Shown: one piece after another, positions 1 through 64,000 of the stretch | Layout of the letters: the number at the start of each line of letters is the position of its first letter | Numbering within the stretch: the first letter of the stretch is position 1 | Translations under genes and position numbers: made by a program | Origin: an uncultured Prevotellaceae bacterium | GTDB lineage: Bacteria > Bacteroidota > Bacteroidia > Bacteroidales > Bacteroidaceae | DNA length: 64,000 bases | Reading direction: 5' to 3' | Assembly (NCBI GenBank): GCA_947167455.1 | Contig: CAMVIB010000007.1 | Coordinates: 1 to 64,000, forward strand | Notes under the pieces: generated by a model | Told to the model about the DNA's origin: nothing | What the model saw: only the letters and a program-made list of their open reading frames with translations | Databases searched by the model: none

Positions 1-977
1 GACGGGAAGTTCTTCCAGTAGTCGGGCTTGGGGTTCTGTGAGTTGTTGTACTGCAGACGCGTGCCGCTGTACATGGCATATTTGCCGTAGAGTGAGGTGG
101 TGAGCTTGAGGTTGTCGCGGATGGCGAAGTCCCACGTCATGAGCAGCGACGGCTCGAAGTTGTTGACTACGCGCGAGTTCCTCACCTTGCCGTCCTGATA
201 GCCCCAGTAGGGGTTGTACAGGTAGTCGTTGGCCAGCCAGTAGGCCTCGTCGGTGCTGGCACCCTGCTGTGCACGCTCCGTGGGGTTGCCCCATGTGGCG
301 ATGTTCAGGCTGTGGCGTGTGCCCCACTTCTTCTGCAGCGAGAGGAAGTAGGCCAGCGAGTTATAGAACGTGCCATCGACGGCCGCCGTCTTGTGGTTTG
401 CCCAGCGGTAGCCCACGGTGCCGAAGAATGCCCAGCCACGCTGGCTCAGGCCCGTGCCGAAGGTGTACATCGCGCGCAATGTGTAGTTGCGGTTCAGTCC
501 CGAGAGCGTCACCTTATGCCCGGCGGCATAGTTGCTGGCACGGAAGTCGTAGTTGTTGCTGCCTCCGAGGGCGGCGACGCCGAAGTTGTTAGTCTCGAAG
601 GGCGACGCGTAGTCGATGCCGCGGGTGGCATCGTTCATGCCGCCGATGGTCGAGTACGAGAAGCGCCCGTTCTCTATGGAATTCACCTGGACACCGTTCA
701 TATAGATGTCGTTGTACTTCTGGTCCAGGGCGCGGAACTTGAAGCGCAAGGGGCTGAAGAGGTAGCCCACATTGCTGGTATAGACGTTCGAGCTGGAGTT
801 GATCTGGATGACGTCCTGAGTGGCATCGGCATCCTCGTCGAGCTGCGACTCCGTGAAGATGAAGGAGGCGGCATCGTCCTTCACTGCTTTCTCGGCATCG
901 CTCACTACAGGCTCTTGGGCGTACACGTAGCTGCTAAGGCATAGCATCGCGGCAGCAGGTAGTAGGTTCTTTCTCAT
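1..977 (-). CDS. TonB-dependent receptor / outer-membrane beta-barrel protein, partial (N-terminal part; runs off window start)
   Basis: Minus-strand reading from ATG at 977: MRKNLLPAAAMLCLSSYVYAQEPVVSDAEKAV... signal peptide followed by aromatic-rich barrel-like segments; no stop before position 1. Confidence 0.6.
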   Translation of the reverse strand, partial: MRKNLLPAAAMLCLSSYVYAQEPVVSDAEKAVKDDAASFIFTESQLDEDADATQDVIQINSSSNVYTSNVGYLFSPLRFKFRALDQKYNDIYMNGVQVNSIENGRFSYSTIGGMNDATRGIDYASPFETNNFGVAALGGSNNYDFRASNYAAGHKVTLSGLNRNYTLRAMYTFGTGLSQRGWAFFGTVGYRWANHKTAAVDGTFYNSLAYFLSLQKKWGTRHSLNIATWGNPTERAQQGASTDEAYWLANDYLYNPYWGYQDGKVRNSRVVNNFEPSLLMTWDFAIRDNLKLTTSLYGKYAMYSGTRLQYNNSQNPKPDYWKNFP

Positions 978-1152
978 TGGTCAGTGGTCTTTTTTAGCAT
1001 GATTTGGCCACAAAGAAAGCGAAAAAAGTTTGAACTTCAAAGCGAATTACGCTTTTTTTGTTATAAACAGCAAATTTATCACGTTTGTTTTCGTGCGTAT
1101 GCATAATTTTGTTAACTTTGCCCCCACAACTGCATCTATCATCTTCCGTCTC

Positions 1153-2202
1153 ATGAAACATCTTAACGCTACCCTTACCTTCGTGCTCCTGCTGTCAGCT
1201 GCCCTCTCCCACACCCGCGCTCAGGAGCGTCGCCTCAGCCTTTATGGCGTAGGCTTCTACAACCTCGAGAACCTCTTCGACATCACTCATGACGAGGGCA
1301 AGAACGACGAGGAATACCTCCCCGACGGCGCCAACCACTGGACGCAGATGAAGTATGAGCACAAGCTCAATAACATGTCGCGCACCCTGGCCGACATGGG
1401 CTGCGAGCGGCTCCCCGGCATAGGATGTGCCATCATCGGCGTCAGCGAGGTGGAGAATGCGCACTGCCTCACCGACCTCTGCGCACAGCCCCCGCTGGCC
1501 GAGCGCAACTTCAACTTCATACATGTCGAGGGGCCTGACCGTCGTGGCGTAGATTGCGCACTGCTCTACAACCCGCGTTTCTTCAAACCTTCGAAGTTCT
1601 GGCTGCAGCCATACCTCAACAGCGACGGCACAGTGCGCTACACGCGAGGCTTCCTCACCGTGCAGGGCACCCTGGCAGGCGACAGCGTTACGGCCATAGT
1701 ATGTCACTGGCCCTCGCGCTTCTCAGGCCCCGAGGCGCGCATCCAGGCCGGTCAGCAGGTGAGACAGGAGAAGGACAGCATCCTACGTGCCAACCCGCAG
1801 ATGAAGGTCTTCGTCATGGGCGATATGAACGACGACCCCATGGATCCTTCCATGGCCAAGGCGCTCGGCGCACGTCGCAAGATAGCTGACGTCACCGACG
1901 ATCAGATGTTCAACCCCTGGTGGCAGGTGCTCCTCGACGGTCGCGGCACGCTGCGCTATCAGGGTGGATGGAACCTCTTCGACCAGATTGTCATGACACC
2001 TAATGCCATCGACCGCGACGGCTCCAAGAGCTACCAGACCCTCACCTTCTTCAAGGCCGAGGTGCAGCGCTTCGAGTATCTTCTCCAGGACGACGGCAAG
2101 TTCAAGGGCAACCCCAAGCGCACCCACGCCAGCGGTGTCTGGCTCGACGGCTACAGCGATCACCTCCCCGTCGTGGCCTATTTCGTCCGTGAGGTGAAGT
2201 GA
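1153..2202 (+). CDS. Endonuclease/exonuclease/phosphatase family secreted protein
   Basis: ORF 1030-2202; likely start MKHLNATLTFVLLLSAALSHTRAQ (signal peptide); motifs FYNLENLFD, GVSEVEN, VFVMGDMNDDP, YSDHLPVVAYF. Confidence 0.85.
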   Translation: MKHLNATLTFVLLLSAALSHTRAQERRLSLYGVGFYNLENLFDITHDEGKNDEEYLPDGANHWTQMKYEHKLNNMSRTLADMGCERLPGIGCAIIGVSEVENAHCLTDLCAQPPLAERNFNFIHVEGPDRRGVDCALLYNPRFFKPSKFWLQPYLNSDGTVRYTRGFLTVQGTLAGDSVTAIVCHWPSRFSGPEARIQAGQQVRQEKDSILRANPQMKVFVMGDMNDDPMDPSMAKALGARRKIADVTDDQMFNPWWQVLLDGRGTLRYQGGWNLFDQIVMTPNAIDRDGSKSYQTLTFFKAEVQRFEYLLQDDGKFKGNPKRTHASGVWLDGYSDHLPVVAYFVREVK

Positions 2203-2280
2203 TAGCAGCCCAGAAGTTTAAAAAACGCTAAAGCTGTGCATTCTTTCACTCCTAAACTTTAAACTCTCATTTTTTTCCTT

Positions 2281-2288
2281 TACCTTTG
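2281..2288 (+). promoter_or_regulatory. Bacteroidetes-type -7 element (TACCTTTG) upstream of aldolase
   Basis: TAnnTTTG match about 65 bp upstream of the ATG at 2352. Confidence 0.5.
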
Positions 2289-2351
2289 CGGCGCCGTAAA
2301 CGAAAGAACGTTATTATCACATACACTTTAACCGTTTCATATTAAAACATT

Positions 2352-3350
2352 ATGGTAAGTTACAAAGAACTGGGCCTTGTCAACACCCGCGAGATGTTCA
2401 AGAAGGCCGTAGCCGGCGGATATGCCATTCCCGCTTTCAACTTCAACACCATGGAGCAGATGCAGGCCATCGTGCAGGCTGCCGTAGAGACAAAGTCACC
2501 TGTCATCATGCAGGTCAGCAAGGGCGCCCGCGCATACGCCAACGGCACCATCCTCCGCTACATGGCTCAGGGTGCCGTGGAGTATGCCAAGGAGCTTGGC
2601 TGCCCCAACCCCCAGATAGCCCTTCACCTCGACCACGGCGACAGCTTCGAGATCTGCAAGGAGTGCATCGACAATGGCTTCTCAAGCGTCATGTTCGACG
2701 GCAGTGCCCTCCCCTACGAGGAGAACATCGCCATCACAAAGAAGGTCGTGGAGTATGCACATCAGTACGACGTCACCGTCGAGGCTGAGCTCGGTGTCCT
2801 CGCCGGCGTAGAAGACGAGGTCAGCGCTGCCGAGAGCCACTACACACGCCCCGAGGAGGTCGTGGATTTCAGCACACGCAGCGGATGCGACAGCCTCGCC
2901 ATATCCATCGGCACAAGCCACGGAGCATATAAGTTCACACCCGAGCAGTGCACACGCGACCCCAAGACCGGGAAGCTCGTGCCGCCACCACTCGCCTTCG
3001 ATATCCTTCATGAGATAGAGAAACGCATCCCGGGATTCCCCATCGTGCTCCACGGCTCAAGCTCCGTGCCTCAGGATGAGGTCGATACCATCAACAAGTA
3101 TGGCGGCAAGCTCCCCGATGCCGTAGGCATACCCGAGGAGCAGCTCCGCGAAGCCAGCAAGAGTGCTGTCTGCAAGATCAATATCGACAGCGACAGCCGT
3201 CTGGCCATGACAGCTGCCATCCGCAAGCACCTCGCCGAGAACCCCAGCCACTTCGACCCGCGCCAGTACCTCAAGCCCGCACGCGAGAACATGAAGAAGA
3301 TGTACATCCACAAGATTGTGAATGTCCTCGGCAGCAACGACAAGCTCTAA
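2352..3350 (+). CDS. fba: Class II fructose-1,6-bisphosphate aldolase
   Basis: 332 aa; MVSYKELGLVNTREMFKKAVAGGYAIPAFNFNTMEQMQAI, HLDHGDSFE, VLHGSSSVP. Confidence 0.93.
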   Translation: MVSYKELGLVNTREMFKKAVAGGYAIPAFNFNTMEQMQAIVQAAVETKSPVIMQVSKGARAYANGTILRYMAQGAVEYAKELGCPNPQIALHLDHGDSFEICKECIDNGFSSVMFDGSALPYEENIAITKKVVEYAHQYDVTVEAELGVLAGVEDEVSAAESHYTRPEEVVDFSTRSGCDSLAISIGTSHGAYKFTPEQCTRDPKTGKLVPPPLAFDILHEIEKRIPGFPIVLHGSSSVPQDEVDTINKYGGKLPDAVGIPEEQLREASKSAVCKINIDSDSRLAMTAAIRKHLAENPSHFDPRQYLKPARENMKKMYIHKIVNVLGSNDKL

Positions 3351-3373
3351 ATACACACACATCACATCCAACG

Positions 3374-3403
3374 AAAGGGAGCCGACGGCTCCCTTTCCTT
3401 TTT
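3374..3403 (+). terminator. Rho-independent terminator of aldolase gene
   Basis: AAAGGGAGCC-GAC-GGCTCCCTTT stem followed by CCTTTTT. Confidence 0.8.
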
Positions 3404-3428
3404 GCATCCCTTCCCCAAAAATATAATA

Positions 3429-4244
3429 ATGTTCGCGCGCGATACCTCTCTCCCGCAATACCTCGCCGAACTGGCCAGCCGCTACGAGACCCCCGCCTTC
3501 CTGCCCGCCGACCCGTCATGGTTCATGCATCAGGTCAGCGGCGACGCCAATCGCGAGGCCATGGCATTCGTCGCCGCCGCCATAAGCTATGGCAGCCGCC
3601 GGCAGTTCATGCCCAAGATACAGGCCATCCTCGATGCTACCGGCGGCGACGTCTATGCATGGCTGCGCCAGCGTGCTTTCGCCGATGCCGCTTCGTCGCC
3701 CCTTTCCTTCCGGCCCGACGACACGCGATGCTTCTACCGCCTGCAGACGTGTGCCGACATCTATACCTTCCTCAGCGCCACAGCAGCTCTCTTGCAGCAA
3801 CACGGCTCCATCCGCCGTTTTGCGGAACATGCCATAGCGACATCCACCTTGCCGCCGCCACGACAAAGGCCGCAGGCGTTGCCCACACTCGCCGTCATAG
3901 ATGCCCTCGCTCGCCATTTCTCAGCCTGCGGGAGCCGGGGCGTAATACCAAAAGACACCACGTCGGCATGCAAGCGCGTCTGCATGTTCATGCGATGGAT
4001 GGTGCGCAGAGAGTCGCCAATCGACCTCGGACTCTGGGCCGACATCATCGCCCCTGATGCCCTCATCATGCCACTCGACACCCACGTCATGCAGCAGGCA
4101 GCACGTCTCCGTCTCATGGCATCTGCCACGACATCGATGTCCAACGCCCTGCGCCTCACCGACACCGTGGCGCATTTCTTCCCCGACGACCCTCTCCGTG
4201 CCGACTTCGCCCTCTTCGGATATGGCGTCGATGAAGCCACGTAA
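3429..4244 (+). CDS. TIGR02757/DUF2400-like family protein
   Basis: MFARDTSLPQYLAELASRYETPAFLPADPSWFMHQ... ; PIDLGLWADIIAPDALIMPLDTHVMQ; family resemblance from memory. Confidence 0.7.
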   Translation: MFARDTSLPQYLAELASRYETPAFLPADPSWFMHQVSGDANREAMAFVAAAISYGSRRQFMPKIQAILDATGGDVYAWLRQRAFADAASSPLSFRPDDTRCFYRLQTCADIYTFLSATAALLQQHGSIRRFAEHAIATSTLPPPRQRPQALPTLAVIDALARHFSACGSRGVIPKDTTSACKRVCMFMRWMVRRESPIDLGLWADIIAPDALIMPLDTHVMQQAARLRLMASATTSMSNALRLTDTVAHFFPDDPLRADFALFGYGVDEAT

Positions 4245-4318
4245 GGGCTTTTTGTCGCCGTCACTGACCGATATCAGTCAAAAAAAGTCGTGTTTGATGA
4301 ACTTTTCAAGCAAAATAC

Positions 4319-4349
4319 TTTGTGGTAACGCAAATTATAGCTATCTTCG
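4319..4349 (+). promoter_or_regulatory. Putative Bacteroidetes promoter (TTTG-N19-TATCTTCG) upstream of fimbrillin gene
   Basis: -33 TTTG at 4319-4322 and -7-like TATCTTCG at 4342-4349 with 19-nt spacing. Confidence 0.45.
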
Positions 4350-4436
4350 CAAATCCATTTAAGCTGTTGCTATGGCATATTGTTCTTACATATAGAGACG
4401 CAAAGCATGAACAACAAACTATAATTCCATACCACT

Positions 4437-6650
4437 ATGAGAAAACTTCGTTATTCACTTTCCATCGGTCTCACTGTCGTGGCTGCTCTCTTCACTGCCC
4501 ACACCTTCCAGGCATGTACGTCCGACAATGACGTTACCGCCACACCGTTGACCTCCAGCGATTACCAGCGTGCAACGAATGCCGTGCGCTTCTCGACTTA
4601 CATGGCCACAAGCCCCACCACACGCGCCGGCTATGAGGGTGGCATCACCACACAGGAGCTGAAAGACCTCGACGCACTGGGCGCACACAGCGACGCCCTC
4701 ACCCACGGCTTCGGCGTCTTCGGCTACTACACCGGCACCGCCGACTATGCCCAGAACACCATCGCCAACTTCATGTACAACCAGCAGGTCTATTACGACA
4801 AGGCCAAGGAAGGCCAGGGCTACGTCACCGAGTGGACCTACTCACCCTTGAAGTACTGGCCCAACGAGGTGCAGGACGGCGCCGCCACACCGGCATGGAT
4901 GGTCGATGACCAGGACGAGGACCAGAACAACAACCAGGCCTACACCGACGGCACCCACGGCGGCAAGGTGAGCTTCTTCGCCTACGCTCCCTTCGTGGGA
5001 TGGAACGATGCCAAGGACGCCCTCAAGGACCACTACACCACCACCGACGCCACCTACGGCATCATCGCCATCAACGGCATCGCAGGCCGCGACGGCGCAC
5101 AGGGCACACCCGGCACCGGCTCGTGGAAGCAGGGCGACCCCGTCATCACTTATGTCGTAAACCCCGTAGGCTCCAAGGTCGTTGACCTGCTCTGGGGTAC
5201 CGCCGGCAACACCAGCGTCGGCGTGACAGCCACCAGCGAGGGCGTCACCGGCGCCGGCAACAACGGCGAGCACAACATCCCCGCCGGCACCCCCTACCAG
5301 CAGCAGATCCTGAGTCCCTACTACGTCAACGCCAACCTCACCAAGCAGAAGACGACAGGCACCGTGAGCATCGCCTTCAAGCACGCCCTGGCCAAGGTGG
5401 GCGGCTCAGAGGCCAACAGCACGGCAGGCTCCACCGTGCGCCATGGTCTGCTCATACAGCTCGACCTTGACGACCAGAAGGGTGCCGAGGAAGGCGGCCT
5501 CCTCGAGTCCATACTCCCCGCAGACCCCCTCTACCAGTCCGGTCAGAACGAGCACCAGACAAAGGTCACCGTCAGCAACGTAACCATCACCGCACGCTCG
5601 CTCACCAAGGACGCCACCGACAAGACTCCCGGCCAGACAGGCTACACAGCCACCTACCTCAAGCAGCTCAAGGGCGACCTGAACCTGGCCACAGGTCAGT
5701 GGACGCTGACAGGCGCTACGACCACCGACGTCGCACAGGCCGCCACGACGACACACGTCGTCACACAGAATGCATCCGATGCCAACTCGGCAGGCGTAAT
5801 CAGCTCCAAGATAAAGGAACCCACCAACTACACTGGCCAGTACACCACCGACTTCTTCAAGAGCAACATACCTCTTGGCGTGCTCACCACACCGCAGAAT
5901 GTGTATGAGAACGAGGCATACCCCCTCGTCTTCATCCCCGGCACATGGCCCGAGCTTGTCGCCACCGTGACCTACACCGTGCGCACCCTCGACGAGAACC
6001 TGGCCTACAACTACTCCGAGGTGACACAGAAGATTACCAAGAAGGTGACATTCAAGGACGCCGTCCTGCTCAACAAGCAGTACTCGCTGCTCATGCACCT
6101 GGGCCTGACCTCCGTGAAGTTCACCGCCACCGTCGATGACTGGGACAACACCATCAGCACCACCGAGTCCGGCAGCTCATACGCCAGCGTTGATGAGGAG
6201 GCCATAGAGCACATCTACATCCCGCGCAACGTGGGCGAGACCACCTCCCCCGGCACCGAGACCGCCATCACCCTCGGCGGCAAGTCGTATGTCATCGTCT
6301 TCAGCCAGACAGGCATACCCGAGGGCGCAACCTACTTCTCCACCGAGGCGCCGCTCACCATCTCGGCCTACGAGCTCGGCAACGGCGGCGCACGCACCAA
6401 GGTCACGCTCGACGGCACCACCAACAAGATTGCCGTGGAGTGCCGCGCCAGCCACACCCACTTCCACCGCGGCACGGCAGGCGAATACACCTATACCGGC
6501 GGCGACCTCATCCTCACCACTCAGGATGCCGACAAGACCATCATCCACGCACCCGTGGACATCACCCTGACCATCGGCGGTGTCACCACCACGGCCCAGT
6601 CCACCATCTACATCTGGCCGTCGGCCAACCTGCCCTACTATCTACAATAA
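4437..6650 (+). CDS. Fimbrillin family lipoprotein
   Basis: Lipobox FQAC after MRKLRYSLSIGLTVVAALFTAHT; TTRAG processing-like motif; NLTKQKTTGTVSIAFKHALAKVGG shared with the 36725-38770 paralogue. Confidence 0.85.
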   Translation: MRKLRYSLSIGLTVVAALFTAHTFQACTSDNDVTATPLTSSDYQRATNAVRFSTYMATSPTTRAGYEGGITTQELKDLDALGAHSDALTHGFGVFGYYTGTADYAQNTIANFMYNQQVYYDKAKEGQGYVTEWTYSPLKYWPNEVQDGAATPAWMVDDQDEDQNNNQAYTDGTHGGKVSFFAYAPFVGWNDAKDALKDHYTTTDATYGIIAINGIAGRDGAQGTPGTGSWKQGDPVITYVVNPVGSKVVDLLWGTAGNTSVGVTATSEGVTGAGNNGEHNIPAGTPYQQQILSPYYVNANLTKQKTTGTVSIAFKHALAKVGGSEANSTAGSTVRHGLLIQLDLDDQKGAEEGGLLESILPADPLYQSGQNEHQTKVTVSNVTITARSLTKDATDKTPGQTGYTATYLKQLKGDLNLATGQWTLTGATTTDVAQAATTTHVVTQNASDANSAGVISSKIKEPTNYTGQYTTDFFKSNIPLGVLTTPQNVYENEAYPLVFIPGTWPELVATVTYTVRTLDENLAYNYSEVTQKITKKVTFKDAVLLNKQYSLLMHLGLTSVKFTATVDDWDNTISTTESGSSYASVDEEAIEHIYIPRNVGETTSPGTETAITLGGKSYVIVFSQTGIPEGATYFSTEAPLTISAYELGNGGARTKVTLDGTTNKIAVECRASHTHFHRGTAGEYTYTGGDLILTTQDADKTIIHAPVDITLTIGGVTTTAQSTIYIWPSANLPYYLQ

Positions 6651-6656
6651 TACTCC

Positions 6657-6726
6657 TTAGGGGCGTAACATAACTCGCTTAGGCAAGTCGCATGGCTTGC
6701 CTAAGCGAGTTGCGTTACGCCCCTAA
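6657..6726. repeat. Long imperfect palindrome (31-nt arms, 29/31 paired, 8-nt loop)
   Basis: TTAGGGGCGTAACATAACTCGCTTAGGCAAG / CTTGCCTAAGCGAGTTGCGTTACGCCCCTAA directly after the fimbrillin stop. Confidence 0.85.
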
Positions 6727-6781
6727 ACCCTTACATCTCATCACCCACCCACCCTTTTTTCGGTAAAAAAATGCGAAAACC

Positions 6782-6813
6782 TTTGGCCGTCTGACTAATA
6801 AATCTTACCTTTG
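6782..6813 (+). promoter_or_regulatory. Bacteroidetes promoter (TTTG-N20-TACCTTTG)
   Basis: -33 TTTG at 6782-6785, -7 TACCTTTG at 6806-6813, upstream of CDS at 6877. Confidence 0.7.
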
Positions 6814-6876
6814 TACCCCAAATGAGGGGCGAAGGACTGAAACCTCATTTGTTTTCTTAATTATAATTGTATAGAT

Positions 6877-8061
6877 ATGAACTCGCTTGAACTGAAATAC
6901 GGGTGCAACCCCAACCAGAAGCCCTCGCGAATCTTCATGGACGACGGTTCCGAACTGCCCATTACCGTCCTCAGCGGACGACCGGGCTACATCAACTTCC
7001 TCGACGCTTTCAACGCTTGGCAGCTCGTCAGCGAGCTGCGGCAGGCAACAGGGATGCCGGCGGCAGCAAGCTTCAAGCATGTCTCGCCGGCAGGAGCTGC
7101 CGTGGGACTCCCCATGAGCGACACCCTGCGGCACATCTACTGGGTAGATGACATCGACTTCCCTCTGACACCTATCGCAACAGCCTATGCACGCGCACGA
7201 GGTGCCGACCGCATGTCGTCCTACGGCGACTTCATCGCCCTCTCCGACACCTGCGACCGCGCCACCGCACTCCTCATCAAGCGCGAGGTGAGCGACGGAG
7301 TCATAGCACCGGCCTACGACGACGACGCCCTCGACATCCTCCGCGCCAAGCGCAACGGCACATACAATGTCATACAGATCGACCCCGCCTACCGACCCGC
7401 TCCCGTGGAGCGTAAGCAGGTCTTTGGAGTGACTTTCGAACAGGGACGCAATGAGGTGCGGCTCGACGACCCGGCACTTTTCGCCAACATTCCCACACAG
7501 GCCAAGAACTTCCCCGACGAGGCACGGCGCGACCTCATGATTGCCCTCATCACCCTCAAATACACCCAGAGCAACAGCGTATGCTATGCCAAGGACGGAC
7601 AGGCTATCGGCATCGGCGCAGGACAGCAGAGCCGCATCCACTGCACACGACTCGCCGGACAGAAGGCCGACATCTGGTGGCTGCGCCAGCACCCACAGGT
7701 CATGGCACTGCCCTTCCTGCCGGGCATACGGCGCGCCGACCGCGACAACACCATCGACATATACATCAGCGATGACTACGACGACGTGCTGCGCGACGGC
7801 GAGTGGCAGCGTTTCTTCACCGAGAGGCCCGAACCCCTCACACGTCAGCAGAAAGCCGAGTGGGTGGCACAGCTGCGTGGCGTGAGCCTCGGCTCAGACG
7901 CCTTCTTCCCCTTCGGCGACAACATCGAGCGTGCCCACAAGAGTGGGGTAGAGTGGGTGGCACAGGCCGGAGGCAGCGTGCGCGACGACCATGTCATCGC
8001 TACCTGCGACCGCTACGGCATCGCCATGGCATTCACAGGAGTGAGACTCTTCCACCATTAA
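6877..8061 (+). CDS. Phosphoribosylaminoimidazolecarboxamide (AICAR) formyltransferase, PurH-like
   Basis: 394 aa; LKYGCNPNQKPSRI, ASFKHVSPAGAAVG, YTQSNSVCYAKDGQAIGIGAGQQSRIHCTRLAGQKAD. Confidence 0.9.
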   Translation: MNSLELKYGCNPNQKPSRIFMDDGSELPITVLSGRPGYINFLDAFNAWQLVSELRQATGMPAAASFKHVSPAGAAVGLPMSDTLRHIYWVDDIDFPLTPIATAYARARGADRMSSYGDFIALSDTCDRATALLIKREVSDGVIAPAYDDDALDILRAKRNGTYNVIQIDPAYRPAPVERKQVFGVTFEQGRNEVRLDDPALFANIPTQAKNFPDEARRDLMIALITLKYTQSNSVCYAKDGQAIGIGAGQQSRIHCTRLAGQKADIWWLRQHPQVMALPFLPGIRRADRDNTIDIYISDDYDDVLRDGEWQRFFTERPEPLTRQQKAEWVAQLRGVSLGSDAFFPFGDNIERAHKSGVEWVAQAGGSVRDDHVIATCDRYGIAMAFTGVRLFHH

Positions 8062-8073
8062 ACCAACACTACT

Positions 8074-8262
8074 ATGGACGCCCTCGACATCGCCATGCAG
8101 GCGGGTATCACCTTCCGAAAAGCCCCGGCGGCATCCACTACCGACGACGGCCGCGTACGCACCAAGGCACGCAAGAAGGGCTACGTCACCGGAGCACATG
8201 GTTCTGCTTCGGCACAGAAGAAAGCTGACATACGACGGCGACGTGCCAACCGCCACAAGTAA
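8074..8262 (+). CDS. Small basic hypothetical protein (62 aa)
   Basis: Short ORF 12 nt after the formyltransferase stop; Lys/Arg-rich C-terminus; no family recognised. Confidence 0.3.
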   Translation: MDALDIAMQAGITFRKAPAASTTDDGRVRTKARKKGYVTGAHGSASAQKKADIRRRRANRHK

Positions 8263-8317
8263 CAAGACCAAAACATTCTGAACCACGAACCGACTTTCGG
8301 AACATAACCATGACTCA

Positions 8318-9709
8318 CTGCGACGGCTTGCTGCCGTCGTCACAATAGCAATGACACTCGTCGCCTGCACGGCCGACGATGATGCCGCACGTGACAGCAC
8401 ACCCGCTGACGCCACGCCACTGACCTTCGACACCTACCTCGCACAGACTCCCGAGTCACGTGCCATAATCGATGACATCGACGCCCTGCGCGCAGTGGGA
8501 TTCGGAGTCTATGCCTACTATACCCCCAACGGCGACTACGCCCACAACACCACCGAGCCCAACTTCATGTACAACCAGCACGTGGAGTACAAGGCTTCAT
8601 TCGGCGCGCCATACGTCACATCGTGGACATACTTCCCCATCAAGTTCTGGCCCAACGACTACAGCACTGGTGCCGTCGATGACCAGGATGACGACACCGG
8701 CAACAACCCCGCCACGGGTTCACGACCCGACCGCCTGTCGTTCTTCGCGTATGCACCATACGCCGAGGCCAACGCCGACGGCACGCTGACAGCATCTTCC
8801 TCGACAGGCATCACCGCCCTATCAGCAAATAGTGTCAACGGCGACCCCCTCGTCTCATACACCATCACATCATGTCGCCCTGACCTCGCCGATGCTCCCG
8901 ATATCCTCTGGGGCGTGGATGCCGCAACAGGTCTGCCGCACCGCAACCTCACAAAGCAACGCACCGACGAGACAGTGGCGTTCGCCTTCCGGCATGCCTT
9001 GGCCAAGCTGCGCGTATATGTGTGCGCCGTGGCCGACGAGGTGGCACCTGGCACTGGTACCATCGATGGCGAGACGCGCATACTCATCAACAGCATCAGC
9101 GTCAGCGGCAATGCCACGTCATCGGCAAAGCTCAACCTCAACAACACCGTTGCCAACACACCCATCTGGCAGGAGGCCGGCAGCTCTGCCGTGGAGTTCA
9201 AGGCTCCCACCGACGCCACCATCAACCCAGTCATCTACGCCCACACACCGCTTTACGACCGCAACGGGGCTGCCATCGACATGAGCGACATCAGCTCCTT
9301 CCTCGGCCACACCCCATCCTACTGGGACACGGGCGACAACTTCTCACACCTCCCCGCTGGCGTCAGCACCACGCCGCAAAGCATTTTTGCCACCGACGAC
9401 TACGCCTATCTCTTCATCCCGCTCAGCACCGTCAGTGCGCCTCTCACCGACCTGACGTTCAACGTCAGCTACACCGTCATTACGCGCGACCCGGCACTCG
9501 TCCGCAACGACCCTGCAGGATTCTCCATCGTCACCAACGACATCAACCGCACACTCTCCCTCGCAACACCTTTCCAGGGCGGGAAGGAATATGCCGTGCG
9601 CCTGCTGCTCGGCATGACATCAGTCAAGTTCGAGGCCACCGTCAACGACTGGGGCAGCGGCGACAATACTGAAGTCTATATGCCACAAAACCAAGAGAAA
9701 ACGCCATGA
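8318..9709 (+). CDS. Fimbrillin family lipoprotein (start codon uncertain; CTG at 8318 or ATG at 8351)
   Basis: ORF track begins at ATG 8351 (MTLVACTADDD) but the frame is open upstream, giving LRRLAAVVTIAMTLVAC, a good lipoprotein signal; fimbrillin motifs NLTKQRTDETVAFAFRHALAKLRV. Confidence 0.75.
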   Translation: MRRLAAVVTIAMTLVACTADDDAARDSTPADATPLTFDTYLAQTPESRAIIDDIDALRAVGFGVYAYYTPNGDYAHNTTEPNFMYNQHVEYKASFGAPYVTSWTYFPIKFWPNDYSTGAVDDQDDDTGNNPATGSRPDRLSFFAYAPYAEANADGTLTASSSTGITALSANSVNGDPLVSYTITSCRPDLADAPDILWGVDAATGLPHRNLTKQRTDETVAFAFRHALAKLRVYVCAVADEVAPGTGTIDGETRILINSISVSGNATSSAKLNLNNTVANTPIWQEAGSSAVEFKAPTDATINPVIYAHTPLYDRNGAAIDMSDISSFLGHTPSYWDTGDNFSHLPAGVSTTPQSIFATDDYAYLFIPLSTVSAPLTDLTFNVSYTVITRDPALVRNDPAGFSIVTNDINRTLSLATPFQGGKEYAVRLLLGMTSVKFEATVNDWGSGDNTEVYMPQNQEKTP

Positions 9710-11076
9710 AACCCCTGCACACATATCTCCATCAGCTCTTGGCGCTGCCATTGCTGCCACTGCTGCCACTGCTGACAGCCGCCTGCACAGCCGACGACAC
9801 TGACCTTCTGCCGCCTGACGGACAGCCTGTTGCCGTGGACTTCGATGTGTATATGGGCGGACAGGCCGACACACGAGCAGGCCTGGGCGGTGAGCTCACC
9901 ACGGCAAACCTCGCCGACTTCGGCGTCTATGCCTACAACACCGGCACCACGCCATGGGCCTCCATGGCAGGCTCCTTCCCTCCCGACTACATGTACAACC
10001 AGCATGTGCTGAAGAACAGCGACGGCACATGGGGCTACTCCCCGCTCAAGTATTGGCCCAACGGTTCCGGCACTGCCAACGACGACACCGGCCAGGGCGC
10101 GACACAAAGCCGGGTCTCTTTCTTCGCCTACGCGCCATTCGTAAACCTCAACATCACCGACCTCAGCCAGACCAACGACCCCACCGACGACCCCACCTCC
10201 GGCATAACGCACATCGATGCCTGCGGACATGCTCCCCTCATCACCTACAAACTCGCCTCCGACTATGCCTCGCAGGTCGATTTCCTATATGCTAACACCA
10301 ACACAGACCTCACCAAGCAGGCCGTCAACGGCAAGGTGCAGTTCGACTTCCGGCACGCACTCGCTGCCATCGACATCAAGGTGCAGCTCGTCTATAACCT
10401 CAAAGAAGCACCGTCCGCTGCCAACCCCGTCAAAACCAAGGTCTATATCTCCTCCGTGACTCTCGGCGGCTCCGCCATTCACGCCACTGGAAAGTTCTCA
10501 CTCGCCAATGCCACATGGTCAGAAACCTCAGGCAGTGCCGCCATCACCATCCCCACCGACCAGATAGCACCGGTCCTGCGAGGAGCAGCACCCGATGCCA
10601 CCATCGATGCCATCCGCCTGGCAGAACTCAACAACTGGGCCACACACTCCGGTGTCACCGAGACAGAGACCCACCTCACCAACAATGCCGTGGCAACGAT
10701 GATCATCCCCGCCGGCTCAACCACACTCACCCCGACACTCAACTACAACTTCGTAACCCTCGACGACGACCTCGCCCTCAGCACTTACACCACCGTCGAT
10801 GCCGTCACCGGCGACGTCACACACCGCTTCGCACGCATCAGCAACAGCGTCAGCGCATCATCCCCTGCCATCACCATCGAGGGCGGCAAGCGCTACACCC
10901 TCCTCTGCCGCATCGGCGTGGAGACGATGGAGTTCGGTGTCATCGGCGTGACAAGCATGGAGGTGGCTGTGACAGGAGTCGATGACTGGGACTTCCCCAT
11001 ACGCTTCTACCCCGGCATCGATAACTACAACATAGATGACCCTAAACCCAGGACCCTCAGTGAGGGCGATAACTAA
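9706..11076 (+). CDS. Fimbrillin family lipoprotein
   Basis: ATGA overlap with previous CDS; signal MKPLHTYLHQLLALPLLPLLPLLTAAC; DLTKQAVNGKVQFDFRHALAAIDIKV. Confidence 0.8.
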   Translation: MKPLHTYLHQLLALPLLPLLPLLTAACTADDTDLLPPDGQPVAVDFDVYMGGQADTRAGLGGELTTANLADFGVYAYNTGTTPWASMAGSFPPDYMYNQHVLKNSDGTWGYSPLKYWPNGSGTANDDTGQGATQSRVSFFAYAPFVNLNITDLSQTNDPTDDPTSGITHIDACGHAPLITYKLASDYASQVDFLYANTNTDLTKQAVNGKVQFDFRHALAAIDIKVQLVYNLKEAPSAANPVKTKVYISSVTLGGSAIHATGKFSLANATWSETSGSAAITIPTDQIAPVLRGAAPDATIDAIRLAELNNWATHSGVTETETHLTNNAVATMIIPAGSTTLTPTLNYNFVTLDDDLALSTYTTVDAVTGDVTHRFARISNSVSASSPAITIEGGKRYTLLCRIGVETMEFGVIGVTSMEVAVTGVDDWDFPIRFYPGIDNYNIDDPKPRTLSEGDN

Positions 11077-11089
11077 CCTTCCCGCCACA

Positions 11090-14000
11090 ATGAGCCACAC
11101 ATTCAGGTATAGCATATTTGTCGCAGTGGCAGCTCTTGCCACGCTCGCCTCGTGTAGCGATGGCGACGTCGCCTCGCTGTCACACGGGCAGACCGATGCC
11201 TACGACAGCGAAGCTCTCATCTTCGCACCATTCACCACCGAGCAGATTGACATTCAGCAGGCCCTCGGCAGCACACGCGCTGAGGCAGCGGCCGACTCTG
11301 CAATCCGGCGTGCCAACACCCCATCCTCACGCCCCTTTCAGGGCAGCAACACCAGCGGCCTCTACCTCCATCGCATGCCCCTCCCCTTCATGGAGATACA
11401 CCCCCGCACAGCCTCCGCACCAGTCCCCCAGTTGGAGGGGTTGCGTTATCATCGCAACCAGCAGCCCCTCCAGCCTCAGCAGCCCCCCCAACACCCTCAG
11501 CCCTCCTCACGCGCCCCCCTTTCCTCCCTCGCCTCCACCGACAACTTCCACTCGTCCATGACCATCTGGGGCTTTCTGAGCGCTCCAACCTCGGAGCACA
11601 ACGACGCCACGCTCTTCAACCATGTCCTCGTCAGCAAGGTTAACAACTGGCGAACGTCGCTCCACTGGCCATACGACGGCGACGGAGGCGGTACGCGCAC
11701 CATGCGCTTCTACGCCGTGGCGCCATCCATGGACGACCTGGAACTCACCATCACAAACTCACCTGACCACGACACGCAACCCACATTCACATACCGTGTG
11801 CCCGACGACATCGACGAGCAGAAGGACTTGCTCTACGGCGAGTCGGACGAGGTAGGAATTGCTGCTGGCCCAAAGGGAGCCACGAATCACACAGGCTATG
11901 AAGCCTTCTGGCAGGAGAAGAGCGAACCTGACGGTGAGTGGAGCCGAGAGGCCCACCTGGGGCAGGACGACAAGATTGTTGACCTGCGCTTCAGCCACAT
12001 ACTCACCGCCGTGCGCTTCGTGCAGGGCAACATACCCACGAATCTGCGCATAACCTCCATCACCCTCAACAGCATACGCAACCGTGGCACATACAACCCC
12101 GCCACAAGAGCATGGGCCATCGATGACGCCTCCACAGGCCACTACACCATCAATGTCGATTACACCCCCACCAACTACACCGAAGGTTCCAACGTATATA
12201 TCGATGGCGGCAACGTTCTCTTCCTCATGCCACACACATGCATCTCGGGAGCTGAACTCGAAGTGGCGCTGACCGATACCAACGGCACACCCGACAACAC
12301 CGCCGACGACCGCAACCACACCATCAAGGTGTCTCTCTCCGGCGACGATTGGAAGCCAGGCTACACCGTGACATACAAAGTGACCGTCGGCGAGCTGCGA
12401 GGCGACTACTATCTTGCCGTGCAGAAGGGCGGCGGAGTAGCTTCTTCTAACCTCGAGAACGATGTCAATGCTCACGGCAGCGACAGCGAGTCATTCAAAG
12501 TACACAGCTACCGCATGTTCCAGGACTACAGCAGCAGCGAGGGTGGCACCGCCACTGGACCCTCGCACCCCATCCACTGGAAGGTGAATGCCATATACAA
12601 AGCCAACAGCGACGGCACCCGCTCCACGACGGCATACACCAGTTCGCCCAGCTGGCTGAGTGTTCTCACAGGTTGGAACGTAGGTGACCATGTAGGTACT
12701 CCCATCGATGGTGGCTTAGACAAATCGGCAAGCTACACCTTCACAGCCGCCTCTGGCCAAACATATTCTCATACCACCATTCTCAATGCAAATTCGGAAC
12801 CTGCTCATAGTTGGGATTTGTCGATGTGTAAAGTCTCGGATGTCACAGATGGCTCCGTGTCATATAAGCTTTTTAAGAACGATGCAACAACACGCACCAC
12901 ATCCAACTGCTATATCATAAACCGCAAGCAAGGTTCTTATAGTTTTCCCATGGTATATGGCAACGGCATCACCGATGGCGTAGATATCGCTTCCGAAAAC
13001 ACTACCTGTTATGACCACCAGGGCGACATCATCAAAAAGCCGTGGATCCTCGACCAGCTGAACAAGACAAAAACCACTACCGTGACCGATGGCAACACTA
13101 CCACCGTGACCGAGACACAGACAAACTACGGTACTGATGCCTCTTCTTTTTCTGTATCTGGAAGCGACGTCAGAGCCGAGGTTCTTTGGCAGAGCGAGAC
13201 AGACTTAGTACACGATATATCGTATAATTTGAGTGGTGGTACAAATGCATCGATGATAGGCTTTTCTGCCGACAACGAGTGCATGGCTGAAGGCGCGCTC
13301 GTCAAGCCCGCCAACTGCATCATAGCCTTGAAAGGCAAGAAGAGAAGCAGGACACGGACTAAGACAACAGTGGTTTCCACAGTCTCAGAGAGCACCTCAG
13401 ACTCTGATGCTCCTACATCGACGTCGACGACGGGAGACCTTGATGATGGCACTTTCCCTCGCACACAAACCATAAAAGAAGTCACTATCTCCTCTGGTAC
13501 TAAAACCACCAAGACCACTACGGTCACGCAAAACGATTGGGGAAGTTGGTCTGTCGCTGCCGACTACGACTACCTATGGTTCTGGCACATCTGGATGACC
13601 GACGAGGTCTATCCCAATGCCTTCCGCAACCAGACAGGCAAGACTGTAGGCTCCACCGTGCTGTGCAACAGCGGCGGCACGGAACAGTACAAGATTATGC
13701 CAGTGAACCTCGGATGGGTGCCCACGAACGACAGCTACACCGTCTATGAGAACCGTGAGGCGTGGCTCGAGATTGTGCAGTGTGATGATGGCGGCACCAC
13801 CATCACAGGCAGCGCCGACCCCTGCTACGTGAAAATCTCGCAGCTCGCGCAGCAGACACCCGAGGAAGGCACGAGCCTTATGTTCAAATGGGGCTTCCCC
13901 TTCCCCTCCAACATTTCCCCCGCATGGACGCCCCTCGGCACATGGAGCACCACGAAAACCCTCTACGACCCCTGTCCCCCCGGCTACCAGCTGCCGCCTC

Positions 14001-14260
14001 CAGACCTATTCACCGGCGACGTCACCGCCTGCAATGGCGATGATAAAGGATGGTTCTTCTTCCCGCAGGCGGGAATCTCCACCGGGGCAGAGAAGCTGCG
14101 TCAGGGACTCTTCTACCTGCCCGTCGGCAACTACTGGACTGGCGACGCCACGCCGACGGCCATCACCCTCCTCGGCATCGATGGCACGCTGGGCACAAGC
14201 ACCTCGTATGGAGCTTCCACAGCCCTTCCCATTCGCCCGATAGGCGAATACCGGCAATAG
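11090..14260 (+). CDS. Large fimbrillin-like lipoprotein (candidate tip/adhesin) with C-terminal FISUMP-like module
   Basis: MSHTFRYSIFVAVAALATLASC lipobox; FSHILTAVRFVQGNIP; C-terminal TKTLYDPCPPGYQLPPPDLF...ALPIRPIGEYRQ. Confidence 0.75.
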   Translation: MSHTFRYSIFVAVAALATLASCSDGDVASLSHGQTDAYDSEALIFAPFTTEQIDIQQALGSTRAEAAADSAIRRANTPSSRPFQGSNTSGLYLHRMPLPFMEIHPRTASAPVPQLEGLRYHRNQQPLQPQQPPQHPQPSSRAPLSSLASTDNFHSSMTIWGFLSAPTSEHNDATLFNHVLVSKVNNWRTSLHWPYDGDGGGTRTMRFYAVAPSMDDLELTITNSPDHDTQPTFTYRVPDDIDEQKDLLYGESDEVGIAAGPKGATNHTGYEAFWQEKSEPDGEWSREAHLGQDDKIVDLRFSHILTAVRFVQGNIPTNLRITSITLNSIRNRGTYNPATRAWAIDDASTGHYTINVDYTPTNYTEGSNVYIDGGNVLFLMPHTCISGAELEVALTDTNGTPDNTADDRNHTIKVSLSGDDWKPGYTVTYKVTVGELRGDYYLAVQKGGGVASSNLENDVNAHGSDSESFKVHSYRMFQDYSSSEGGTATGPSHPIHWKVNAIYKANSDGTRSTTAYTSSPSWLSVLTGWNVGDHVGTPIDGGLDKSASYTFTAASGQTYSHTTILNANSEPAHSWDLSMCKVSDVTDGSVSYKLFKNDATTRTTSNCYIINRKQGSYSFPMVYGNGITDGVDIASENTTCYDHQGDIIKKPWILDQLNKTKTTTVTDGNTTTVTETQTNYGTDASSFSVSGSDVRAEVLWQSETDLVHDISYNLSGGTNASMIGFSADNECMAEGALVKPANCIIALKGKKRSRTRTKTTVVSTVSESTSDSDAPTSTSTTGDLDDGTFPRTQTIKEVTISSGTKTTKTTTVTQNDWGSWSVAADYDYLWFWHIWMTDEVYPNAFRNQTGKTVGSTVLCNSGGTEQYKIMPVNLGWVPTNDSYTVYENREAWLEIVQCDDGGTTITGSADPCYVKISQLAQQTPEEGTSLMFKWGFPFPSNISPAWTPLGTWSTTKTLYDPCPPGYQLPPPDLFTGDVTACNGDDKGWFFFPQAGISTGAEKLRQGLFYLPVGNYWTGDATPTAITLLGIDGTLGTSTSYGASTALPIRPIGEYRQ

Positions 14261-14320
14261 CACCCTCAGGGCCTGATGCCACTGGACATGGGTGGCTTCC
14301 GTATGGCCGTATCCCAAAAA

Positions 14321-14373
14321 CAGCTCTCCCTCCTATCGGCGAGGCATCAGCCCGCTAATAGGAGGGAGAGCTG
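14321..14373 (-). terminator. Strong hairpin; rho-independent terminator on minus strand for the RAYT-like gene
   Basis: Perfect 16-bp arms CAGCTCTCCCTCCTAT / ATAGGAGGGAGAGCTG, 21-nt loop; minus-strand stem is followed by TTTTT. Confidence 0.7.
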
Positions 14374-14420
14374 CTTTGTCAAGAACCAGCCAGGGTGCAG
14401 AGTTGACATCGCCAAGGGGT

Positions 14421-15716
14421 TTATAACCGCATATTGGCAAGCTTGGCAGCCATGGCATTGAGGGCTTCAAACTCCGCCTTGCCGAGATGGCGGGCGCGTG
14501 ACTGCCACGGCCATGGTGCCAGGAGCAGCAGGACGCCGCAGGCCACCTGGTCGCAATCGCGGCCCGGTGGTTTGTAATAGGGGCCGAAGCCCTCGCCGTC
14601 AAGGCGTATGTGCGGCAGTGCCTCGGCAAGGAGGGCGTCTCGGACAGCCTTCTCGCCCTCGCTGATGAAGGGCGAGATGAGCACCACGCCGCTGCGGGCG
14701 TGTGCCATGTATCGCTGTAGGAGCACGGCAAGCTCCTGCGCCACTATGCGACGGGAGATGCGCACGGCCATGCGACGCGGTGCCTCCACGAGGGCTCTGT
14801 TGCCCACGGCGGTGAAGGGGATGTCGGCGGCGGTGAGGGGGTATGTGCGGAAGAGGGTGGCGTTTTGGCGCTTCAGCAGCAGACGGCGGGGGTTGTCCTG
14901 CACATACGCCACCATGTGCTTCAGCTGATCGCGCCCCGACAGCGGCGTCTCGTGGTAGCCGGTGGACCACAGCTGCCCGTGCTTGCGCTCCTCCGTGGTG
15001 GGGCGGCGAGGGGGCTGCTGTGTCTGCTGTTGTTGTGTCTGCTGTCTTTGTGTCTGCGATATTATCGCAGACTCTCCAACGGCAGGCTCTCCAACGGCAG
15101 GCTCTCCAACGGCAGGCTCTCCACCGGCGGACTTTCCGGCGGCAGCCTCTCCACCGGCGGGCTCTCCACCGGCGGGCTCTCCACCGGCGGGCTTTCCAAC
15201 GGCGGGTTCTCCGGCGGCGGGCTCTCCAACGGCGGGCTCTCCGGCGGCGGGCTCTCCGGCGGCGGGCTTTCCAACGGCTGCCTCTCCAACGGCGGGCTTT
15301 CCGGCGGCGGGCTCTCCAACGGCGGGCTTTCCGCCTGCAGGCTCTCCGGCGAGGCGGCGGTAGGCCTTGTTGCAGCCTTGCTTGAAGCCGAGGATGATGC
15401 GGCCGAGGTGGGTGGTGCTCTCTGCTGTGATGAAGAGGATGAAGTGGATGTGGTCGGGCATGAGCTGCCAAGTGATGAGGTGGGCCTGGCGGTGGTAGTG
15501 CTCGATGGCGATGAGGCATGCCAGCACCTCATTGCCTAATGGCGATGGCACCACGGCGGGGCCTCCGGGGCTTCCTGTGGGGAGGGCAGGGTCGCCGGTG
15601 AGGGTGCCAAACAGGGGTCGCCGCCCCTCGGTGGTCATTGTGATGTGGTAGATGCGCCGCCCATAGTAATCGATGTCGTCAAGGCGGTGGGGGATGGAGG
15701 GGGGGATGGTCGGCAT
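14421..15716 (-). CDS. REP-associated tyrosine transposase-like (RAYT / Y1_Tnp superfamily) protein with internal pentapeptide-repeat insertion
   Basis: YGRRIYHITMTTEGRRPLFG, HLITWQLMPDHIHFILFI (HxH-type motif), GYHETPLSGRDQLKHMVAYVQDNPRRLLLKR; start ATG at 15716 chosen because upstream is tandem repeat. Confidence 0.75.
   Translation of the reverse strand: MPTIPPSIPHRLDDIDYYGRRIYHITMTTEGRRPLFGTLTGDPALPTGSPGGPAVVPSPLGNEVLACLIAIEHYHRQAHLITWQLMPDHIHFILFITAESTTHLGRIILGFKQGCNKAYRRLAGEPAGGKPAVGEPAAGKPAVGEAAVGKPAAGEPAAGEPAVGEPAAGEPAVGKPAGGEPAGGEPAGGEAAAGKSAGGEPAVGEPAVGEPAVGESAIISQTQRQQTQQQQTQQPPRRPTTEERKHGQLWSTGYHETPLSGRDQLKHMVAYVQDNPRRLLLKRQNATLFRTYPLTAADIPFTAVGNRALVEAPRRMAVRISRRIVAQELAVLLQRYMAHARSGVVLISPFISEGEKAVRDALLAEALPHIRLDGEGFGPYYKPPGRDCDQVACGVLLLLAPWPWQSRARHLGKAEFEALNAMAAKLANMRL
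15052..15072. repeat. REP-like palindrome copy b (GTCTGCGATATTATCGCAGAC)
   Basis: Perfect 21-nt palindrome inside the RAYT ORF, followed by CTCTCCAACGGC. Confidence 0.9.
15072..15356. repeat. 15-bp minisatellite, about 19 units (consensus CTCTCCAACGGCGGG)
   Basis: Direct reading in 15-nt steps; encodes (GEPAx)n in the minus-strand RAYT frame. Confidence 0.95.
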
Positions 15717-15753
15717 GGCGGGGTGGGAGGGGATGGGGGTGAGGTTGAGGGGG

Positions 15754-15825
15754 CTGGCGGTGTGGTGGCTGCGATGGTTGGCTGTGTGGTGGCTGCGATG
15801 GCTGGCGGTGTGGTGGCTGCGATGG
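15754..15825. repeat. 24-bp tandem repeat, 3 units (CTGGCGGTGTGGTGGCTGCGATGG)
   Basis: Direct reading; each unit contains the left half of the REP-like palindrome (GGCTGCGATGG). Confidence 0.9.
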
Positions 15826-15835
15826 TATCGCAGCC
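15815..15835. repeat. REP-like palindrome copy c (GGCTGCGATGGTATCGCAGCC)
   Basis: 21-nt palindrome followed by TCTCCAACAGCGG. Confidence 0.9.
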
Positions 15836-15855
15836 TCTCCAACAGCGGTTGGTGG

Positions 15856-15876
15856 AGCGGCGATATTATCGCCGCT
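15856..15876. repeat. REP-like palindrome copy d (AGCGGCGATATTATCGCCGCT)
   Basis: Perfect 21-nt palindrome. Confidence 0.9.
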
Positions 15877-15880
15877 GTGT

Positions 15881-16059
15881 TGGGTGCTGAGTCGGCAGCC
15901 GGGGTGCTGAGTCGGCAGCCGGGGTGCTGAGTTGGCGGCCGGGGTGCTGAGTTGGCGGCCGGGGTGCTGAGTTGGCGGCCGGGGTGCTGAGTTGGCAGCC
16001 GGGGTGCTGAGTTGGCAGCCGGGGTGCTGAGTTGGCGGCCGGGGCAGTGCTTGGCAGCC
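15881..16059. repeat. 20-bp minisatellite, 8 units plus a degenerate ninth (GGGGTGCTGAGTTGGCGGCC)
   Basis: Units at 15881, 15901, 15921, 15941, 15961, 15981, 16001, 16021. Confidence 0.95.
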
Positions 16060-16066
16060 GGGGGGG

Positions 16067-17725
16067 TCACCACTGGTCTGTCCAGCGCAGGGGGTCGAAG
16101 AGGACGGTGATGCTCTCGGGGCCGCGGACGATGTCGTCGCCAGGGGCGAGCTCGTCAACGAAGGCATAGCAGTATATGAAGCCGCTCTCCCACTTTATGT
16201 TCATGCCCACGAGGTTCACCGTGACGCGCGCTGTCTGCTCTCCGCATGAGACGGTGATGGTGACGTTGGGCACGTTGTCATCTTTGAGATGTTGCGGCAC
16301 AGCCATGATGATGTTCGAGGGGGCGAAGTTGTAGTGGTAGGTGTCGCTTTTCTTCTCGGCTTCTGCGAGGAAGGCGGCGTATGTGGTGGCGCGCTTTGTC
16401 TTCTCGTCGCCAGCGGCGAGTTCGGAGCCGTCGAGGTCGTAGGTGGTGCCTTCTTGCGCCTCGATGCTCTCGTACATGAAGTCGGTGTTTATCTTCTTGC
16501 CGTTGTCTGCGTGGCCGGGGTGGTAGAACCAGTAGGGGTTCTCTATGTAGCCATCCACTTTTGCTGAACCAAGGGCGCCAGTGACGGAGGAGGTGATGGC
16601 GGTGCCGCCGGTGTTGCTCCATGAGGGGGTGAAGATGGCGTCGGTGTTGATGTTGTTGAAGGCCAGCTCCACGGTCTTGGCTCCATCACCCCATGTCGTC
16701 ACCTCCTTTATCATGGGTTGGCCAGCGACGTTCTGTATGGTCTGTGTGTTGCCGTCGGCATCGGTGTATGTGGCTGATGTCTGGCCGTTGGCACCATTGA
16801 AGGTGAAGGCTTCACCGCCCGTGGCGAGTACGAACTCGCCTGTTAGTGGTGTGCGCTCGTAGGTAATCTTGGGGGTGTAGCTGACGTGGGAGTAGAGACG
16901 CACCTGTGCCAGGGCGTGACGGAAGCGCAGTGGCACACGTGCCGGCTCTCGCTTGGCATCGTCGCCATTCTCGTCGGTGAGGGGGTAGCTGGCTTTTGTC
17001 TTGTCGGTGACGAGGTCGCTGATGAGAAAATCTACCTGGTTGCGGGCATACTCCTCCATGTTGAAGCGTATGCTGCCCATGCCTGCTCCGGCGGCAATGA
17101 CTGCGGGGTCGATGTAGATGCCTGCTGCTGCGGCGGTGGTGGCTGTGGCGGTCCAGGGGTAGTATGCCCAGAAGGACATCTTGCCGCCGTCGTTAGGCCA
17201 ATAGCGCTTGTCGTCGTATGACAGGGTGTTGGTCATCTGTCCCTTGGCGGCAGTGGTGTTGGGGGTGCCGATGGTGAGGGGGACGTTGTAGAACGTGTTG
17301 GCTGTGAAGTGGGCGGCGAGCCGAGTGTTCTTGGCCTGATTGTACTCGTCCTTGCTGGCGAGGAAAGCCAGCGAGGCGAACTCCGTCGTTGCCAGCGTGG
17401 CGCGATCGGCGAAGGATGTGTTGCACAGCGTCTGCAGGGCATTCCAGCTGTTGGTGCCGGTGTAGTAGCCGAAGAGTCCCACGCGGGGGGCGCCTGTGGT
17501 GCCGTTGGTTGCGGGCAGCCATGTCTCGCTCTTGTTGACGAGGGTGGCGTCGGCGCGTGTCTCGGCGTCGGCATCATCGGCCACGGCGCTGAACTCGATA
17601 GCTGTGGCCAGGTCGGTTGTGGGCTGTGTGCCAGGGGTGAGGGTGTGGTTGTCGGTGCAGGCGGTGGCTGCCATGGCGGTTATGGCGAGCGCTGCACAGA
17701 GGTGTGTGGGGGTGTTGCTGTTCAT
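16067..17725 (-). CDS. Fimbrillin family lipoprotein
   Basis: Start MNSNTPTHLCAALAITAMAATAC at 17725; VPLRFRHALAQVRLYSHVSY; upstream ORF extension is REP-derived. Confidence 0.75.
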   Translation of the reverse strand: MNSNTPTHLCAALAITAMAATACTDNHTLTPGTQPTTDLATAIEFSAVADDADAETRADATLVNKSETWLPATNGTTGAPRVGLFGYYTGTNSWNALQTLCNTSFADRATLATTEFASLAFLASKDEYNQAKNTRLAAHFTANTFYNVPLTIGTPNTTAAKGQMTNTLSYDDKRYWPNDGGKMSFWAYYPWTATATTAAAAGIYIDPAVIAAGAGMGSIRFNMEEYARNQVDFLISDLVTDKTKASYPLTDENGDDAKREPARVPLRFRHALAQVRLYSHVSYTPKITYERTPLTGEFVLATGGEAFTFNGANGQTSATYTDADGNTQTIQNVAGQPMIKEVTTWGDGAKTVELAFNNINTDAIFTPSWSNTGGTAITSSVTGALGSAKVDGYIENPYWFYHPGHADNGKKINTDFMYESIEAQEGTTYDLDGSELAAGDEKTKRATTYAAFLAEAEKKSDTYHYNFAPSNIIMAVPQHLKDDNVPNVTITVSCGEQTARVTVNLVGMNIKWESGFIYCYAFVDELAPGDDIVRGPESITVLFDPLRWTDQW

Positions 17726-17745
17726 TGGTGAGGGGGTGTTTTTGT

Positions 17746-17766
17746 GTCTGCGATGGTATCGCAGAC
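17746..17766. repeat. REP-like palindrome copy e (GTCTGCGATGGTATCGCAGAC)
   Basis: Intergenic between giant ORF and fimbrillin gene; same CTCTCCAACGGC flank as copy b. Confidence 0.9.
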
Positions 17767-17799
17767 TCTCCAACGGCGTGGCGGCGGGGCGGTGTCTTG

Positions 17800-20700
17800 T
17801 CACCTCCCCACTGTCACCTGTCGGCCATTGACGATGTACATGCCGGGTGGCAGGTTGCGTCGCCAGGTGCCGTTGAGCACGGACTCGCGGGAGCGGACGA
17901 GGCGTCCGGCGAGGTCATAGACGCCGGTGATGTGGGAGGTGTCGGTGGTGTCGGCGGCATCGCCGTCGGGGTCTGAGGGCGGCAGGTCGTCGTCGTCGAA
18001 GCGCATGGGGATGTAGTGGCGTGCGGGTGCCGGCGAGGGTGATGTAGTGTCGTAGTCGAAGTATGCTTTGTTGGCAAGGACGTAGCTCTCCTTGCGCTGT
18101 TCGGCGGTGGCGACGCCGGTGCCGTGGGCGTTCGCGTTGGGGTACTGCTCGCGCGCCCAGTTGTAGTTGCGATAGACGCCTACACGCTTGGTGTAGTCGT
18201 GGGCGAAGGATGAAACGGGCGTGAAGCTGTCGCCGGAGCCGGTGCCTTGCATGGGCAGTCCGAAGACCATGATGCGGTGACCGGAGGCAATGGCGCCGAG
18301 GTCCTGTTCGAGGTACTTGCCGGAGAGCTTGCCGCCGACGGCGTCGTAGCCGGAGATGGCATCGTTGGGCCGGCTGTCGGGGATGAAGAGTTCGACGTAG
18401 TACTTGTTCGAGCCGCTGCCGTGGGAGACGTCCTTTGCGTGGTCAGTGGCATCGTTGCCGACGATGGTGGGTCTTGTGCTGCGCACGATGACGGGCCACT
18501 CGGCGGGAATGTACTGTCCGTTGCCCATGTCGGTGAGGGTGCTCAATGACTTCATGTTCATAGTCTCGCCGGGTGTGGCGGGGCCGGTGTAGGTGAAGGC
18601 GTTGGCTGTGGTCTGCGTCAGTCGGCTGTCGAAGGGCACGTAGAGCGATGCGTAGTAGTTGTCGTCGTAGTTGCCCTCCACCTGTTCGAGGTCCTCGTCC
18701 TTCACGCCGCCCTTGAAGAGCTCCAGGCGCAGCGGCATGTCGTGGCGGAAGGGGTCGGCGGTGGCTCGGTCCTGCACGGGTTTGAGCATCCACTTGGTGT
18801 CCTGGATGCCGTGGTAGCCGTGCGAGGCGTGGTCGCCGATTTCCTTCATCTCGTTGTCGGTGTGCATGGTGATGCGGTAGCGGTGGTGTGCGTCGATACA
18901 GAGGTAGTTGGTCTGTATGTTCTTGCCCACGTCGGTGCGCCATGTCGAAGACTTGTCGCTGTCATACTCCGCGTCGAGGCTGCGTATGGTGACTGCCGTG
19001 CCGCCGATGTCGTCGATGCGGAACTTGGTGTTGTCGGTGGCAGCGGGCGTCTCGGTCGGGGATATCATGCGTGTGTAGCCATTGCCGCTCTCGGCTGCCG
19101 AGGGTCCTTCGACGTCGGGGTAGCCTGCAACGGTGAGGCCCTGTGTGGCGAAAGTCCATCGCTGGTAGGGGTCGCCCTCGACGGGGTTGAAGTGGAAGAT
19201 GGTGGCGGCGTCGTACTCGGCGGCGGGGATGTCGATGTTGCCTGCCATGGCTGGGTGGTCCAGCAGGCTGCGGTCGGCGTCGTTGGAGGCGCTAATCTTG
19301 TCCTGCAGCTCGGCGAAGGTGCTGATGGTGCGGTTGGCTTCGTCGGTCTCGTAGAAGTGGAGCCAGCGGCCAGTGCCGGCGTGGGTGGCATTCTCTGTGC
19401 AGGTCTGCTCGGTGAGGTGGCGGTAGCCGCTGATGAAGCGCGGGCCGGTGATGCCCTTCAAGCCGGAGCCGTCGCCCTTGAGGTCGTTGCCGTCGGCGTC
19501 GAGTGCCTCGCGCGAGAATGCCTCGATGCGGTAGTAGCCCTGCTCGAGCGGCTGCAGGTTGTTGCTGCAGAAGCTGCCCTTGAGCACGTCGGAGGCTTCG
19601 TCGATGTCGGTTGCGACATAGCCGCTGACGCCCAGACCGGTGTTGATGGTGCCGTCGGCGTTGGCGTAGTAGAGGTTGTCGCGTTCGGGGTCATAGATGA
19701 TCCATTGGCCGTTGTTGTCGAGGAACTTGCCGCTATAGACGAGCTTTCGGGCATTGTCGAGCAGGGCGAAGGGCGGTGTCTGTCCGTAGAGGCTGCCGCC
19801 TGTGACATACTGCTCGAGCTGTGTCTGGTAGGCCTGTGCCGTGCTTGTTGCGGCAATCTCGGGCTTGAGGCCACCCACGTAGCCCGAGCGCTGGAAGTAT
19901 GGCAGTAACTGTTCGGGCGTCGTCTCCAGCTTCCAGTTGGCCTCGTCGTTGTTGCGTGCCGTGGCGGCATCCATGAGCGTGAGCACCAGCTCGTGGTTTT
20001 TGTGCTCGTCGATGGTGTGTGTGACGTAGAAGCCGTTGAAGTTGGCATCCTTGGGGTTGATGTAGTCGGCCGTGGGGTGCATGAGGAAAGTGCCGTCGGT
20101 GTTGCTGTTGGTGGTCATCATCTCATAGACGGCGTTGTTGGCGCCGTCGGTGTCGCGCCCGGTGGTGCGGTGCTGGTGCACCACGCGTCCCTCATAAAAG
20201 CTTATGCCATGGTCAGTGGCGTTGGTGTAGGTGAGCTTCTGTCCGTTGGCTTTGAGGTTCTGTTTTGTGAGGTCGCCGAGTTGGAATGGCGAGTATCCCT
20301 CGTCGCTGAACCAGTTCTGTGTGCCGTTGGTGACCCACTCGCGCGTTGGCAGCCAGTCGGGTGTCGTGACGACGATGTTTCTCCACCCCGTGCCGTTGAC
20401 GGTGGCGTAGCGGTTGTGGAGCACGAAGCCGTAGGGGTCGCCCACGGGAGCCCAGAGGTAGTTGTTGGTGTAGTGTACCGAGCGGTCCAGGCGTGCGCCG
20501 ATACCGTCCTTGTAGGAGAAGTTCATCAGTCCTGCCATGGGGTGGTCGAGTGTCATGGTGTGGCCTTCGTCGTCGGTGACATCCACTGTCTCGGTGTGTT
20601 TGTTGAGCATGGTGTACCACGCCGTGGTGCGTCGTCCGATGTCAGAGAATCGGAACTGCTGCTCGTCCACGTCATATACGACTGCGATGGTGACCTTGCG

Positions 20701-23700
20701 GTCCTGGAACCATGGTTCCACCTTCGTCACCTTGGTGTCGTCGTGAGCCTCGCGGTCATTGGTGCCGTCGCTGTTGTCGTCGGTGTCCTTCACCTGCTTC
20801 CAGACGTAGTAGTAGCGCTTGCCGGCAGCGTCGAGCAGGTAGGCATTTGTATTGCTGTCGTGTAGTGCCTTCGAGTCGGTGTAGTCCTCCACGCCGTTGT
20901 CGGCGGCCGTCTCGCCCTGGGTTATCTTCACCCTCTCCTCAACCTTCATCTGGTAGAACTGGTATTTGCAGAACTGCCGGCGCATATACCATGGCACGGT
21001 GAGTGCGTTGCCCACGCCCACGCGTGTCACGGAATAGTCCTCGATGGGGTATGAGACGATGTCGCGCAGCGAGGTTGCCTTGACGGACGCTCCTCCGGCG
21101 TTCGTGCGCAGGGTGTTGTAGTGGGCTATCTCGTCGATGTGCTTCTGGAGTGTGGCGAGCTGTTCGGTGGTGAGGCCGTTGGGGTTGTCGGCGCCGTCTA
21201 TGCCCGTGACAGAACTCAGGCCGGAGACGTTGTACTGTTGGTGCTGGTGTCCTATGATGAGGTGATAGACGAGCACCGAGGCATAGCTGTTGAGCGCCAC
21301 GAGGTAGAAGGGGTGTGCTCCGTTGGCGTTCATGGCCTGTCCTGTGGGGTCCACTGTCTCTCCTCCTGTGAGGTATAGGAACTGTCGTGTCCACACGAGG
21401 TCCTGTCCGTTGCGTGCGCGGTCGAAGGTGGCGTAGCTGACGATGGTTCCCACCTCGCGGTTGGTGTCGTCGCTGAGCAGTGCCAGGTATGGCGTGCCGT
21501 CGCTACCCACCTTCAGGGTCCAGTGTGTGGCGGTGGTGGCGGTGGTTGACGTGGTGAGTGGCGACGAGCCTGTGAGTGTCGTTGCTGCGCCGTCGGTCTG
21601 GTAGAGGGCGTAGTTCTTGAGCTCGAAGTTGTAGGGGTCGCCCACGAAGGCCCACTTCTGGTCACTGGCGCGGTTGGGGTCGTTGTTGGTGCCGTCGTCG
21701 TAGCGCTGGCGCTCGTCGCCGAAGGCGCGTCCGGCTCCTGTGGCGCGGTCGTCGCCGGTGGTCTTGACGTTGAGGTAGCCTCGCACATCGACGTTGTTGG
21801 CCGTGCCGCCCTGCTCGATGGTCTGGTATGTGGTCTTTGTCTTGTAGCCCACGATGAGTCCGTCCTCGTTGAGGATGGGGCTGTCGTAGTCGGGCACCTC
21901 CACGGGGATTGTCACTGTGCTGCCTGAGACGCGGTATGTCTCCTTCCAGCCGTAGTAGCTGTTCACCCAGGCGTACTCGTCGCGTGCGGCGGCCATCTGG
22001 TCGGTGAAGAAGGCTGCGAAGTTCACCCCCGCTGTGCCGTCCACGGTGACGTTGTCCGAGACGGTGTATGTGAGGTAGATGTCCACGTGGCGTCGCTGGT
22101 TGGCCTCGCCGGTGGTCTTGGCGGCCGTCCAGTGGCCGTCGAGGAAGTTCTGTGTTACCTCTGTGGAGGCTGTGATCTCGTCGGCGAAGGCCGATGCCTT
22201 AGTGCCGCTGACGTTGCATGTGAGGTATGCTCGGTATGTGCATCCGAAGCGTTTCACCTCGGCGGGGATCACCTTGTCGAAGGTGATGCCTCGGGCGAGG
22301 TCGGTGTAGCGCACCTCGATCTGCGACGTCTCGTGCATGAGCTGTCCGTCGGTGTTATAGACGCGTATGTGTGCGTCGAAGCAGTCGTTTTCGATCTCGT
22401 CGTGGTCGTCATCTACGGTGCGCACGTATGCCGACTTTATGTCGCTGGCAGAAGTGTATCGGTCGTAGTTCTGGTTGGTGTTGGGTTCGACGTAGAGCGT
22501 GTGCTGCCTCTGTATGAACCACGCGTAGTCGCCCAATCGGGTGAAGTCGTAGCGGTAGGCTCCGTCGCCGTTCTGCCCCATGTTGGTGCGCTCGTCGAGC
22601 ATGTAGATGAAACTGTAGTCGTTGGTGGCGTTCCAGTGATTGGCATCGTAGGTAGTGGCATCGAGGTCGGTGGTCTCGTCGCTCTTGGTGGTGCCGTCGT
22701 CGGTGCTGTAGCCCGTGCTCTTCTTGTCGTCGATGCGCAGGAAGATGTCATAGACGGGGTTGCCGTCGGCATCGGTGACGGGTCGCACGGTCTCGACGCC
22801 GTTGCTCTGCTGGCGGTAGTAGGTGCGGCTCTGCTGGAAGGCGAAGTCCTCGGCCTCGGCGTAGGCCCCCATCTTGAGGTATTGCGTGCCGGAGGCGTAC
22901 TTGCCTATTGCCGAGGTGGAGGCTGCCATGGTGAGCCAGCCCTCGTTCTCGGTGTTGTCGGTGAGCAGAGCATCCTCGTAGATACGGCGGTTCACGACCT
23001 TGAGCGAGTATGGGTCGCCCACCAATGCCCAGTGGTAGCCCTTGGAGCGTATGGGCGTGTTGCCGTTGTACTTGCTGACGACCTGCTTCTGCGTCGATTC
23101 AGAGGATGCAACTTTGCTCAACGCGCCGTTGACGTCGTAGTAGAGCCAGCGGTTGGCCACGCGAATGTCGAACCACTTGGGGGCGGTGAGCTCGCCGCTG
23201 GACTGGTCGTAGGTGGAGAAGATGCCGTCCTGCGGCGAGTAGTTGACGTCGAGCTTGAAGACGTAGTTGTCGGTGTAGCCTGAGAGGCACGTATGCTCTT
23301 TCACAGCTGTGTTGCCGTGACTTACGGCGCTTGAGGGGTCGAGGGTCAGCGTGAGGGTGTTGGAACTCAGGTTGTCAGCACCGTTGCGGAAGTGCAGGTT
23401 GTTGTATGTGGCAAATTCGCGCTTGAGGTGTGCGGGCATGTCGGTGAGCGTCTCGCCCACGCCGAAGTACTCCGTCAGCTCGTCGTGTACCACGGGGTCG
23501 CTGAGGGTGTTGCCTTGCGAGTCGGTGGCGTTGTTGGCGTGTACATCTATATATACGCGTGCGGGCTGCACGAGGCGTATGGCGCAGCCGGCCTCGTTGG
23601 CGGTGTGGTAGCCTATGTACTTGCTCTTCTCCATGACGGTGGCGTTGCCGGCGTCGTACTTCAGGTCCACCTGGTACTTCCATGTGAGGTCTTGGCCCTC

Positions 23701-26700
23701 CACCTCCTCGGTGTAGCTCTTGTCGTAGCCGTGGTGTAGGTAGTAATATACGCCTCTGTAGGAGAGCTGCGTCTCCTCATCGACGTAGCGTAGTGCAAAC
23801 TCCTTCGTGTCGCGCTCGTCGTCGCCCGTGGCGGGACACATCACCTCCCAGTGGAACTTGGTGTAGAGTCGGTGGGTCCTGTTGGGGTTGGGGTAGTATT
23901 CCAGCTCTCCCGTCTGCTTGTTGCGGCGTGCCAGGTACATGCGGTCGTCGAGGGTTTCGTCGTTCTGTGGGTGCAGCTGCACGCAGTCGTGTACGAACTG
24001 CCACTGTGTGCATCCCGGGTGTATGCCGCTGTTGTCGGGGGTGTTGGCGCCGCCGTCATCTACTGCCGTCACGTTGCCGGGCTTGATGGTGTGCTGTATG
24101 ATGCGGCTGAGGTTCTGCCCCAGCAGGTCGGGCCTTGCGCAGAACACCTGCAGGTTGTAGGGGTCGCCCACGAAGTACCACTTCAGGTTCTCGGGCTGCG
24201 AGTACATACGGTCTGGGTCGGTGTGGTAGTGGTGGGTGAGGTTGTCGCCGGTGGCGTGGCCTGTGTAGTCCTTGAAGACATCCTTGGCGGCATCGGCGCG
24301 GTAGTAGGCGTGGGCCGTGTAGTCGTGCCTTACGTTGCCGTAGGTCCATGAGGCTCCGGGGAAGTCCATGAAATAGACGTGGTCGTTCTCGCGGATCATG
24401 CGCTCCAGCTCGGCCTCCTGTTCTTCCTCGGTGGCGAAGAGCGTGGTGTTGGTAGGTTCATTGCCGGGGGTGATGAACATGTCGGTCGTCACCTCGTAGC
24501 CCACATATACGCTTTGCATCCAACGCTCGGAGCCGCCGATGCGCTTGGCTTTCTCAAGGTAGCGGCCCTGAGCCTCGAGCTCCGAGGTGTTGGGGTTGGT
24601 GCTGATGTCATTGACGTTGAGGCGGGAGGCGTCCCACACTGTGTATTCCGTGCCTGGTGTCACAAACTGGTCGGTGTAGAACTTGTAGTTGCAGAACTGT
24701 CGGCGTGCCTGTGTGGGGAACTTGTCGCCGCCGTTGTCTATGACGTCGCCCTCGCAGAACATGCGGTCCTCCTGGGCGTAATAGACGGCTTTCGTGCCAG
24801 TGCCCTTGGTGCCATCGGCGTCCTGGACGCAGTCGTCCATGCGGCGTATGGTGAGCACCACGTCCTGGTAGGCCATTGGCTCGTAGGGTAGGGTGCGTAT
24901 GGCGTTGGTGCGGTCGGTGGTGCGCAGTGCGAGCTGCACATGGCCGGTGCCGGAAGCGGGCGTCGTCATCTGCCAGTAGAGCTGGTCGGGGTCGTCGGTG
25001 TCGGCGAGGCGGTAGGCGCTGTTGCTGACGAGGGCGAAGGTGGCCTCACCCGGATACTTGGTGCTGCCCACGGCGAGGCCCCACGAGCCGCGCTTGGCTA
25101 TGGCGGCCTCGGTGGTGCTGGCTTCCGTTGAGGTGGGCGTGGCGGCGATGGCGGCCAGCTCGGTGCGTGTCATGACGGGGTATGTGTGGCTCTCGTCGCT
25201 GATGCTGTCGCGGTAGGCGGTGACGGTGGCAGCGTCGGGGGCCAGGTGATAGGCTCCTTCCGACGTCGCCACGATGCCGGCGCGTGCCTCGAAATTGACG
25301 ACGTTGAGGTTGTAGGGGTCGCCCGTGAAGGCCCATAGCCAGCGGCCCTCGCGGAACTCCTCGTTCTCGCCGTCCTTGAAGTACTCGGCCACGCGGTTGT
25401 AGCTCCACTGCTTGTAGTTGCGCGAGGGGGCCGTGGTGTCGTCGTCGAGCGTGCGCCCGTTGTCGCCCTTCTGGTCGGCATAGAGCTGGTAGCCGTTGTT
25501 CATCCAAGCCACGGTGCCATCGTCCTCGTGGCGCAGGAAGTACTGCTTGCCCACGGTGGTGTCGTCGCTCGAGTTGGTGAACGCCGCGTCGGTGTCCAAG
25601 ACCATGAACTGCCACGATGCCTTCATCAGCGGCGTGGTGCCGTCGTCCTCGGTGCCGTAGAGGCTGTGGTTGGCCTGGTGCGTGGCTACGTCGGCGGTGA
25701 TCTGCTCCTCCGTGCTCCAGCGGAAGTTGGTCTCTTCCGTGCCGGTGAGGGCAGCAATCTCCGAGTTCGTCATGGGTTGGTACTTGAAGTAGATGTCGCA
25801 GACATCGTCCTCGCCTATCTCCGGGTAGATGTCGTAGGTCGCGCTGTTCGAGTCATAGACGCGCTCCGTCATGGCCTCATTGCTGTAGAACTGGGCGTTG
25901 TTCAGGGCTTCCAGTTCCGTGCGGGTCTTGAAGATACCAGCCGTAGTGGCTCCACTGGTGAGGTACTCCTGCTCGTACTTGCTATAGAGGCGCGCTATCT
26001 GGTCTTCCAACACCAGGGGTGCCAAGAAGTCGTGTTCCAAGATGACATCCCATGTCCACTCGCGCTTCTCCGTGTTGTAGGCATGATAGTGATACTTGCG
26101 GGAAACAGGTGCTTTGGTGAACTCTAAGCAGTAAATGGCTGTGCTGCCTATACCGTTGAACATGAGGGCGGGGAAATTTTGCTTTGATTCATCGCCGTCG
26201 TCACCAGTCATCCTGATGTTTGTGGCTCTAAGACCGTTGGGATAATTGGTTGATGTGGTGGCAGAAGGAGTGGTATAGGCTAAGGGAATCATGCCAAATA
26301 TCTGAAGATTGCCACCTGAATAGGTACTGCTCGCGTACTCTGTGCCGGTGCCAAACAGTGCCGACCATCTGCGCAGGGGGTATCCGTCCTTGAAATCGCC
26401 TTCTTCATTATCGGTTCCCACAGCGTTCAGAAGCATGAAGGTCTGGAAACGGAGTCCCGAGGTGCCGTATGTAGCCATCTCGATATTGTTGCCTGAGTTG
26501 ATGGAGAGGCATTTGTCAATCTCAGAAGCGTTGACGAGACGTATGGCGTAGGGGTCGTTGCCCTCCATGCGCCATAGGAATTTCTTGTTGGACACACCAT
26601 GCTTGGCGGTGCTGACATCTTGTTGCTGCATCTTGTTGCCGCTGTCGAAGCCTAAGACTTTACCATGTTTTGTACCCCAGTCAGACTGCATGGCACTCAT

Positions 26701-29700
26701 GTTGTACCAAGTGTTACCGCTGAGGTCAAGACCTTTAGCATTGGTGAAATTGACACGCATCTCATTGCTGTCATCTATGTCGGAGGCAATCATATAGGGA
26801 CTGGTCTCCGGGTCGTAGGTGTAGCGCACCCACACCTCGCCGATGCGCTCTGCGGCGGCCTGTGCGGCAGTCGTGATGGTGCTGGGTACGAGCGACGACT
26901 CATCGACGGTCCATTTGCTGCCGTCCCACGTGGCCTTGGTGTAGTAGCGGTAGTCGGTAGCGGTGAGCAGAGGCGACTGAACGTATTCCGGCAGTCTGAA
27001 CTCTGTCTTATTGTATTCTGAGGCACGCACGGAGTTAGCCCATACGGCTTCCTGTCCGTCGTTGGTGATGACATGGAACACGATGTTGGGGCGGTAGCCG
27101 AAGCGGATGTACTGACCATTGCCACGGCTGGTGGGTTCGCTTTTCTTGTCTGTACGCGCTTTGTAGTTAAGTCTGTCTTTCCAGGCATACAGCGATCCTG
27201 ATTCAGATATGAACATGTCGTCGTGCCCCGTGACAAAGAGTTTCAGCGGGTCGTTATTATTGGCACCCTTCAGTATCATGAATGTCTGGTAGGGGTAGTC
27301 GGTATCATCTGGCTCCACCATCTTCGTCGCTATCTTGTGGGTCATGTCATCATTGGTGATGGTGTTGGCCGTTGAGGCTTCTTGCGATGCGAACACCTTG
27401 GTGCTGCTATACTCGGGATTGACGAACTGCACCTCGTAGGGGTCGTTGCCTTTCAGCAGCCACAGCGAACGCTTACGCCAACGGTCACTCTCTCTATACA
27501 TATCATCACCATTGGAACGCAGGGTTACCTGGTCGGAAGATGTATTGACTTGTTGCCATATATGTCCGCCACCCAGCGACAATACATAACTCACCTGTCC
27601 CGAGAGGTCGAGCGGCGCGTCGGTGATGTAATTGTTGACCAGTCCGCCAAAATATGTCACTGCCTTACGCGACTTGTCGTAGTCGTAACGCACATAGACA
27701 ACACTTTTGCCGTCCTCCACATCGAGATTGTTCAACGTAGTGGTGGGGTTGACGGCGGTGTATTTGCCGCCGCTCTCACTGACACCTGCATAGTAGGAGT
27801 AGGTATCATCGGCCTGCGACATCATGGGCGAGCGCATATAGTACGGCATGCTGGGCTTGCCTGATGCAAGTGCCAGCGAGTCGCCGGTGAGTGCTATCTG
27901 TCCGCTGAGGGTGACAATTTTGTAGCGTATGTTCGTCGGCGTGATGTCGGCGGTGAACGTCAGTTTGGTAGCGTCACTGCTCAGTGCTGAACTGAGGTTT
28001 ATGGCAGAGGCATAACCTGACTCCAGCGTCGTCGTTGCCGGCCACGAAGTGCCGTTGAGGAAGTAGTAGTTGGCGGCATCCTGCGCGCCAGCCACTGCCA
28101 GGGCATAGGCATTGGGCGTCCCTTTGTGTGAGAGCAGCACGAATCGCGGGTATGTGGCCGAGGCACTAGCCGTAACGGAGCCTCCGGCCAGCGTCGATGT
28201 TCCCATCGGATTTGTCAGCCCGTCGGCGTTAGTGTAGAGTTTAACGGCATAGGGGTCGGGCGTGTCGCCAGACGAGTGTAGCAGTCGCCACTGCCAGGCG
28301 GCGTTGGCGGCGTTTTTCGTGCCGGTGGTGATGCCGCCATTGTATTGTACGTCTGTGCCGTTGAGTTGCGTCGTCAGCCATGTACCTTGCAGCAGACCCT
28401 GCGTGTCGGCCTCGCGGTTGTAGTCGTAGTGTACATAGACGGTCTTGTCGGTGATGCCCGTCGCTTCGCTGTACGATGTCGTGATTTCATTCTCCAGCGT
28501 CACTTCCTTGTAGTATTTGAAGTTGGTGGCTAACGGACTACAGAACTGTGTGGGGATAGATGGAGCACCGGTGCTGATGGTCTGGTAGCGCAGGGCTTCA
28601 CGACCTTCGTTGTCCACAATGACATAGGTGTAGATGTCTGGACGCAGCAGCCAGGTGGTCTGGCTGTGTTCTTTGTCGTCAGCAGGTCTTGCATCGGCTG
28701 GTGTAACTAATGTACCAAAGTCGCTGACCACATGGCTGTGGTCGAAGCGTGGCATGAGGCGCATGTTGCCGTTCACGTCCTGCACAGCCATGAAGGTGGC
28801 ATTGGTGATGTGGAGGGTTCTTGAGTCGTAGTCGGGAATTAAAGTGGTGAACTTCTCTGAAGGTGTGCCGCCGAGCGAAAGCCTGCCATTGCCGGCTGGC
28901 GTAGTGGTCACCATGTATTGGTGGTTCTCTGTGCCAGCAGCCGAGGCATCGGTGGTGAAGTAGGCAGAAGTGTATTGTTTATTGTAAATCTGTATGTTGT
29001 AAGGGTCGAAGCCGCTCTTGCCGTCGGTGTGGTAGGCGGCGTTGGTGGCCTCCTTGCTGATAACTTGATGGTTCTCGTCTTCCACGTCATACTCATAGCC
29101 CATCTCGGTGTCGATGTCGAAGTTGGGCTTCAGATACCAGTAAAGTTCGGGATGGTCATTCTCACCGAGAGAAGACACATCGTTAGCATCGATGGTGGCA
29201 GTGGCATCCTCAAATGCGATGTCCTTACCGTTGTCTGTCTTGGCCAAATGGCCATCCTGACGGATAAGGAAAGGATAGTTCACGCTTGTTGCTGCTTCGG
29301 TGGCCGCACCCGTGTAAGCATCGGCATACTCGGGCTTCACGTCGTAGCTGACGTAGAGGTCCACGAGTGCTCCTCCGTTGTACTTCTCGGGGTAGGCGGC
29401 CAGCGAGGAGGCCGTGCCGGCGAGGTCGCCCTCAGCCAGCGTGTACTTGTGGTAGCCGGGCATCTTGGGGGCTGTGCGGTAGCCGTAGAACCGGTACTGC
29501 GACACCATGGGGCTGTCGTACTTGCGCAGGAACTGCTTTACGCTTTCATACTTCGTGGTCTCGCTGTACTTGGCAATGGGGTGGCGCATGACTTCCCAGC
29601 CGTGGTTGTCGGTGAGCACCAGCACGGCATCAATCTCAGTGGGGTTGAGCTTAAACGTGCCATCACCCATGGAGATGGTCTGATACCAGTGGTTGCGGTA

Positions 29701-32700
29701 CTCGAAACTGCGACTGCCGCCTCCAATGTCAGGACGGGCATTGACCCAGGCACCATAACTGTGCAATGTACCGGCATCCTGGGCGTGGCTTAGGTTGGGA
29801 TTCATCGCGGGCAGGGTGTAGGTATTCTTCGAGGTCACGGTCTCGTAAGTCTTCCAATACTGCTCAAAGCTGTTGACGGTCTGATGGCTGCCGTTCACCT
29901 CTTCCGTAGTCATCAGTTTGTAGGCATCCTTCTGTCCTAAAAGCATATATTCGGTAGGCACTGCCGAAGGATCGCCGTGTGTGGCATCAGTCGTTTCCTT
30001 CGGGTCATCGCTCACGGTGGTGGTGATGACTTGGTTGATGGTCGTGTTGTAGTAGGTGCGCAAGAATCCGTAGTAGTTGGTGGTAGTGCCGTTCTCAGCC
30101 CTGGCATGGGTGTTCTGCCAAGAGGTGACCATCACGTGGTAGGGGTCGTTGTTCACAGCCAGCAGATACCACGGCCAACGAGTGCGGGTCGAGGCACCAG
30201 CGGTACTCTGCGTGTTCCAGCGGTCGGATCCGTAGATGTACATCTGTCCGTCGCCGTTGTTATAGGGATAGACAGGCTTAGTGGTGAAGGTCTCCACTTC
30301 GTCGCCGCCGTTCTCCAGATAGTCAGGCACACCATTGAGGAACTCCAGCATGTACATGGTGCCAAAGTTGGCCGCATTGCGCACCATAGGTGTTGAAGTG
30401 TCGTTCGCCACACGTCTGACACGCTCCTTGTAATCGGTCACGTCGGGATTCAAATCCACGTAGTTGGCATCGTCTGCATCGGTGATAACATCGTAGGTGA
30501 CGTAGATGTATCCGTCTGTCGAGGCACTGGTACTGCTGATTTCCGTTTGTGCCTCTCGTAGGGTGTATGTGTTGCCAGTCTTGGTGAAATTGCTTTCCGC
30601 CCAATAGTGGTAGCCATCGGCTGCCACCAACGGGCTCTTCCACTCTGCAGGCAGCCCCAGTTCTGGGTTGTCGGCGGGCACTTCGAGCACTATCTTGTTC
30701 TGTTTGTCTATAACACGATAGGTAATGTCAAGCACTACGGGTGTGAGCAACACGGTAAGTTGGTCGTAGCCGTGTTCGTATTTGGTGTTGGCAAAGACAG
30801 AAACATCATTATCGCCCGTGGTGCGCCCTACACTGTAATAGTTGGCTACAGCGAGGTCGGCACCTGTGGCAGCCATCAACTCAGTCTCTGCCGGGTTGGT
30901 GGCACTGGTGTGACGCATGAGTATGAAACGTGTGTCGTCACCATCGGCAGCCAAGGTGAGAGCCGGTGTAGTGGTGTTGTAAGTGAAGAACTTGGTGTTG
31001 TCACCAACATTGCGCACCTTCACAGCATAGGGGTCATTGCCCAAGACATTCCACAGGAAACTCGAAGTCTGGTCGCCTGGGTCGGTGTTCTGGTGGGTGA
31101 AACTGCCACCGTGGTTATTGATGTAGTCGCCATTGACCTGCATCTTGAAACTGCGGCTGCCTGTCAGGTGTAGCGGCTTGGCAGATAGACGGTCGGTGGT
31201 GTAGCGCACGTAGATGTTGGCATCAGGTACGCTGGGTGTGATGGTCAGTAGGCCTGCCAGTGTGCTGAGGTCGTTCTCAGTGAAGGTGTCGTAGAAGGTC
31301 AGCGTCTCGTCCTCGATGTAGGGGCTGCGGATGGCCTCGGGGATGGAATTGTAGCCGAGGGTCTGGCCTACCTCCTGCCGTTCGGTGTATTTGATGGCGA
31401 TACGTCCTTCGTTGTCAACTATATTGTAGGTGTAGTTGAGTTTAAAGGTCTCGATGGTGAGGTCTTGATACGCACGGTCGCTCTCGTAGATGTTGTTGGC
31501 ATTAGTGTCGTTGGCCTGAAGTTGCAGGTTGTTGCTGTCATTATCTTTGTCGTTGGTACCTAACCAGCGGATGTAATTCCACTCGCCTGTATTGTAGTTT
31601 GGACTCACCTGTCCGATGTTCCAATTGCCGGAGGCATCTTTGTGCAGGAAGAAACGGTCGTTGCCATCGTCGGGGTACGAACTGTTGATATACCAGGATG
31701 TTGCAGTTTTGTTGAATCTTAGTGTGCTGTTTGACGATTTGTTCGTCATCTGGAAGCCGTAAGGGTCGTCGCCTGTCAGTTTCCATAAGAAACAGTCAAT
31801 CTTGTCGAGTTTCGTCTGAGGTGAGGCATTGCTTCGCCAGTGGTAATAGTTATGCAGATTGCCGGTGGAGTTGTCGAACGAGCGTATGGCATAACATTGT
31901 GTTGACTCGCTCTTGTTGTAATAGACCAGATACCAGGTGTCGCCCGAGAGGTCAAGCGAACCGTCAGGCGCGTTGTCAGGGTTGTAGCGGTAGCCCACAT
32001 AGATGTCGGTGCCCGTCACGTCGCCCCACGTGGTGATGGCACCGGTAGCAGTACCGTCGGTGGTATAGGCGTAGGCCTCGGCTTGAGTGTTGAAGAACTT
32101 GTAGTTGCTCTCTGAGTCGGCAATCATCGGCGACTTCAGTACGCCGGGGAAGGTGCTCCACAACGTGGTGGCGGCATCGCTTTTGGCTGTCAACTTTGAG
32201 AGTAGCGAATTCTGCTTGTTGACGATGTGCCACTGGTAGTCAAGGTTGCGTATGGGCACCACCCATGCGTTGTTGTCGCTTCTGTTTTCCACTGTCCACA
32301 TCACAATGGGAGTTCCTCCGCCTGAGGGGTTCCAGAAGGCGCGGGTCGACACGTTGGAATGGCCGTTGAGCATCACCTGGAAGGTGGTGCTAGATTTGTA
32401 GCCGGGGATGATGGCCCAAGTAGATAGTTCATCGGACGGTGCATCGGCAAAGCGCACTGTTCCGCTCACGGTAGTCTCGTTGGCCGTGCCGTCCAGATAG
32501 GCATACTTACTGCTGCTGCGCGAATAGACCTTAAAGGCATAGGGGTCGCCGATGAAGGCAAACTGAGCAGCCGGGTTTACGTAGTCGTAGTCTGACACCT
32601 TGTTCAAATTGCTACCGTTATCCGTCCGCAACTGGTTGTGACTGCTGTCGTAAGTCTCGAAGCGGTTGTTCACTATCAGGTTCAGCCACACAGGGTCGCT

Positions 32701-35700
32701 CTCGGTGCTGAACACCATGCCGGTGTTGGCCAGGGCTGTCCGTTCAGCATCTGTGCTGTTGAAGGTGTATGGGATATAGACCGTCGTGGCATCAGCACTC
32801 ATGGAGGTAATCTCCTGTGTGCAGGCCCGGTCGCGGTAGTACTTCGTTGACAGGGTGCAGCCCACGCGCTGGAACTTCGTGCGGTTGGGCAGGCTGAGCG
32901 TCTGGTCTGCCACATAAGACACAACCACTGTCTCCACCGGTGCATCGGTCGTTCCCTGCCGCACGATGGCATAGGTGACGAAGGGCAGGAACTCCATCTT
33001 GCGGGCAGCATCGGTGAAGTTGCTGAGGCGGACGAGGTTATTGTTGTTTGCACCCAGATAGTAATTCGTGCCATTGCCGTAAGGTGTGCCGTCGGGCTTC
33101 AGGGCCAGCATCTCGTAGCCGCCGGTGCTGTTGGCGAAGATGGCAAACGACGTGATGTCGAGCGTCTGACTGGTCTGTCCTTCACGGAACAGCCTGGCAT
33201 ACGGCTCACTGTTGTACATCGACAGGTGATACTTCGGGTCCTTGACGCTGTAGATCTTGATGTTGTAGGGGTCGTTGCCTGCCAGCAGCCAGCGGCCGTT
33301 CTGCTCGGCCAGCGTGTAGCCATTTGAGGTAAGTGTTGACTCGTCCCATGCATAGGTGGACCAGTCGGTGTCCATGTCGCCCGTGAGCGCCGCATTGCTG
33401 TTGTTCTTGCGGTCAACGCAGTAGAGGGCGCTGTTGATGCGGATGTTGTATTGCGACACCTTGTCGAGCTTCACTGCCGCCGTGGCAGCATTGTACTCGT
33501 AGGTGACGTAGATGTCGGTGACGCCAGCGGGCACGTCCGTGTTCTCCGTCAGTTCGTAGGTGCTGCTGGGGTTGAGGAAGGCGCTGGTGCCACTTGTCGA
33601 GGCAAAGGCTTCGGCGCGGTAGTATCGGAAGTTTGTGGCCAGCGGACTGCGTAGCGTGGCGGGCAGGGATACTGTTCCCGTAGTGGAGATAACGCTGATG
33701 ACTTCCTTGCGGTTGGAGGTGCCCTGGCCATTGTCACCAAGGTTCACCAGGTGGTAGGTGACAGGTGGAGCCAACTGTTGCAGGTCGGTCTGAACGACTT
33801 CGGCCGATGCTTTCGTGTCGTGCCTTGGGTAGTCGCTGCTGAAACGTAGATACCGATAGTTACCATCAATGTAGGCTGCACCGTCGGGTTGGATGGCCAT
33901 CAGTTCGTAGTCTCCGTTGTCGTTGGTGTCGGCAGTGGTGGGCATCAGTGCATAGTGATCCACCTCTGTCGTGAAAGAGTTCCCGTCCTTGACAATAAAA
34001 GTGTAAACGTCTCCCTTGCGGCAGAGGTAGTAGCCATAGGTGTCGGTTTCATAATAGTAGGAGTACAGCCTGACGTTGTATGGGTCGTTGCCCTTGAGCA
34101 GCCACTGGTAGTGAAGGTCGCTCTTCAGAGTGGCATCATCAATGCCAGCGTTGTAGTCGGTGCGGTCGCCTCCTCCACCGCCGTTGCCGCTGATGTTGTC
34201 GCGGGCACAGAGGTGGCGGCTTTGGTTTTTGATGAGTGTGGCACGCGAGCCGTCGAGTTTCAGTGCTGCCGTGGACGCGTCGTAAGTGTAGGTGACGTAA
34301 ACATCATCCACATCGCTGCCTAAGGTGGCACCTTCAGTCCACTTGTCGCTGCTGCCAGTGTTTATAGTGTAATTGCCGGAAGCATCAGTGCTGACAGCAC
34401 TTGCGCCGTAGTACTGAAACTCGCTGACCAGCGGACTTCTAAAGTCTGCTCGAAGGCTGGCTGTAAGCGTGCCGTCGTTGAGGGCTTGATAACTGATAAC
34501 CTCCCTGCGTCCACTGGTGCCAACGCCATCGGTTCCAAGGTTTATCAGATGGAAGGTGGTGGTCGAAGCGGTGGCCACGGTGATGGTCAACTGGGAATCG
34601 TTGTCATTATGCTGACAATTCCATACACGCGAGGCCGACACCGGATTGTCGTCGTGGATATAGTGGTGCTGTTGTGTGTGAGCATCACCGCCATTGTAGT
34701 ATTGCGGACTGCCGTCTTTTTCCGGGTACTCGTATGCGGCAATCAGTTGCCATGTGGTTTTTCCTGACGCTTGGGTCAAGATGAATCGTTGGAACGACAT
34801 GCCGGCATTGGCGGTTGTTCCGTCAACTTGGCATGACAGTGGAGCGGCTTTGTTGTTTGCCTTTTGGAGTTCCGTTTGTCCTGCAGGCTTGACGCCCGTC
34901 AGCACGTAGTCGGTCTGGGTCTTATCTACCTCTCGGTTAGAGATCTTGATGTTGTAGGGGTCGGGGTGGCCTTGTTTGTCAGGCACAGCATAGAGTTTCC
35001 ACTTGTAACTATTCAGGCCGATGCCGCCGCCGTCGATAGTTGAGGCTATGGGCAGTGATGCGTCGCCGGTATTGACATACATATACTTGGTGCCAGCCTT
35101 GATGTTATACCACGTGCCGCCCGTAAGGTCAAGGGCTGTGGCTGACCCGCTGTATGCCTGGTAGTCATAGCGCACGTAGTAGGTCTTGTCAGTGGTGACA
35201 AGCGTGTTCACGTCGGTGATGGCGTTTGTCGTGATGTTATTGCTCGCGTCTGCCTGAGCATCTGTCAGCGATTCGTAGTACCTGTAGTTGGTGGCATAAG
35301 GGCTTTTCAGTTTGTCGGGTATTCCTTTGCCGTTGTACTGCCAGTTGGTGACTCTTTCTCCCTGTCCGTTGATGATGATATAGACGGAGTTTGCCGCCCA
35401 CGCTTCATTCACCACGCTCCCCACCGCCATCAGCAGCAGGAAAAACACACGAAGGGCTGCTGACCGAATCAGCTTCGAGTCATCTCCGAACCATCTCCGA
35501 ACCATCTTCGAGCCTTCCCGGTGTTTATGCGCCGTTTCCTTGGCTATAATATCTTGTCCGTTCACGTTCATTGCCATATCTGTTGTCACGAGGTTGTAAG
35601 CATGCACACGTCGCTGAACGGTTCGGTTACCTTCTTTTCGAACCGTCAAGTAATCCTTGACAGTTGATTCTTCTGCCAGTTCGCCTTCAGCGAAGATATT

Positions 35701-35910
35701 TTTGATGTGCAGGCTGATATTTTGTTTAGTTGCATTAAACAGTTCCGTCATCTGCTGCTGCGTGAGCCATACGGTATCGTCCTCCAAGCGCACTTCGAGG
35801 CGCACGGTCTCGTCGGGCTGGTAGAGGACAATCTCGCCCTGCGGCTGCGTCGCGTCATGTGTGTCGCTATGCCGGATGGCTTTCATGCCGCTGTCTGTCA
35901 TAATGTTCAT
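17800..35910 (-). CDS. Giant modular surface protein (about 6036 aa) with RhuM-like N-terminal domain and T9SS-like C-terminal segment
   Basis: Single uninterrupted frame; N-term GEIVLYQPDETVRLEVRLEDDTVWLTQQQMTELFNATKQNISLHIKNIFAEGELAEESTVKDYLTV (RhuM-like), internal signal peptide MVRRWFGDDSKLIRSAALRVFFLLLMAVGSVVNEAWA at 35505, about 16 modules with SPL..YRYY / YVRYDY / GNDPYxxK motifs, C-term GVYDLAGRLVRSRESVLNGTWRRNLPPGMYIVNGRQVTVGR. Confidence 0.85.
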   Translation of the reverse strand: MNIMTDSGMKAIRHSDTHDATQPQGEIVLYQPDETVRLEVRLEDDTVWLTQQQMTELFNATKQNISLHIKNIFAEGELAEESTVKDYLTVRKEGNRTVQRRVHAYNLVTTDMAMNVNGQDIIAKETAHKHREGSKMVRRWFGDDSKLIRSAALRVFFLLLMAVGSVVNEAWAANSVYIIINGQGERVTNWQYNGKGIPDKLKSPYATNYRYYESLTDAQADASNNITTNAITDVNTLVTTDKTYYVRYDYQAYSGSATALDLTGGTWYNIKAGTKYMYVNTGDASLPIASTIDGGGIGLNSYKWKLYAVPDKQGHPDPYNIKISNREVDKTQTDYVLTGVKPAGQTELQKANNKAAPLSCQVDGTTANAGMSFQRFILTQASGKTTWQLIAAYEYPEKDGSPQYYNGGDAHTQQHHYIHDDNPVSASRVWNCQHNDNDSQLTITVATASTTTFHLINLGTDGVGTSGRREVISYQALNDGTLTASLRADFRSPLVSEFQYYGASAVSTDASGNYTINTGSSDKWTEGATLGSDVDDVYVTYTYDASTAALKLDGSRATLIKNQSRHLCARDNISGNGGGGGDRTDYNAGIDDATLKSDLHYQWLLKGNDPYNVRLYSYYYETDTYGYYLCRKGDVYTFIVKDGNSFTTEVDHYALMPTTADTNDNGDYELMAIQPDGAAYIDGNYRYLRFSSDYPRHDTKASAEVVQTDLQQLAPPVTYHLVNLGDNGQGTSNRKEVISVISTTGTVSLPATLRSPLATNFRYYRAEAFASTSGTSAFLNPSSTYELTENTDVPAGVTDIYVTYEYNAATAAVKLDKVSQYNIRINSALYCVDRKNNSNAALTGDMDTDWSTYAWDESTLTSNGYTLAEQNGRWLLAGNDPYNIKIYSVKDPKYHLSMYNSEPYARLFREGQTSQTLDITSFAIFANSTGGYEMLALKPDGTPYGNGTNYYLGANNNNLVRLSNFTDAARKMEFLPFVTYAIVRQGTTDAPVETVVVSYVADQTLSLPNRTKFQRVGCTLSTKYYRDRACTQEITSMSADATTVYIPYTFNSTDAERTALANTGMVFSTESDPVWLNLIVNNRFETYDSSHNQLRTDNGSNLNKVSDYDYVNPAAQFAFIGDPYAFKVYSRSSSKYAYLDGTANETTVSGTVRFADAPSDELSTWAIIPGYKSSTTFQVMLNGHSNVSTRAFWNPSGGGTPIVMWTVENRSDNNAWVVPIRNLDYQWHIVNKQNSLLSKLTAKSDAATTLWSTFPGVLKSPMIADSESNYKFFNTQAEAYAYTTDGTATGAITTWGDVTGTDIYVGYRYNPDNAPDGSLDLSGDTWYLVYYNKSESTQCYAIRSFDNSTGNLHNYYHWRSNASPQTKLDKIDCFLWKLTGDDPYGFQMTNKSSNSTLRFNKTATSWYINSSYPDDGNDRFFLHKDASGNWNIGQVSPNYNTGEWNYIRWLGTNDKDNDSNNLQLQANDTNANNIYESDRAYQDLTIETFKLNYTYNIVDNEGRIAIKYTERQEVGQTLGYNSIPEAIRSPYIEDETLTFYDTFTENDLSTLAGLLTITPSVPDANIYVRYTTDRLSAKPLHLTGSRSFKMQVNGDYINNHGGSFTHQNTDPGDQTSSFLWNVLGNDPYAVKVRNVGDNTKFFTYNTTTPALTLAADGDDTRFILMRHTSATNPAETELMAATGADLAVANYYSVGRTTGDNDVSVFANTKYEHGYDQLTVLLTPVVLDITYRVIDKQNKIVLEVPADNPELGLPAEWKSPLVAADGYHYWAESNFTKTGNTYTLREAQTEISSTSASTDGYIYVTYDVITDADDANYVDLNPDVTDYKERVRRVANDTSTPMVRNAANFGTMYMLEFLNGVPDYLENGGDEVETFTTKPVYPYNNGDGQMYIYGSDRWNTQSTAGASTRTRWPWYLLAVNNDPYHVMVTSWQNTHARAENGTTTNYYGFLRTYYNTTINQVITTTVSDDPKETTDATHGDPSAVPTEYMLLGQKDAYKLMTTEEVNGSHQTVNSFEQYWKTYETVTSKNTYTLPAMNPNLSHAQDAGTLHSYGAWVNARPDIGGGSRSFEYRNHWYQTISMGDGTFKLNPTEIDAVLVLTDNHGWEVMRHPIAKYSETTKYESVKQFLRKYDSPMVSQYRFYGYRTAPKMPGYHKYTLAEGDLAGTASSLAAYPEKYNGGALVDLYVSYDVKPEYADAYTGAATEAATSVNYPFLIRQDGHLAKTDNGKDIAFEDATATIDANDVSSLGENDHPELYWYLKPNFDIDTEMGYEYDVEDENHQVISKEATNAAYHTDGKSGFDPYNIQIYNKQYTSAYFTTDASAAGTENHQYMVTTTPAGNGRLSLGGTPSEKFTTLIPDYDSRTLHITNATFMAVQDVNGNMRLMPRFDHSHVVSDFGTLVTPADARPADDKEHSQTTWLLRPDIYTYVIVDNEGREALRYQTISTGAPSIPTQFCSPLATNFKYYKEVTLENEITTSYSEATGITDKTVYVHYDYNREADTQGLLQGTWLTTQLNGTDVQYNGGITTGTKNAANAAWQWRLLHSSGDTPDPYAVKLYTNADGLTNPMGTSTLAGGSVTASASATYPRFVLLSHKGTPNAYALAVAGAQDAANYYFLNGTSWPATTTLESGYASAINLSSALSSDATKLTFTADITPTNIRYKIVTLSGQIALTGDSLALASGKPSMPYYMRSPMMSQADDTYSYYAGVSESGGKYTAVNPTTTLNNLDVEDGKSVVYVRYDYDKSRKAVTYFGGLVNNYITDAPLDLSGQVSYVLSLGGGHIWQQVNTSSDQVTLRSNGDDMYRESDRWRKRSLWLLKGNDPYEVQFVNPEYSSTKVFASQEASTANTITNDDMTHKIATKMVEPDDTDYPYQTFMILKGANNNDPLKLFVTGHDDMFISESGSLYAWKDRLNYKARTDKKSEPTSRGNGQYIRFGYRPNIVFHVITNDGQEAVWANSVRASEYNKTEFRLPEYVQSPLLTATDYRYYTKATWDGSKWTVDESSLVPSTITTAAQAAAERIGEVWVRYTYDPETSPYMIASDIDDSNEMRVNFTNAKGLDLSGNTWYNMSAMQSDWGTKHGKVLGFDSGNKMQQQDVSTAKHGVSNKKFLWRMEGNDPYAIRLVNASEIDKCLSINSGNNIEMATYGTSGLRFQTFMLLNAVGTDNEEGDFKDGYPLRRWSALFGTGTEYASSTYSGGNLQIFGMIPLAYTTPSATTSTNYPNGLRATNIRMTGDDGDESKQNFPALMFNGIGSTAIYCLEFTKAPVSRKYHYHAYNTEKREWTWDVILEHDFLAPLVLEDQIARLYSKYEQEYLTSGATTAGIFKTRTELEALNNAQFYSNEAMTERVYDSNSATYDIYPEIGEDDVCDIYFKYQPMTNSEIAALTGTEETNFRWSTEEQITADVATHQANHSLYGTEDDGTTPLMKASWQFMVLDTDAAFTNSSDDTTVGKQYFLRHEDDGTVAWMNNGYQLYADQKGDNGRTLDDDTTAPSRNYKQWSYNRVAEYFKDGENEEFREGRWLWAFTGDPYNLNVVNFEARAGIVATSEGAYHLAPDAATVTAYRDSISDESHTYPVMTRTELAAIAATPTSTEASTTEAAIAKRGSWGLAVGSTKYPGEATFALVSNSAYRLADTDDPDQLYWQMTTPASGTGHVQLALRTTDRTNAIRTLPYEPMAYQDVVLTIRRMDDCVQDADGTKGTGTKAVYYAQEDRMFCEGDVIDNGGDKFPTQARRQFCNYKFYTDQFVTPGTEYTVWDASRLNVNDISTNPNTSELEAQGRYLEKAKRIGGSERWMQSVYVGYEVTTDMFITPGNEPTNTTLFATEEEQEAELERMIRENDHVYFMDFPGASWTYGNVRHDYTAHAYYRADAAKDVFKDYTGHATGDNLTHHYHTDPDRMYSQPENLKWYFVGDPYNLQVFCARPDLLGQNLSRIIQHTIKPGNVTAVDDGGANTPDNSGIHPGCTQWQFVHDCVQLHPQNDETLDDRMYLARRNKQTGELEYYPNPNRTHRLYTKFHWEVMCPATGDDERDTKEFALRYVDEETQLSYRGVYYYLHHGYDKSYTEEVEGQDLTWKYQVDLKYDAGNATVMEKSKYIGYHTANEAGCAIRLVQPARVYIDVHANNATDSQGNTLSDPVVHDELTEYFGVGETLTDMPAHLKREFATYNNLHFRNGADNLSSNTLTLTLDPSSAVSHGNTAVKEHTCLSGYTDNYVFKLDVNYSPQDGIFSTYDQSSGELTAPKWFDIRVANRWLYYDVNGALSKVASSESTQKQVVSKYNGNTPIRSKGYHWALVGDPYSLKVVNRRIYEDALLTDNTENEGWLTMAASTSAIGKYASGTQYLKMGAYAEAEDFAFQQSRTYYRQQSNGVETVRPVTDADGNPVYDIFLRIDDKKSTGYSTDDGTTKSDETTDLDATTYDANHWNATNDYSFIYMLDERTNMGQNGDGAYRYDFTRLGDYAWFIQRQHTLYVEPNTNQNYDRYTSASDIKSAYVRTVDDDHDEIENDCFDAHIRVYNTDGQLMHETSQIEVRYTDLARGITFDKVIPAEVKRFGCTYRAYLTCNVSGTKASAFADEITASTEVTQNFLDGHWTAAKTTGEANQRRHVDIYLTYTVSDNVTVDGTAGVNFAAFFTDQMAAARDEYAWVNSYYGWKETYRVSGSTVTIPVEVPDYDSPILNEDGLIVGYKTKTTYQTIEQGGTANNVDVRGYLNVKTTGDDRATGAGRAFGDERQRYDDGTNNDPNRASDQKWAFVGDPYNFELKNYALYQTDGAATTLTGSSPLTTSTTATTATHWTLKVGSDGTPYLALLSDDTNREVGTIVSYATFDRARNGQDLVWTRQFLYLTGGETVDPTGQAMNANGAHPFYLVALNSYASVLVYHLIIGHQHQQYNVSGLSSVTGIDGADNPNGLTTEQLATLQKHIDEIAHYNTLRTNAGGASVKATSLRDIVSYPIEDYSVTRVGVGNALTVPWYMRRQFCKYQFYQMKVEERVKITQGETAADNGVEDYTDSKALHDSNTNAYLLDAAGKRYYYVWKQVKDTDDNSDGTNDREAHDDTKVTKVEPWFQDRKVTIAVVYDVDEQQFRFSDIGRRTTAWYTMLNKHTETVDVTDDEGHTMTLDHPMAGLMNFSYKDGIGARLDRSVHYTNNYLWAPVGDPYGFVLHNRYATVNGTGWRNIVVTTPDWLPTREWVTNGTQNWFSDEGYSPFQLGDLTKQNLKANGQKLTYTNATDHGISFYEGRVVHQHRTTGRDTDGANNAVYEMMTTNSNTDGTFLMHPTADYINPKDANFNGFYVTHTIDEHKNHELVLTLMDAATARNNDEANWKLETTPEQLLPYFQRSGYVGGLKPEIAATSTAQAYQTQLEQYVTGGSLYGQTPPFALLDNARKLVYSGKFLDNNGQWIIYDPERDNLYYANADGTINTGLGVSGYVATDIDEASDVLKGSFCSNNLQPLEQGYYRIEAFSREALDADGNDLKGDGSGLKGITGPRFISGYRHLTEQTCTENATHAGTGRWLHFYETDEANRTISTFAELQDKISASNDADRSLLDHPAMAGNIDIPAAEYDAATIFHFNPVEGDPYQRWTFATQGLTVAGYPDVEGPSAAESGNGYTRMISPTETPAATDNTKFRIDDIGGTAVTIRSLDAEYDSDKSSTWRTDVGKNIQTNYLCIDAHHRYRITMHTDNEMKEIGDHASHGYHGIQDTKWMLKPVQDRATADPFRHDMPLRLELFKGGVKDEDLEQVEGNYDDNYYASLYVPFDSRLTQTTANAFTYTGPATPGETMNMKSLSTLTDMGNGQYIPAEWPVIVRSTRPTIVGNDATDHAKDVSHGSGSNKYYVELFIPDSRPNDAISGYDAVGGKLSGKYLEQDLGAIASGHRIMVFGLPMQGTGSGDSFTPVSSFAHDYTKRVGVYRNYNWAREQYPNANAHGTGVATAEQRKESYVLANKAYFDYDTTSPSPAPARHYIPMRFDDDDLPPSDPDGDAADTTDTSHITGVYDLAGRLVRSRESVLNGTWRRNLPPGMYIVNGRQVTVGR

Positions 35911-35970
35911 TTCATTGTGGGGTTGGTATCTGCGCGCACGTATGCTTACGCGTGCGCGTACACTTGAGTG

Positions 35971-36002
35971 CAAAACTATAAAGTTTTGGCCACATGACCA
36001 AA
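35971..36002 (-). promoter_or_regulatory. Bacteroidetes promoter for the giant ORF (TTTG-N20-TAGTTTTG)
   Basis: Minus strand TTTGGTCATGTGGCCAAAACTTTATAGTTTTG; -33 at 36002-35999, -7 at 35978-35971, ATG at 35910. Confidence 0.75.
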
Positions 36003-36174
36003 CTTTTACGGCTTTCTGTACTTTTTTTAACACAAAATAATGACAAAGCTGTGCTTTTTGATGCCTATGGGTCCGAAAAGCATGGTCTGTGTGTGCCTAA
36101 CGTGGGTGGTTACGCAGGCGTCGGCGCTGCTCTTGGCTTTATGCTTCATGCCTGATGATGCACGTAACATCCCC

Positions 36175-36245
36175 TAGGGGAGTTAGGTAACTCGCCTAGG
36201 GGAGTTAGGTAACTCGCCTAGGGGAGTTAGGTAACTCCCCTAGGG
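36175..36245. repeat. 22-bp palindromic tandem repeat (CCTAGGGGAGTTAGGTAACTCG), about 3 units
   Basis: Direct reading; nested palindromes CCTAGG and GAGTTAggTAACTC. Confidence 0.9.
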
Positions 36246-36370
36246 GCTTGTCGCGCCACCTTCATGGGATGTCGCCATCGCGCCAAGGCGGCACCACCTT
36301 GCAATGATGTCGGCAGACGACGTGCATGTGAGTGGGTGGGGGGTATCGGTCTGATGCGATAAAAAAATTT

Positions 36371-36627
36371 TGATTATCCGCAATCATACCACCAAAGAGA
36401 CCGCAACGCGGTCTTCGCTATGGTAACCGAGGGTACGAGCGTAGCGAGCACCCCCGGATAACAAGCTCTATAGAGGCAAGCACTCTGAAAGAGTGCCCGA
36501 ACAGCGTAATGGGCGACCCCTTCAGGGTCGATGTTCCCCTTTTTGTCCCTATCCGGGGGTACTGCGCACCCCCGGTTATTGAGAGGAGACGCTTCCAGCG
36601 TCTTGGTGGTACGATTGCGGATAATCA
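36371..36627. mobile_element. MITE-like element with 25-bp terminal inverted repeats (24/25 identical)
   Basis: TGATTATCCGCAATCATACCACCAA (36371-36395) versus reverse complement of 36603-36627; interior has several short hairpins, no credible gene. Confidence 0.65.
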
Positions 36628-36724
36628 TTAAAAAATTCGGGGCGAAGCCGCACATGGTGTGCGGGCTTCGCCCCGAAGAGAGAAACCAAGGCGGGGATGC
36701 CTCCTTGGCTAAAAGGGGAGAGGG

Positions 36725-38770
36725 TTAGGGTGTAACTGCCAGCTGAGTAATCTTCACAATAGTCGTGGAAACTACATTGCCGCCGTTTTTCTCTACAATG
36801 GTGACAGTGTTGTCAACGGTTGCCGCCGTTGAGTTGGCAGTCAGGGTGACGGTTGCCGTGGCATTGCCGCTGGCATCAATCGTTCCAGGGGTAAGGGTAA
36901 CTGCTGATGTGTTAGCGATTCCACCACCTGAGACATCAGTGCATTGGATGGTGTTGCCATTTGTAAGACCATAGAGGTTAATGGCAAACGAGGTGTTGGA
37001 GGCTGCGGTGTAGGTGGTAGCGGTCGTTCCGGCCTTTACGGTTGTGGAGGTGGCAGCACCCACGTTGATGGGCAGGTCGGTGTCGGTGACCACGAGGGTC
37101 TCGGTGGCATCGATAGTGCCATTGCCATTTGTATCGCCATTGACCTCCCAGTCGCTTACTGTGGCGGTGAACTTCACGCCCGTCAGGCCGAGGTGCAGGA
37201 GCAAGTTGTACTGCTTGTTCAGCTCAACAGCTTCCGAGAAGGAAACGACCTTGCTGATGGTCTGTGAGACCTGAGAATATGCTCCAGCCAGCTTGTTGTC
37301 GACCGTGCGGACGAGGTAGGTGATGGTGATGGTCAGTTCGGGATACGTGCCGGGGATGAACACCAGGGGGGCAGCCTCGCTATCATAGACATTCTTTGCC
37401 GTTGTGAGGACACCCTCGGGCAGGCCGTTCCAGCCTGCTGCTGTAGCAGCTGGAGGCGTCGTTGGTTCGGCAATCGTAGTGTTCAGCTTGCCATTGCTTC
37501 CTGCGGTATTGATGGTGTGGGTGGTTTCGGCTGCATCGCCTACGGTGGCTGTCGTGTTGGAGGATTCAGTATTCAGCTTCCAGACACCGGTTGCCAGGTT
37601 CAGTGTACCTTCCTGACTCTTGAGATAGGTCTTGGTGTAACCCGTATCACCGGGTTTTTTGCCGCCATTTTCCACGAGCGCCTTGGCCTGAATCGTGATA
37701 TTGGACACCGTAACCTTTGTCTCGCTGTTGTTGAACGTGCCGCCTTTCTCAGCGCCCTTCATGTCGTCGATGTCGAGGACGACCATGAGACCGTGGGTGG
37801 TGTTACCCGTGAGCGTGGAATAGACTTCAGAGCCGCCCACCTTAGCCAGTGCGTGCTTGAAGGCAAATTCCACAGTGCCGTCGGTCTTCTGCTTGGTGAG
37901 GTCGGCATTGAGCTTGTAGCCATCAGCGGTCGTTTGGCCTGCATCTGTCCAATGGGGACGGATTGCTTTTTTATAGGTGTCAGCTGCGGCAGAGTTATCA
38001 AAGGCAACACCAGCATTGCCAGAGCCTAAGACATTTTTACCTGTTGAGCCATAGGTGCCCCAGAGGAGGTCAACGATGTCATTGCCACTGGTTGCAACGA
38101 TGTACTTGACTGTGGGGTCGCCTGTTTCGGCATTTGCCGAGACGTCTGTCTTACCATTGATAGCCACGATACCAGATGTGGTAGCGGTAATGGGAAGTGA
38201 TACGTAAGGAGCGTAAGCGAAGAAGCTCACATTACCCTTGCCAGTGCCACCCTTGGCGGGGTTGTTGCCTTGGTCGTTGTCTGCATCGTCCACGGCAGTC
38301 CCGTTTGCAAAGTCATTGGGCCAGTACTTCACGGGAGCATAGGTCCAGCCTGTGACGTAGTTGGCATCTTTGTTTGTCTGGCTCCACCAGATCTGCTCGT
38401 TGAACATGAAGTTGGCTGCCGAGTTGCTGGCGGCAGCTCCTGTCTCGCCTGTGTAAGTTCCGCCTTGGAACTGACCATAGGTCTTGTCTCCCGTGTAGAA
38501 GGCAAAGACACCGAAGCCATAGTTTTTTGCATTCGTTTCATTCCAAGTTGTGTTACCGTCAAGCCCAAGACCTTGGAGAGCGGTGGTGTTAAGTGTGCCT
38601 GCCTGTCCTGCTCGTGTGACCGGTGTATTTCCCATGTACGTGCCGAACTGGATGGCATTGCTTTGTTGTGCCTCGATGACATCTTGTGCTGTGTTGAAGC
38701 CGATGTCGTCGGATGTGCAGCTTGCGAGCGCGAATGCTGCAAGCGCAGTTGCGAAATAGAACTTTTTCAT
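36725..38770 (-). CDS. Fimbrillin family lipoprotein (major-subunit-like)
   Basis: MKKFYFATALAAFALASC lipobox; FGTYMGNTPVTRAG; DLTKQKTDGTVEFAFKHALAKVGGSEVYSTLTG, paralogue of 4437-6650. Confidence 0.85.
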   Translation of the reverse strand: MKKFYFATALAAFALASCTSDDIGFNTAQDVIEAQQSNAIQFGTYMGNTPVTRAGQAGTLNTTALQGLGLDGNTTWNETNAKNYGFGVFAFYTGDKTYGQFQGGTYTGETGAAASNSAANFMFNEQIWWSQTNKDANYVTGWTYAPVKYWPNDFANGTAVDDADNDQGNNPAKGGTGKGNVSFFAYAPYVSLPITATTSGIVAINGKTDVSANAETGDPTVKYIVATSGNDIVDLLWGTYGSTGKNVLGSGNAGVAFDNSAAADTYKKAIRPHWTDAGQTTADGYKLNADLTKQKTDGTVEFAFKHALAKVGGSEVYSTLTGNTTHGLMVVLDIDDMKGAEKGGTFNNSETKVTVSNITIQAKALVENGGKKPGDTGYTKTYLKSQEGTLNLATGVWKLNTESSNTTATVGDAAETTHTINTAGSNGKLNTTIAEPTTPPAATAAGWNGLPEGVLTTAKNVYDSEAAPLVFIPGTYPELTITITYLVRTVDNKLAGAYSQVSQTISKVVSFSEAVELNKQYNLLLHLGLTGVKFTATVSDWEVNGDTNGNGTIDATETLVVTDTDLPINVGAATSTTVKAGTTATTYTAASNTSFAINLYGLTNGNTIQCTDVSGGGIANTSAVTLTPGTIDASGNATATVTLTANSTAATVDNTVTIVEKNGGNVVSTTIVKITQLAVTP

Positions 38771-38873
38771 TTTGATTTTTAATTTAAGTGAAACATGAAG
38801 TGATTTGATTGTTGCTTGTGGCGTGGGTGGAAGAGAAACCCGTAGGGGTTACGTGTGTGGCGGGTCGGTGGCG

Positions 38874-40010
38874 TCAGAATCCTCCGAGGTCTATTGTCCC
38901 TCCGTCTTCCCACGGATCGACCCATGCGTCGAATCCGGAGTGGTTGCCGTCGGGCTTCACGTCGGGCAGGTCGGGACATGTGAATGGGTCTGTGATGGTG
39001 ATGATGACCTGTATGTGCTGCAGCTGTCGCCAGCGTTCCTGGAACTCGTGTGTCGGCACGAGGTATTCGAGTGTCTTGCCGACGTTGAAGGTGTATGTGG
39101 TGTCGGAGCCGTCGATGAGTGTGAAGCAGAGCTTGAGGACGTTGTCGGTGGAGTCGCGGTTGGCCTTGTCCTCCTTGCCGTTGGGGAGTCCCCACACGCG
39201 CATGTCGGTCTGTATGATGTCGTACTCCTCGCCGTCGTCGGCACGTGTGCGTGTGGCGGTCCATGTGGGGAGGTACATCGTTCCTGTCTCCACGGTGCGA
39301 TCGACGCGGCTGAGGTAGAAGCCGTCTGCCATGCCAGAGATGGAGCCTTGCACGGCGTGCATGTTCTCTATGCCCTTGACGCGGATTATGCAGTGCAGTA
39401 CTGTCGTCATGGGGTATGGCGTCTCGGGGAGTTCCATGACGAACTCGCGTTCGGTGTGCATGGCCTGTGTGGGGTCGCGCTTGAAGTCGTCGTACCACAT
39501 GAAATATGTGGAGTCGGAGGCTATCATGTCCTCGGTGACCTCGAAGCTGTCGAGGGCGACGGCGAAGGGGTCGGGGTCGAGGATGTAGCGCACGCCTCGG
39601 TCCCACTCCTGGTTCTGGCGTGTCTGCATGATGTTGGCTCGTGCTGCGATGTCGCGGTAGGAGTGTATGTCCTCGAAGTGGAACGTGCCGAACTCGTCGA
39701 AGCTCTGGTTGAAGATTATCATCTTGTAGCGGTCGGGCTTGAGCTGCAGGCGCACCTGGTTGACGTTGTTGGTGACGTGTATGGATGGTACGCTGTCGTG
39801 CTCGCCCCACAGCATGAGTGTCATTCCCGACGGCGGGTCTATCTCGTAGTATCTGCAGAACTCCACTGTCCACTTTACTATTACGGTGACTCTGACGAGC
39901 AGGTCGAGAATGACCTCGAGTGGCCGTCGTTCGCAAGCCACGGTGAGCATGAGCATTGCTGCCGCGAGCGTCGCTGCTGCTTTTCTCAAAGAGCGTGGTG
40001 TGCTGTTCAT
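38874..40010 (-). CDS. DUF5119-like lipoprotein of fimbrial locus
   Basis: MNSTPRSLRKAAATLAAAMLMLTVACERRPLE...; position next to fimbrillin and DUF3868-like gene. Confidence 0.7.
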   Translation of the reverse strand: MNSTPRSLRKAAATLAAAMLMLTVACERRPLEVILDLLVRVTVIVKWTVEFCRYYEIDPPSGMTLMLWGEHDSVPSIHVTNNVNQVRLQLKPDRYKMIIFNQSFDEFGTFHFEDIHSYRDIAARANIMQTRQNQEWDRGVRYILDPDPFAVALDSFEVTEDMIASDSTYFMWYDDFKRDPTQAMHTEREFVMELPETPYPMTTVLHCIIRVKGIENMHAVQGSISGMADGFYLSRVDRTVETGTMYLPTWTATRTRADDGEEYDIIQTDMRVWGLPNGKEDKANRDSTDNVLKLCFTLIDGSDTTYTFNVGKTLEYLVPTHEFQERWRQLQHIQVIITITDPFTCPDLPDVKPDGNHSGFDAWVDPWEDGGTIDLGGF

Positions 40011-41677
40011 CGCCGGCCTCCTTTCTTCTCGCGCCAGGTGTTGAAGATGAGCCATACGAGCGAGAGCTTGAGTTTCGTCGGCCCGACGTAGAACAGGTTG
40101 TGGTTGTATTTCCAGATGAGGTGGGTGTCGTTGAACTCTCCGTGGTAGTGGCGCTGTGGTCCCCAGAGCACTCCTGCGCTGACGCTGAATTCGAGGTTTA
40201 GCCGCCGGCGTATGGGCCATGAGTATCCGTAGGTGAGTCCCACGCTGGCGTACTCGCCCTGCTCGCCTTCGCTGTGCCACTCGAAGTCGTAGTAGCCTCC
40301 GGCCCCGTAGATGCCTATGAAGTTGCCTGTGAGGGGTGCCCGTGTGGCGTTGCACCGTGCCCACCAGTAGCGGAACTCGGCTCCCCAGTTGAGGAGCTCG
40401 TAGGCGTTGGAGTTGTGACGCCACACGTACCACGGGAACCAGTACTCGGCCATGACGCTGAACTGGCGGCTTCGTCCGAACGGTATCTCTATCTCCACGT
40501 TAGGGCATAGCGCGGCGTCGAAGAGCATGTTTGTCTTCAGAGCCATGAAGGGTATGTAGGGCCATATGCCTGCATGAGTGTCGGGCCTCCGCTGTGTGGC
40601 GGGGAGTGTCACTGTGGTGTCCATGAGCATGAGGTGCTCCTCCTCCCATGTGCGTCGTCGTGTGTAGGCGATGGTGTAGTCTGTGCGTCGCAGCGCGGGG
40701 AAGCAGTTGGCGAGCACGTAGGCGTAGTCCTTGGGGTACGCCGTCTGTATGCGCTTGAGCTTGGCGTCGGGGTCCATGGTCTGGGCCATGATGTCGAGCA
40801 TCTCCTGCCGGTGAGGCAGTGTGGCTGTCGTGGCCTCCTCGACATAGCGGCGGAATCCCTGCCAGTCCTCGGGCACGGCATCGGTCTGTATCTTGGCGGT
40901 GTCGAGCTGCATGAGCCGTGCTATGTACTGCTTGAGGGCCTCGGTACGTCCTGTGGCGAGCCGCACGTTGTTCTGATAGGACCCTTCTGGCGAGGCGTAG
41001 CCGCAGAGTGTGATGTGGTGCAGCTCGAGGGTGGTGTCTCTGACGATGCTCTCTATGGCCTCCCTGATGGCTTTCAGCTCCCTGGCGTTGCGTCTGTGTT
41101 CGGGGCGTATCTCCGTGCGGTTGACGATGAACTCTATGCGTGCCGAGCCGTTGAGGTTGCTGATCTCCTGCTTGCGTTCCACCTCCTTGACGGGTGTCAG
41201 GGTGGTGTCGGCGCGGAATGCCGCCGTGGCATCCAGCGTGGTGTCGTCGATGTCGCCGCAGGCTGTGATGTCAGTCCTTACGAGCTTCAGCGTCGCCCCG
41301 TTCATCCACTGCCGGTATGGCATGGCGCGCACGTAGGCCGTGTCGAGCGGGCAGTACTTGGCCCAGAACATCATGTCGTTGCGTGTCTGGAAGGGCGAGA
41401 AGGCTGTGCGCAGGTAGTAGTAGTACTGGTCGTGGCCGTAGATGCCTATGGAGGGGAAGTCGATGCTGTCGGTGTCGCTGACGAGTCTTGGTGTGATGAC
41501 GTACGCCTGCTTTGGTGTGAGTCGTTCTCCGCTGAAATGTAGTCGGAAAGCGAGCTGAATGGTGTCTGAGTCTGTGCAGGCTATGCTGATGTCGTCGGCG
41601 TATGCAATGCGCTGTGCCTTGGCTACGAGTGTCGCCAAGCATAAAAGAAAAGTGTGGAAAATCAGACGTTTCAGCAT
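40007..41677 (-). CDS. DUF3868/DUF3575-like outer-membrane protein with OmpA-like middle (fimbrial anchor/assembly)
   Basis: Overlaps next gene by ATGA; HHITLCGYASPEGSYQNNVRLATGRTEALKQYI (OmpA-like); MALKTNMLFDAALCPNVEIEIPFG (DUF3575-like). Confidence 0.75.
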   Translation of the reverse strand: MLKRLIFHTFLLCLATLVAKAQRIAYADDISIACTDSDTIQLAFRLHFSGERLTPKQAYVITPRLVSDTDSIDFPSIGIYGHDQYYYYLRTAFSPFQTRNDMMFWAKYCPLDTAYVRAMPYRQWMNGATLKLVRTDITACGDIDDTTLDATAAFRADTTLTPVKEVERKQEISNLNGSARIEFIVNRTEIRPEHRRNARELKAIREAIESIVRDTTLELHHITLCGYASPEGSYQNNVRLATGRTEALKQYIARLMQLDTAKIQTDAVPEDWQGFRRYVEEATTATLPHRQEMLDIMAQTMDPDAKLKRIQTAYPKDYAYVLANCFPALRRTDYTIAYTRRRTWEEEHLMLMDTTVTLPATQRRPDTHAGIWPYIPFMALKTNMLFDAALCPNVEIEIPFGRSRQFSVMAEYWFPWYVWRHNSNAYELLNWGAEFRYWWARCNATRAPLTGNFIGIYGAGGYYDFEWHSEGEQGEYASVGLTYGYSWPIRRRLNLEFSVSAGVLWGPQRHYHGEFNDTHLIWKYNHNLFYVGPTKLKLSLVWLIFNTWREKKGGRR

Positions 41678-41790
41678 TGTCTCTTGCGCATTTGTGTCGC
41701 AAAGGTACTTTAAATTGTTGAAACGTCCAAGACTTTGTGAGGTTTTTTTGCAAAAAAATGTGAAATGATTGTCGGGTTTCGGGTGAGGGG

Positions 41791-41850
41791 GGCCTAGGTA
41801 GGCCTAGGCAGTCCTAGGTAGTCCTAGGTAGGCCTAGGTAGTCCTAGGTC
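41791..41850. repeat. 10-bp CCTAGG-centred tandem repeat overlapping the obg stop codon
   Basis: CCTAGG at 41793, 41803, 41813, 41823, 41833, 41843. Confidence 0.9.
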
Positions 41851-42978
41851 TTCGAGGTCTTCTAGGTCCTCTGCTTCCTCAATCTCGTCATCGTCGAGGT
41901 ATATGATGTCGAGGTCTTCGCCTTCGGCCTCGAGCTCATCGTGGAGGGTGGTGATGGGCTTGTCGCGATGCACGAGGGTGTCGTCGCTGTCGGCATCGAG
42001 GGCTTGCCACAGCATGTCCTTCAGCTCTGTGATGTTGAAGCCGGTGACGGCGGAGATGAATATCGTTGGGAGGTCGTCGGGCAGCGTGGGGGCTATCATC
42101 TGCATCAGCTCGTCGTCGATGATGTCAGTTTTCGTGACAGCGAGCAGGCGTCGCTTGGCGAGCATCTCGGGGTTGTAGGTGGCGAGTTCGTGGAGCAGCA
42201 CCTCGTAGTCATGGCGTATGTCGTCGGTGTCGGCGGGTATCATGAAGAGCAGTACGGAGTTACGCTCTATGTGGCGCAGGAATCTCAGCCCGAGTCCCTT
42301 GCCCTCGCTGGCACCCTCTATGATGCCCGGGATGTCGGCCATGACGAAGGAGCGGTTGTCGCGATAGCTGACAACGCCCACCGATGGCTCGAGGGTGGTG
42401 AAGGGGTAGCCTGCAATCTTGGGGTGCGCGCTGCTGATGGCGTTGACGAGTGTGCTCTTCCCGGCATTGGGGAATCCCACGAGTCCTACGTCGGCGAGCA
42501 TCTTCAGCTCCATTATCACGGTGAGCTCCTGCATGGGTTCTCCGGGCTGAGCGTAGCGCGGAGCCTGGTTGGTGGCGGTGGCGAAGTGCCTGTTGCCGAG
42601 GCCCCCGCGTCCGCCCTTGAGGAGCATGACGAGCTGTCCGTCGGTGGTGACGTCGCAGATGTAGCGCCCCGTGTCGGCGTTATAGACCACGGTGCCGCAC
42701 GGCACGTCGATGTAGCGGTCCTCGCCGTCGGAGCCGTGGCTGCCGTTCTTGCTGCCGTTGCCGCCGTGACCGGCGAAGATGTGGCGGTCGTAGCGCAGGT
42801 GCAGCAGGGTCCAGTAGTTGCGGTTGCCGCGGAGGTAGATGTTGCCTCCGCGCCCTCCGTCGCCGCCGTCGGGGCCTCCGTTGGGGTTGTACTTGGCGCG
42901 GTGCATGTGTGCCGAGCCGCGTCCGCCCTTGCCCGAGCGGCATACTATCTTTACGTAGTCTATGAAGTTCGTTTCCAT
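41824..42978 (-). CDS. obgE: GTPase Obg
   Basis: [78 protein letters not shown]. Confidence 0.95.
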
Positions 42979-42998
42979 GTCGTTGTGGGGTGATGACG

Positions 42999-44519
42999 TT
43001 ATGCCGTGGCGGCTCTCAGCCGTCGGAAGGCGTGTGGCAGGTGCGCTATGATGTCCGATGCCGTCATGGCCTCCTCGGTGAGTTCTTCTGCTGCCATGTC
43101 GCCGGCGAGTCCGTGTAGGTATGTGCCGAGCATGGCGGCTTCCGCCGGCAGGTAGCCCTGTGCGAGCAGCGCGGTGATGATGCCCGTGAGGACGTCGCCG
43201 CTGCCCGCCGTTGCCATGCCCGGGTTGCCGGTGGGGTTGAAGAACACCTCTCCCGTTGGCGTGCACACCATGGAGTAGTGTCCTTTGAGGATGACGAAGA
43301 CGTGAAGGTTCACGGCGAGGTTGCGTGCGCGTATCATGCGTTCGTAGGTGGAAAGGCATCGCCCCACGATGCCGTCGAGCTCGCCGGGGTGCGGTGTGAG
43401 TATGCTGTCGGAGGGTATGTCGCGCATCCATTCGGTGTTCTTGGCGAGGATGTTGAGGGCGTCGGCATCGACGACCATCGGCCCGGGGCGTTGCGTGAGG
43501 TAAGAGTGTAGCGCTGCCGCCGTGTGGCGCCGCTGTCCCAGTCCCGGCCCTATGCCTACGGCCTGGAATGTCGTGGCGTCGATTGACGACGTGACGCTCT
43601 CGGGGTCGATGTCGATCTGCACCACGGCCTCGGGCACCGCGGTCTGCATGATGGCGAGGTTCTCGTAGGGCGTGTGCACGGTGAGCTTGCCGACGCCGCT
43701 GCGCAGGGCCGCCCTGGCGGCGAGGATGGCGGCACCCGCCATGCCCTTGGTCCCCGCCACGAGGAGAGCATGTCCCATCTGGCCTTTGTGGGCGAAGCGC
43801 GGCCGTGGGCGCACGACGGCCCGTATGTCGTCGGCCTCCGTTATCCAGAGGTGGCTCTTCATCTCTGCCATGCCCTCCTGGCTGAGGCCTATGTCGGCTG
43901 TCACGAGCTCGCCGACGAACTTCTGGTTCTCGGGGAAGAGGAATGCGAGCTTCGGCGTCTGTATGGTCACGGTGATGTCAGCACGGACGATGCTGCTCGT
44001 GTCGTTGTAGGTGTTGTCCTCGCACATGAGGCCCGACGGCATGTCGATGGCCACGACGGTGGCACCGCTCTTGTTGATGCCGCGTGCCACGAGTGCGAAG
44101 CCTCCGTCGAGCGACTTGCTGATGCCGGTGCCGAAGAGTGCGTCGATGACGACATCCGTCGTCCGCAGCTCGGGGAATACGAACTCTGCCGTCACCTCGA
44201 CGAGAGTGGCGTTGTCGGTCTCGACGAGGCGGTCGCGGTTTGTGGCGCAGTCGTCGCTGAGGCGTGCGCTCACGTTGAAGAGATATGCTGTGACGTCGCG
44301 CCCGTCGCCGGCCAGCATACGTGCCACGGCCAGTCCGTCGCCGCCGTTGCCTCCCGGCCCGGCGAAGACGATGATGCGCCGGTCTGTGCCGAAGCGCTGC
44401 CTGATGACATCTGCCACGGCGTGGCTGGCGCGCTCCATGAGGTCGATGGATGCTATAGGCTCAGTATCAATGGTTATGCGGTCGAGCTCCCGAAATTGTC
44501 CTCCTGTCAGAATCTTCAT
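42999..44519 (-). CDS. nnr: Bifunctional NAD(P)H-hydrate epimerase / ADP-dependent NAD(P)H-hydrate dehydratase
   Basis: [16 protein letters not shown] (YjeF_N); [43 protein letters not shown]. Confidence 0.92.
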
Positions 44520-44674
44520 AGCTAAAAGTGATAAGTATGTGCGTAAAAGTGTGCCTCCCGACGTCGTTTGCGAGTCCCGCTGTTAAGTTTTTGCGGAAAT
44601 TTGGTGCAAAAATACGTCAAAGCTTGCGAAATTCAAAATATTATCATTAAATTTGCACGCAAAACTCTAAATTC

Positions 44675-45208
44675 ATGACAAAGATTCAAGTCAAAGACAA
44701 GTGCTTCGCCGTGAGCATCCCCGAAGCAGAGATACTCCGTCAGGTGCGCCGTGTGGCCTCGGACATCAGCCGCGACCTTGAGGGCAAGGAGCCTCTGTTC
44801 CTGCCCGTGCTCAACGGCGCTTTCATGTTTGCCGCCGACCTCGTGCGCAACGTCACCATACCCTGTGAGGTGAGCTTCATAAAACTCGCCAGCTATGCCG
44901 GGATGCACACCACGGGCACCATCCGCGAGGTGATAGGTCTTGCCAAGGACATCACCGGGCGCCATGTGGTGATTGTGGAGGACGTCATAGACTCGGGCAT
45001 CACCATTGCCCACATGATAGAGACGCTGCGGCAGCACAACCCCGCTAGCATCAGCGTGTGCGCGCTGCTCGTCAAGCCCGATGCCCTGAAGGTTCAGGTG
45101 CCGGTGGATTACTGCTGCATGGAGATCCCCAACGACTTCATCGTGGGCTACGGCCTGGACTATGACGGCTACGGGCGCAACCTGAAGGACATCTACACCC
45201 TGGCGTGA
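44675..45208 (+). CDS. hpt: Hypoxanthine phosphoribosyltransferase
   Basis: VVIVEDVIDSGITIAHMIE PRPP motif; PVLNGAFMFAADL. Confidence 0.92.
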   Translation: MTKIQVKDKCFAVSIPEAEILRQVRRVASDISRDLEGKEPLFLPVLNGAFMFAADLVRNVTIPCEVSFIKLASYAGMHTTGTIREVIGLAKDITGRHVVIVEDVIDSGITIAHMIETLRQHNPASISVCALLVKPDALKVQVPVDYCCMEIPNDFIVGYGLDYDGYGRNLKDIYTLA

Positions 45209-45252
45209 CAAGGAGGAATCATTACCACACAAACATATTTCATAATTCAAGA

Positions 45253-45837
45253 ATGAAGAACATTATTATCTTTGGTGCTCCCGGTTCGGGCAAAGGCACC
45301 TACAGCGCCGAGATTCAGGAGCGCTACGGCATGGGGCATATCTCTACGGGCGACGTGCTGCGCAACGAGATCAAGCAGGGCACAGAGCTCGGCAAGATTG
45401 CAAAGGACTATATCGACAACGGACAGCTCATACCCGACCAGCTGATGATCGACATCCTGGCGCTGGCCTACGACAGCCACCCTCAGGACAAGGGCGTCAT
45501 CTTCGACGGTTTCCCGCGTACCATACCCCAGGCCGAGGCCCTCAAGCAGATGCTTGCCGCACGTGGCCATGACATGGGCATGATGATAGAACTCATCGTG
45601 GACGAGGACACACTGATGAAGCGCCTGCTGCGCCGCGCCGTGGAGGAAGGCCGTGCCGACGACAACGAGGAGACCATCCGCAAGCGCTTCGCCGTCTATC
45701 ACGCACAGACAGAACCGCTGTCGCTGTGGTTCGCCTCGCAGGGCATACGCCACACCTTCGACTGGAGCATCTGCAAGACCAAGGAGGGCATGCTCGCCGC
45801 CATCTTCAACGAGATAGAGCGCGAGAACGGCCTGTAA
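45253..45837 (+). CDS. adk: Adenylate kinase
   Basis: MKNIIIFGAPGSGKGTYSAEIQERYGMGHISTGDVLRNEI; VIFDGFPRTIPQAEAL. Confidence 0.95.
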   Translation: MKNIIIFGAPGSGKGTYSAEIQERYGMGHISTGDVLRNEIKQGTELGKIAKDYIDNGQLIPDQLMIDILALAYDSHPQDKGVIFDGFPRTIPQAEALKQMLAARGHDMGMMIELIVDEDTLMKRLLRRAVEEGRADDNEETIRKRFAVYHAQTEPLSLWFASQGIRHTFDWSICKTKEGMLAAIFNEIERENGL

Positions 45838-45925
45838 GCGACACGGGACGTGAGCACACAGAGACGATGCTCCGAAGTGCATATAAGTTCGGAAATATGT
45901 GAAATCTGTGGTTCATCATGAGGAA

Positions 45926-45987
45926 GCGCCCGACCTTTGGTCGCTTCGACACTTACTTGCTGAGCAAAGAGACCAAAGGTCGGGCGC
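45926..45987. repeat. Intergenic palindrome with perfect 17-bp arms
   Basis: GCGCCCGACCTTTGGTC (45926-45942) / GACCAAAGGTCGGGCGC (45971-45987). Confidence 0.9.
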
Positions 45988-46270
45988 GAAGAACCGTTCT
46001 CCAGGCGTGGAGCGAGCAGAACTCGAGCGCTTGAAGTGCCAAGCGTCGCAAGCGCCGAGCTGCCAGCTACGCTTCGGCGGACTTGAGGTCAAAGCTGCTC
46101 GATAATAGCCTAAGAGCAAATCAAAGCTAATTTATAGAGCCACCTTGAATCTGTGGAATTCAGAATTAAATTACATGGATTAGGGGCAGAAAAGAATCTG
46201 TGGCATCTGTGAAGTCTGTGGTTCCTCATGATGGACAATTATAAGTAGTTACTCAAGACATAACAGAAAA

Positions 46271-47377
46271 GTGAAAACGATAATTAACAATATGGGTCGC
46301 TGCCTTGCGGCAGGGCTTATGCTTGGGCTGGCTGTCAGCACGGCAGCACAGACCGAGGTCAGTGAGTTCCGCCCCGGCGTGACACTCGAGGGCGTGAACT
46401 ACTTCCTGCCGAAGACACGCCTGCGCATGGTGATCGTGGCCGACAAGGCCGTAACCATTCCCGGCGAGTTCGCACAATATGCCAACCGCTACCTGCGGCT
46501 CACCGACGTGCCTGCCGTGGAGACCACGGAATGGAACATCCGCAGCGTTGCCATACAGGCACTTGGGACTCCCGACTCTACGAAGGCTTTCAGCATCAAG
46601 GTCAAGTCCAAGACGTCGGCACCACTGGTGAGCCTGACGCACGACGGCCTGCTGCTGGGTGTGAACACGAGCGTGCAGCCTGACGACGACATGGCACTTC
46701 CCGAACGCGTGCCGGCACCCAAGCCCCTCAACGGTCGCGACTTCATGACGCAGGGCATACTCTCTGCCGGCAGCACGGCGAAGATGGCCCAGCTCACTGC
46801 CGAGGAGATCTATGACATACGCGAGAGCCGCAACGCCCTCATCCGCGGCGAGGCCGACAATACTCCCAAGGACGGTGCTCAGCTGAAGCTGATGCTCGAC
46901 AACATAGACCGGCAGCTCGCTGCCCTGGAGTCGCTCTTCAAAGGGCAGACACTGACGAGCCAGGAGGTGCTGACGCTCGACTACGAACCCGTCGTCGGCG
47001 ACCTGCGGGGACATCACCTGCTCGTGGGGCGCTTCTCGAAACGTCTGGGCCTCGTGGATGCCGACGACCTCAGCGGAGAGCCGTTGCTGCTCGACATAGA
47101 GGCTGTGGGCAACCTGCCGGCCTCCATCCCCGACGAAGACACGGAGCGCAAGAAGGCCAAGATGGAGCAGGGGTTGCGCGTCAACCAGCCTGCCCTCGCC
47201 AAGGTGACGCTCTCGCTGGCAAAGCGCCAGCTCGTGACGACAGAGCTGCCCGTGTGCCAGTTCGGCACCGTGGAGGTGCTCTCGGACATACTCTTCAACA
47301 AGAAGATGGAGACGCGCGTCGTGATGTACCAGCACACCGGCAGCGTGAAGCAGATACAAGGCGAGGCTGACGAGTGA
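46271..47377 (+). CDS. DUF4831-like family protein
   Basis: MKTIINNMGRCLAAGLMLGLAVSTAAQTEV signal; VTLEGVNYFLPKTRLRMVIVADK. Confidence 0.75.
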   Translation: MKTIINNMGRCLAAGLMLGLAVSTAAQTEVSEFRPGVTLEGVNYFLPKTRLRMVIVADKAVTIPGEFAQYANRYLRLTDVPAVETTEWNIRSVAIQALGTPDSTKAFSIKVKSKTSAPLVSLTHDGLLLGVNTSVQPDDDMALPERVPAPKPLNGRDFMTQGILSAGSTAKMAQLTAEEIYDIRESRNALIRGEADNTPKDGAQLKLMLDNIDRQLAALESLFKGQTLTSQEVLTLDYEPVVGDLRGHHLLVGRFSKRLGLVDADDLSGEPLLLDIEAVGNLPASIPDEDTERKKAKMEQGLRVNQPALAKVTLSLAKRQLVTTELPVCQFGTVEVLSDILFNKKMETRVVMYQHTGSVKQIQGEADE

Positions 47378-47437
47378 GACGGATGCCGGACTTTTGTCGT
47401 GATATACTTACATAACAACTTAGACCATTGACATCCT

Positions 47438-50400
47438 ATGAAAAAGACAATACTTGCCCTGAACATACTCTTGGGGCTCGTTAATACCGCTCATGCCGAC
47501 GACTTCTCGTTCCGCCTGCGCAACGCTCTGGCCTTCGGGCGCAATGGCGAGACTGTCACCGTTGCCGTGCCCGGTGGCACAAACCTCGCGGCATCGTCGC
47601 TCACCGACGAGCACGGCACGGTAGTGCCTTTCGAGGCTGTCGGCGACGAGGCAATACGCTTCCGTGCCACAGTCCCCGCCGGAGCCACTGCCGGCTACAC
47701 CCTGCGCAGCGGCACACCCCAGAAGCCCGCCACGGCAACGTATGTCGCCGTGAAGGTGCCGGCATCGCGAGCCGACATAGCATGGGAGAACGACCTGTGT
47801 GCATATCGTATGTACTCGTCAACGCTGTTGCGCAGCGAGCCCAACACGGCACAGGGTGTCGATGTGTGGTTCAAGAAGATGGGCACACCCGTCATCGACG
47901 AGATGTACCAGCTCTCCAACTACCACAACGAGAGCCAGTGGGGCGTAGATGCATATTCTGTCAACGGCAAGAGGCTGGGATGCGGAGGCACGGCAGTGGT
48001 GGAGAACGGGCACCTGACGATGCACGACCCCTACAGCACATGCAACATCACCGAGCAGTCGGCACTGCACTCGGCATTCACCCTTACTTATAATAATGTT
48101 CGCGCGGGAGGGCAGAACTATGTCAAGACCCTGAAGGTGGAGACGACGGCGGGAGCCGTACTCAACCGCGCCACGCTGCGTATGGAGGGTAGCGACGGCA
48201 CATTGCGCCTGGCCATAGGCATATACCAGCATACTGACATGTCACACCAGCCGCAGGGCGTGGCATACACCGATGAGGCCGGAGTCGTGGGATGGGCAGA
48301 GACGAAGAGCGAAGGCAGCGTCACCAGCGCGGGAGCACGTTTCTATCAGGGTGCCTACGTCCCCGCCGAATATCACCCCACGACACAGGTCATCGACAAC
48401 CACCTGTGCCTCGTGGTGGACTACACCGTGGGCACAGACCTCACCTTCTACTTCGGCGGCGGATGGAGCATCTTCCCCGCAGGCTTATGGGGCAGCGACG
48501 ATGCATGGTTCGACGCACTGGCACAGTTCAAGCAGTGCGAGCAGGCACCACTCGTGGCCACCTCGGCAACGACACTCCCCTCGCAGGGCGATGTCATAGA
48601 CATCATACACCTCGTCAACCAGACATGGCAGACTCTGCACCCGACGCATGGCGACTACTTCTGGAACCGGGCTGTGTATCATATCGGCAATATGGCCGCA
48701 TACGATGTCACGGCAGATGCCACCTTCAAGGACTTCTCTACAGCATGGGCAGAGAAGAGCAACTGGTGGGGCGCCACGGGCAAGGACAAGAGCCGATGGA
48801 AATACACACCCTACGGCGAGGGTGCCGACTTCGTGCTCTTCGGCGACAACCAGGTGTGCTTCCAGGTGTATATAGACCTCTTCAACCTCGACCCCGCACA
48901 CGACCAGAAGAAGATAGAGCGTGCGCTGGAGGTGATGGGCCATGAGATCTCGACGTCCAACAACGACTACCTGTGGTGGGTGGACGGACTGTTCATGGTG
49001 ATGCCCATCATGACGAAGCTCTACAAAGTCACTGGCAATCAGGCATATCTCGACAAGATGTACAAGTACTGGCAGTATGCCAACTCCATCATGTATGACA
49101 CGGAGACGGGGCTCTACTTCCGAGATGCCAAGTACGTATATCCTGCCCACAAGACCAACTCTGGCAAGAAGGACTTCTGGGCACGTGGCGACGGGTGGAT
49201 CTTCGCTGCCTTCGCCAAGGTGCTTGCCGACCTGCCCGCCACCGACGCACATCGCCAGGAGTACGTCACCTACTACCAACGTATGGCGGTAGCCCTGAAG
49301 CAATGCCAGCAGGCAGAGGGCTACTGGACACGCTCGCTGCTCGACCCGGCACAGGCTCCGGGACGCGAGACGAGCGGCACGGCACTCTTCGCCTACGGAT
49401 ATGCATGGGGCATCAACAACGGCATACTCTCTGAGATGGAGTACGGCGCCACACTCGAACGCGCGTGGAAGTATCTCTCCACCACAGCCCTGCAGGCCGA
49501 CGGCACGGTGGGCTACATACAGCCCATCGGCGAGAATGCCAGCCCCAACACCACCGTCAAGGCTACCGACTATCATGACTTCGGCGTCGGAGCATATCTG
49601 CTGGCAGCATCGGAGGTGAGCAGATATGCCGTGCGCGGCGGAGACCTTCCCAAGCTGCGCCTCTCGGGCGTGACCCTCGACAACAAGTCGCAGATCACGG
49701 TACGCTTCAACCTTCAGCCCAATGCCTCGGAGGCAAGGCAGGAATACTGCTACCTCATCGACGGCACGCCGGTGGAGGCTGAGGAGATCTCCGTGCAGCA
49801 GGACAACAGCGTCATCATCACCCTGGCCGACTCGCTCGACTACGGGCGCTACACGTTCAGCGTCACATCCTTGCACAGCGCCGAAGGGGGCGTGCTGGCG
49901 CAGAACCAGGAGCGCGTCATCATGCGCACGGTGCCTCTCGACGCTCCGCATACGGGAATCACCATCACCGCCATAGGCTCGCAGACGGGAAATCCGCATG
50001 GCAACGTCAACGACGGCAAGCTGAGCACACGATGGAGCCAGGAGGGCAACAACCAGTGGATACGCTTCGACCTTAAGACTCCGAAGCTCGTCTATGCTGT
50101 TGACGTGGCCTTCTACAACGGCGACTCGCGCGTGTTCTACTTCAAGGTGCAGACTTCCGACAACGGCATAACATGGACGGATGCCACGGGCGACCTCGTC
50201 TCCTCGGGCACCACCAACGAGCTCGAACGCTACCGCCTGCCTGAGGCCGTGACATGTCGCTATGTGCGCCTGCAGTGCAGCGGCAACTCCACCAACAAGT
50301 GGAACAGCCCGACAGAGATACGCATCCGCTACACCTCACCCGTGGGCATCGACAGCGCAGACGAGGTGACAGACAGACCGACATCCGACGACGCCATCTA

Positions 50401-50500
50401 TGACCTCAACGGACGTTTCCTCGGCAGAGGAGCCGATGCTCTGAACTCATTGCCGCGCGGCATATATGTCGTGGGCGGACGTAAGGTGACACGCAGGTAG
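47438..50500 (+). CDS. DUF4861/GH88-GH105-type glycosidase (rhamnogalacturonan-like) with discoidin (F5/8C) and T9SS-like C-terminus
   Basis: Signal peptide; NSGKKDFWARGDGWIFAAFAKVLADLP, GYWTRSLLDP; NDGKLSTRWSQEGNNQWIRFDL (F5/8C-like); C-term AIYDLNGRFLGRGADALNSLPRGIYVVGGRKVTRR. Confidence 0.8.
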   Translation: MKKTILALNILLGLVNTAHADDFSFRLRNALAFGRNGETVTVAVPGGTNLAASSLTDEHGTVVPFEAVGDEAIRFRATVPAGATAGYTLRSGTPQKPATATYVAVKVPASRADIAWENDLCAYRMYSSTLLRSEPNTAQGVDVWFKKMGTPVIDEMYQLSNYHNESQWGVDAYSVNGKRLGCGGTAVVENGHLTMHDPYSTCNITEQSALHSAFTLTYNNVRAGGQNYVKTLKVETTAGAVLNRATLRMEGSDGTLRLAIGIYQHTDMSHQPQGVAYTDEAGVVGWAETKSEGSVTSAGARFYQGAYVPAEYHPTTQVIDNHLCLVVDYTVGTDLTFYFGGGWSIFPAGLWGSDDAWFDALAQFKQCEQAPLVATSATTLPSQGDVIDIIHLVNQTWQTLHPTHGDYFWNRAVYHIGNMAAYDVTADATFKDFSTAWAEKSNWWGATGKDKSRWKYTPYGEGADFVLFGDNQVCFQVYIDLFNLDPAHDQKKIERALEVMGHEISTSNNDYLWWVDGLFMVMPIMTKLYKVTGNQAYLDKMYKYWQYANSIMYDTETGLYFRDAKYVYPAHKTNSGKKDFWARGDGWIFAAFAKVLADLPATDAHRQEYVTYYQRMAVALKQCQQAEGYWTRSLLDPAQAPGRETSGTALFAYGYAWGINNGILSEMEYGATLERAWKYLSTTALQADGTVGYIQPIGENASPNTTVKATDYHDFGVGAYLLAASEVSRYAVRGGDLPKLRLSGVTLDNKSQITVRFNLQPNASEARQEYCYLIDGTPVEAEEISVQQDNSVIITLADSLDYGRYTFSVTSLHSAEGGVLAQNQERVIMRTVPLDAPHTGITITAIGSQTGNPHGNVNDGKLSTRWSQEGNNQWIRFDLKTPKLVYAVDVAFYNGDSRVFYFKVQTSDNGITWTDATGDLVSSGTTNELERYRLPEAVTCRYVRLQCSGNSTNKWNSPTEIRIRYTSPVGIDSADEVTDRPTSDDAIYDLNGRFLGRGADALNSLPRGIYVVGGRKVTRR

Positions 50501-50532
50501 GCGCACAGCGCTCGACTTAATCTGAATTAGTA

Positions 50533-51156
50533 ATGCTCTCACATTTTTCGCATACACACCAAGCCCCAAGGGCGCAGGGACGTAGCACGCTACGCCCCTG
50601 CGCCCTGCTCTTTGCTCTCCTCCTTGCCCTTTGTGCCAATGCCCAGACAGGACTGAAGAAGGTGTATGACGAGGAGATTAATCCCCTCGAACAGATAGAC
50701 CAGACTGTAGCAAGGGCAAAGTCTGAAGGTAAGTTCGTAATCTGTCAGGTAGGCGGGAACTGGTGCCCGTGGTGCCTGCGCTTTGCCGACTTCATAACGA
50801 ATGACACTGCCGTCAGCAAGGTCATCAGCGACAACTTCGAGTATATCCACGTAAACTACAACCCGCGACGCTCTGCCTCCGTCACCCCACGTGCGGAAGC
50901 TGCTGTGACGTCCGGCAATGATGGTCAGCACCAGCCAGACTCTGCCGCTGCACCTCGCCAAGACCAGGCCGCGGCTTTGATGGCGCGGCTGAATAACTGC
51001 GGACGCTTTGGCTTCCCCGTGTTCGTGGTCCTTGACGAAGAGGGTAGGGTGGTGCATATCCAAGACTCAAGCTTCCTGGAGGAAGGCAAAGGCTACAACC
51101 ATGAAAAAGTGCTGCGATTCTTCAAGAGCTGGACTCCGGGAGCCGTGAGACAGTAA
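50533..51156 (+). CDS. Secreted thioredoxin-family protein (WCPWC active site)
   Basis: FVICQVGGNWCPWCLRFADFITND; signal-like N-terminus LFALLLALCANAQ. Confidence 0.75.
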   Translation: MLSHFSHTHQAPRAQGRSTLRPCALLFALLLALCANAQTGLKKVYDEEINPLEQIDQTVARAKSEGKFVICQVGGNWCPWCLRFADFITNDTAVSKVISDNFEYIHVNYNPRRSASVTPRAEAAVTSGNDGQHQPDSAAAPRQDQAAALMARLNNCGRFGFPVFVVLDEEGRVVHIQDSSFLEEGKGYNHEKVLRFFKSWTPGAVRQ

Positions 51157-51255
51157 TACCATCGGCGTAGTTCATTACGTAAATCAATCATTCCGTGACC
51201 ACCGAATAATCCACAGACCCTGTCTGGCACCCATGAAGACCCACGTTGTAGATAC

Positions 51256-51299
51256 GCCGGCCCCCCAGCCCCCTGAAGGGGGAGTTCCTGGGTATAGCC
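51256..51299. repeat. GC-rich palindromic interspersed repeat (GGCCCCCCAGCCCCCTGAAGGGGGAGTTCCTGGGTATA)
   Basis: Same unit recurs at 61119-61245. Confidence 0.85.
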
Positions 51300-51381
51300 T
51301 TTTCCACCTCATTTTATCGTAACCATCCGACTGACAAAATGGCGAACCAAAACACGCTGACTATCAGGGTATAGCAATAGT

Positions 51382-51460
51382 AGGTCTTTTAGGCGGTAAA
51401 AGACCTGCTATTACCGTGTAAAAGACCTACTATCAGGCGGTAAAAGACCTACTATCAGGA
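51382..51460. repeat. Direct/inverted repeats of GGTAAAAGACCTACTATCAGG
   Basis: AGGTCTTTTAGGCGGTAAAAGACCT followed by further (G)TAAAAGACCTACTATCAGG copies. Confidence 0.85.
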
Positions 51461-51528
51461 CGCAATAGTTATGCTGTCATTTAGGCAGACCGTAACCGGC
51501 TCTTTCTGACAGCATTTTTAGGCTGTCG

Positions 51529-52887
51529 TCACTTGGCGTTTTTCTCTTTTTCATCATGTGCGCTCATGTTCTTGATGAACAGATCGACAAGATGTTTCGT
51601 TATGAAGGTATGACGTACGGCATGGCGCGCCTTGTCTGCCAATGAATCTCCGTCGTCGTCAGACGGGGTGACCGTCTCTGCTGCTATCACTTCCTGCTCG
51701 CGCTTGTCCATCTTAGCACGGAAGCTGTCTGAAACGTGGCTGTAGAGGAAGTTATAGCTTGGTATTGCCGCCTTCATGATGTAAGGAGTGAGGAAGGTGG
51801 TCACTACACTGGATGCCACGATGATAGGATAGATCATAGGATTCAAGACTCCGAGGCTGGCACCCAGCCCGGCGATGATGAATGAGAACTCGCCGATCTG
51901 CACGAATGAGAAGCTGGTAAGCATAGAGTCGCGCATGGTCTGTCCGCCCCACCAGCAGCCCAGAGTGGCAAAGACAATCATACCGACGATGATTATGACG
52001 CTGACATAGATGATGCTCATCCAGTATTGCGCCACTGAAGCCGGGTCTATCAGCATGCCCACAGAGATGAAGAAGATGGCTGCGAAGACGTTCTTCAGCG
52101 GCGACATCAGCTTCTCAATACGGTGCGCCTCCACCGTCTCGGCAAGTATAGAACCCATGACGAAGGCTCCGAGAGCACTGCTGAAGCCTGCTTCCTCTGC
52201 CGTCAGCACCATGCCCAGGCAGAGACCCAGGGAGAGGATGATGAGTGTCTCGTCATTCAGATGGTCTTTCACTTTGCGTATCAGCGTGGGGATAATCAGT
52301 ATTCCGCATACGAACCATGCCACAAGGGTAATGACAAGATTGACAACCTTGCTTGCCAGTTCGGCACCCTCGAACTGATGTCGTATGGCTATGCTGGAGA
52401 GCAACACCATCAGCACCACAGCCACCACATCCTCAACGATGAGGATGCTGGTAGCGCCCTTGACAAAGCGCTCCTTGCTCATGCCAGCCTCGTCAATGGC
52501 TTTCATCACGATAGTGGTGCTCGACATACAGAGCATCCCTGCCAGGAAGAGGGAGTTGACCATGTCAAATCCGGCATCTATGCCCACCAGATAGCCACAG
52601 CACATCATGCCTCCGATGATTGTCAAGGCGCCTATTGCCGCCACCTTGCCGCTGCTGATGAGGTTCTTCAGTCGGAACTCCAGGCCGATGCAGAACAACA
52701 CGAAGAGCACGCCGATGTCGCCCCATTGCTTCACGTTGTCGGCATTGACAAACTTCTCGCCGGAAAGATGCGGACCTATCAGGACACCCGCGACGATATA
52801 ACCCAGCACCACGGGCTGCTTTAAGAACTTGAACACGATGCTGACTACCGCCGCCGTGATCATCAATACGTATAAATCTTGTACCAT
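51529..52887 (-). CDS. Kef-type cation:proton antiporter
   Basis: 452 aa, multi-TM; VLGYIVAGVLIGPH, FVLFCIGLEF, ALGAFVMGSILAET. Confidence 0.88.
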   Translation of the reverse strand: MVQDLYVLMITAAVVSIVFKFLKQPVVLGYIVAGVLIGPHLSGEKFVNADNVKQWGDIGVLFVLFCIGLEFRLKNLISSGKVAAIGALTIIGGMMCCGYLVGIDAGFDMVNSLFLAGMLCMSSTTIVMKAIDEAGMSKERFVKGATSILIVEDVVAVVLMVLLSSIAIRHQFEGAELASKVVNLVITLVAWFVCGILIIPTLIRKVKDHLNDETLIILSLGLCLGMVLTAEEAGFSSALGAFVMGSILAETVEAHRIEKLMSPLKNVFAAIFFISVGMLIDPASVAQYWMSIIYVSVIIIVGMIVFATLGCWWGGQTMRDSMLTSFSFVQIGEFSFIIAGLGASLGVLNPMIYPIIVASSVVTTFLTPYIMKAAIPSYNFLYSHVSDSFRAKMDKREQEVIAAETVTPSDDDGDSLADKARHAVRHTFITKHLVDLFIKNMSAHDEKEKNAK

Positions 52888-53095
52888 ACTTTAATTATAT
52901 ATTTAGAAATTTTGCATGTATTTAAGGACAACAGACTTCAGGAGTGTGTGGGATTCGTATGGGTGCAAATTTACATCTTTTTTCCGAGACAATAATCTTT
53001 TATGGTCAGCAATTAACATTCTTTCGCATCACGACGTACCAATTATTATCATTTTGGGGGACAAACACATCACGAAACCTCACAAAAAATCTTTA

Positions 53096-53120
53096 TGATT
53101 ATCCGCCATCGTACCGCCAA
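53096..53120. repeat. Solo copy of the 36371-36627 terminal inverted repeat
   Basis: TGATTATCCGCCATCGTACCGCCAA, 22/25 identical to the 36371 TIR. Confidence 0.7.
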
Positions 53121-53245
53121 ATTTTCGTGCAGTGCTATGGGTCTGCCCAACTTCTAGCACACATATATTAATATAATAGGTAAAACATTTGGAGAATGGA
53201 ATCAAAATGATTGCCTTTGCGGCGCATTTGTAACAATAGTACACC

Positions 53246-53758
53246 ATGAAGTTATTTGATTTTAACAAGTATTTCCCCGACGAAACGGCTTGCCGCAAGG
53301 TATTTAAGGAAATGAGGGACCGCGAGGGTGTGACGTGTCAGCACTGCGGTTCTCACGATGTGGTATGGCTGGAGAGCAAGCAGCAGTATCAGTGCAAGCA
53401 TTGTCGCCACCGCACGACGCTCCGAAGCGGCACGGTGATGCACGGCTCCAAGTTACCATTCATGTATTGGTTCATCGCTATGCACCTGCTGACGGCTACG
53501 AAGAAGAGTATATCGGCAGCGGAGCTTCAGCGGCAATTAGGGCACAAGCGGTATCAGCCAATCTGGGAAATGATGCACAAGTTGCGCTCGGTGATGGGCA
53601 AGCGCGATGACAAATATACACTTAAAGGCAACATTGAACTGGACGAAGGTTTCTTTTCCACTGAAACGCCGGACGCTCAGAAACAAGAGAAGCTGAAGGC
53701 CGGAGCAGGCAGCCAGAAGAATATCTTTCGTTTGATCCAACCTTTCAACCGATTGTAG
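53246..53758 (+). pseudogene. Truncated IS1595-family (ISXO2-like) transposase
   Basis: CQHCGSHDVVWLESKQQYQCKHCRHRTTLRSGTVMHGSKLPFMYWFIAMHLLT zinc ribbon; homology-like sequence ends after GNIELDEGFFSTE...KAGAGSQKN. Confidence 0.8.
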
Positions 53759-53997
53759 CCCTCAACCCCAAGGATAGTGATACCTCCATACTGACAAGTC
53801 TTAGCCAGCCCGAAGAGGACAGTCCATAACACACCCTTTGCGGCAGCACTGATTGGGAGTAGCATTTGGGCAAAAGAAAAAATGTAGAAAGGTATGCAGC
53901 ACAGAAGCACTATGACACCTGTCCTGAATGATAGAGATTGCAGCCACATCTTGACCTTATCCCAAGTTCCCTTTATTGCTTGCCCTACCTTACTCAC
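53677..53997 (-). CDS. Hypothetical membrane protein, C-terminus truncated at the IS junction
   Basis: GTG start overlapping preceding cupin frame (GTGAGTAA); two hydrophobic segments; last ~15 codons are antisense to the transposase. Confidence 0.5.
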   Translation of the reverse strand: MSKVGQAIKGTWDKVKMWLQSLSFRTGVIVLLCCIPFYIFSFAQMLLPISAAAKGVLWTVLFGLAKTCQYGGITILGVEGYNRLKGWIKRKIFFWLPAPAFSFSCF

Positions 53998-54397
53998 AGT
54001 TTTTAAACTCTAATATACCATCAACCTCATGCTCAACGAAAGGCCCCTCTTTGCACTCCAGAAGTAAAGAAGGTTCGATGCACTCCAAGCCATGCCACAC
54101 GTTCTATGGTATATTCACACCGTAAGTTCCACTGTCCTGACTGATAACACATGACTCCAGAACCTCGCCGTCATCGTTATAGGTTGTCACCCTGACCTTA
54201 CCCTTCAGAATCACAAAGGTCTCTGCCTTGGTGGGATGATGGTGTACTGGTATCTTAGTGCCAGGTTCCAGTGCGTTGAGGAAACGATGGCACTTGTCCT
54301 GAAGGCTCTGATGAAAGATGTAGTTCATCCTCAGCCTTGGGGACTTCTTTGCTTCATCCGCTACTTGTGTAAGTAATGTATCGTCTATTATCGTCAT
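53990..54397 (-). pseudogene. WbuC-like cupin protein interrupted by in-frame TAG
   Basis: GVNIP-TAG(54106-54104)-NVWHGLECIEPSLLLECKEGPFVEHEVDGILEFKNCE-TAA; cupin motif FLNALEPGTKIPVHHHPTKAETFVILKG upstream. Confidence 0.75.
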
Positions 54398-54792
54398 GCC
54401 TTTTCTCCTATTTCAAGTTGTTCTTCCAAAAACTCTGCTGCATCGGAAACACACAGAGGACACTCGCGCAACACTACCTTTGTACCGACACCTTTAAGTA
54501 GCTTGCATTGTGTGGCTCCGTTTCTTTCCTGGAACTTGGTCATTATCTGCCGCATCTGTTTCATGGACTTTACCTTATCCTTATTAACCAATCCCAAAAC
54601 GAGACCTACTCCAACGAGTGCGCCACAGGTTCCTTCCATGTTGCCCATACCACCACCAAAAGCCCCGGCAATGCTCATGGCTTCATCTTCACTTATCCCT
54701 GCAATATCGGCATAAGTATGGAGGATGGCTTGGGCGCAGTTGTGACTATTGCACCGTTTCTTTTCTGCTGCTATGTGTTTTCTTGTTTCCAT
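54394..54792 (-). CDS. C_GCAxxG_C_C family protein
   Basis: CNSHNCAQAILHTYADIAG...AGAFGGGMGNMEGTCGALVGVGLVLG. Confidence 0.8.
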   Translation of the reverse strand: METRKHIAAEKKRCNSHNCAQAILHTYADIAGISEDEAMSIAGAFGGGMGNMEGTCGALVGVGLVLGLVNKDKVKSMKQMRQIMTKFQERNGATQCKLLKGVGTKVVLRECPLCVSDAAEFLEEQLEIGEKA

Positions 54793-54797
54793 GCAAT

Positions 54798-56624
54798 TTA
54801 ATATGTTGTGTTGATATACCTCTCTTCAAGATAATCCATCCACGATACACTCCTATCGCTCTTGTAATGTTTTTTTAATACATCGAAAAATGCTTCATAG
54901 GTGATAGCGTGAAATGTCTCTCTGCCCTTATCCGTCAGTAGTTCTTCGTATGCTTCAATAGAGCCTGTATGACCATCATAAGAATGAAAGTGAGTGTTTT
55001 CTGAAGGATATAGCGTAAGGGAATCAAAATAGTCGGTCATTCCTTTCTGTATCATTGCCAGTCCAAGAATGTGATTTCTCCAAAGCTGAATGAAATCAGG
55101 ATTGTTGAACTGTAAAGGGTCGTTGTTGACGAAACATCTACTGGCGCGAGTTGTTACCGAATAGGCAGATGTAGGTTCCTGCATCATTGCAAACTCTTTA
55201 TTGCCCACACTATACCCCTCTTCCGTGTATTTTACTTCGATGCCAATAACTCCAGTTCTTGTTTCAGACGTTTCATACTCCACATAAACGTCAAAAGCAG
55301 TCCTGTCTTGAATCGTATTGGGGGCATATTCTATTTTCCAGTTGCGAATGGTCTTAATGTCTCTATGAGGGAGTATTTCAGAGAAGCTATTAGCAGCAGC
55401 AACAAGGTCGGTCATCATTGGAACAAATATATTCCAAGGAATATGCTCACTTCGCAACATATTTGCCATCAATCCAAGATCTGTAGGAATCTTACCTCTA
55501 TCTGCACACAAAGCTTTTCCAATCTCTTCACGGTATTCAGGAACGAAGTTCATTAATCGTGCGGCATCAGCAAGTGTAAGGGTCGCAATGTCAGTCTCTG
55601 TTATGCGTCGATGTTCAAACTCTTCTGTTGTTTCATTTGTGCCTTGACGTGTAGAGTGGTTGCGCCCCATCTCCAATTTCAGGATATTCTCTCTGAACCA
55701 CGCCTGATGATGGCGACAAGCCTTCCTGTAATCGCTATCTCCTCCATAATGCGCTCTTGCTGGCTGTATTTCCATGGAGGATGTTAGATACTCAATCTTT
55801 ATATTGTGGCACGCCTCTCCCAGATTATTTATAATCCTGTCAAAACTCAGTTTGTCGTATTCGGAAGAGTTTGCAAGAATGAACATGATTTTTGGGCGTT
55901 CTGAAAAATTGTATCTGATAGGCGTACCTTCAAACAATTGTAACTGCGTTTTCTGTTTGATGATGCTCATAACATCTTGGAGAAGGGCTTGTCTGACATA
56001 TACGTTGTTTATAATTCGTTGTGACATTCTCACATGTTCTTCAATGCCTGACTTACCATCAACAGCTCCAAGTCCGCATTTCACCTCTGCAAGATAAATG
56101 TCATGTTTTCCAACTTTATCAGGTTCGTTGCTGACAATGAGCAAATCTACTTTCGTTTTCTCCACTCGACATTCTACAGGAATCTTGGCCTGTTCCGGTG
56201 CCCATTCCATATCAATAGCAAGATACTTCCCCGAAAAGGAGTTGTGTTCAGACTCGTACTGTTGCTGAACGATAAACTCCTCATGCGACTTGTATTTCTT
56301 GCAAAGAGCCTTGGCATCTTCAAAATATCGTCTGACCTTGTCTGCGTCCTGCAAATCAGCAGGTTCTCTGAGTTGCACACTTAATGTCAATCCGTCTTTC
56401 CTGTTTGTGTAATAGCGAGGGTTGAGCATAGTGATATTGTCAGAAGTGTTCTTCCTGTGGGATATTTTTAGAATCAGGTTCTTCTGACAATATATCATTA
56501 CTTCATCCTTCACTCTGATTTCAAAGGCCAACTCTTTGTCGGTCTTAACATAATGGAGGAAGTCATAATATACGCCACCCTCCAGGTACTTTGCCAAATG
56601 GTCAGATGATAGAATTCTTGCCAT
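54798..56624 (-). CDS. Large hypothetical protein with two PD-(D/E)XK-like nuclease motifs (PGN_0703-like)
   Basis: VDLLIVSNEPDKVGKHDIYLAEVKCG and FDVYVEYETSETRTGVIGIEVKYTEEGY; 608 aa; starts 8 nt after the PLD pseudogene. Confidence 0.55.
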   Translation of the reverse strand: MARILSSDHLAKYLEGGVYYDFLHYVKTDKELAFEIRVKDEVMIYCQKNLILKISHRKNTSDNITMLNPRYYTNRKDGLTLSVQLREPADLQDADKVRRYFEDAKALCKKYKSHEEFIVQQQYESEHNSFSGKYLAIDMEWAPEQAKIPVECRVEKTKVDLLIVSNEPDKVGKHDIYLAEVKCGLGAVDGKSGIEEHVRMSQRIINNVYVRQALLQDVMSIIKQKTQLQLFEGTPIRYNFSERPKIMFILANSSEYDKLSFDRIINNLGEACHNIKIEYLTSSMEIQPARAHYGGDSDYRKACRHHQAWFRENILKLEMGRNHSTRQGTNETTEEFEHRRITETDIATLTLADAARLMNFVPEYREEIGKALCADRGKIPTDLGLMANMLRSEHIPWNIFVPMMTDLVAAANSFSEILPHRDIKTIRNWKIEYAPNTIQDRTAFDVYVEYETSETRTGVIGIEVKYTEEGYSVGNKEFAMMQEPTSAYSVTTRASRCFVNNDPLQFNNPDFIQLWRNHILGLAMIQKGMTDYFDSLTLYPSENTHFHSYDGHTGSIEAYEELLTDKGRETFHAITYEAFFDVLKKHYKSDRSVSWMDYLEERYINTTY

Positions 56625-56631
56625 ACTTACA

Positions 56632-57138
56632 CTATTTTATCGGGTCTGAACAATATTCTCTTCTGCCATATTCCTTACAGAATTTGCCTATCCATACATT
56701 ATCAAACTGCTCAATGGCAGCTTCAACCATTTCTGGGTCATCGGTCAAGATTCCTGCCTCGAAGTTCCTTTTTCGTGGCGATTTCATACCCATCCCTGCT
56801 CCAGTCAAGTTAGCCGAACCGACGTAGGCAATGGTGGAGTCGATGATGATGAGCATGAAATGGACTCAGGGACATAGCACACGCTCCATACCGTCATAGA
56901 GGATTGGATGCTTCTCGTGATCCTCTCTCCATGCAGTTCCTTGTTCCTTTGCATGAATCAGCCTGACCTCCACACCCTTTTTGAGCAAAGAAGCAATCAG
57001 GGCTAAGAATGGCTTATTATCGACATACAGGTCTTTGATGTCTGCCGTTCCAATCCACACCGTCTGTTTGGCTTTGCTTACCAGAGACAGGACTTCCTTG
57101 TAGTGGCTCTCGTCTGCTATGTACTTGATGAAGCTCAT
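56632..57138 (-). pseudogene. Phospholipase-D-like protein interrupted by in-frame TGA
   Basis: ...GMERVLCP-TGA(56868-56866)-VHFMLIIIDSTIAYVGSANLTGAGMGMKSPRKRNFEAGIL; PLD HKD-like motif has M in place of K. Confidence 0.75.
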
Positions 57139-57473
57139 ATCGCTGTTAATGCTTTTCTCCCAGAATCAGTCATCTGCCCCTTCGCTTCGAGATGCCTGCA
57201 CCGTTCTTTGTTGAGTTCCGTCCAATGGCTACCTTTCCTTCTTGGTGAAAGTCTTTGTGCCAATCGACCATCAGGCAGTTTCTTCAACGTAGAATCAATC
57301 CATCCGAAACATAAGGCCTCCTCTACTATTTCAATGTAGGGCAGTGTATCTGCCTTGGGAGTCTTTGACCTGTTGCAAGCCACCCAACAGAATTTCTCTG
57401 AAAGATGGTTTTGCTCAAACCATTCCCTCAGCTGCTTTCGTTCCGTGAATGTCAACAGGTTTGTTACTTCCAT
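57135..57473 (-). CDS. YdeI/OmpD-associated-like protein, apparently lacking its C-terminal half
   Basis: LPYIEIVEEALCFGWIDSTLKKLPDGRLAQRLSPRRKGSHWTELNKER; ORF ends after 112 aa. Confidence 0.65.
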   Translation of the reverse strand: MEVTNLLTFTERKQLREWFEQNHLSEKFCWVACNRSKTPKADTLPYIEIVEEALCFGWIDSTLKKLPDGRLAQRLSPRRKGSHWTELNKERCRHLEAKGQMTDSGRKALTAI

Positions 57474-57482
57474 GTGGTGCGC

Positions 57483-58046
57483 TTACTTTAGCCGCTTACC
57501 ATCGGAGAAAGCATTACCAACTGTCTTTCCCAACTGAATGTAAGTATTGTGTACCGGGTCGAATGTGATAAGCTCCATCTTCTCTACATCGGGCTTGCCA
57601 TCTTCTGCCAGGTACTTTTCGTCGCAGAGGATATTCACGATTTCTGCGACGAGATAATAGCCTGTCTCGCTCTCGTCTATCTTCTGTTTAACACGGCATT
57701 CAAGTGTCATCGGGAATTCCTTGAAAACAGGAGCATTGACATTGGGAGCATTCTCTACAGTCCAACCTGCTTTCGTCATCTTGTCAGGTGTGTTCCTGCC
57801 GCTAACGATGCCTACATAGTCAGAGGCTATCATGGTATCAGCAGTAGCGAAAGTAACCGTAAATTCAGGGTTTTCTGCAAGGTTGTCTGTTGTAGCATGA
57901 GAACCAAGCGAGATAATGATTTCGTGCATATCCCACTGGCCACCCCAAGCAGCGTTCATTGCATTGGGCTTACCGTTCTTATCATAAGTGCCGATAATCA
58001 GCACTGGTTGTGGAAGAATCCACGCTGTTGACTTAAAACTTTTCAT
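57483..58046 (-). CDS. Flavin reductase family protein
   Basis: PQPVLIIGTYDKNGKPNAMNAAWGGQW; VGIVSGRNTPDKMTKAGW. Confidence 0.85.
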   Translation of the reverse strand: MKSFKSTAWILPQPVLIIGTYDKNGKPNAMNAAWGGQWDMHEIIISLGSHATTDNLAENPEFTVTFATADTMIASDYVGIVSGRNTPDKMTKAGWTVENAPNVNAPVFKEFPMTLECRVKQKIDESETGYYLVAEIVNILCDEKYLAEDGKPDVEKMELITFDPVHNTYIQLGKTVGNAFSDGKRLK

Positions 58047-58333
58047 ATTGTTTTTGATATTATAATATAGACGATTAATGCAAGTTGAATAATGATGATG
58101 ACTGGTACGCCATACTTGAACTTCTTATGCTGAGTCTTGTGATGCCAAACCTTCATTCCAAGCCAAGCTCCGATACTTCCACCAAGTACAGCCAAACCTA
58201 ACAATGCCGTCTCTCTTATGCGCCACTTGGACTTCTTCGCTTTCCACTTATCGATACCGTACACGAAGAAAGTGACCACGTTGATGACGGCGAGGTAGAT
58301 GAGGGCGATATGTAGGAGTTTCAGAGGTTCCAT
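58043..58333 (-). CDS. DUF1294-like small membrane protein
   Basis: FFVYGIDKWKAKKSKWRIRETALLGLAVLGGSIGAWLGMKVWHHKTQHKKFKYGVPVI. Confidence 0.85.
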   Translation of the reverse strand: MEPLKLLHIALIYLAVINVVTFFVYGIDKWKAKKSKWRIRETALLGLAVLGGSIGAWLGMKVWHHKTQHKKFKYGVPVIIIIQLALIVYIIISKTI

Positions 58334-58352
58334 CTGTTCGATAAGTTGGAAT

Positions 58353-58976
58353 TTATTTGTATAGTCGATTTATCTCTTCTTGCAAATTGGAAAGGAACAT
58401 TCCTGCGTGAGCACCATCCATCTGTGTATGGTGGAACTGGAAAGATATAGGAAGTTCGTACCGGAACCATCTCTTTCTGTATCGTCCCCATATCATAAAC
58501 GGGTTATTGAAAATCCCGCTATTCATGCCAACGGCCCCGTCTATCTTAGTATCTATAATGGCCGATGTGCCAATAACCATACACTCATCCGACAAATCCC
58601 TGTCAGTGCGACTTTCAGCAACCTTCAGTGTGTATTCCATATACTGCTGACTGAACACTTCTATGTCTTCGTTGAAGAGGATGTCACAAGAAGAAACCTC
58701 GCCCTCTTTGTTCTTGACGATGGTGTTGACTGCAAGACAGTCGTACTGCATTAGCTTGTCGCCGACAGGCAGTAGATAGAACTCTTTGACGGAAGAAGCG
58801 GCTTTGCCGATACACCAGTCCAGCAGCATGTTGAACTTGTATCCCTTCTTCCGGCTTATTCTTACCAATCGCGTAACATCAATCGTCTTGAAGAACGTGA
58901 CCATCGGATTTGGAGCCTTCATCCATAACTCGAAGGCTTGGGCGCGACTGGTGTCTTTTGGATTTACTTCACGCAT
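58353..58976 (-). CDS. Chloramphenicol acetyltransferase-like (CatA fold) acetyltransferase
   Basis: Catalytic-type HHxxxDG motif intact: FQFHHTQMDGAHAG; SGIFNNPFMIWGRY. Confidence 0.75.
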   Translation of the reverse strand: MREVNPKDTSRAQAFELWMKAPNPMVTFFKTIDVTRLVRISRKKGYKFNMLLDWCIGKAASSVKEFYLLPVGDKLMQYDCLAVNTIVKNKEGEVSSCDILFNEDIEVFSQQYMEYTLKVAESRTDRDLSDECMVIGTSAIIDTKIDGAVGMNSGIFNNPFMIWGRYRKRWFRYELPISFQFHHTQMDGAHAGMFLSNLQEEINRLYK

Positions 58977-58996
58977 AAATTCCGATTTATCTGTGA

Positions 58997-59593
58997 TTAC
59001 ATTTTGGCCATGTGATAGCCCATTCTGTTCAATTGCATAGCGGCTCCGAACAAGTAGAGTTGATGCAGGCAGGAAACGTAGGCATTGAAAGCCTCTTTTG
59101 TTCCTGGTTCTATGTTCTGATGACGGAGGGAATTATAGACACGAGAGGCACATTCACCAACCAGTTTCTCCAACACGGTATAGTCAACGCCTCTAAGCAA
59201 CAATACATCTTCACGGATATATTCATCCATTGCATCGTAGCCCCTCTTGTCTCTCATGTAGGCGTAGAGATCTTCAATCTTTGAGTAGATTTGACCTTCG
59301 GTCGAGTTCCGTCGCGACTCGGCAGAGTCGGAGCAAGCTCCACTCTGCTCTCGCTGCTCCGTCACTTCCCATTCAGCATCCCAAAACTTAGCAACGGCCA
59401 TGCCAATATACATCATCCAACCGAGGGAAGCGGATGGGAAGTCGTTGAACTCCTTGATGCCATCGGGGATGTAGGCTTTTGCTGTCTGCTCCCATTTCTC
59501 TTCGACATCGGGACATTCTGGCAAACGAGCATCAATCTCTTTCATTGACTGAAGGAACTGGTGCAAGTCCTGGTGTAGTTCTTGTTCAAACAA
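58997..59593 (-). CDS. Hypothetical protein (198 aa) with an in-frame interspersed-repeat insertion
   Basis: EQREQSGACSDSAESRRNSTEGQ segment derives from a hairpin-rich repeat near 59299-59360. Confidence 0.5.
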   Translation of the reverse strand: MFEQELHQDLHQFLQSMKEIDARLPECPDVEEKWEQTAKAYIPDGIKEFNDFPSASLGWMMYIGMAVAKFWDAEWEVTEQREQSGACSDSAESRRNSTEGQIYSKIEDLYAYMRDKRGYDAMDEYIREDVLLLRGVDYTVLEKLVGECASRVYNSLRHQNIEPGTKEAFNAYVSCLHQLYLFGAAMQLNRMGYHMAKM

Positions 59594-59878
59594 GCGCCCC
59601 GTTGGGCCGAGCGGCTCTTCAAATTGCTGGACAACAATCTCGTAGAAAGGCTCAACAGATATGTATCACTCTCAAGAAGAAACTCGCTCTTCTTCGGATC
59701 CCACAAAGGAGCCGTGCGGGCTGTCATGTTTTACTCGCTGTCATGCTCCTGCAGACTCCGGGGCATCAATTTCTTCGAATACATCTCGGATGTCATCAAC
59801 AGGACAGCACTCATGCAGCCTAATACGGACATCAGGGAATACAGGGCTCTACTGCCTGACCAATGGAAGACCTTATAG
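59582..59878 (+). pseudogene. IS66-family transposase C-terminal remnant
   Basis: RNSLFFGSHKGAVRAVMFYSLSCSCRLRGINFFEYISDVINRTALMQPNTDIREYRALLPDQWK resembles the IS66 C-terminus. Confidence 0.7.
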
Positions 59879-59984
59879 GCCGGAAGGCGTCAAAGCGGAT
59901 ACGCTTACCCCATTATCGATTATCTGGGGGAGTGGGGTTTGGGGCGGCTTTCTTGTAAAATGTTGATTTTTCAGTATATGTAAG

Positions 59985-60384
59985 TGGAGCTGGAGGGAAT
60001 TGAACCCTCGTCCAAACAGGGGAATCATGAGCTTTCTACACGCTTATCTCAGCTTGTGTTTTCGTGCTGCGGCAAGACCTGAGCTACCGACCTCAGCCTT
60101 ATCCTCTGTGAGCTTCATCTTCGGCGCGAGGCCGCCTCGGACTATCCCCCTTTTTGCTGCACCACTTTGCCAGAGCGCCAGGGGGCGGATAGGTCTCTGA
60201 GTGATGTCCCGTCGCCGCACCTTGTGCAGCGATGATGCTAATCTACTGTGCTTCGATTAAGCAGCGAGAGCGTACTGTGTTTCGCCAGATAATTCTTTGC
60301 AGACCATGTATTAAAGAGAGCGGCCAGCGACTCTCTGCGTGCTTACACACCATCCCGTCCTGCTGTCAAATCCATGTCAGCCCC
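59985..60384 (-). ncRNA. ssrA: tmRNA
   Basis: 5' end GGGGCTGACATGGATTTGACAGCAGG (minus strand from 60384); 3' end GGACGAGGGTTCAATTCCCTCCAGCTCCA; tag ORF ends GETQYALAA-TAA. Confidence 0.93.
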
Positions 60385-60483
60385 GAGAAAAGCGTTGCAA
60401 AGTTATGTCAAAAAACTGATATGCCAAAAATTTTTTACGCTTTCTTCACAATAAACATACATTTTTTGTGTTTTATTATTGTA

Positions 60484-61119
60484 ATGGTTCATCAAGCAAC
60501 ATTAGAGATGGTAATTACGGACGGCATGAGCGTAGGCGAGCGTGTCGTCAAGCGTGTGTTCGACATCGTGGGTGCTGTGTTTGGCCTTGTGCTGCTCAGT
60601 CCCGTGTTTGTCGTTATCTTCGTTGTATTGAAGTATCAGGGTTTCGGCTCTGTGATATTCAGGCAGGAACGCATCGGCTATCATGGCCGTCCGTTCTATA
60701 TTCTTAAGTTCCGCACGATGGTTCTTGACTCAGAAGAGGACGGTGTGCCTATGCTGGCGCAGAAGAGCGATGAGCGTCTGACACCCGTGGGTCGTTTCCT
60801 GCGTGAGCACCATCTGGACGAGCTTCCGCAGCTGTGGAACGTGTTGCGTGGGGACATGAGTTTCGTTGGTCCGCGTCCGGAACGTAAGTACTTTATCGAT
60901 AAGATAATGCAATGTAACCCCGACTATGAGTATATCTATCTGATGCGTCCTGGCACGACGTCGTTAGCCACAATATATAATGGCTATACTGACACGATGG
61001 AGAAGATGCTTATCCGTCTGCAGATGGACTTGGACTATCTGCAGAAGCGCTCGTTGCTGCTGGACCTGAAGATTATGCTGACGACGGCAGAGTACATCAT
61101 CTTTGGCAAGAAGTTCTAG
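60484..61119 (+). CDS. Undecaprenyl-phosphate sugar transferase (bacterial sugar transferase family)
   Basis: VKRVFDIVGAVFGLVLLSP, QERIGYHGRPFYILKFRTM, LRGDMSFVGPRPER, RPGTTSLATI. Confidence 0.9.
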   Translation: MVHQATLEMVITDGMSVGERVVKRVFDIVGAVFGLVLLSPVFVVIFVVLKYQGFGSVIFRQERIGYHGRPFYILKFRTMVLDSEEDGVPMLAQKSDERLTPVGRFLREHHLDELPQLWNVLRGDMSFVGPRPERKYFIDKIMQCNPDYEYIYLMRPGTTSLATIYNGYTDTMEKMLIRLQMDLDYLQKRSLLLDLKIMLTTAEYIIFGKKF

Positions 61120-61245
61120 CCCCCCAGCCCCCTGAAGGGGGGATAGGCCCCCCAGCCCCCTGAAGGGGATAAGGCCCCCCAGCCCCCTGAAGGGGGAGTT
61201 CCTGGGTATAAGCCGGCCCCCCGGCCCCCTGAAGGGGGAGTTCCT
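61119..61245. repeat. Tandem GC-rich palindromic repeat, 4 units (CCCCCCAGCCCCCTGAAGGGGG...)
   Basis: Units starting near 61121, 61147, 61173, 61216. Confidence 0.95.
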
Positions 61246-61294
61246 GAGAAGTGGGAAGTGAGAGGTGAGAAGTGGGAAGTGTAAGGTATAATAA

Positions 61295-61340
61295 AAGGTA
61301 TAAGATAATATAAGGTATAAGATAATATAAGGTATAAGAT
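61295..61340. repeat. 17-bp AT-rich tandem repeat (AAGGTATAAGATAATAT) running into the SLBB start codon
   Basis: 61295-61311, 61312-61328, partial 61329-61340; ATG at 61339. Confidence 0.9.
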
Positions 61341-63906
61341 GAATATAAGACATATCATTCGGATTTCGAGCTTAGTATGCTGTCTCTTCCTGGGCTCGTC
61401 GTCGTTGCGTGCTCAGGTGATGACCGATGAGCAGCTCGTTCGCTACGTCCTTCAGGAGAAGGAGAAGGGCACCGAACAGTCTGTCATCATGCGCAACCTC
61501 TTGCAGCATGGTGTGACTCAGGAGCAGTTGCGCCGTGTGCGCAAGAAGGTGGAGGCCGAGCAGAAACAGCTTGGTGCCGTCGATCTCACTGGTCGCAGCT
61601 CGGGGCAGCGTACCACTCGTACTCGTACGCGCACTCAGGCCGAGATAGGGCGCGACCAGCGTCAGCGTGCTGAAAGTCACATGGTGCGTTCTAACCGCGA
61701 GGAGGAGGAAGAGCGCTACAAGTCGCGCGACCAGCGCCTGACGGAGCTTGAGGAGGAGAGCGACTTCTTCGACCTCGACTCTCTTGACTATTATGCCTCT
61801 CTCATTCCCAAGGAACAGCAGGTGTGGGGGCGCAATATCTTCAACCAGAAAGAACTGTCGTTTGAGCCCAACATGAATATGGCCACTCCCACGAACTACC
61901 GCATCGGTGCCGGCGACGTGGTGATTATCGACGTGTGGGGTTCTTCTCAGGAGACTTTTGAGGAGACCGTGTCGCCCGACGGCACCGTCACGCTCTCTGG
62001 TATAGGCCCCGTGAAGCTCGGCGGCATGTCAGTCGGCGAAGCCACGTCCCACCTGCGTAAGCGCCTCGGCGAATACTATAGCGACTGTCAGGTGTCGCTC
62101 AGCATAGGCCAGACGCGCAGTATCATCGTGCAGGTGTTGGGCGAGGTGTCACATCCCGGCACCTACACCCTCAGCAGTCTGGCCTCAGCCTTCAATGCCC
62201 TTTACGCTGCAGGCGGCATCAGCGAGGTCGGTACTCTGCGTGACATCAAGGTGTATCGCGGCGGTCGTCTCCTTGCGACTATTGATGTCTATGAGTATCT
62301 GTTGCACGGTGACATAGCCGGCAATGTGCGTCTTCAGGACAACGATGTCATCATCGTCGGTCCATACGATTGTCTGGTGGAGGTACGTGGCAAGGTGAAG
62401 CGTCCTATGTTCTACGAGATGAAGCCCACGGAGAGTGTGTCGCGCCTGCTGCAGCTTGCCGGCGGCTTCACGGGCGATGCCTACACCGAGCAGGTTCGCC
62501 TCTCGCGCAAGTCGGGCCGTGAGTACTCGTTCCACACCATCAAGGAGATGGACATGAACGGCTTCCATGTTGCCGACGGCGACTCGCTCTATGTCGATAG
62601 CGTCATCCCCCGCTATCGCAACATGGTTGAGGTGAAGGGCGCTGTGATGCATCCGGGTCAGTTTCAAATGGACGGTGCCATCCAGAGCGTCCGCGACCTC
62701 ATCCGTGCCGCCGACGGTCTCCGCGAGGATGCCTATCGCGAGCGTGCCGTCATGCATCGCCAGAAGGCCGACCTCTCTCTCGAGATGTTGTCTGTTGATG
62801 TCGATGGCATCCTTGACGGCCGTATCGCCGACATCCCCCTGAAGAGGGGCGATGTTCTCTTCGTGCCGAGCACGCTTGAGATGCGTGGCGAACAGACCTT
62901 GCGCATCAATGGCGAAGTCAATTTCCCCGGCTCGTATCAATATGCCGACAACACCACCGTCCGCGACCTCATCCTCATGGCCGGTGGTCTCACGCGTGAT
63001 GCCGCCATGGCCAAGGTGGATGTGTTCCGCCGAGTCTATGACCCCAATGCCGATGAGGCTTCCACGGAACTTGCCAAGCACTTCTCGTTCGACTTGCGCC
63101 GCGGTGTCATAGAGTCCGATACCTCTTTCACGCTGATGCCGTTCGACGAGGTGCAGGTTCGCAAGAGCCCCACGCACAACGTCCAGCAGAACGTACGCAT
63201 CAGCGGTTCCGTGAACTTCGAGGGCGAATACGCCATGACGAGCAAGGAGTTCCGCCTTTCCGACCTCATCAAGATGGCCGGCGGCCTCTCCGAGCTTGCC
63301 TATTCGAAGGGCGCACGCCTCATCCGTGAGATGACCCCCGAGGAACGTGAGCAGCGTGAGTCTGCCATGAAGAGCCAGCAGATAGCCCTCTTCGAGCAGA
63401 GTCTGGAGCTCGACAAGAGCTACAACCTGGCCCGTGCCGACACCATCCTGGACATGAAGATGAACCTTGGCAACTTCTACAACGTTGCCATCAACCTCGA
63501 TGAGGCCCTTGCCAATCCCGGTAGCCTGCATGACGTCATCCTTCGCGCCAACGACCACATTATCGTGCCCCAGTACTCCAACACCATCAAGGTGTCTGGG
63601 GAGGTGATGTACCCCATCTCCATGAACTACAAGAAGGGCGAGCCCCTGTCCTACTACATAAAGCGTGCCGGCGGCTACAGCAACAAAGCTGGCAAGAAGC
63701 TCACCTACGCCATCTACATGAACGGAGCCGTGGAACAGCTCGGTCGTCGTGCCAGCGGCAAGCGTATCGAGCCCGGCTGCGAGATTGTGGTGCCTACGAA
63801 GCCTCGTCGCGAGGGTCTCTCCACTGCCGAGATTATGATTCTCGGCACGAGCACCATCAGTATCTCATCAATGATTATCTCGCTCATCAACAACCTCAAG
63901 AAGTAG
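61339..63906 (+). CDS. SLBB-domain polysaccharide export protein (Wza-like)
   Basis: YRIGAGDVVIIDVWGSSQETFEETVSPDGTVTLSGIGPVKLGGMS; repeated SLBB modules (VEVKGAVMHPGQF, LRINGEVNFPGSYQ, VRISGSVNFEGEYA, IKVSGEVMYPISM). Confidence 0.92.
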   Translation: MNIRHIIRISSLVCCLFLGSSSLRAQVMTDEQLVRYVLQEKEKGTEQSVIMRNLLQHGVTQEQLRRVRKKVEAEQKQLGAVDLTGRSSGQRTTRTRTRTQAEIGRDQRQRAESHMVRSNREEEEERYKSRDQRLTELEEESDFFDLDSLDYYASLIPKEQQVWGRNIFNQKELSFEPNMNMATPTNYRIGAGDVVIIDVWGSSQETFEETVSPDGTVTLSGIGPVKLGGMSVGEATSHLRKRLGEYYSDCQVSLSIGQTRSIIVQVLGEVSHPGTYTLSSLASAFNALYAAGGISEVGTLRDIKVYRGGRLLATIDVYEYLLHGDIAGNVRLQDNDVIIVGPYDCLVEVRGKVKRPMFYEMKPTESVSRLLQLAGGFTGDAYTEQVRLSRKSGREYSFHTIKEMDMNGFHVADGDSLYVDSVIPRYRNMVEVKGAVMHPGQFQMDGAIQSVRDLIRAADGLREDAYRERAVMHRQKADLSLEMLSVDVDGILDGRIADIPLKRGDVLFVPSTLEMRGEQTLRINGEVNFPGSYQYADNTTVRDLILMAGGLTRDAAMAKVDVFRRVYDPNADEASTELAKHFSFDLRRGVIESDTSFTLMPFDEVQVRKSPTHNVQQNVRISGSVNFEGEYAMTSKEFRLSDLIKMAGGLSELAYSKGARLIREMTPEEREQRESAMKSQQIALFEQSLELDKSYNLARADTILDMKMNLGNFYNVAINLDEALANPGSLHDVILRANDHIIVPQYSNTIKVSGEVMYPISMNYKKGEPLSYYIKRAGGYSNKAGKKLTYAIYMNGAVEQLGRRASGKRIEPGCEIVVPTKPRREGLSTAEIMILGTSTISISSMIISLINNLKK

Positions 63907-63910
63907 TGCC

Positions 63911-64000
63911 ATGGCATCAGAAACAAGCAAAGATTACATAGACCTTCGCGATGTGTGGCATCGCATCGTCGGCCACAAGAAGCTGTTCCTGAAAGTGTGG
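63911..64000 (+). CDS. Chain-length determinant (Wzz-like) protein, partial N-terminus
   Basis: MASETSKDYIDLRDVWHRIVGHKKLFLKVW directly downstream of the SLBB gene. Confidence 0.6.
   Translation, partial: MASETSKDYIDLRDVWHRIVGHKKLFLKVW

Follow-up and report, generated by a model that had tools for sequence, protein, structure and literature searches.

The 64-kb stretch of DNA analyzed here (the window), from a Bacteroidales gut bacterium, most probably carries a Bacteroidales-type REP/RAYT pair, in which a Y1 HUH single-strand nuclease and a DprA-like domain are connected by a disordered linker. We put the probability of this reading at approximately 0.78. The preliminary description had proposed such a Bacteroidales pair, and the proposal held up because each class of homologues has its own palindrome and the sister hairpin classes are dispersed and co-occur with their gene. 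The co-variation of stem class and HUH half among these relatives also supports it. The features of the window are collected in Table 1.

Table 1. Positions of the transposase gene, the REP copies, and the tandem arrays in the window.
Feature	Position	Strand	Details
RAYT-like Y1 transposase gene	14421–15716	-	Likely start ATG 15716; 431 aa
Parts of the predicted protein			HUH domain aa ~10–123; disordered linker ~124–240; catalytic-Tyr helix Y271; DprA-like domain 288–431
REP copy in gene	15052–15080	-	Foot GTTGGAGA + hairpin GTCTGCGATAATATCGCAGAC; in frame, linker-coding; 21-mer 15052–15072
REP copy 5' of transposase gene	15815–15843	-	Foot GTTGGAGA + GGCTGCGATACCATCGCAGCC; 21-mer 15815–15835
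REP copy, opposite orientation	15848–15876	+	Foot GTTGGTGG + AGCGGCGATATTATCGCCGCT; 21-mer 15856–15876
REP copy 5' of an Mfa-like (fimbrillin-like) gene, ~20 nt from its likely ATG	17746–17774	-	21-mer 17746–17766
Diverged REP copy	11431–11459	+	Foot GTTGGAGG + GGTTGCGTTATCATCGCAACC; in frame in ORF 11036–14260; 21-mer 11439–11459
18-copy, 15-bp tandem array	15072–15347	-	Unit GTTGGAGAGYCTGCC = REP 5' half; in-frame coding, GEPAV-type repeats
2.6-copy, 15-bp array	15019–15057	-	Built from the 3' half of the in-gene REP
3-copy, 24-bp array	15755–15826	-	Includes the 3' half of the 15815 copy

The full open frame of the transposase gene runs over positions 14421–16073 of the minus strand. Judging from the sequence, the ATG at 15716 is the probable start codon, because the alignment of the family opens at this point and the region further upstream consists of repeats. 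The preliminary description had called this ORF Y1/RAYT-type, and the predicted fold agrees with it. The protein matched the NCBIfam model NF047646 (REP_Tyr_transpos) with an E-value of 4.8e-12 and 46 bits, under the curated cut-off of 80, and its score against Pfam Y1_Tnp was also under the cut-off. Searching the window's genome for the Pfam Y1 family gave no match because the model suits this protein group poorly; protein and profile searches recovered homologues. In an alignment of 59 homologues, a PDHxH motif and a tyrosine with an NPxR motif are invariant, and the window protein has PDHIH and Y271..DNPRR at these positions. The predicted structure is confident except at the N-terminus and in the linker. 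It has the Y1 HUH fold with the HUH motif and one catalytic tyrosine followed by an NP motif, and it matches ISDra2, IS608, the E. coli TnpAREP–REP structure (4er8), and DprA. On the basis of sequence and predicted structure, the ORF is assigned as a Y1/HUH protein related to the REP-associated tyrosine transposases. The branch that leads to the window protein is long. The named homologues come mainly from ruminant-gut Prevotellaceae, other Bacteroidales MAGs, and Prevotella communis, and the genomes analyzed are mostly draft MAGs.

Four near-perfect 21-nt palindromes and a diverged fifth had been described in the window, and all five were located (Table 1). A pattern search found the core CTGCGATNNTATCGCAG exactly at 15054, 15817, and 17748, a variant (CGGCGATATTATCGCCG) at 15858, and a form with three mismatches at 11441. 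The core pattern gave 11 strand-wise matches (≤3 mismatches) in the window, where 2.2 were expected. The tail CTCTCCAAC, said to follow most of the copies, is indeed shared: core and tail together (TGCGATNNTATCGCAGNCTCTCCAAC) had three exact matches and one with three mismatches, against 0 in 100 shuffles. This tail is an 8-nt foot, which reads GTTGGAGA on the minus strand in the copies at 15052, 15815, and 17746. The other two copies, at 15856 and 11439, point the opposite way and carry the foot on the plus strand (GTTGGTGG and GTTGGAGG, respectively), and a GTT foot is present in 5/5 copies. The copies at 15815 and 15856 form an inverted doublet with the feet pointing inward. As single-stranded DNA (ssDNA), four of the copies are predicted to form hairpins of 9 bp with a 3-nt loop (z -5.6 to -6.6), and the copy at 11439 a weak hairpin (z -2.8). 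The combination of foot and hairpin of the 17746 type is also present in a genome of the same genus (L305).

The combination of palindrome and tail exceeds chance in the window, and its exact-tail form is confined there, with no occurrence outside the window across the 2.5-Mb draft genome (77% complete). Foot and half-stem (GTTGGAGAGNCTGC, zero mismatches) were likewise found in the window only. One further plausible copy of the window class is located on contig C29. Palindromes of the CTGCGATTCCATCGCAG type, which occur on many contigs, were rejected as members of this class, as they do not have the GTTGGAGA foot; some carry another GTY foot. The window class is a low-copy, local class of five copies within 6.4 kb and one possible copy elsewhere. 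Because it is local and low-copy, it would by itself be thin evidence for a REP/RAYT pairing.

Every homologue class among the relatives has a palindrome of its own, which lies within and near the gene; at sister genes, hairpin copies occur both upstream and downstream. The stem classes follow the gene groups (GCGAC, GCGTT, GCTGT, GCAAC, and GCGGC, with GCGAT in the window), and the feet are of the GTY-N5 type (GTY..RAC), to which the window foot GTTGGAGA belongs. The GCAAC class is found mostly at its own genes. The GTTGCGAC class reaches 21 copies in one genome, with 0 control matches across 139 genomes, and the C19 class in the window's own genome has 4 one-footed dispersed copies. The co-occurrence of palindrome and RAYT envisaged in the preliminary description was observed for the sister classes. 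Copies elsewhere in the genome were commoner where the cognate gene is present (9/11 versus 22/128 genomes, p 2e-5), and a second test gave 5/8 genomes with the cognate gene versus 7/131 without it (p 1e-4); both tests rest on a partial sample of homologue genes and ignore ancestry.

Exactly one GTY foot was present in 20/21 dispersed sister-class copies examined, and both feet in 23/50 in-gene copies. A single, one-sided, asymmetric foot on dispersed copies fits a unit of ssDNA foot and hairpin. It argues against the view that the palindromes are two-fold symmetric double-stranded sites (operators) bound by the transposase-like protein or by a different regulator and not substrates for mobilization. 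Odd palindromes of 21 nt with symmetric covariation would suit a double-stranded dyad equally well, and the placement of some copies is what an operator would show: the copy at 17746 precedes a likely ATG by ~20 nt, and copies in the own genome lie 49–53 nt upstream of ATGs. However, many copies lie within coding sequences, and the protein linked to the palindromes is not a repressor but a Y1 nuclease. Three of the dispersed copies encode VLFVATxSQL in the signal-peptide region of unrelated proteins. We consider operators unlikely. The REPs in signal-peptide and start-codon-proximal sites point to ways in which proteins and regulation may acquire such units.

The in-frame position of one copy within the gene, the half-REP arrays, the DprA-like domain, and the published precedent for in-gene REPs are additions to the preliminary description. 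The palindrome at 15052 keeps the reading frame and lies in the disordered linker, after the HUH motif and before the catalytic tyrosine. We counted linker palindromes in 98 genes from the same genus that have both motifs, using dinucleotide shuffles as a control. They were present in 61/98 homologues against 2.1 expected; the HUH parts had 1 (1.7 expected) and the C-terminal parts 6 (3.9 expected). The linker of the fourth homologue in the own genome (C20) has no palindrome. In 42 linker 37-mers, 13 of the 15 base pairs had changed on both sides. There were 105 covarying cells versus 35.5 after shuffling, and the signal was lost when the partners were slid.

Tandem arrays are found in 54 of the 98 linkers, in 0 HUH parts, and in 4 C-terminal parts. 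Their periods are multiples of 3 in 52/54, and 13 units have 9 nt or more in common with the REP. Linkers lacking a palindrome carry arrays as well. It appears very improbable that linker hairpins and arrays are simply slippage-prone, GC-rich coding repeats unrelated to the protein. Such an origin would account for the frequency of the arrays, including those in genes without a palindrome, and a linker predicted to be disordered would tolerate insertions. It is at odds with the excess of palindromes over the linker shuffles, with the length, foot, and pairing of the hairpins, which are maintained across many sequences, and with the one-footed hairpin units that occur away from the gene.

We also considered that the hairpins are the ends of a decaying IS200-like element (hairpin–gene–hairpin), with the in-gene copy as a relic. 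Single-strand transposases use subterminal hairpins, and one hairpin is shared between the upstream, linker, and downstream positions at each of the genes L044, L045, L051, L053, L095, L100, and L116. Mobile IS copies are near-identical, however, and the paralogues within one genome are diverged: no near-identical multicopy IS units were found, and the own-genome homologues are only about 37–51% identical to the window protein in the matched segments. Moreover, the in-gene copy has been retained through compensatory changes and shows no decay, and the hairpins have spread without the gene. This origin is therefore quite unlikely. The window protein has the HUH/Y1 fold and DH[x]H motif in common with IS200/IS605 (IS608, ISDra2); unlike these elements, the window family has an NP motif after the tyrosine and hairpins that disperse without the gene.

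The hairpin class is associated with the HUH half of the protein. Where the C-terminal halves are at least 80% identical, HUH identity is 0.85 for proteins of the same hairpin class (59 pairs) and 0.53 for those of different classes (23 pairs). L099 and L167 are 83% identical overall, with GCGAC and GCTGT hairpins, respectively, and their differences cluster around the HUH motif, helix αC, and the linker. Helix αC with LSR..RGFKT pairs with GCGAC/GTGAC stems, LGM..RGFKQ with the GCGTT stem, and LGK..LGFKQ with GCTGT/GCCGT stems. These rules were correct for 29/29 genes in the set from which they were written and for 14/14 held-out proteins. Helix–stem rules for KGFK and GGFK were dropped, as they were correct for 0/9 and 2/4 held-out proteins, respectively. 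No other member of the set combines LGRIILGFKQ with GCGAT as the window pair does, and this pair runs counter to the LGFKQ–GCTGT trend. Independent pairs taken from the C-terminal tree never pointed in the opposite direction, each of these tests being too small for significance.

Tentatively, the linker hairpin could be the junction of a specificity cassette, in which the HUH half and the REP would be exchanged jointly while the DprA-like half stays. Domain shuffling would then switch the hairpin specificity, and helix αC would carry part of the recognition code. As the linker REP and the HUH half adjoin in the DNA, a single recombination tract could also swap them together with no recognition needed. 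The group provides many natural protein–hairpin pairs among closely related proteins and what look like module swaps; from these, a code for the recognition of REPs by RAYTs could be proposed and tested by exchanging a single helix or stem.

The C-terminal domain (144 aa) was modeled alone with a pLDDT of 95. The only strong structural matches were DprA and ShosA, with TM scores of 0.64–0.71. The predicted fold is shared with these proteins, but the GLAxGID motif of DprA is replaced by PxISxGE, and no Pfam match to the domain (PF02481 included) was obtained in the proteins scanned. HHalign against 14 Bacteroidales DprA proteins gave a plausible register with a low probability of 3.9, a weak profile comparison that does not support homology to DprA at the sequence level. 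According to the model, the domain is thus DprA-like in fold alone. The family profile was matched in 18/295 genomes of an order-wide sample, some of the matches being partial-length. Across a phylum-wide sample, all further matches were to open frames of ~190–266 aa. Because these span the HUH part alone, the fusion of HUH and DprA-like parts looks restricted to Bacteroidales in this sampling of sequences. A literature search of partial coverage, combining DprA with tyrosine transposase or transposase, returned no paper on an HUH nuclease with a DprA-like fold. The fusion suggests that REP processing may be linked to ssDNA recombination proteins.

TnpAREP uses a hairpin and a 5' tetranucleotide, cuts at CT or CA, and performs Tyr-linked strand transfer (PMC8266576). 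For the REP/RAYT pair of the window, we infer a comparable course of cutting and mobilization. On the model of E. coli TnpAREP and IS608, the protein would bind its cognate hairpin as ssDNA, partly via helix αC, the 8-nt GTY-N5 foot would set the cut site, and the tyrosine would cut the DNA strand. The unit of foot and hairpin would be copied or moved at a low rate, often close to its own gene. One REP copy is retained in frame in the linker, and the half-REP arrays there, 3n nt in length, could have arisen through slippage or aberrant cut-and-join beside the hairpin. The DprA-like domain may bind ssDNA or recombination proteins.

The window family shares the Y1 HUH fold, the catalytic residues, and low-copy, diverged genes with the TnpAREP/RAYT REPtrons of E. 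coli, Stenotrophomonas, and Marinomonas (PMC8266576). It also shares the hairpin with a conserved 5' foot, the inverted doublet, and REPs flanking the gene; in the window, the doublet lies upstream and one copy within the gene, with no REP copy immediately downstream. The foot is GTAG/GTGG in TnpAREP/RAYT systems and GTY-N5 in the window family. Unlike those systems, the window family has the DprA-like C-terminal domain, the in-frame in-gene copy, half-REP arrays, and few dispersed copies.

An in-frame REP within the gene is not new in itself. Subclass 2.4 of the tnpAREP genes already offers cases of REPs placed between HUH and Y with the frame kept; it has double-foot REPs (GT[AG]G..C[TC]AC) and is found in Bacteroidetes (PMC6006769); the window family has its REP at the same place. 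The motifs, foot, length, and C-terminal domain set the group apart from this subclass (PMC6006769). The HUH motif is NH[IFV]H (NHxH) in subclass 2.4 and DHIH in the window (PDHxH in the family), the W motif is WQ versus LWS, and the tyrosine motif is YIxNNP versus YVQDNP. The foot is GTY..RAC in the window family, and the length, listed as 194 for subclass 2.4, is ~350–430 aa with the extra C-terminal domain.

In-frame REP copies were also observed outside the transposase gene, in three unrelated genes at the N-terminal signal-peptide region (loci L286:1033, L299:1067 and L299:7985), where the encoded peptide is VLFVATxSQL.

The fourth homologue of the transposase gene in the window's own draft genome (L345, contig C20) has repeats preceding the HUH motif, and its linker, between that motif and the catalytic tyrosine, is without a palindrome. 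L046 (G020:C170), which is closely related to the window gene, consists of two overlapping frames instead of one, with its REP located in or near the frame overlap. Upstream of the window gene, the nine-copy tandem repeat listed below lies in an open frame. The N-terminal part of the 6077-aa ORF, also listed there, contains a stretch that may be a RhuM-family fragment.

Features of the window
Feature	Position	Remarks
20-bp tandem repeat, nine copies	15882-16063	unit GGGTGCTGAGTTGGCAGCCG; directly upstream of the REP doublet and transposase gene
6077-aa ORF	17800-36033	

Palindromes of the CTGCGATTCCATCGCAG type are held by many contigs of the genus (e.g. loci L065, L069, L088 and similar), and by the own genome at C13:22550. 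Several are adjoined by a GTTTCTT-type stretch in place of the foot found in the window; these palindromes possibly constitute a further REP class.
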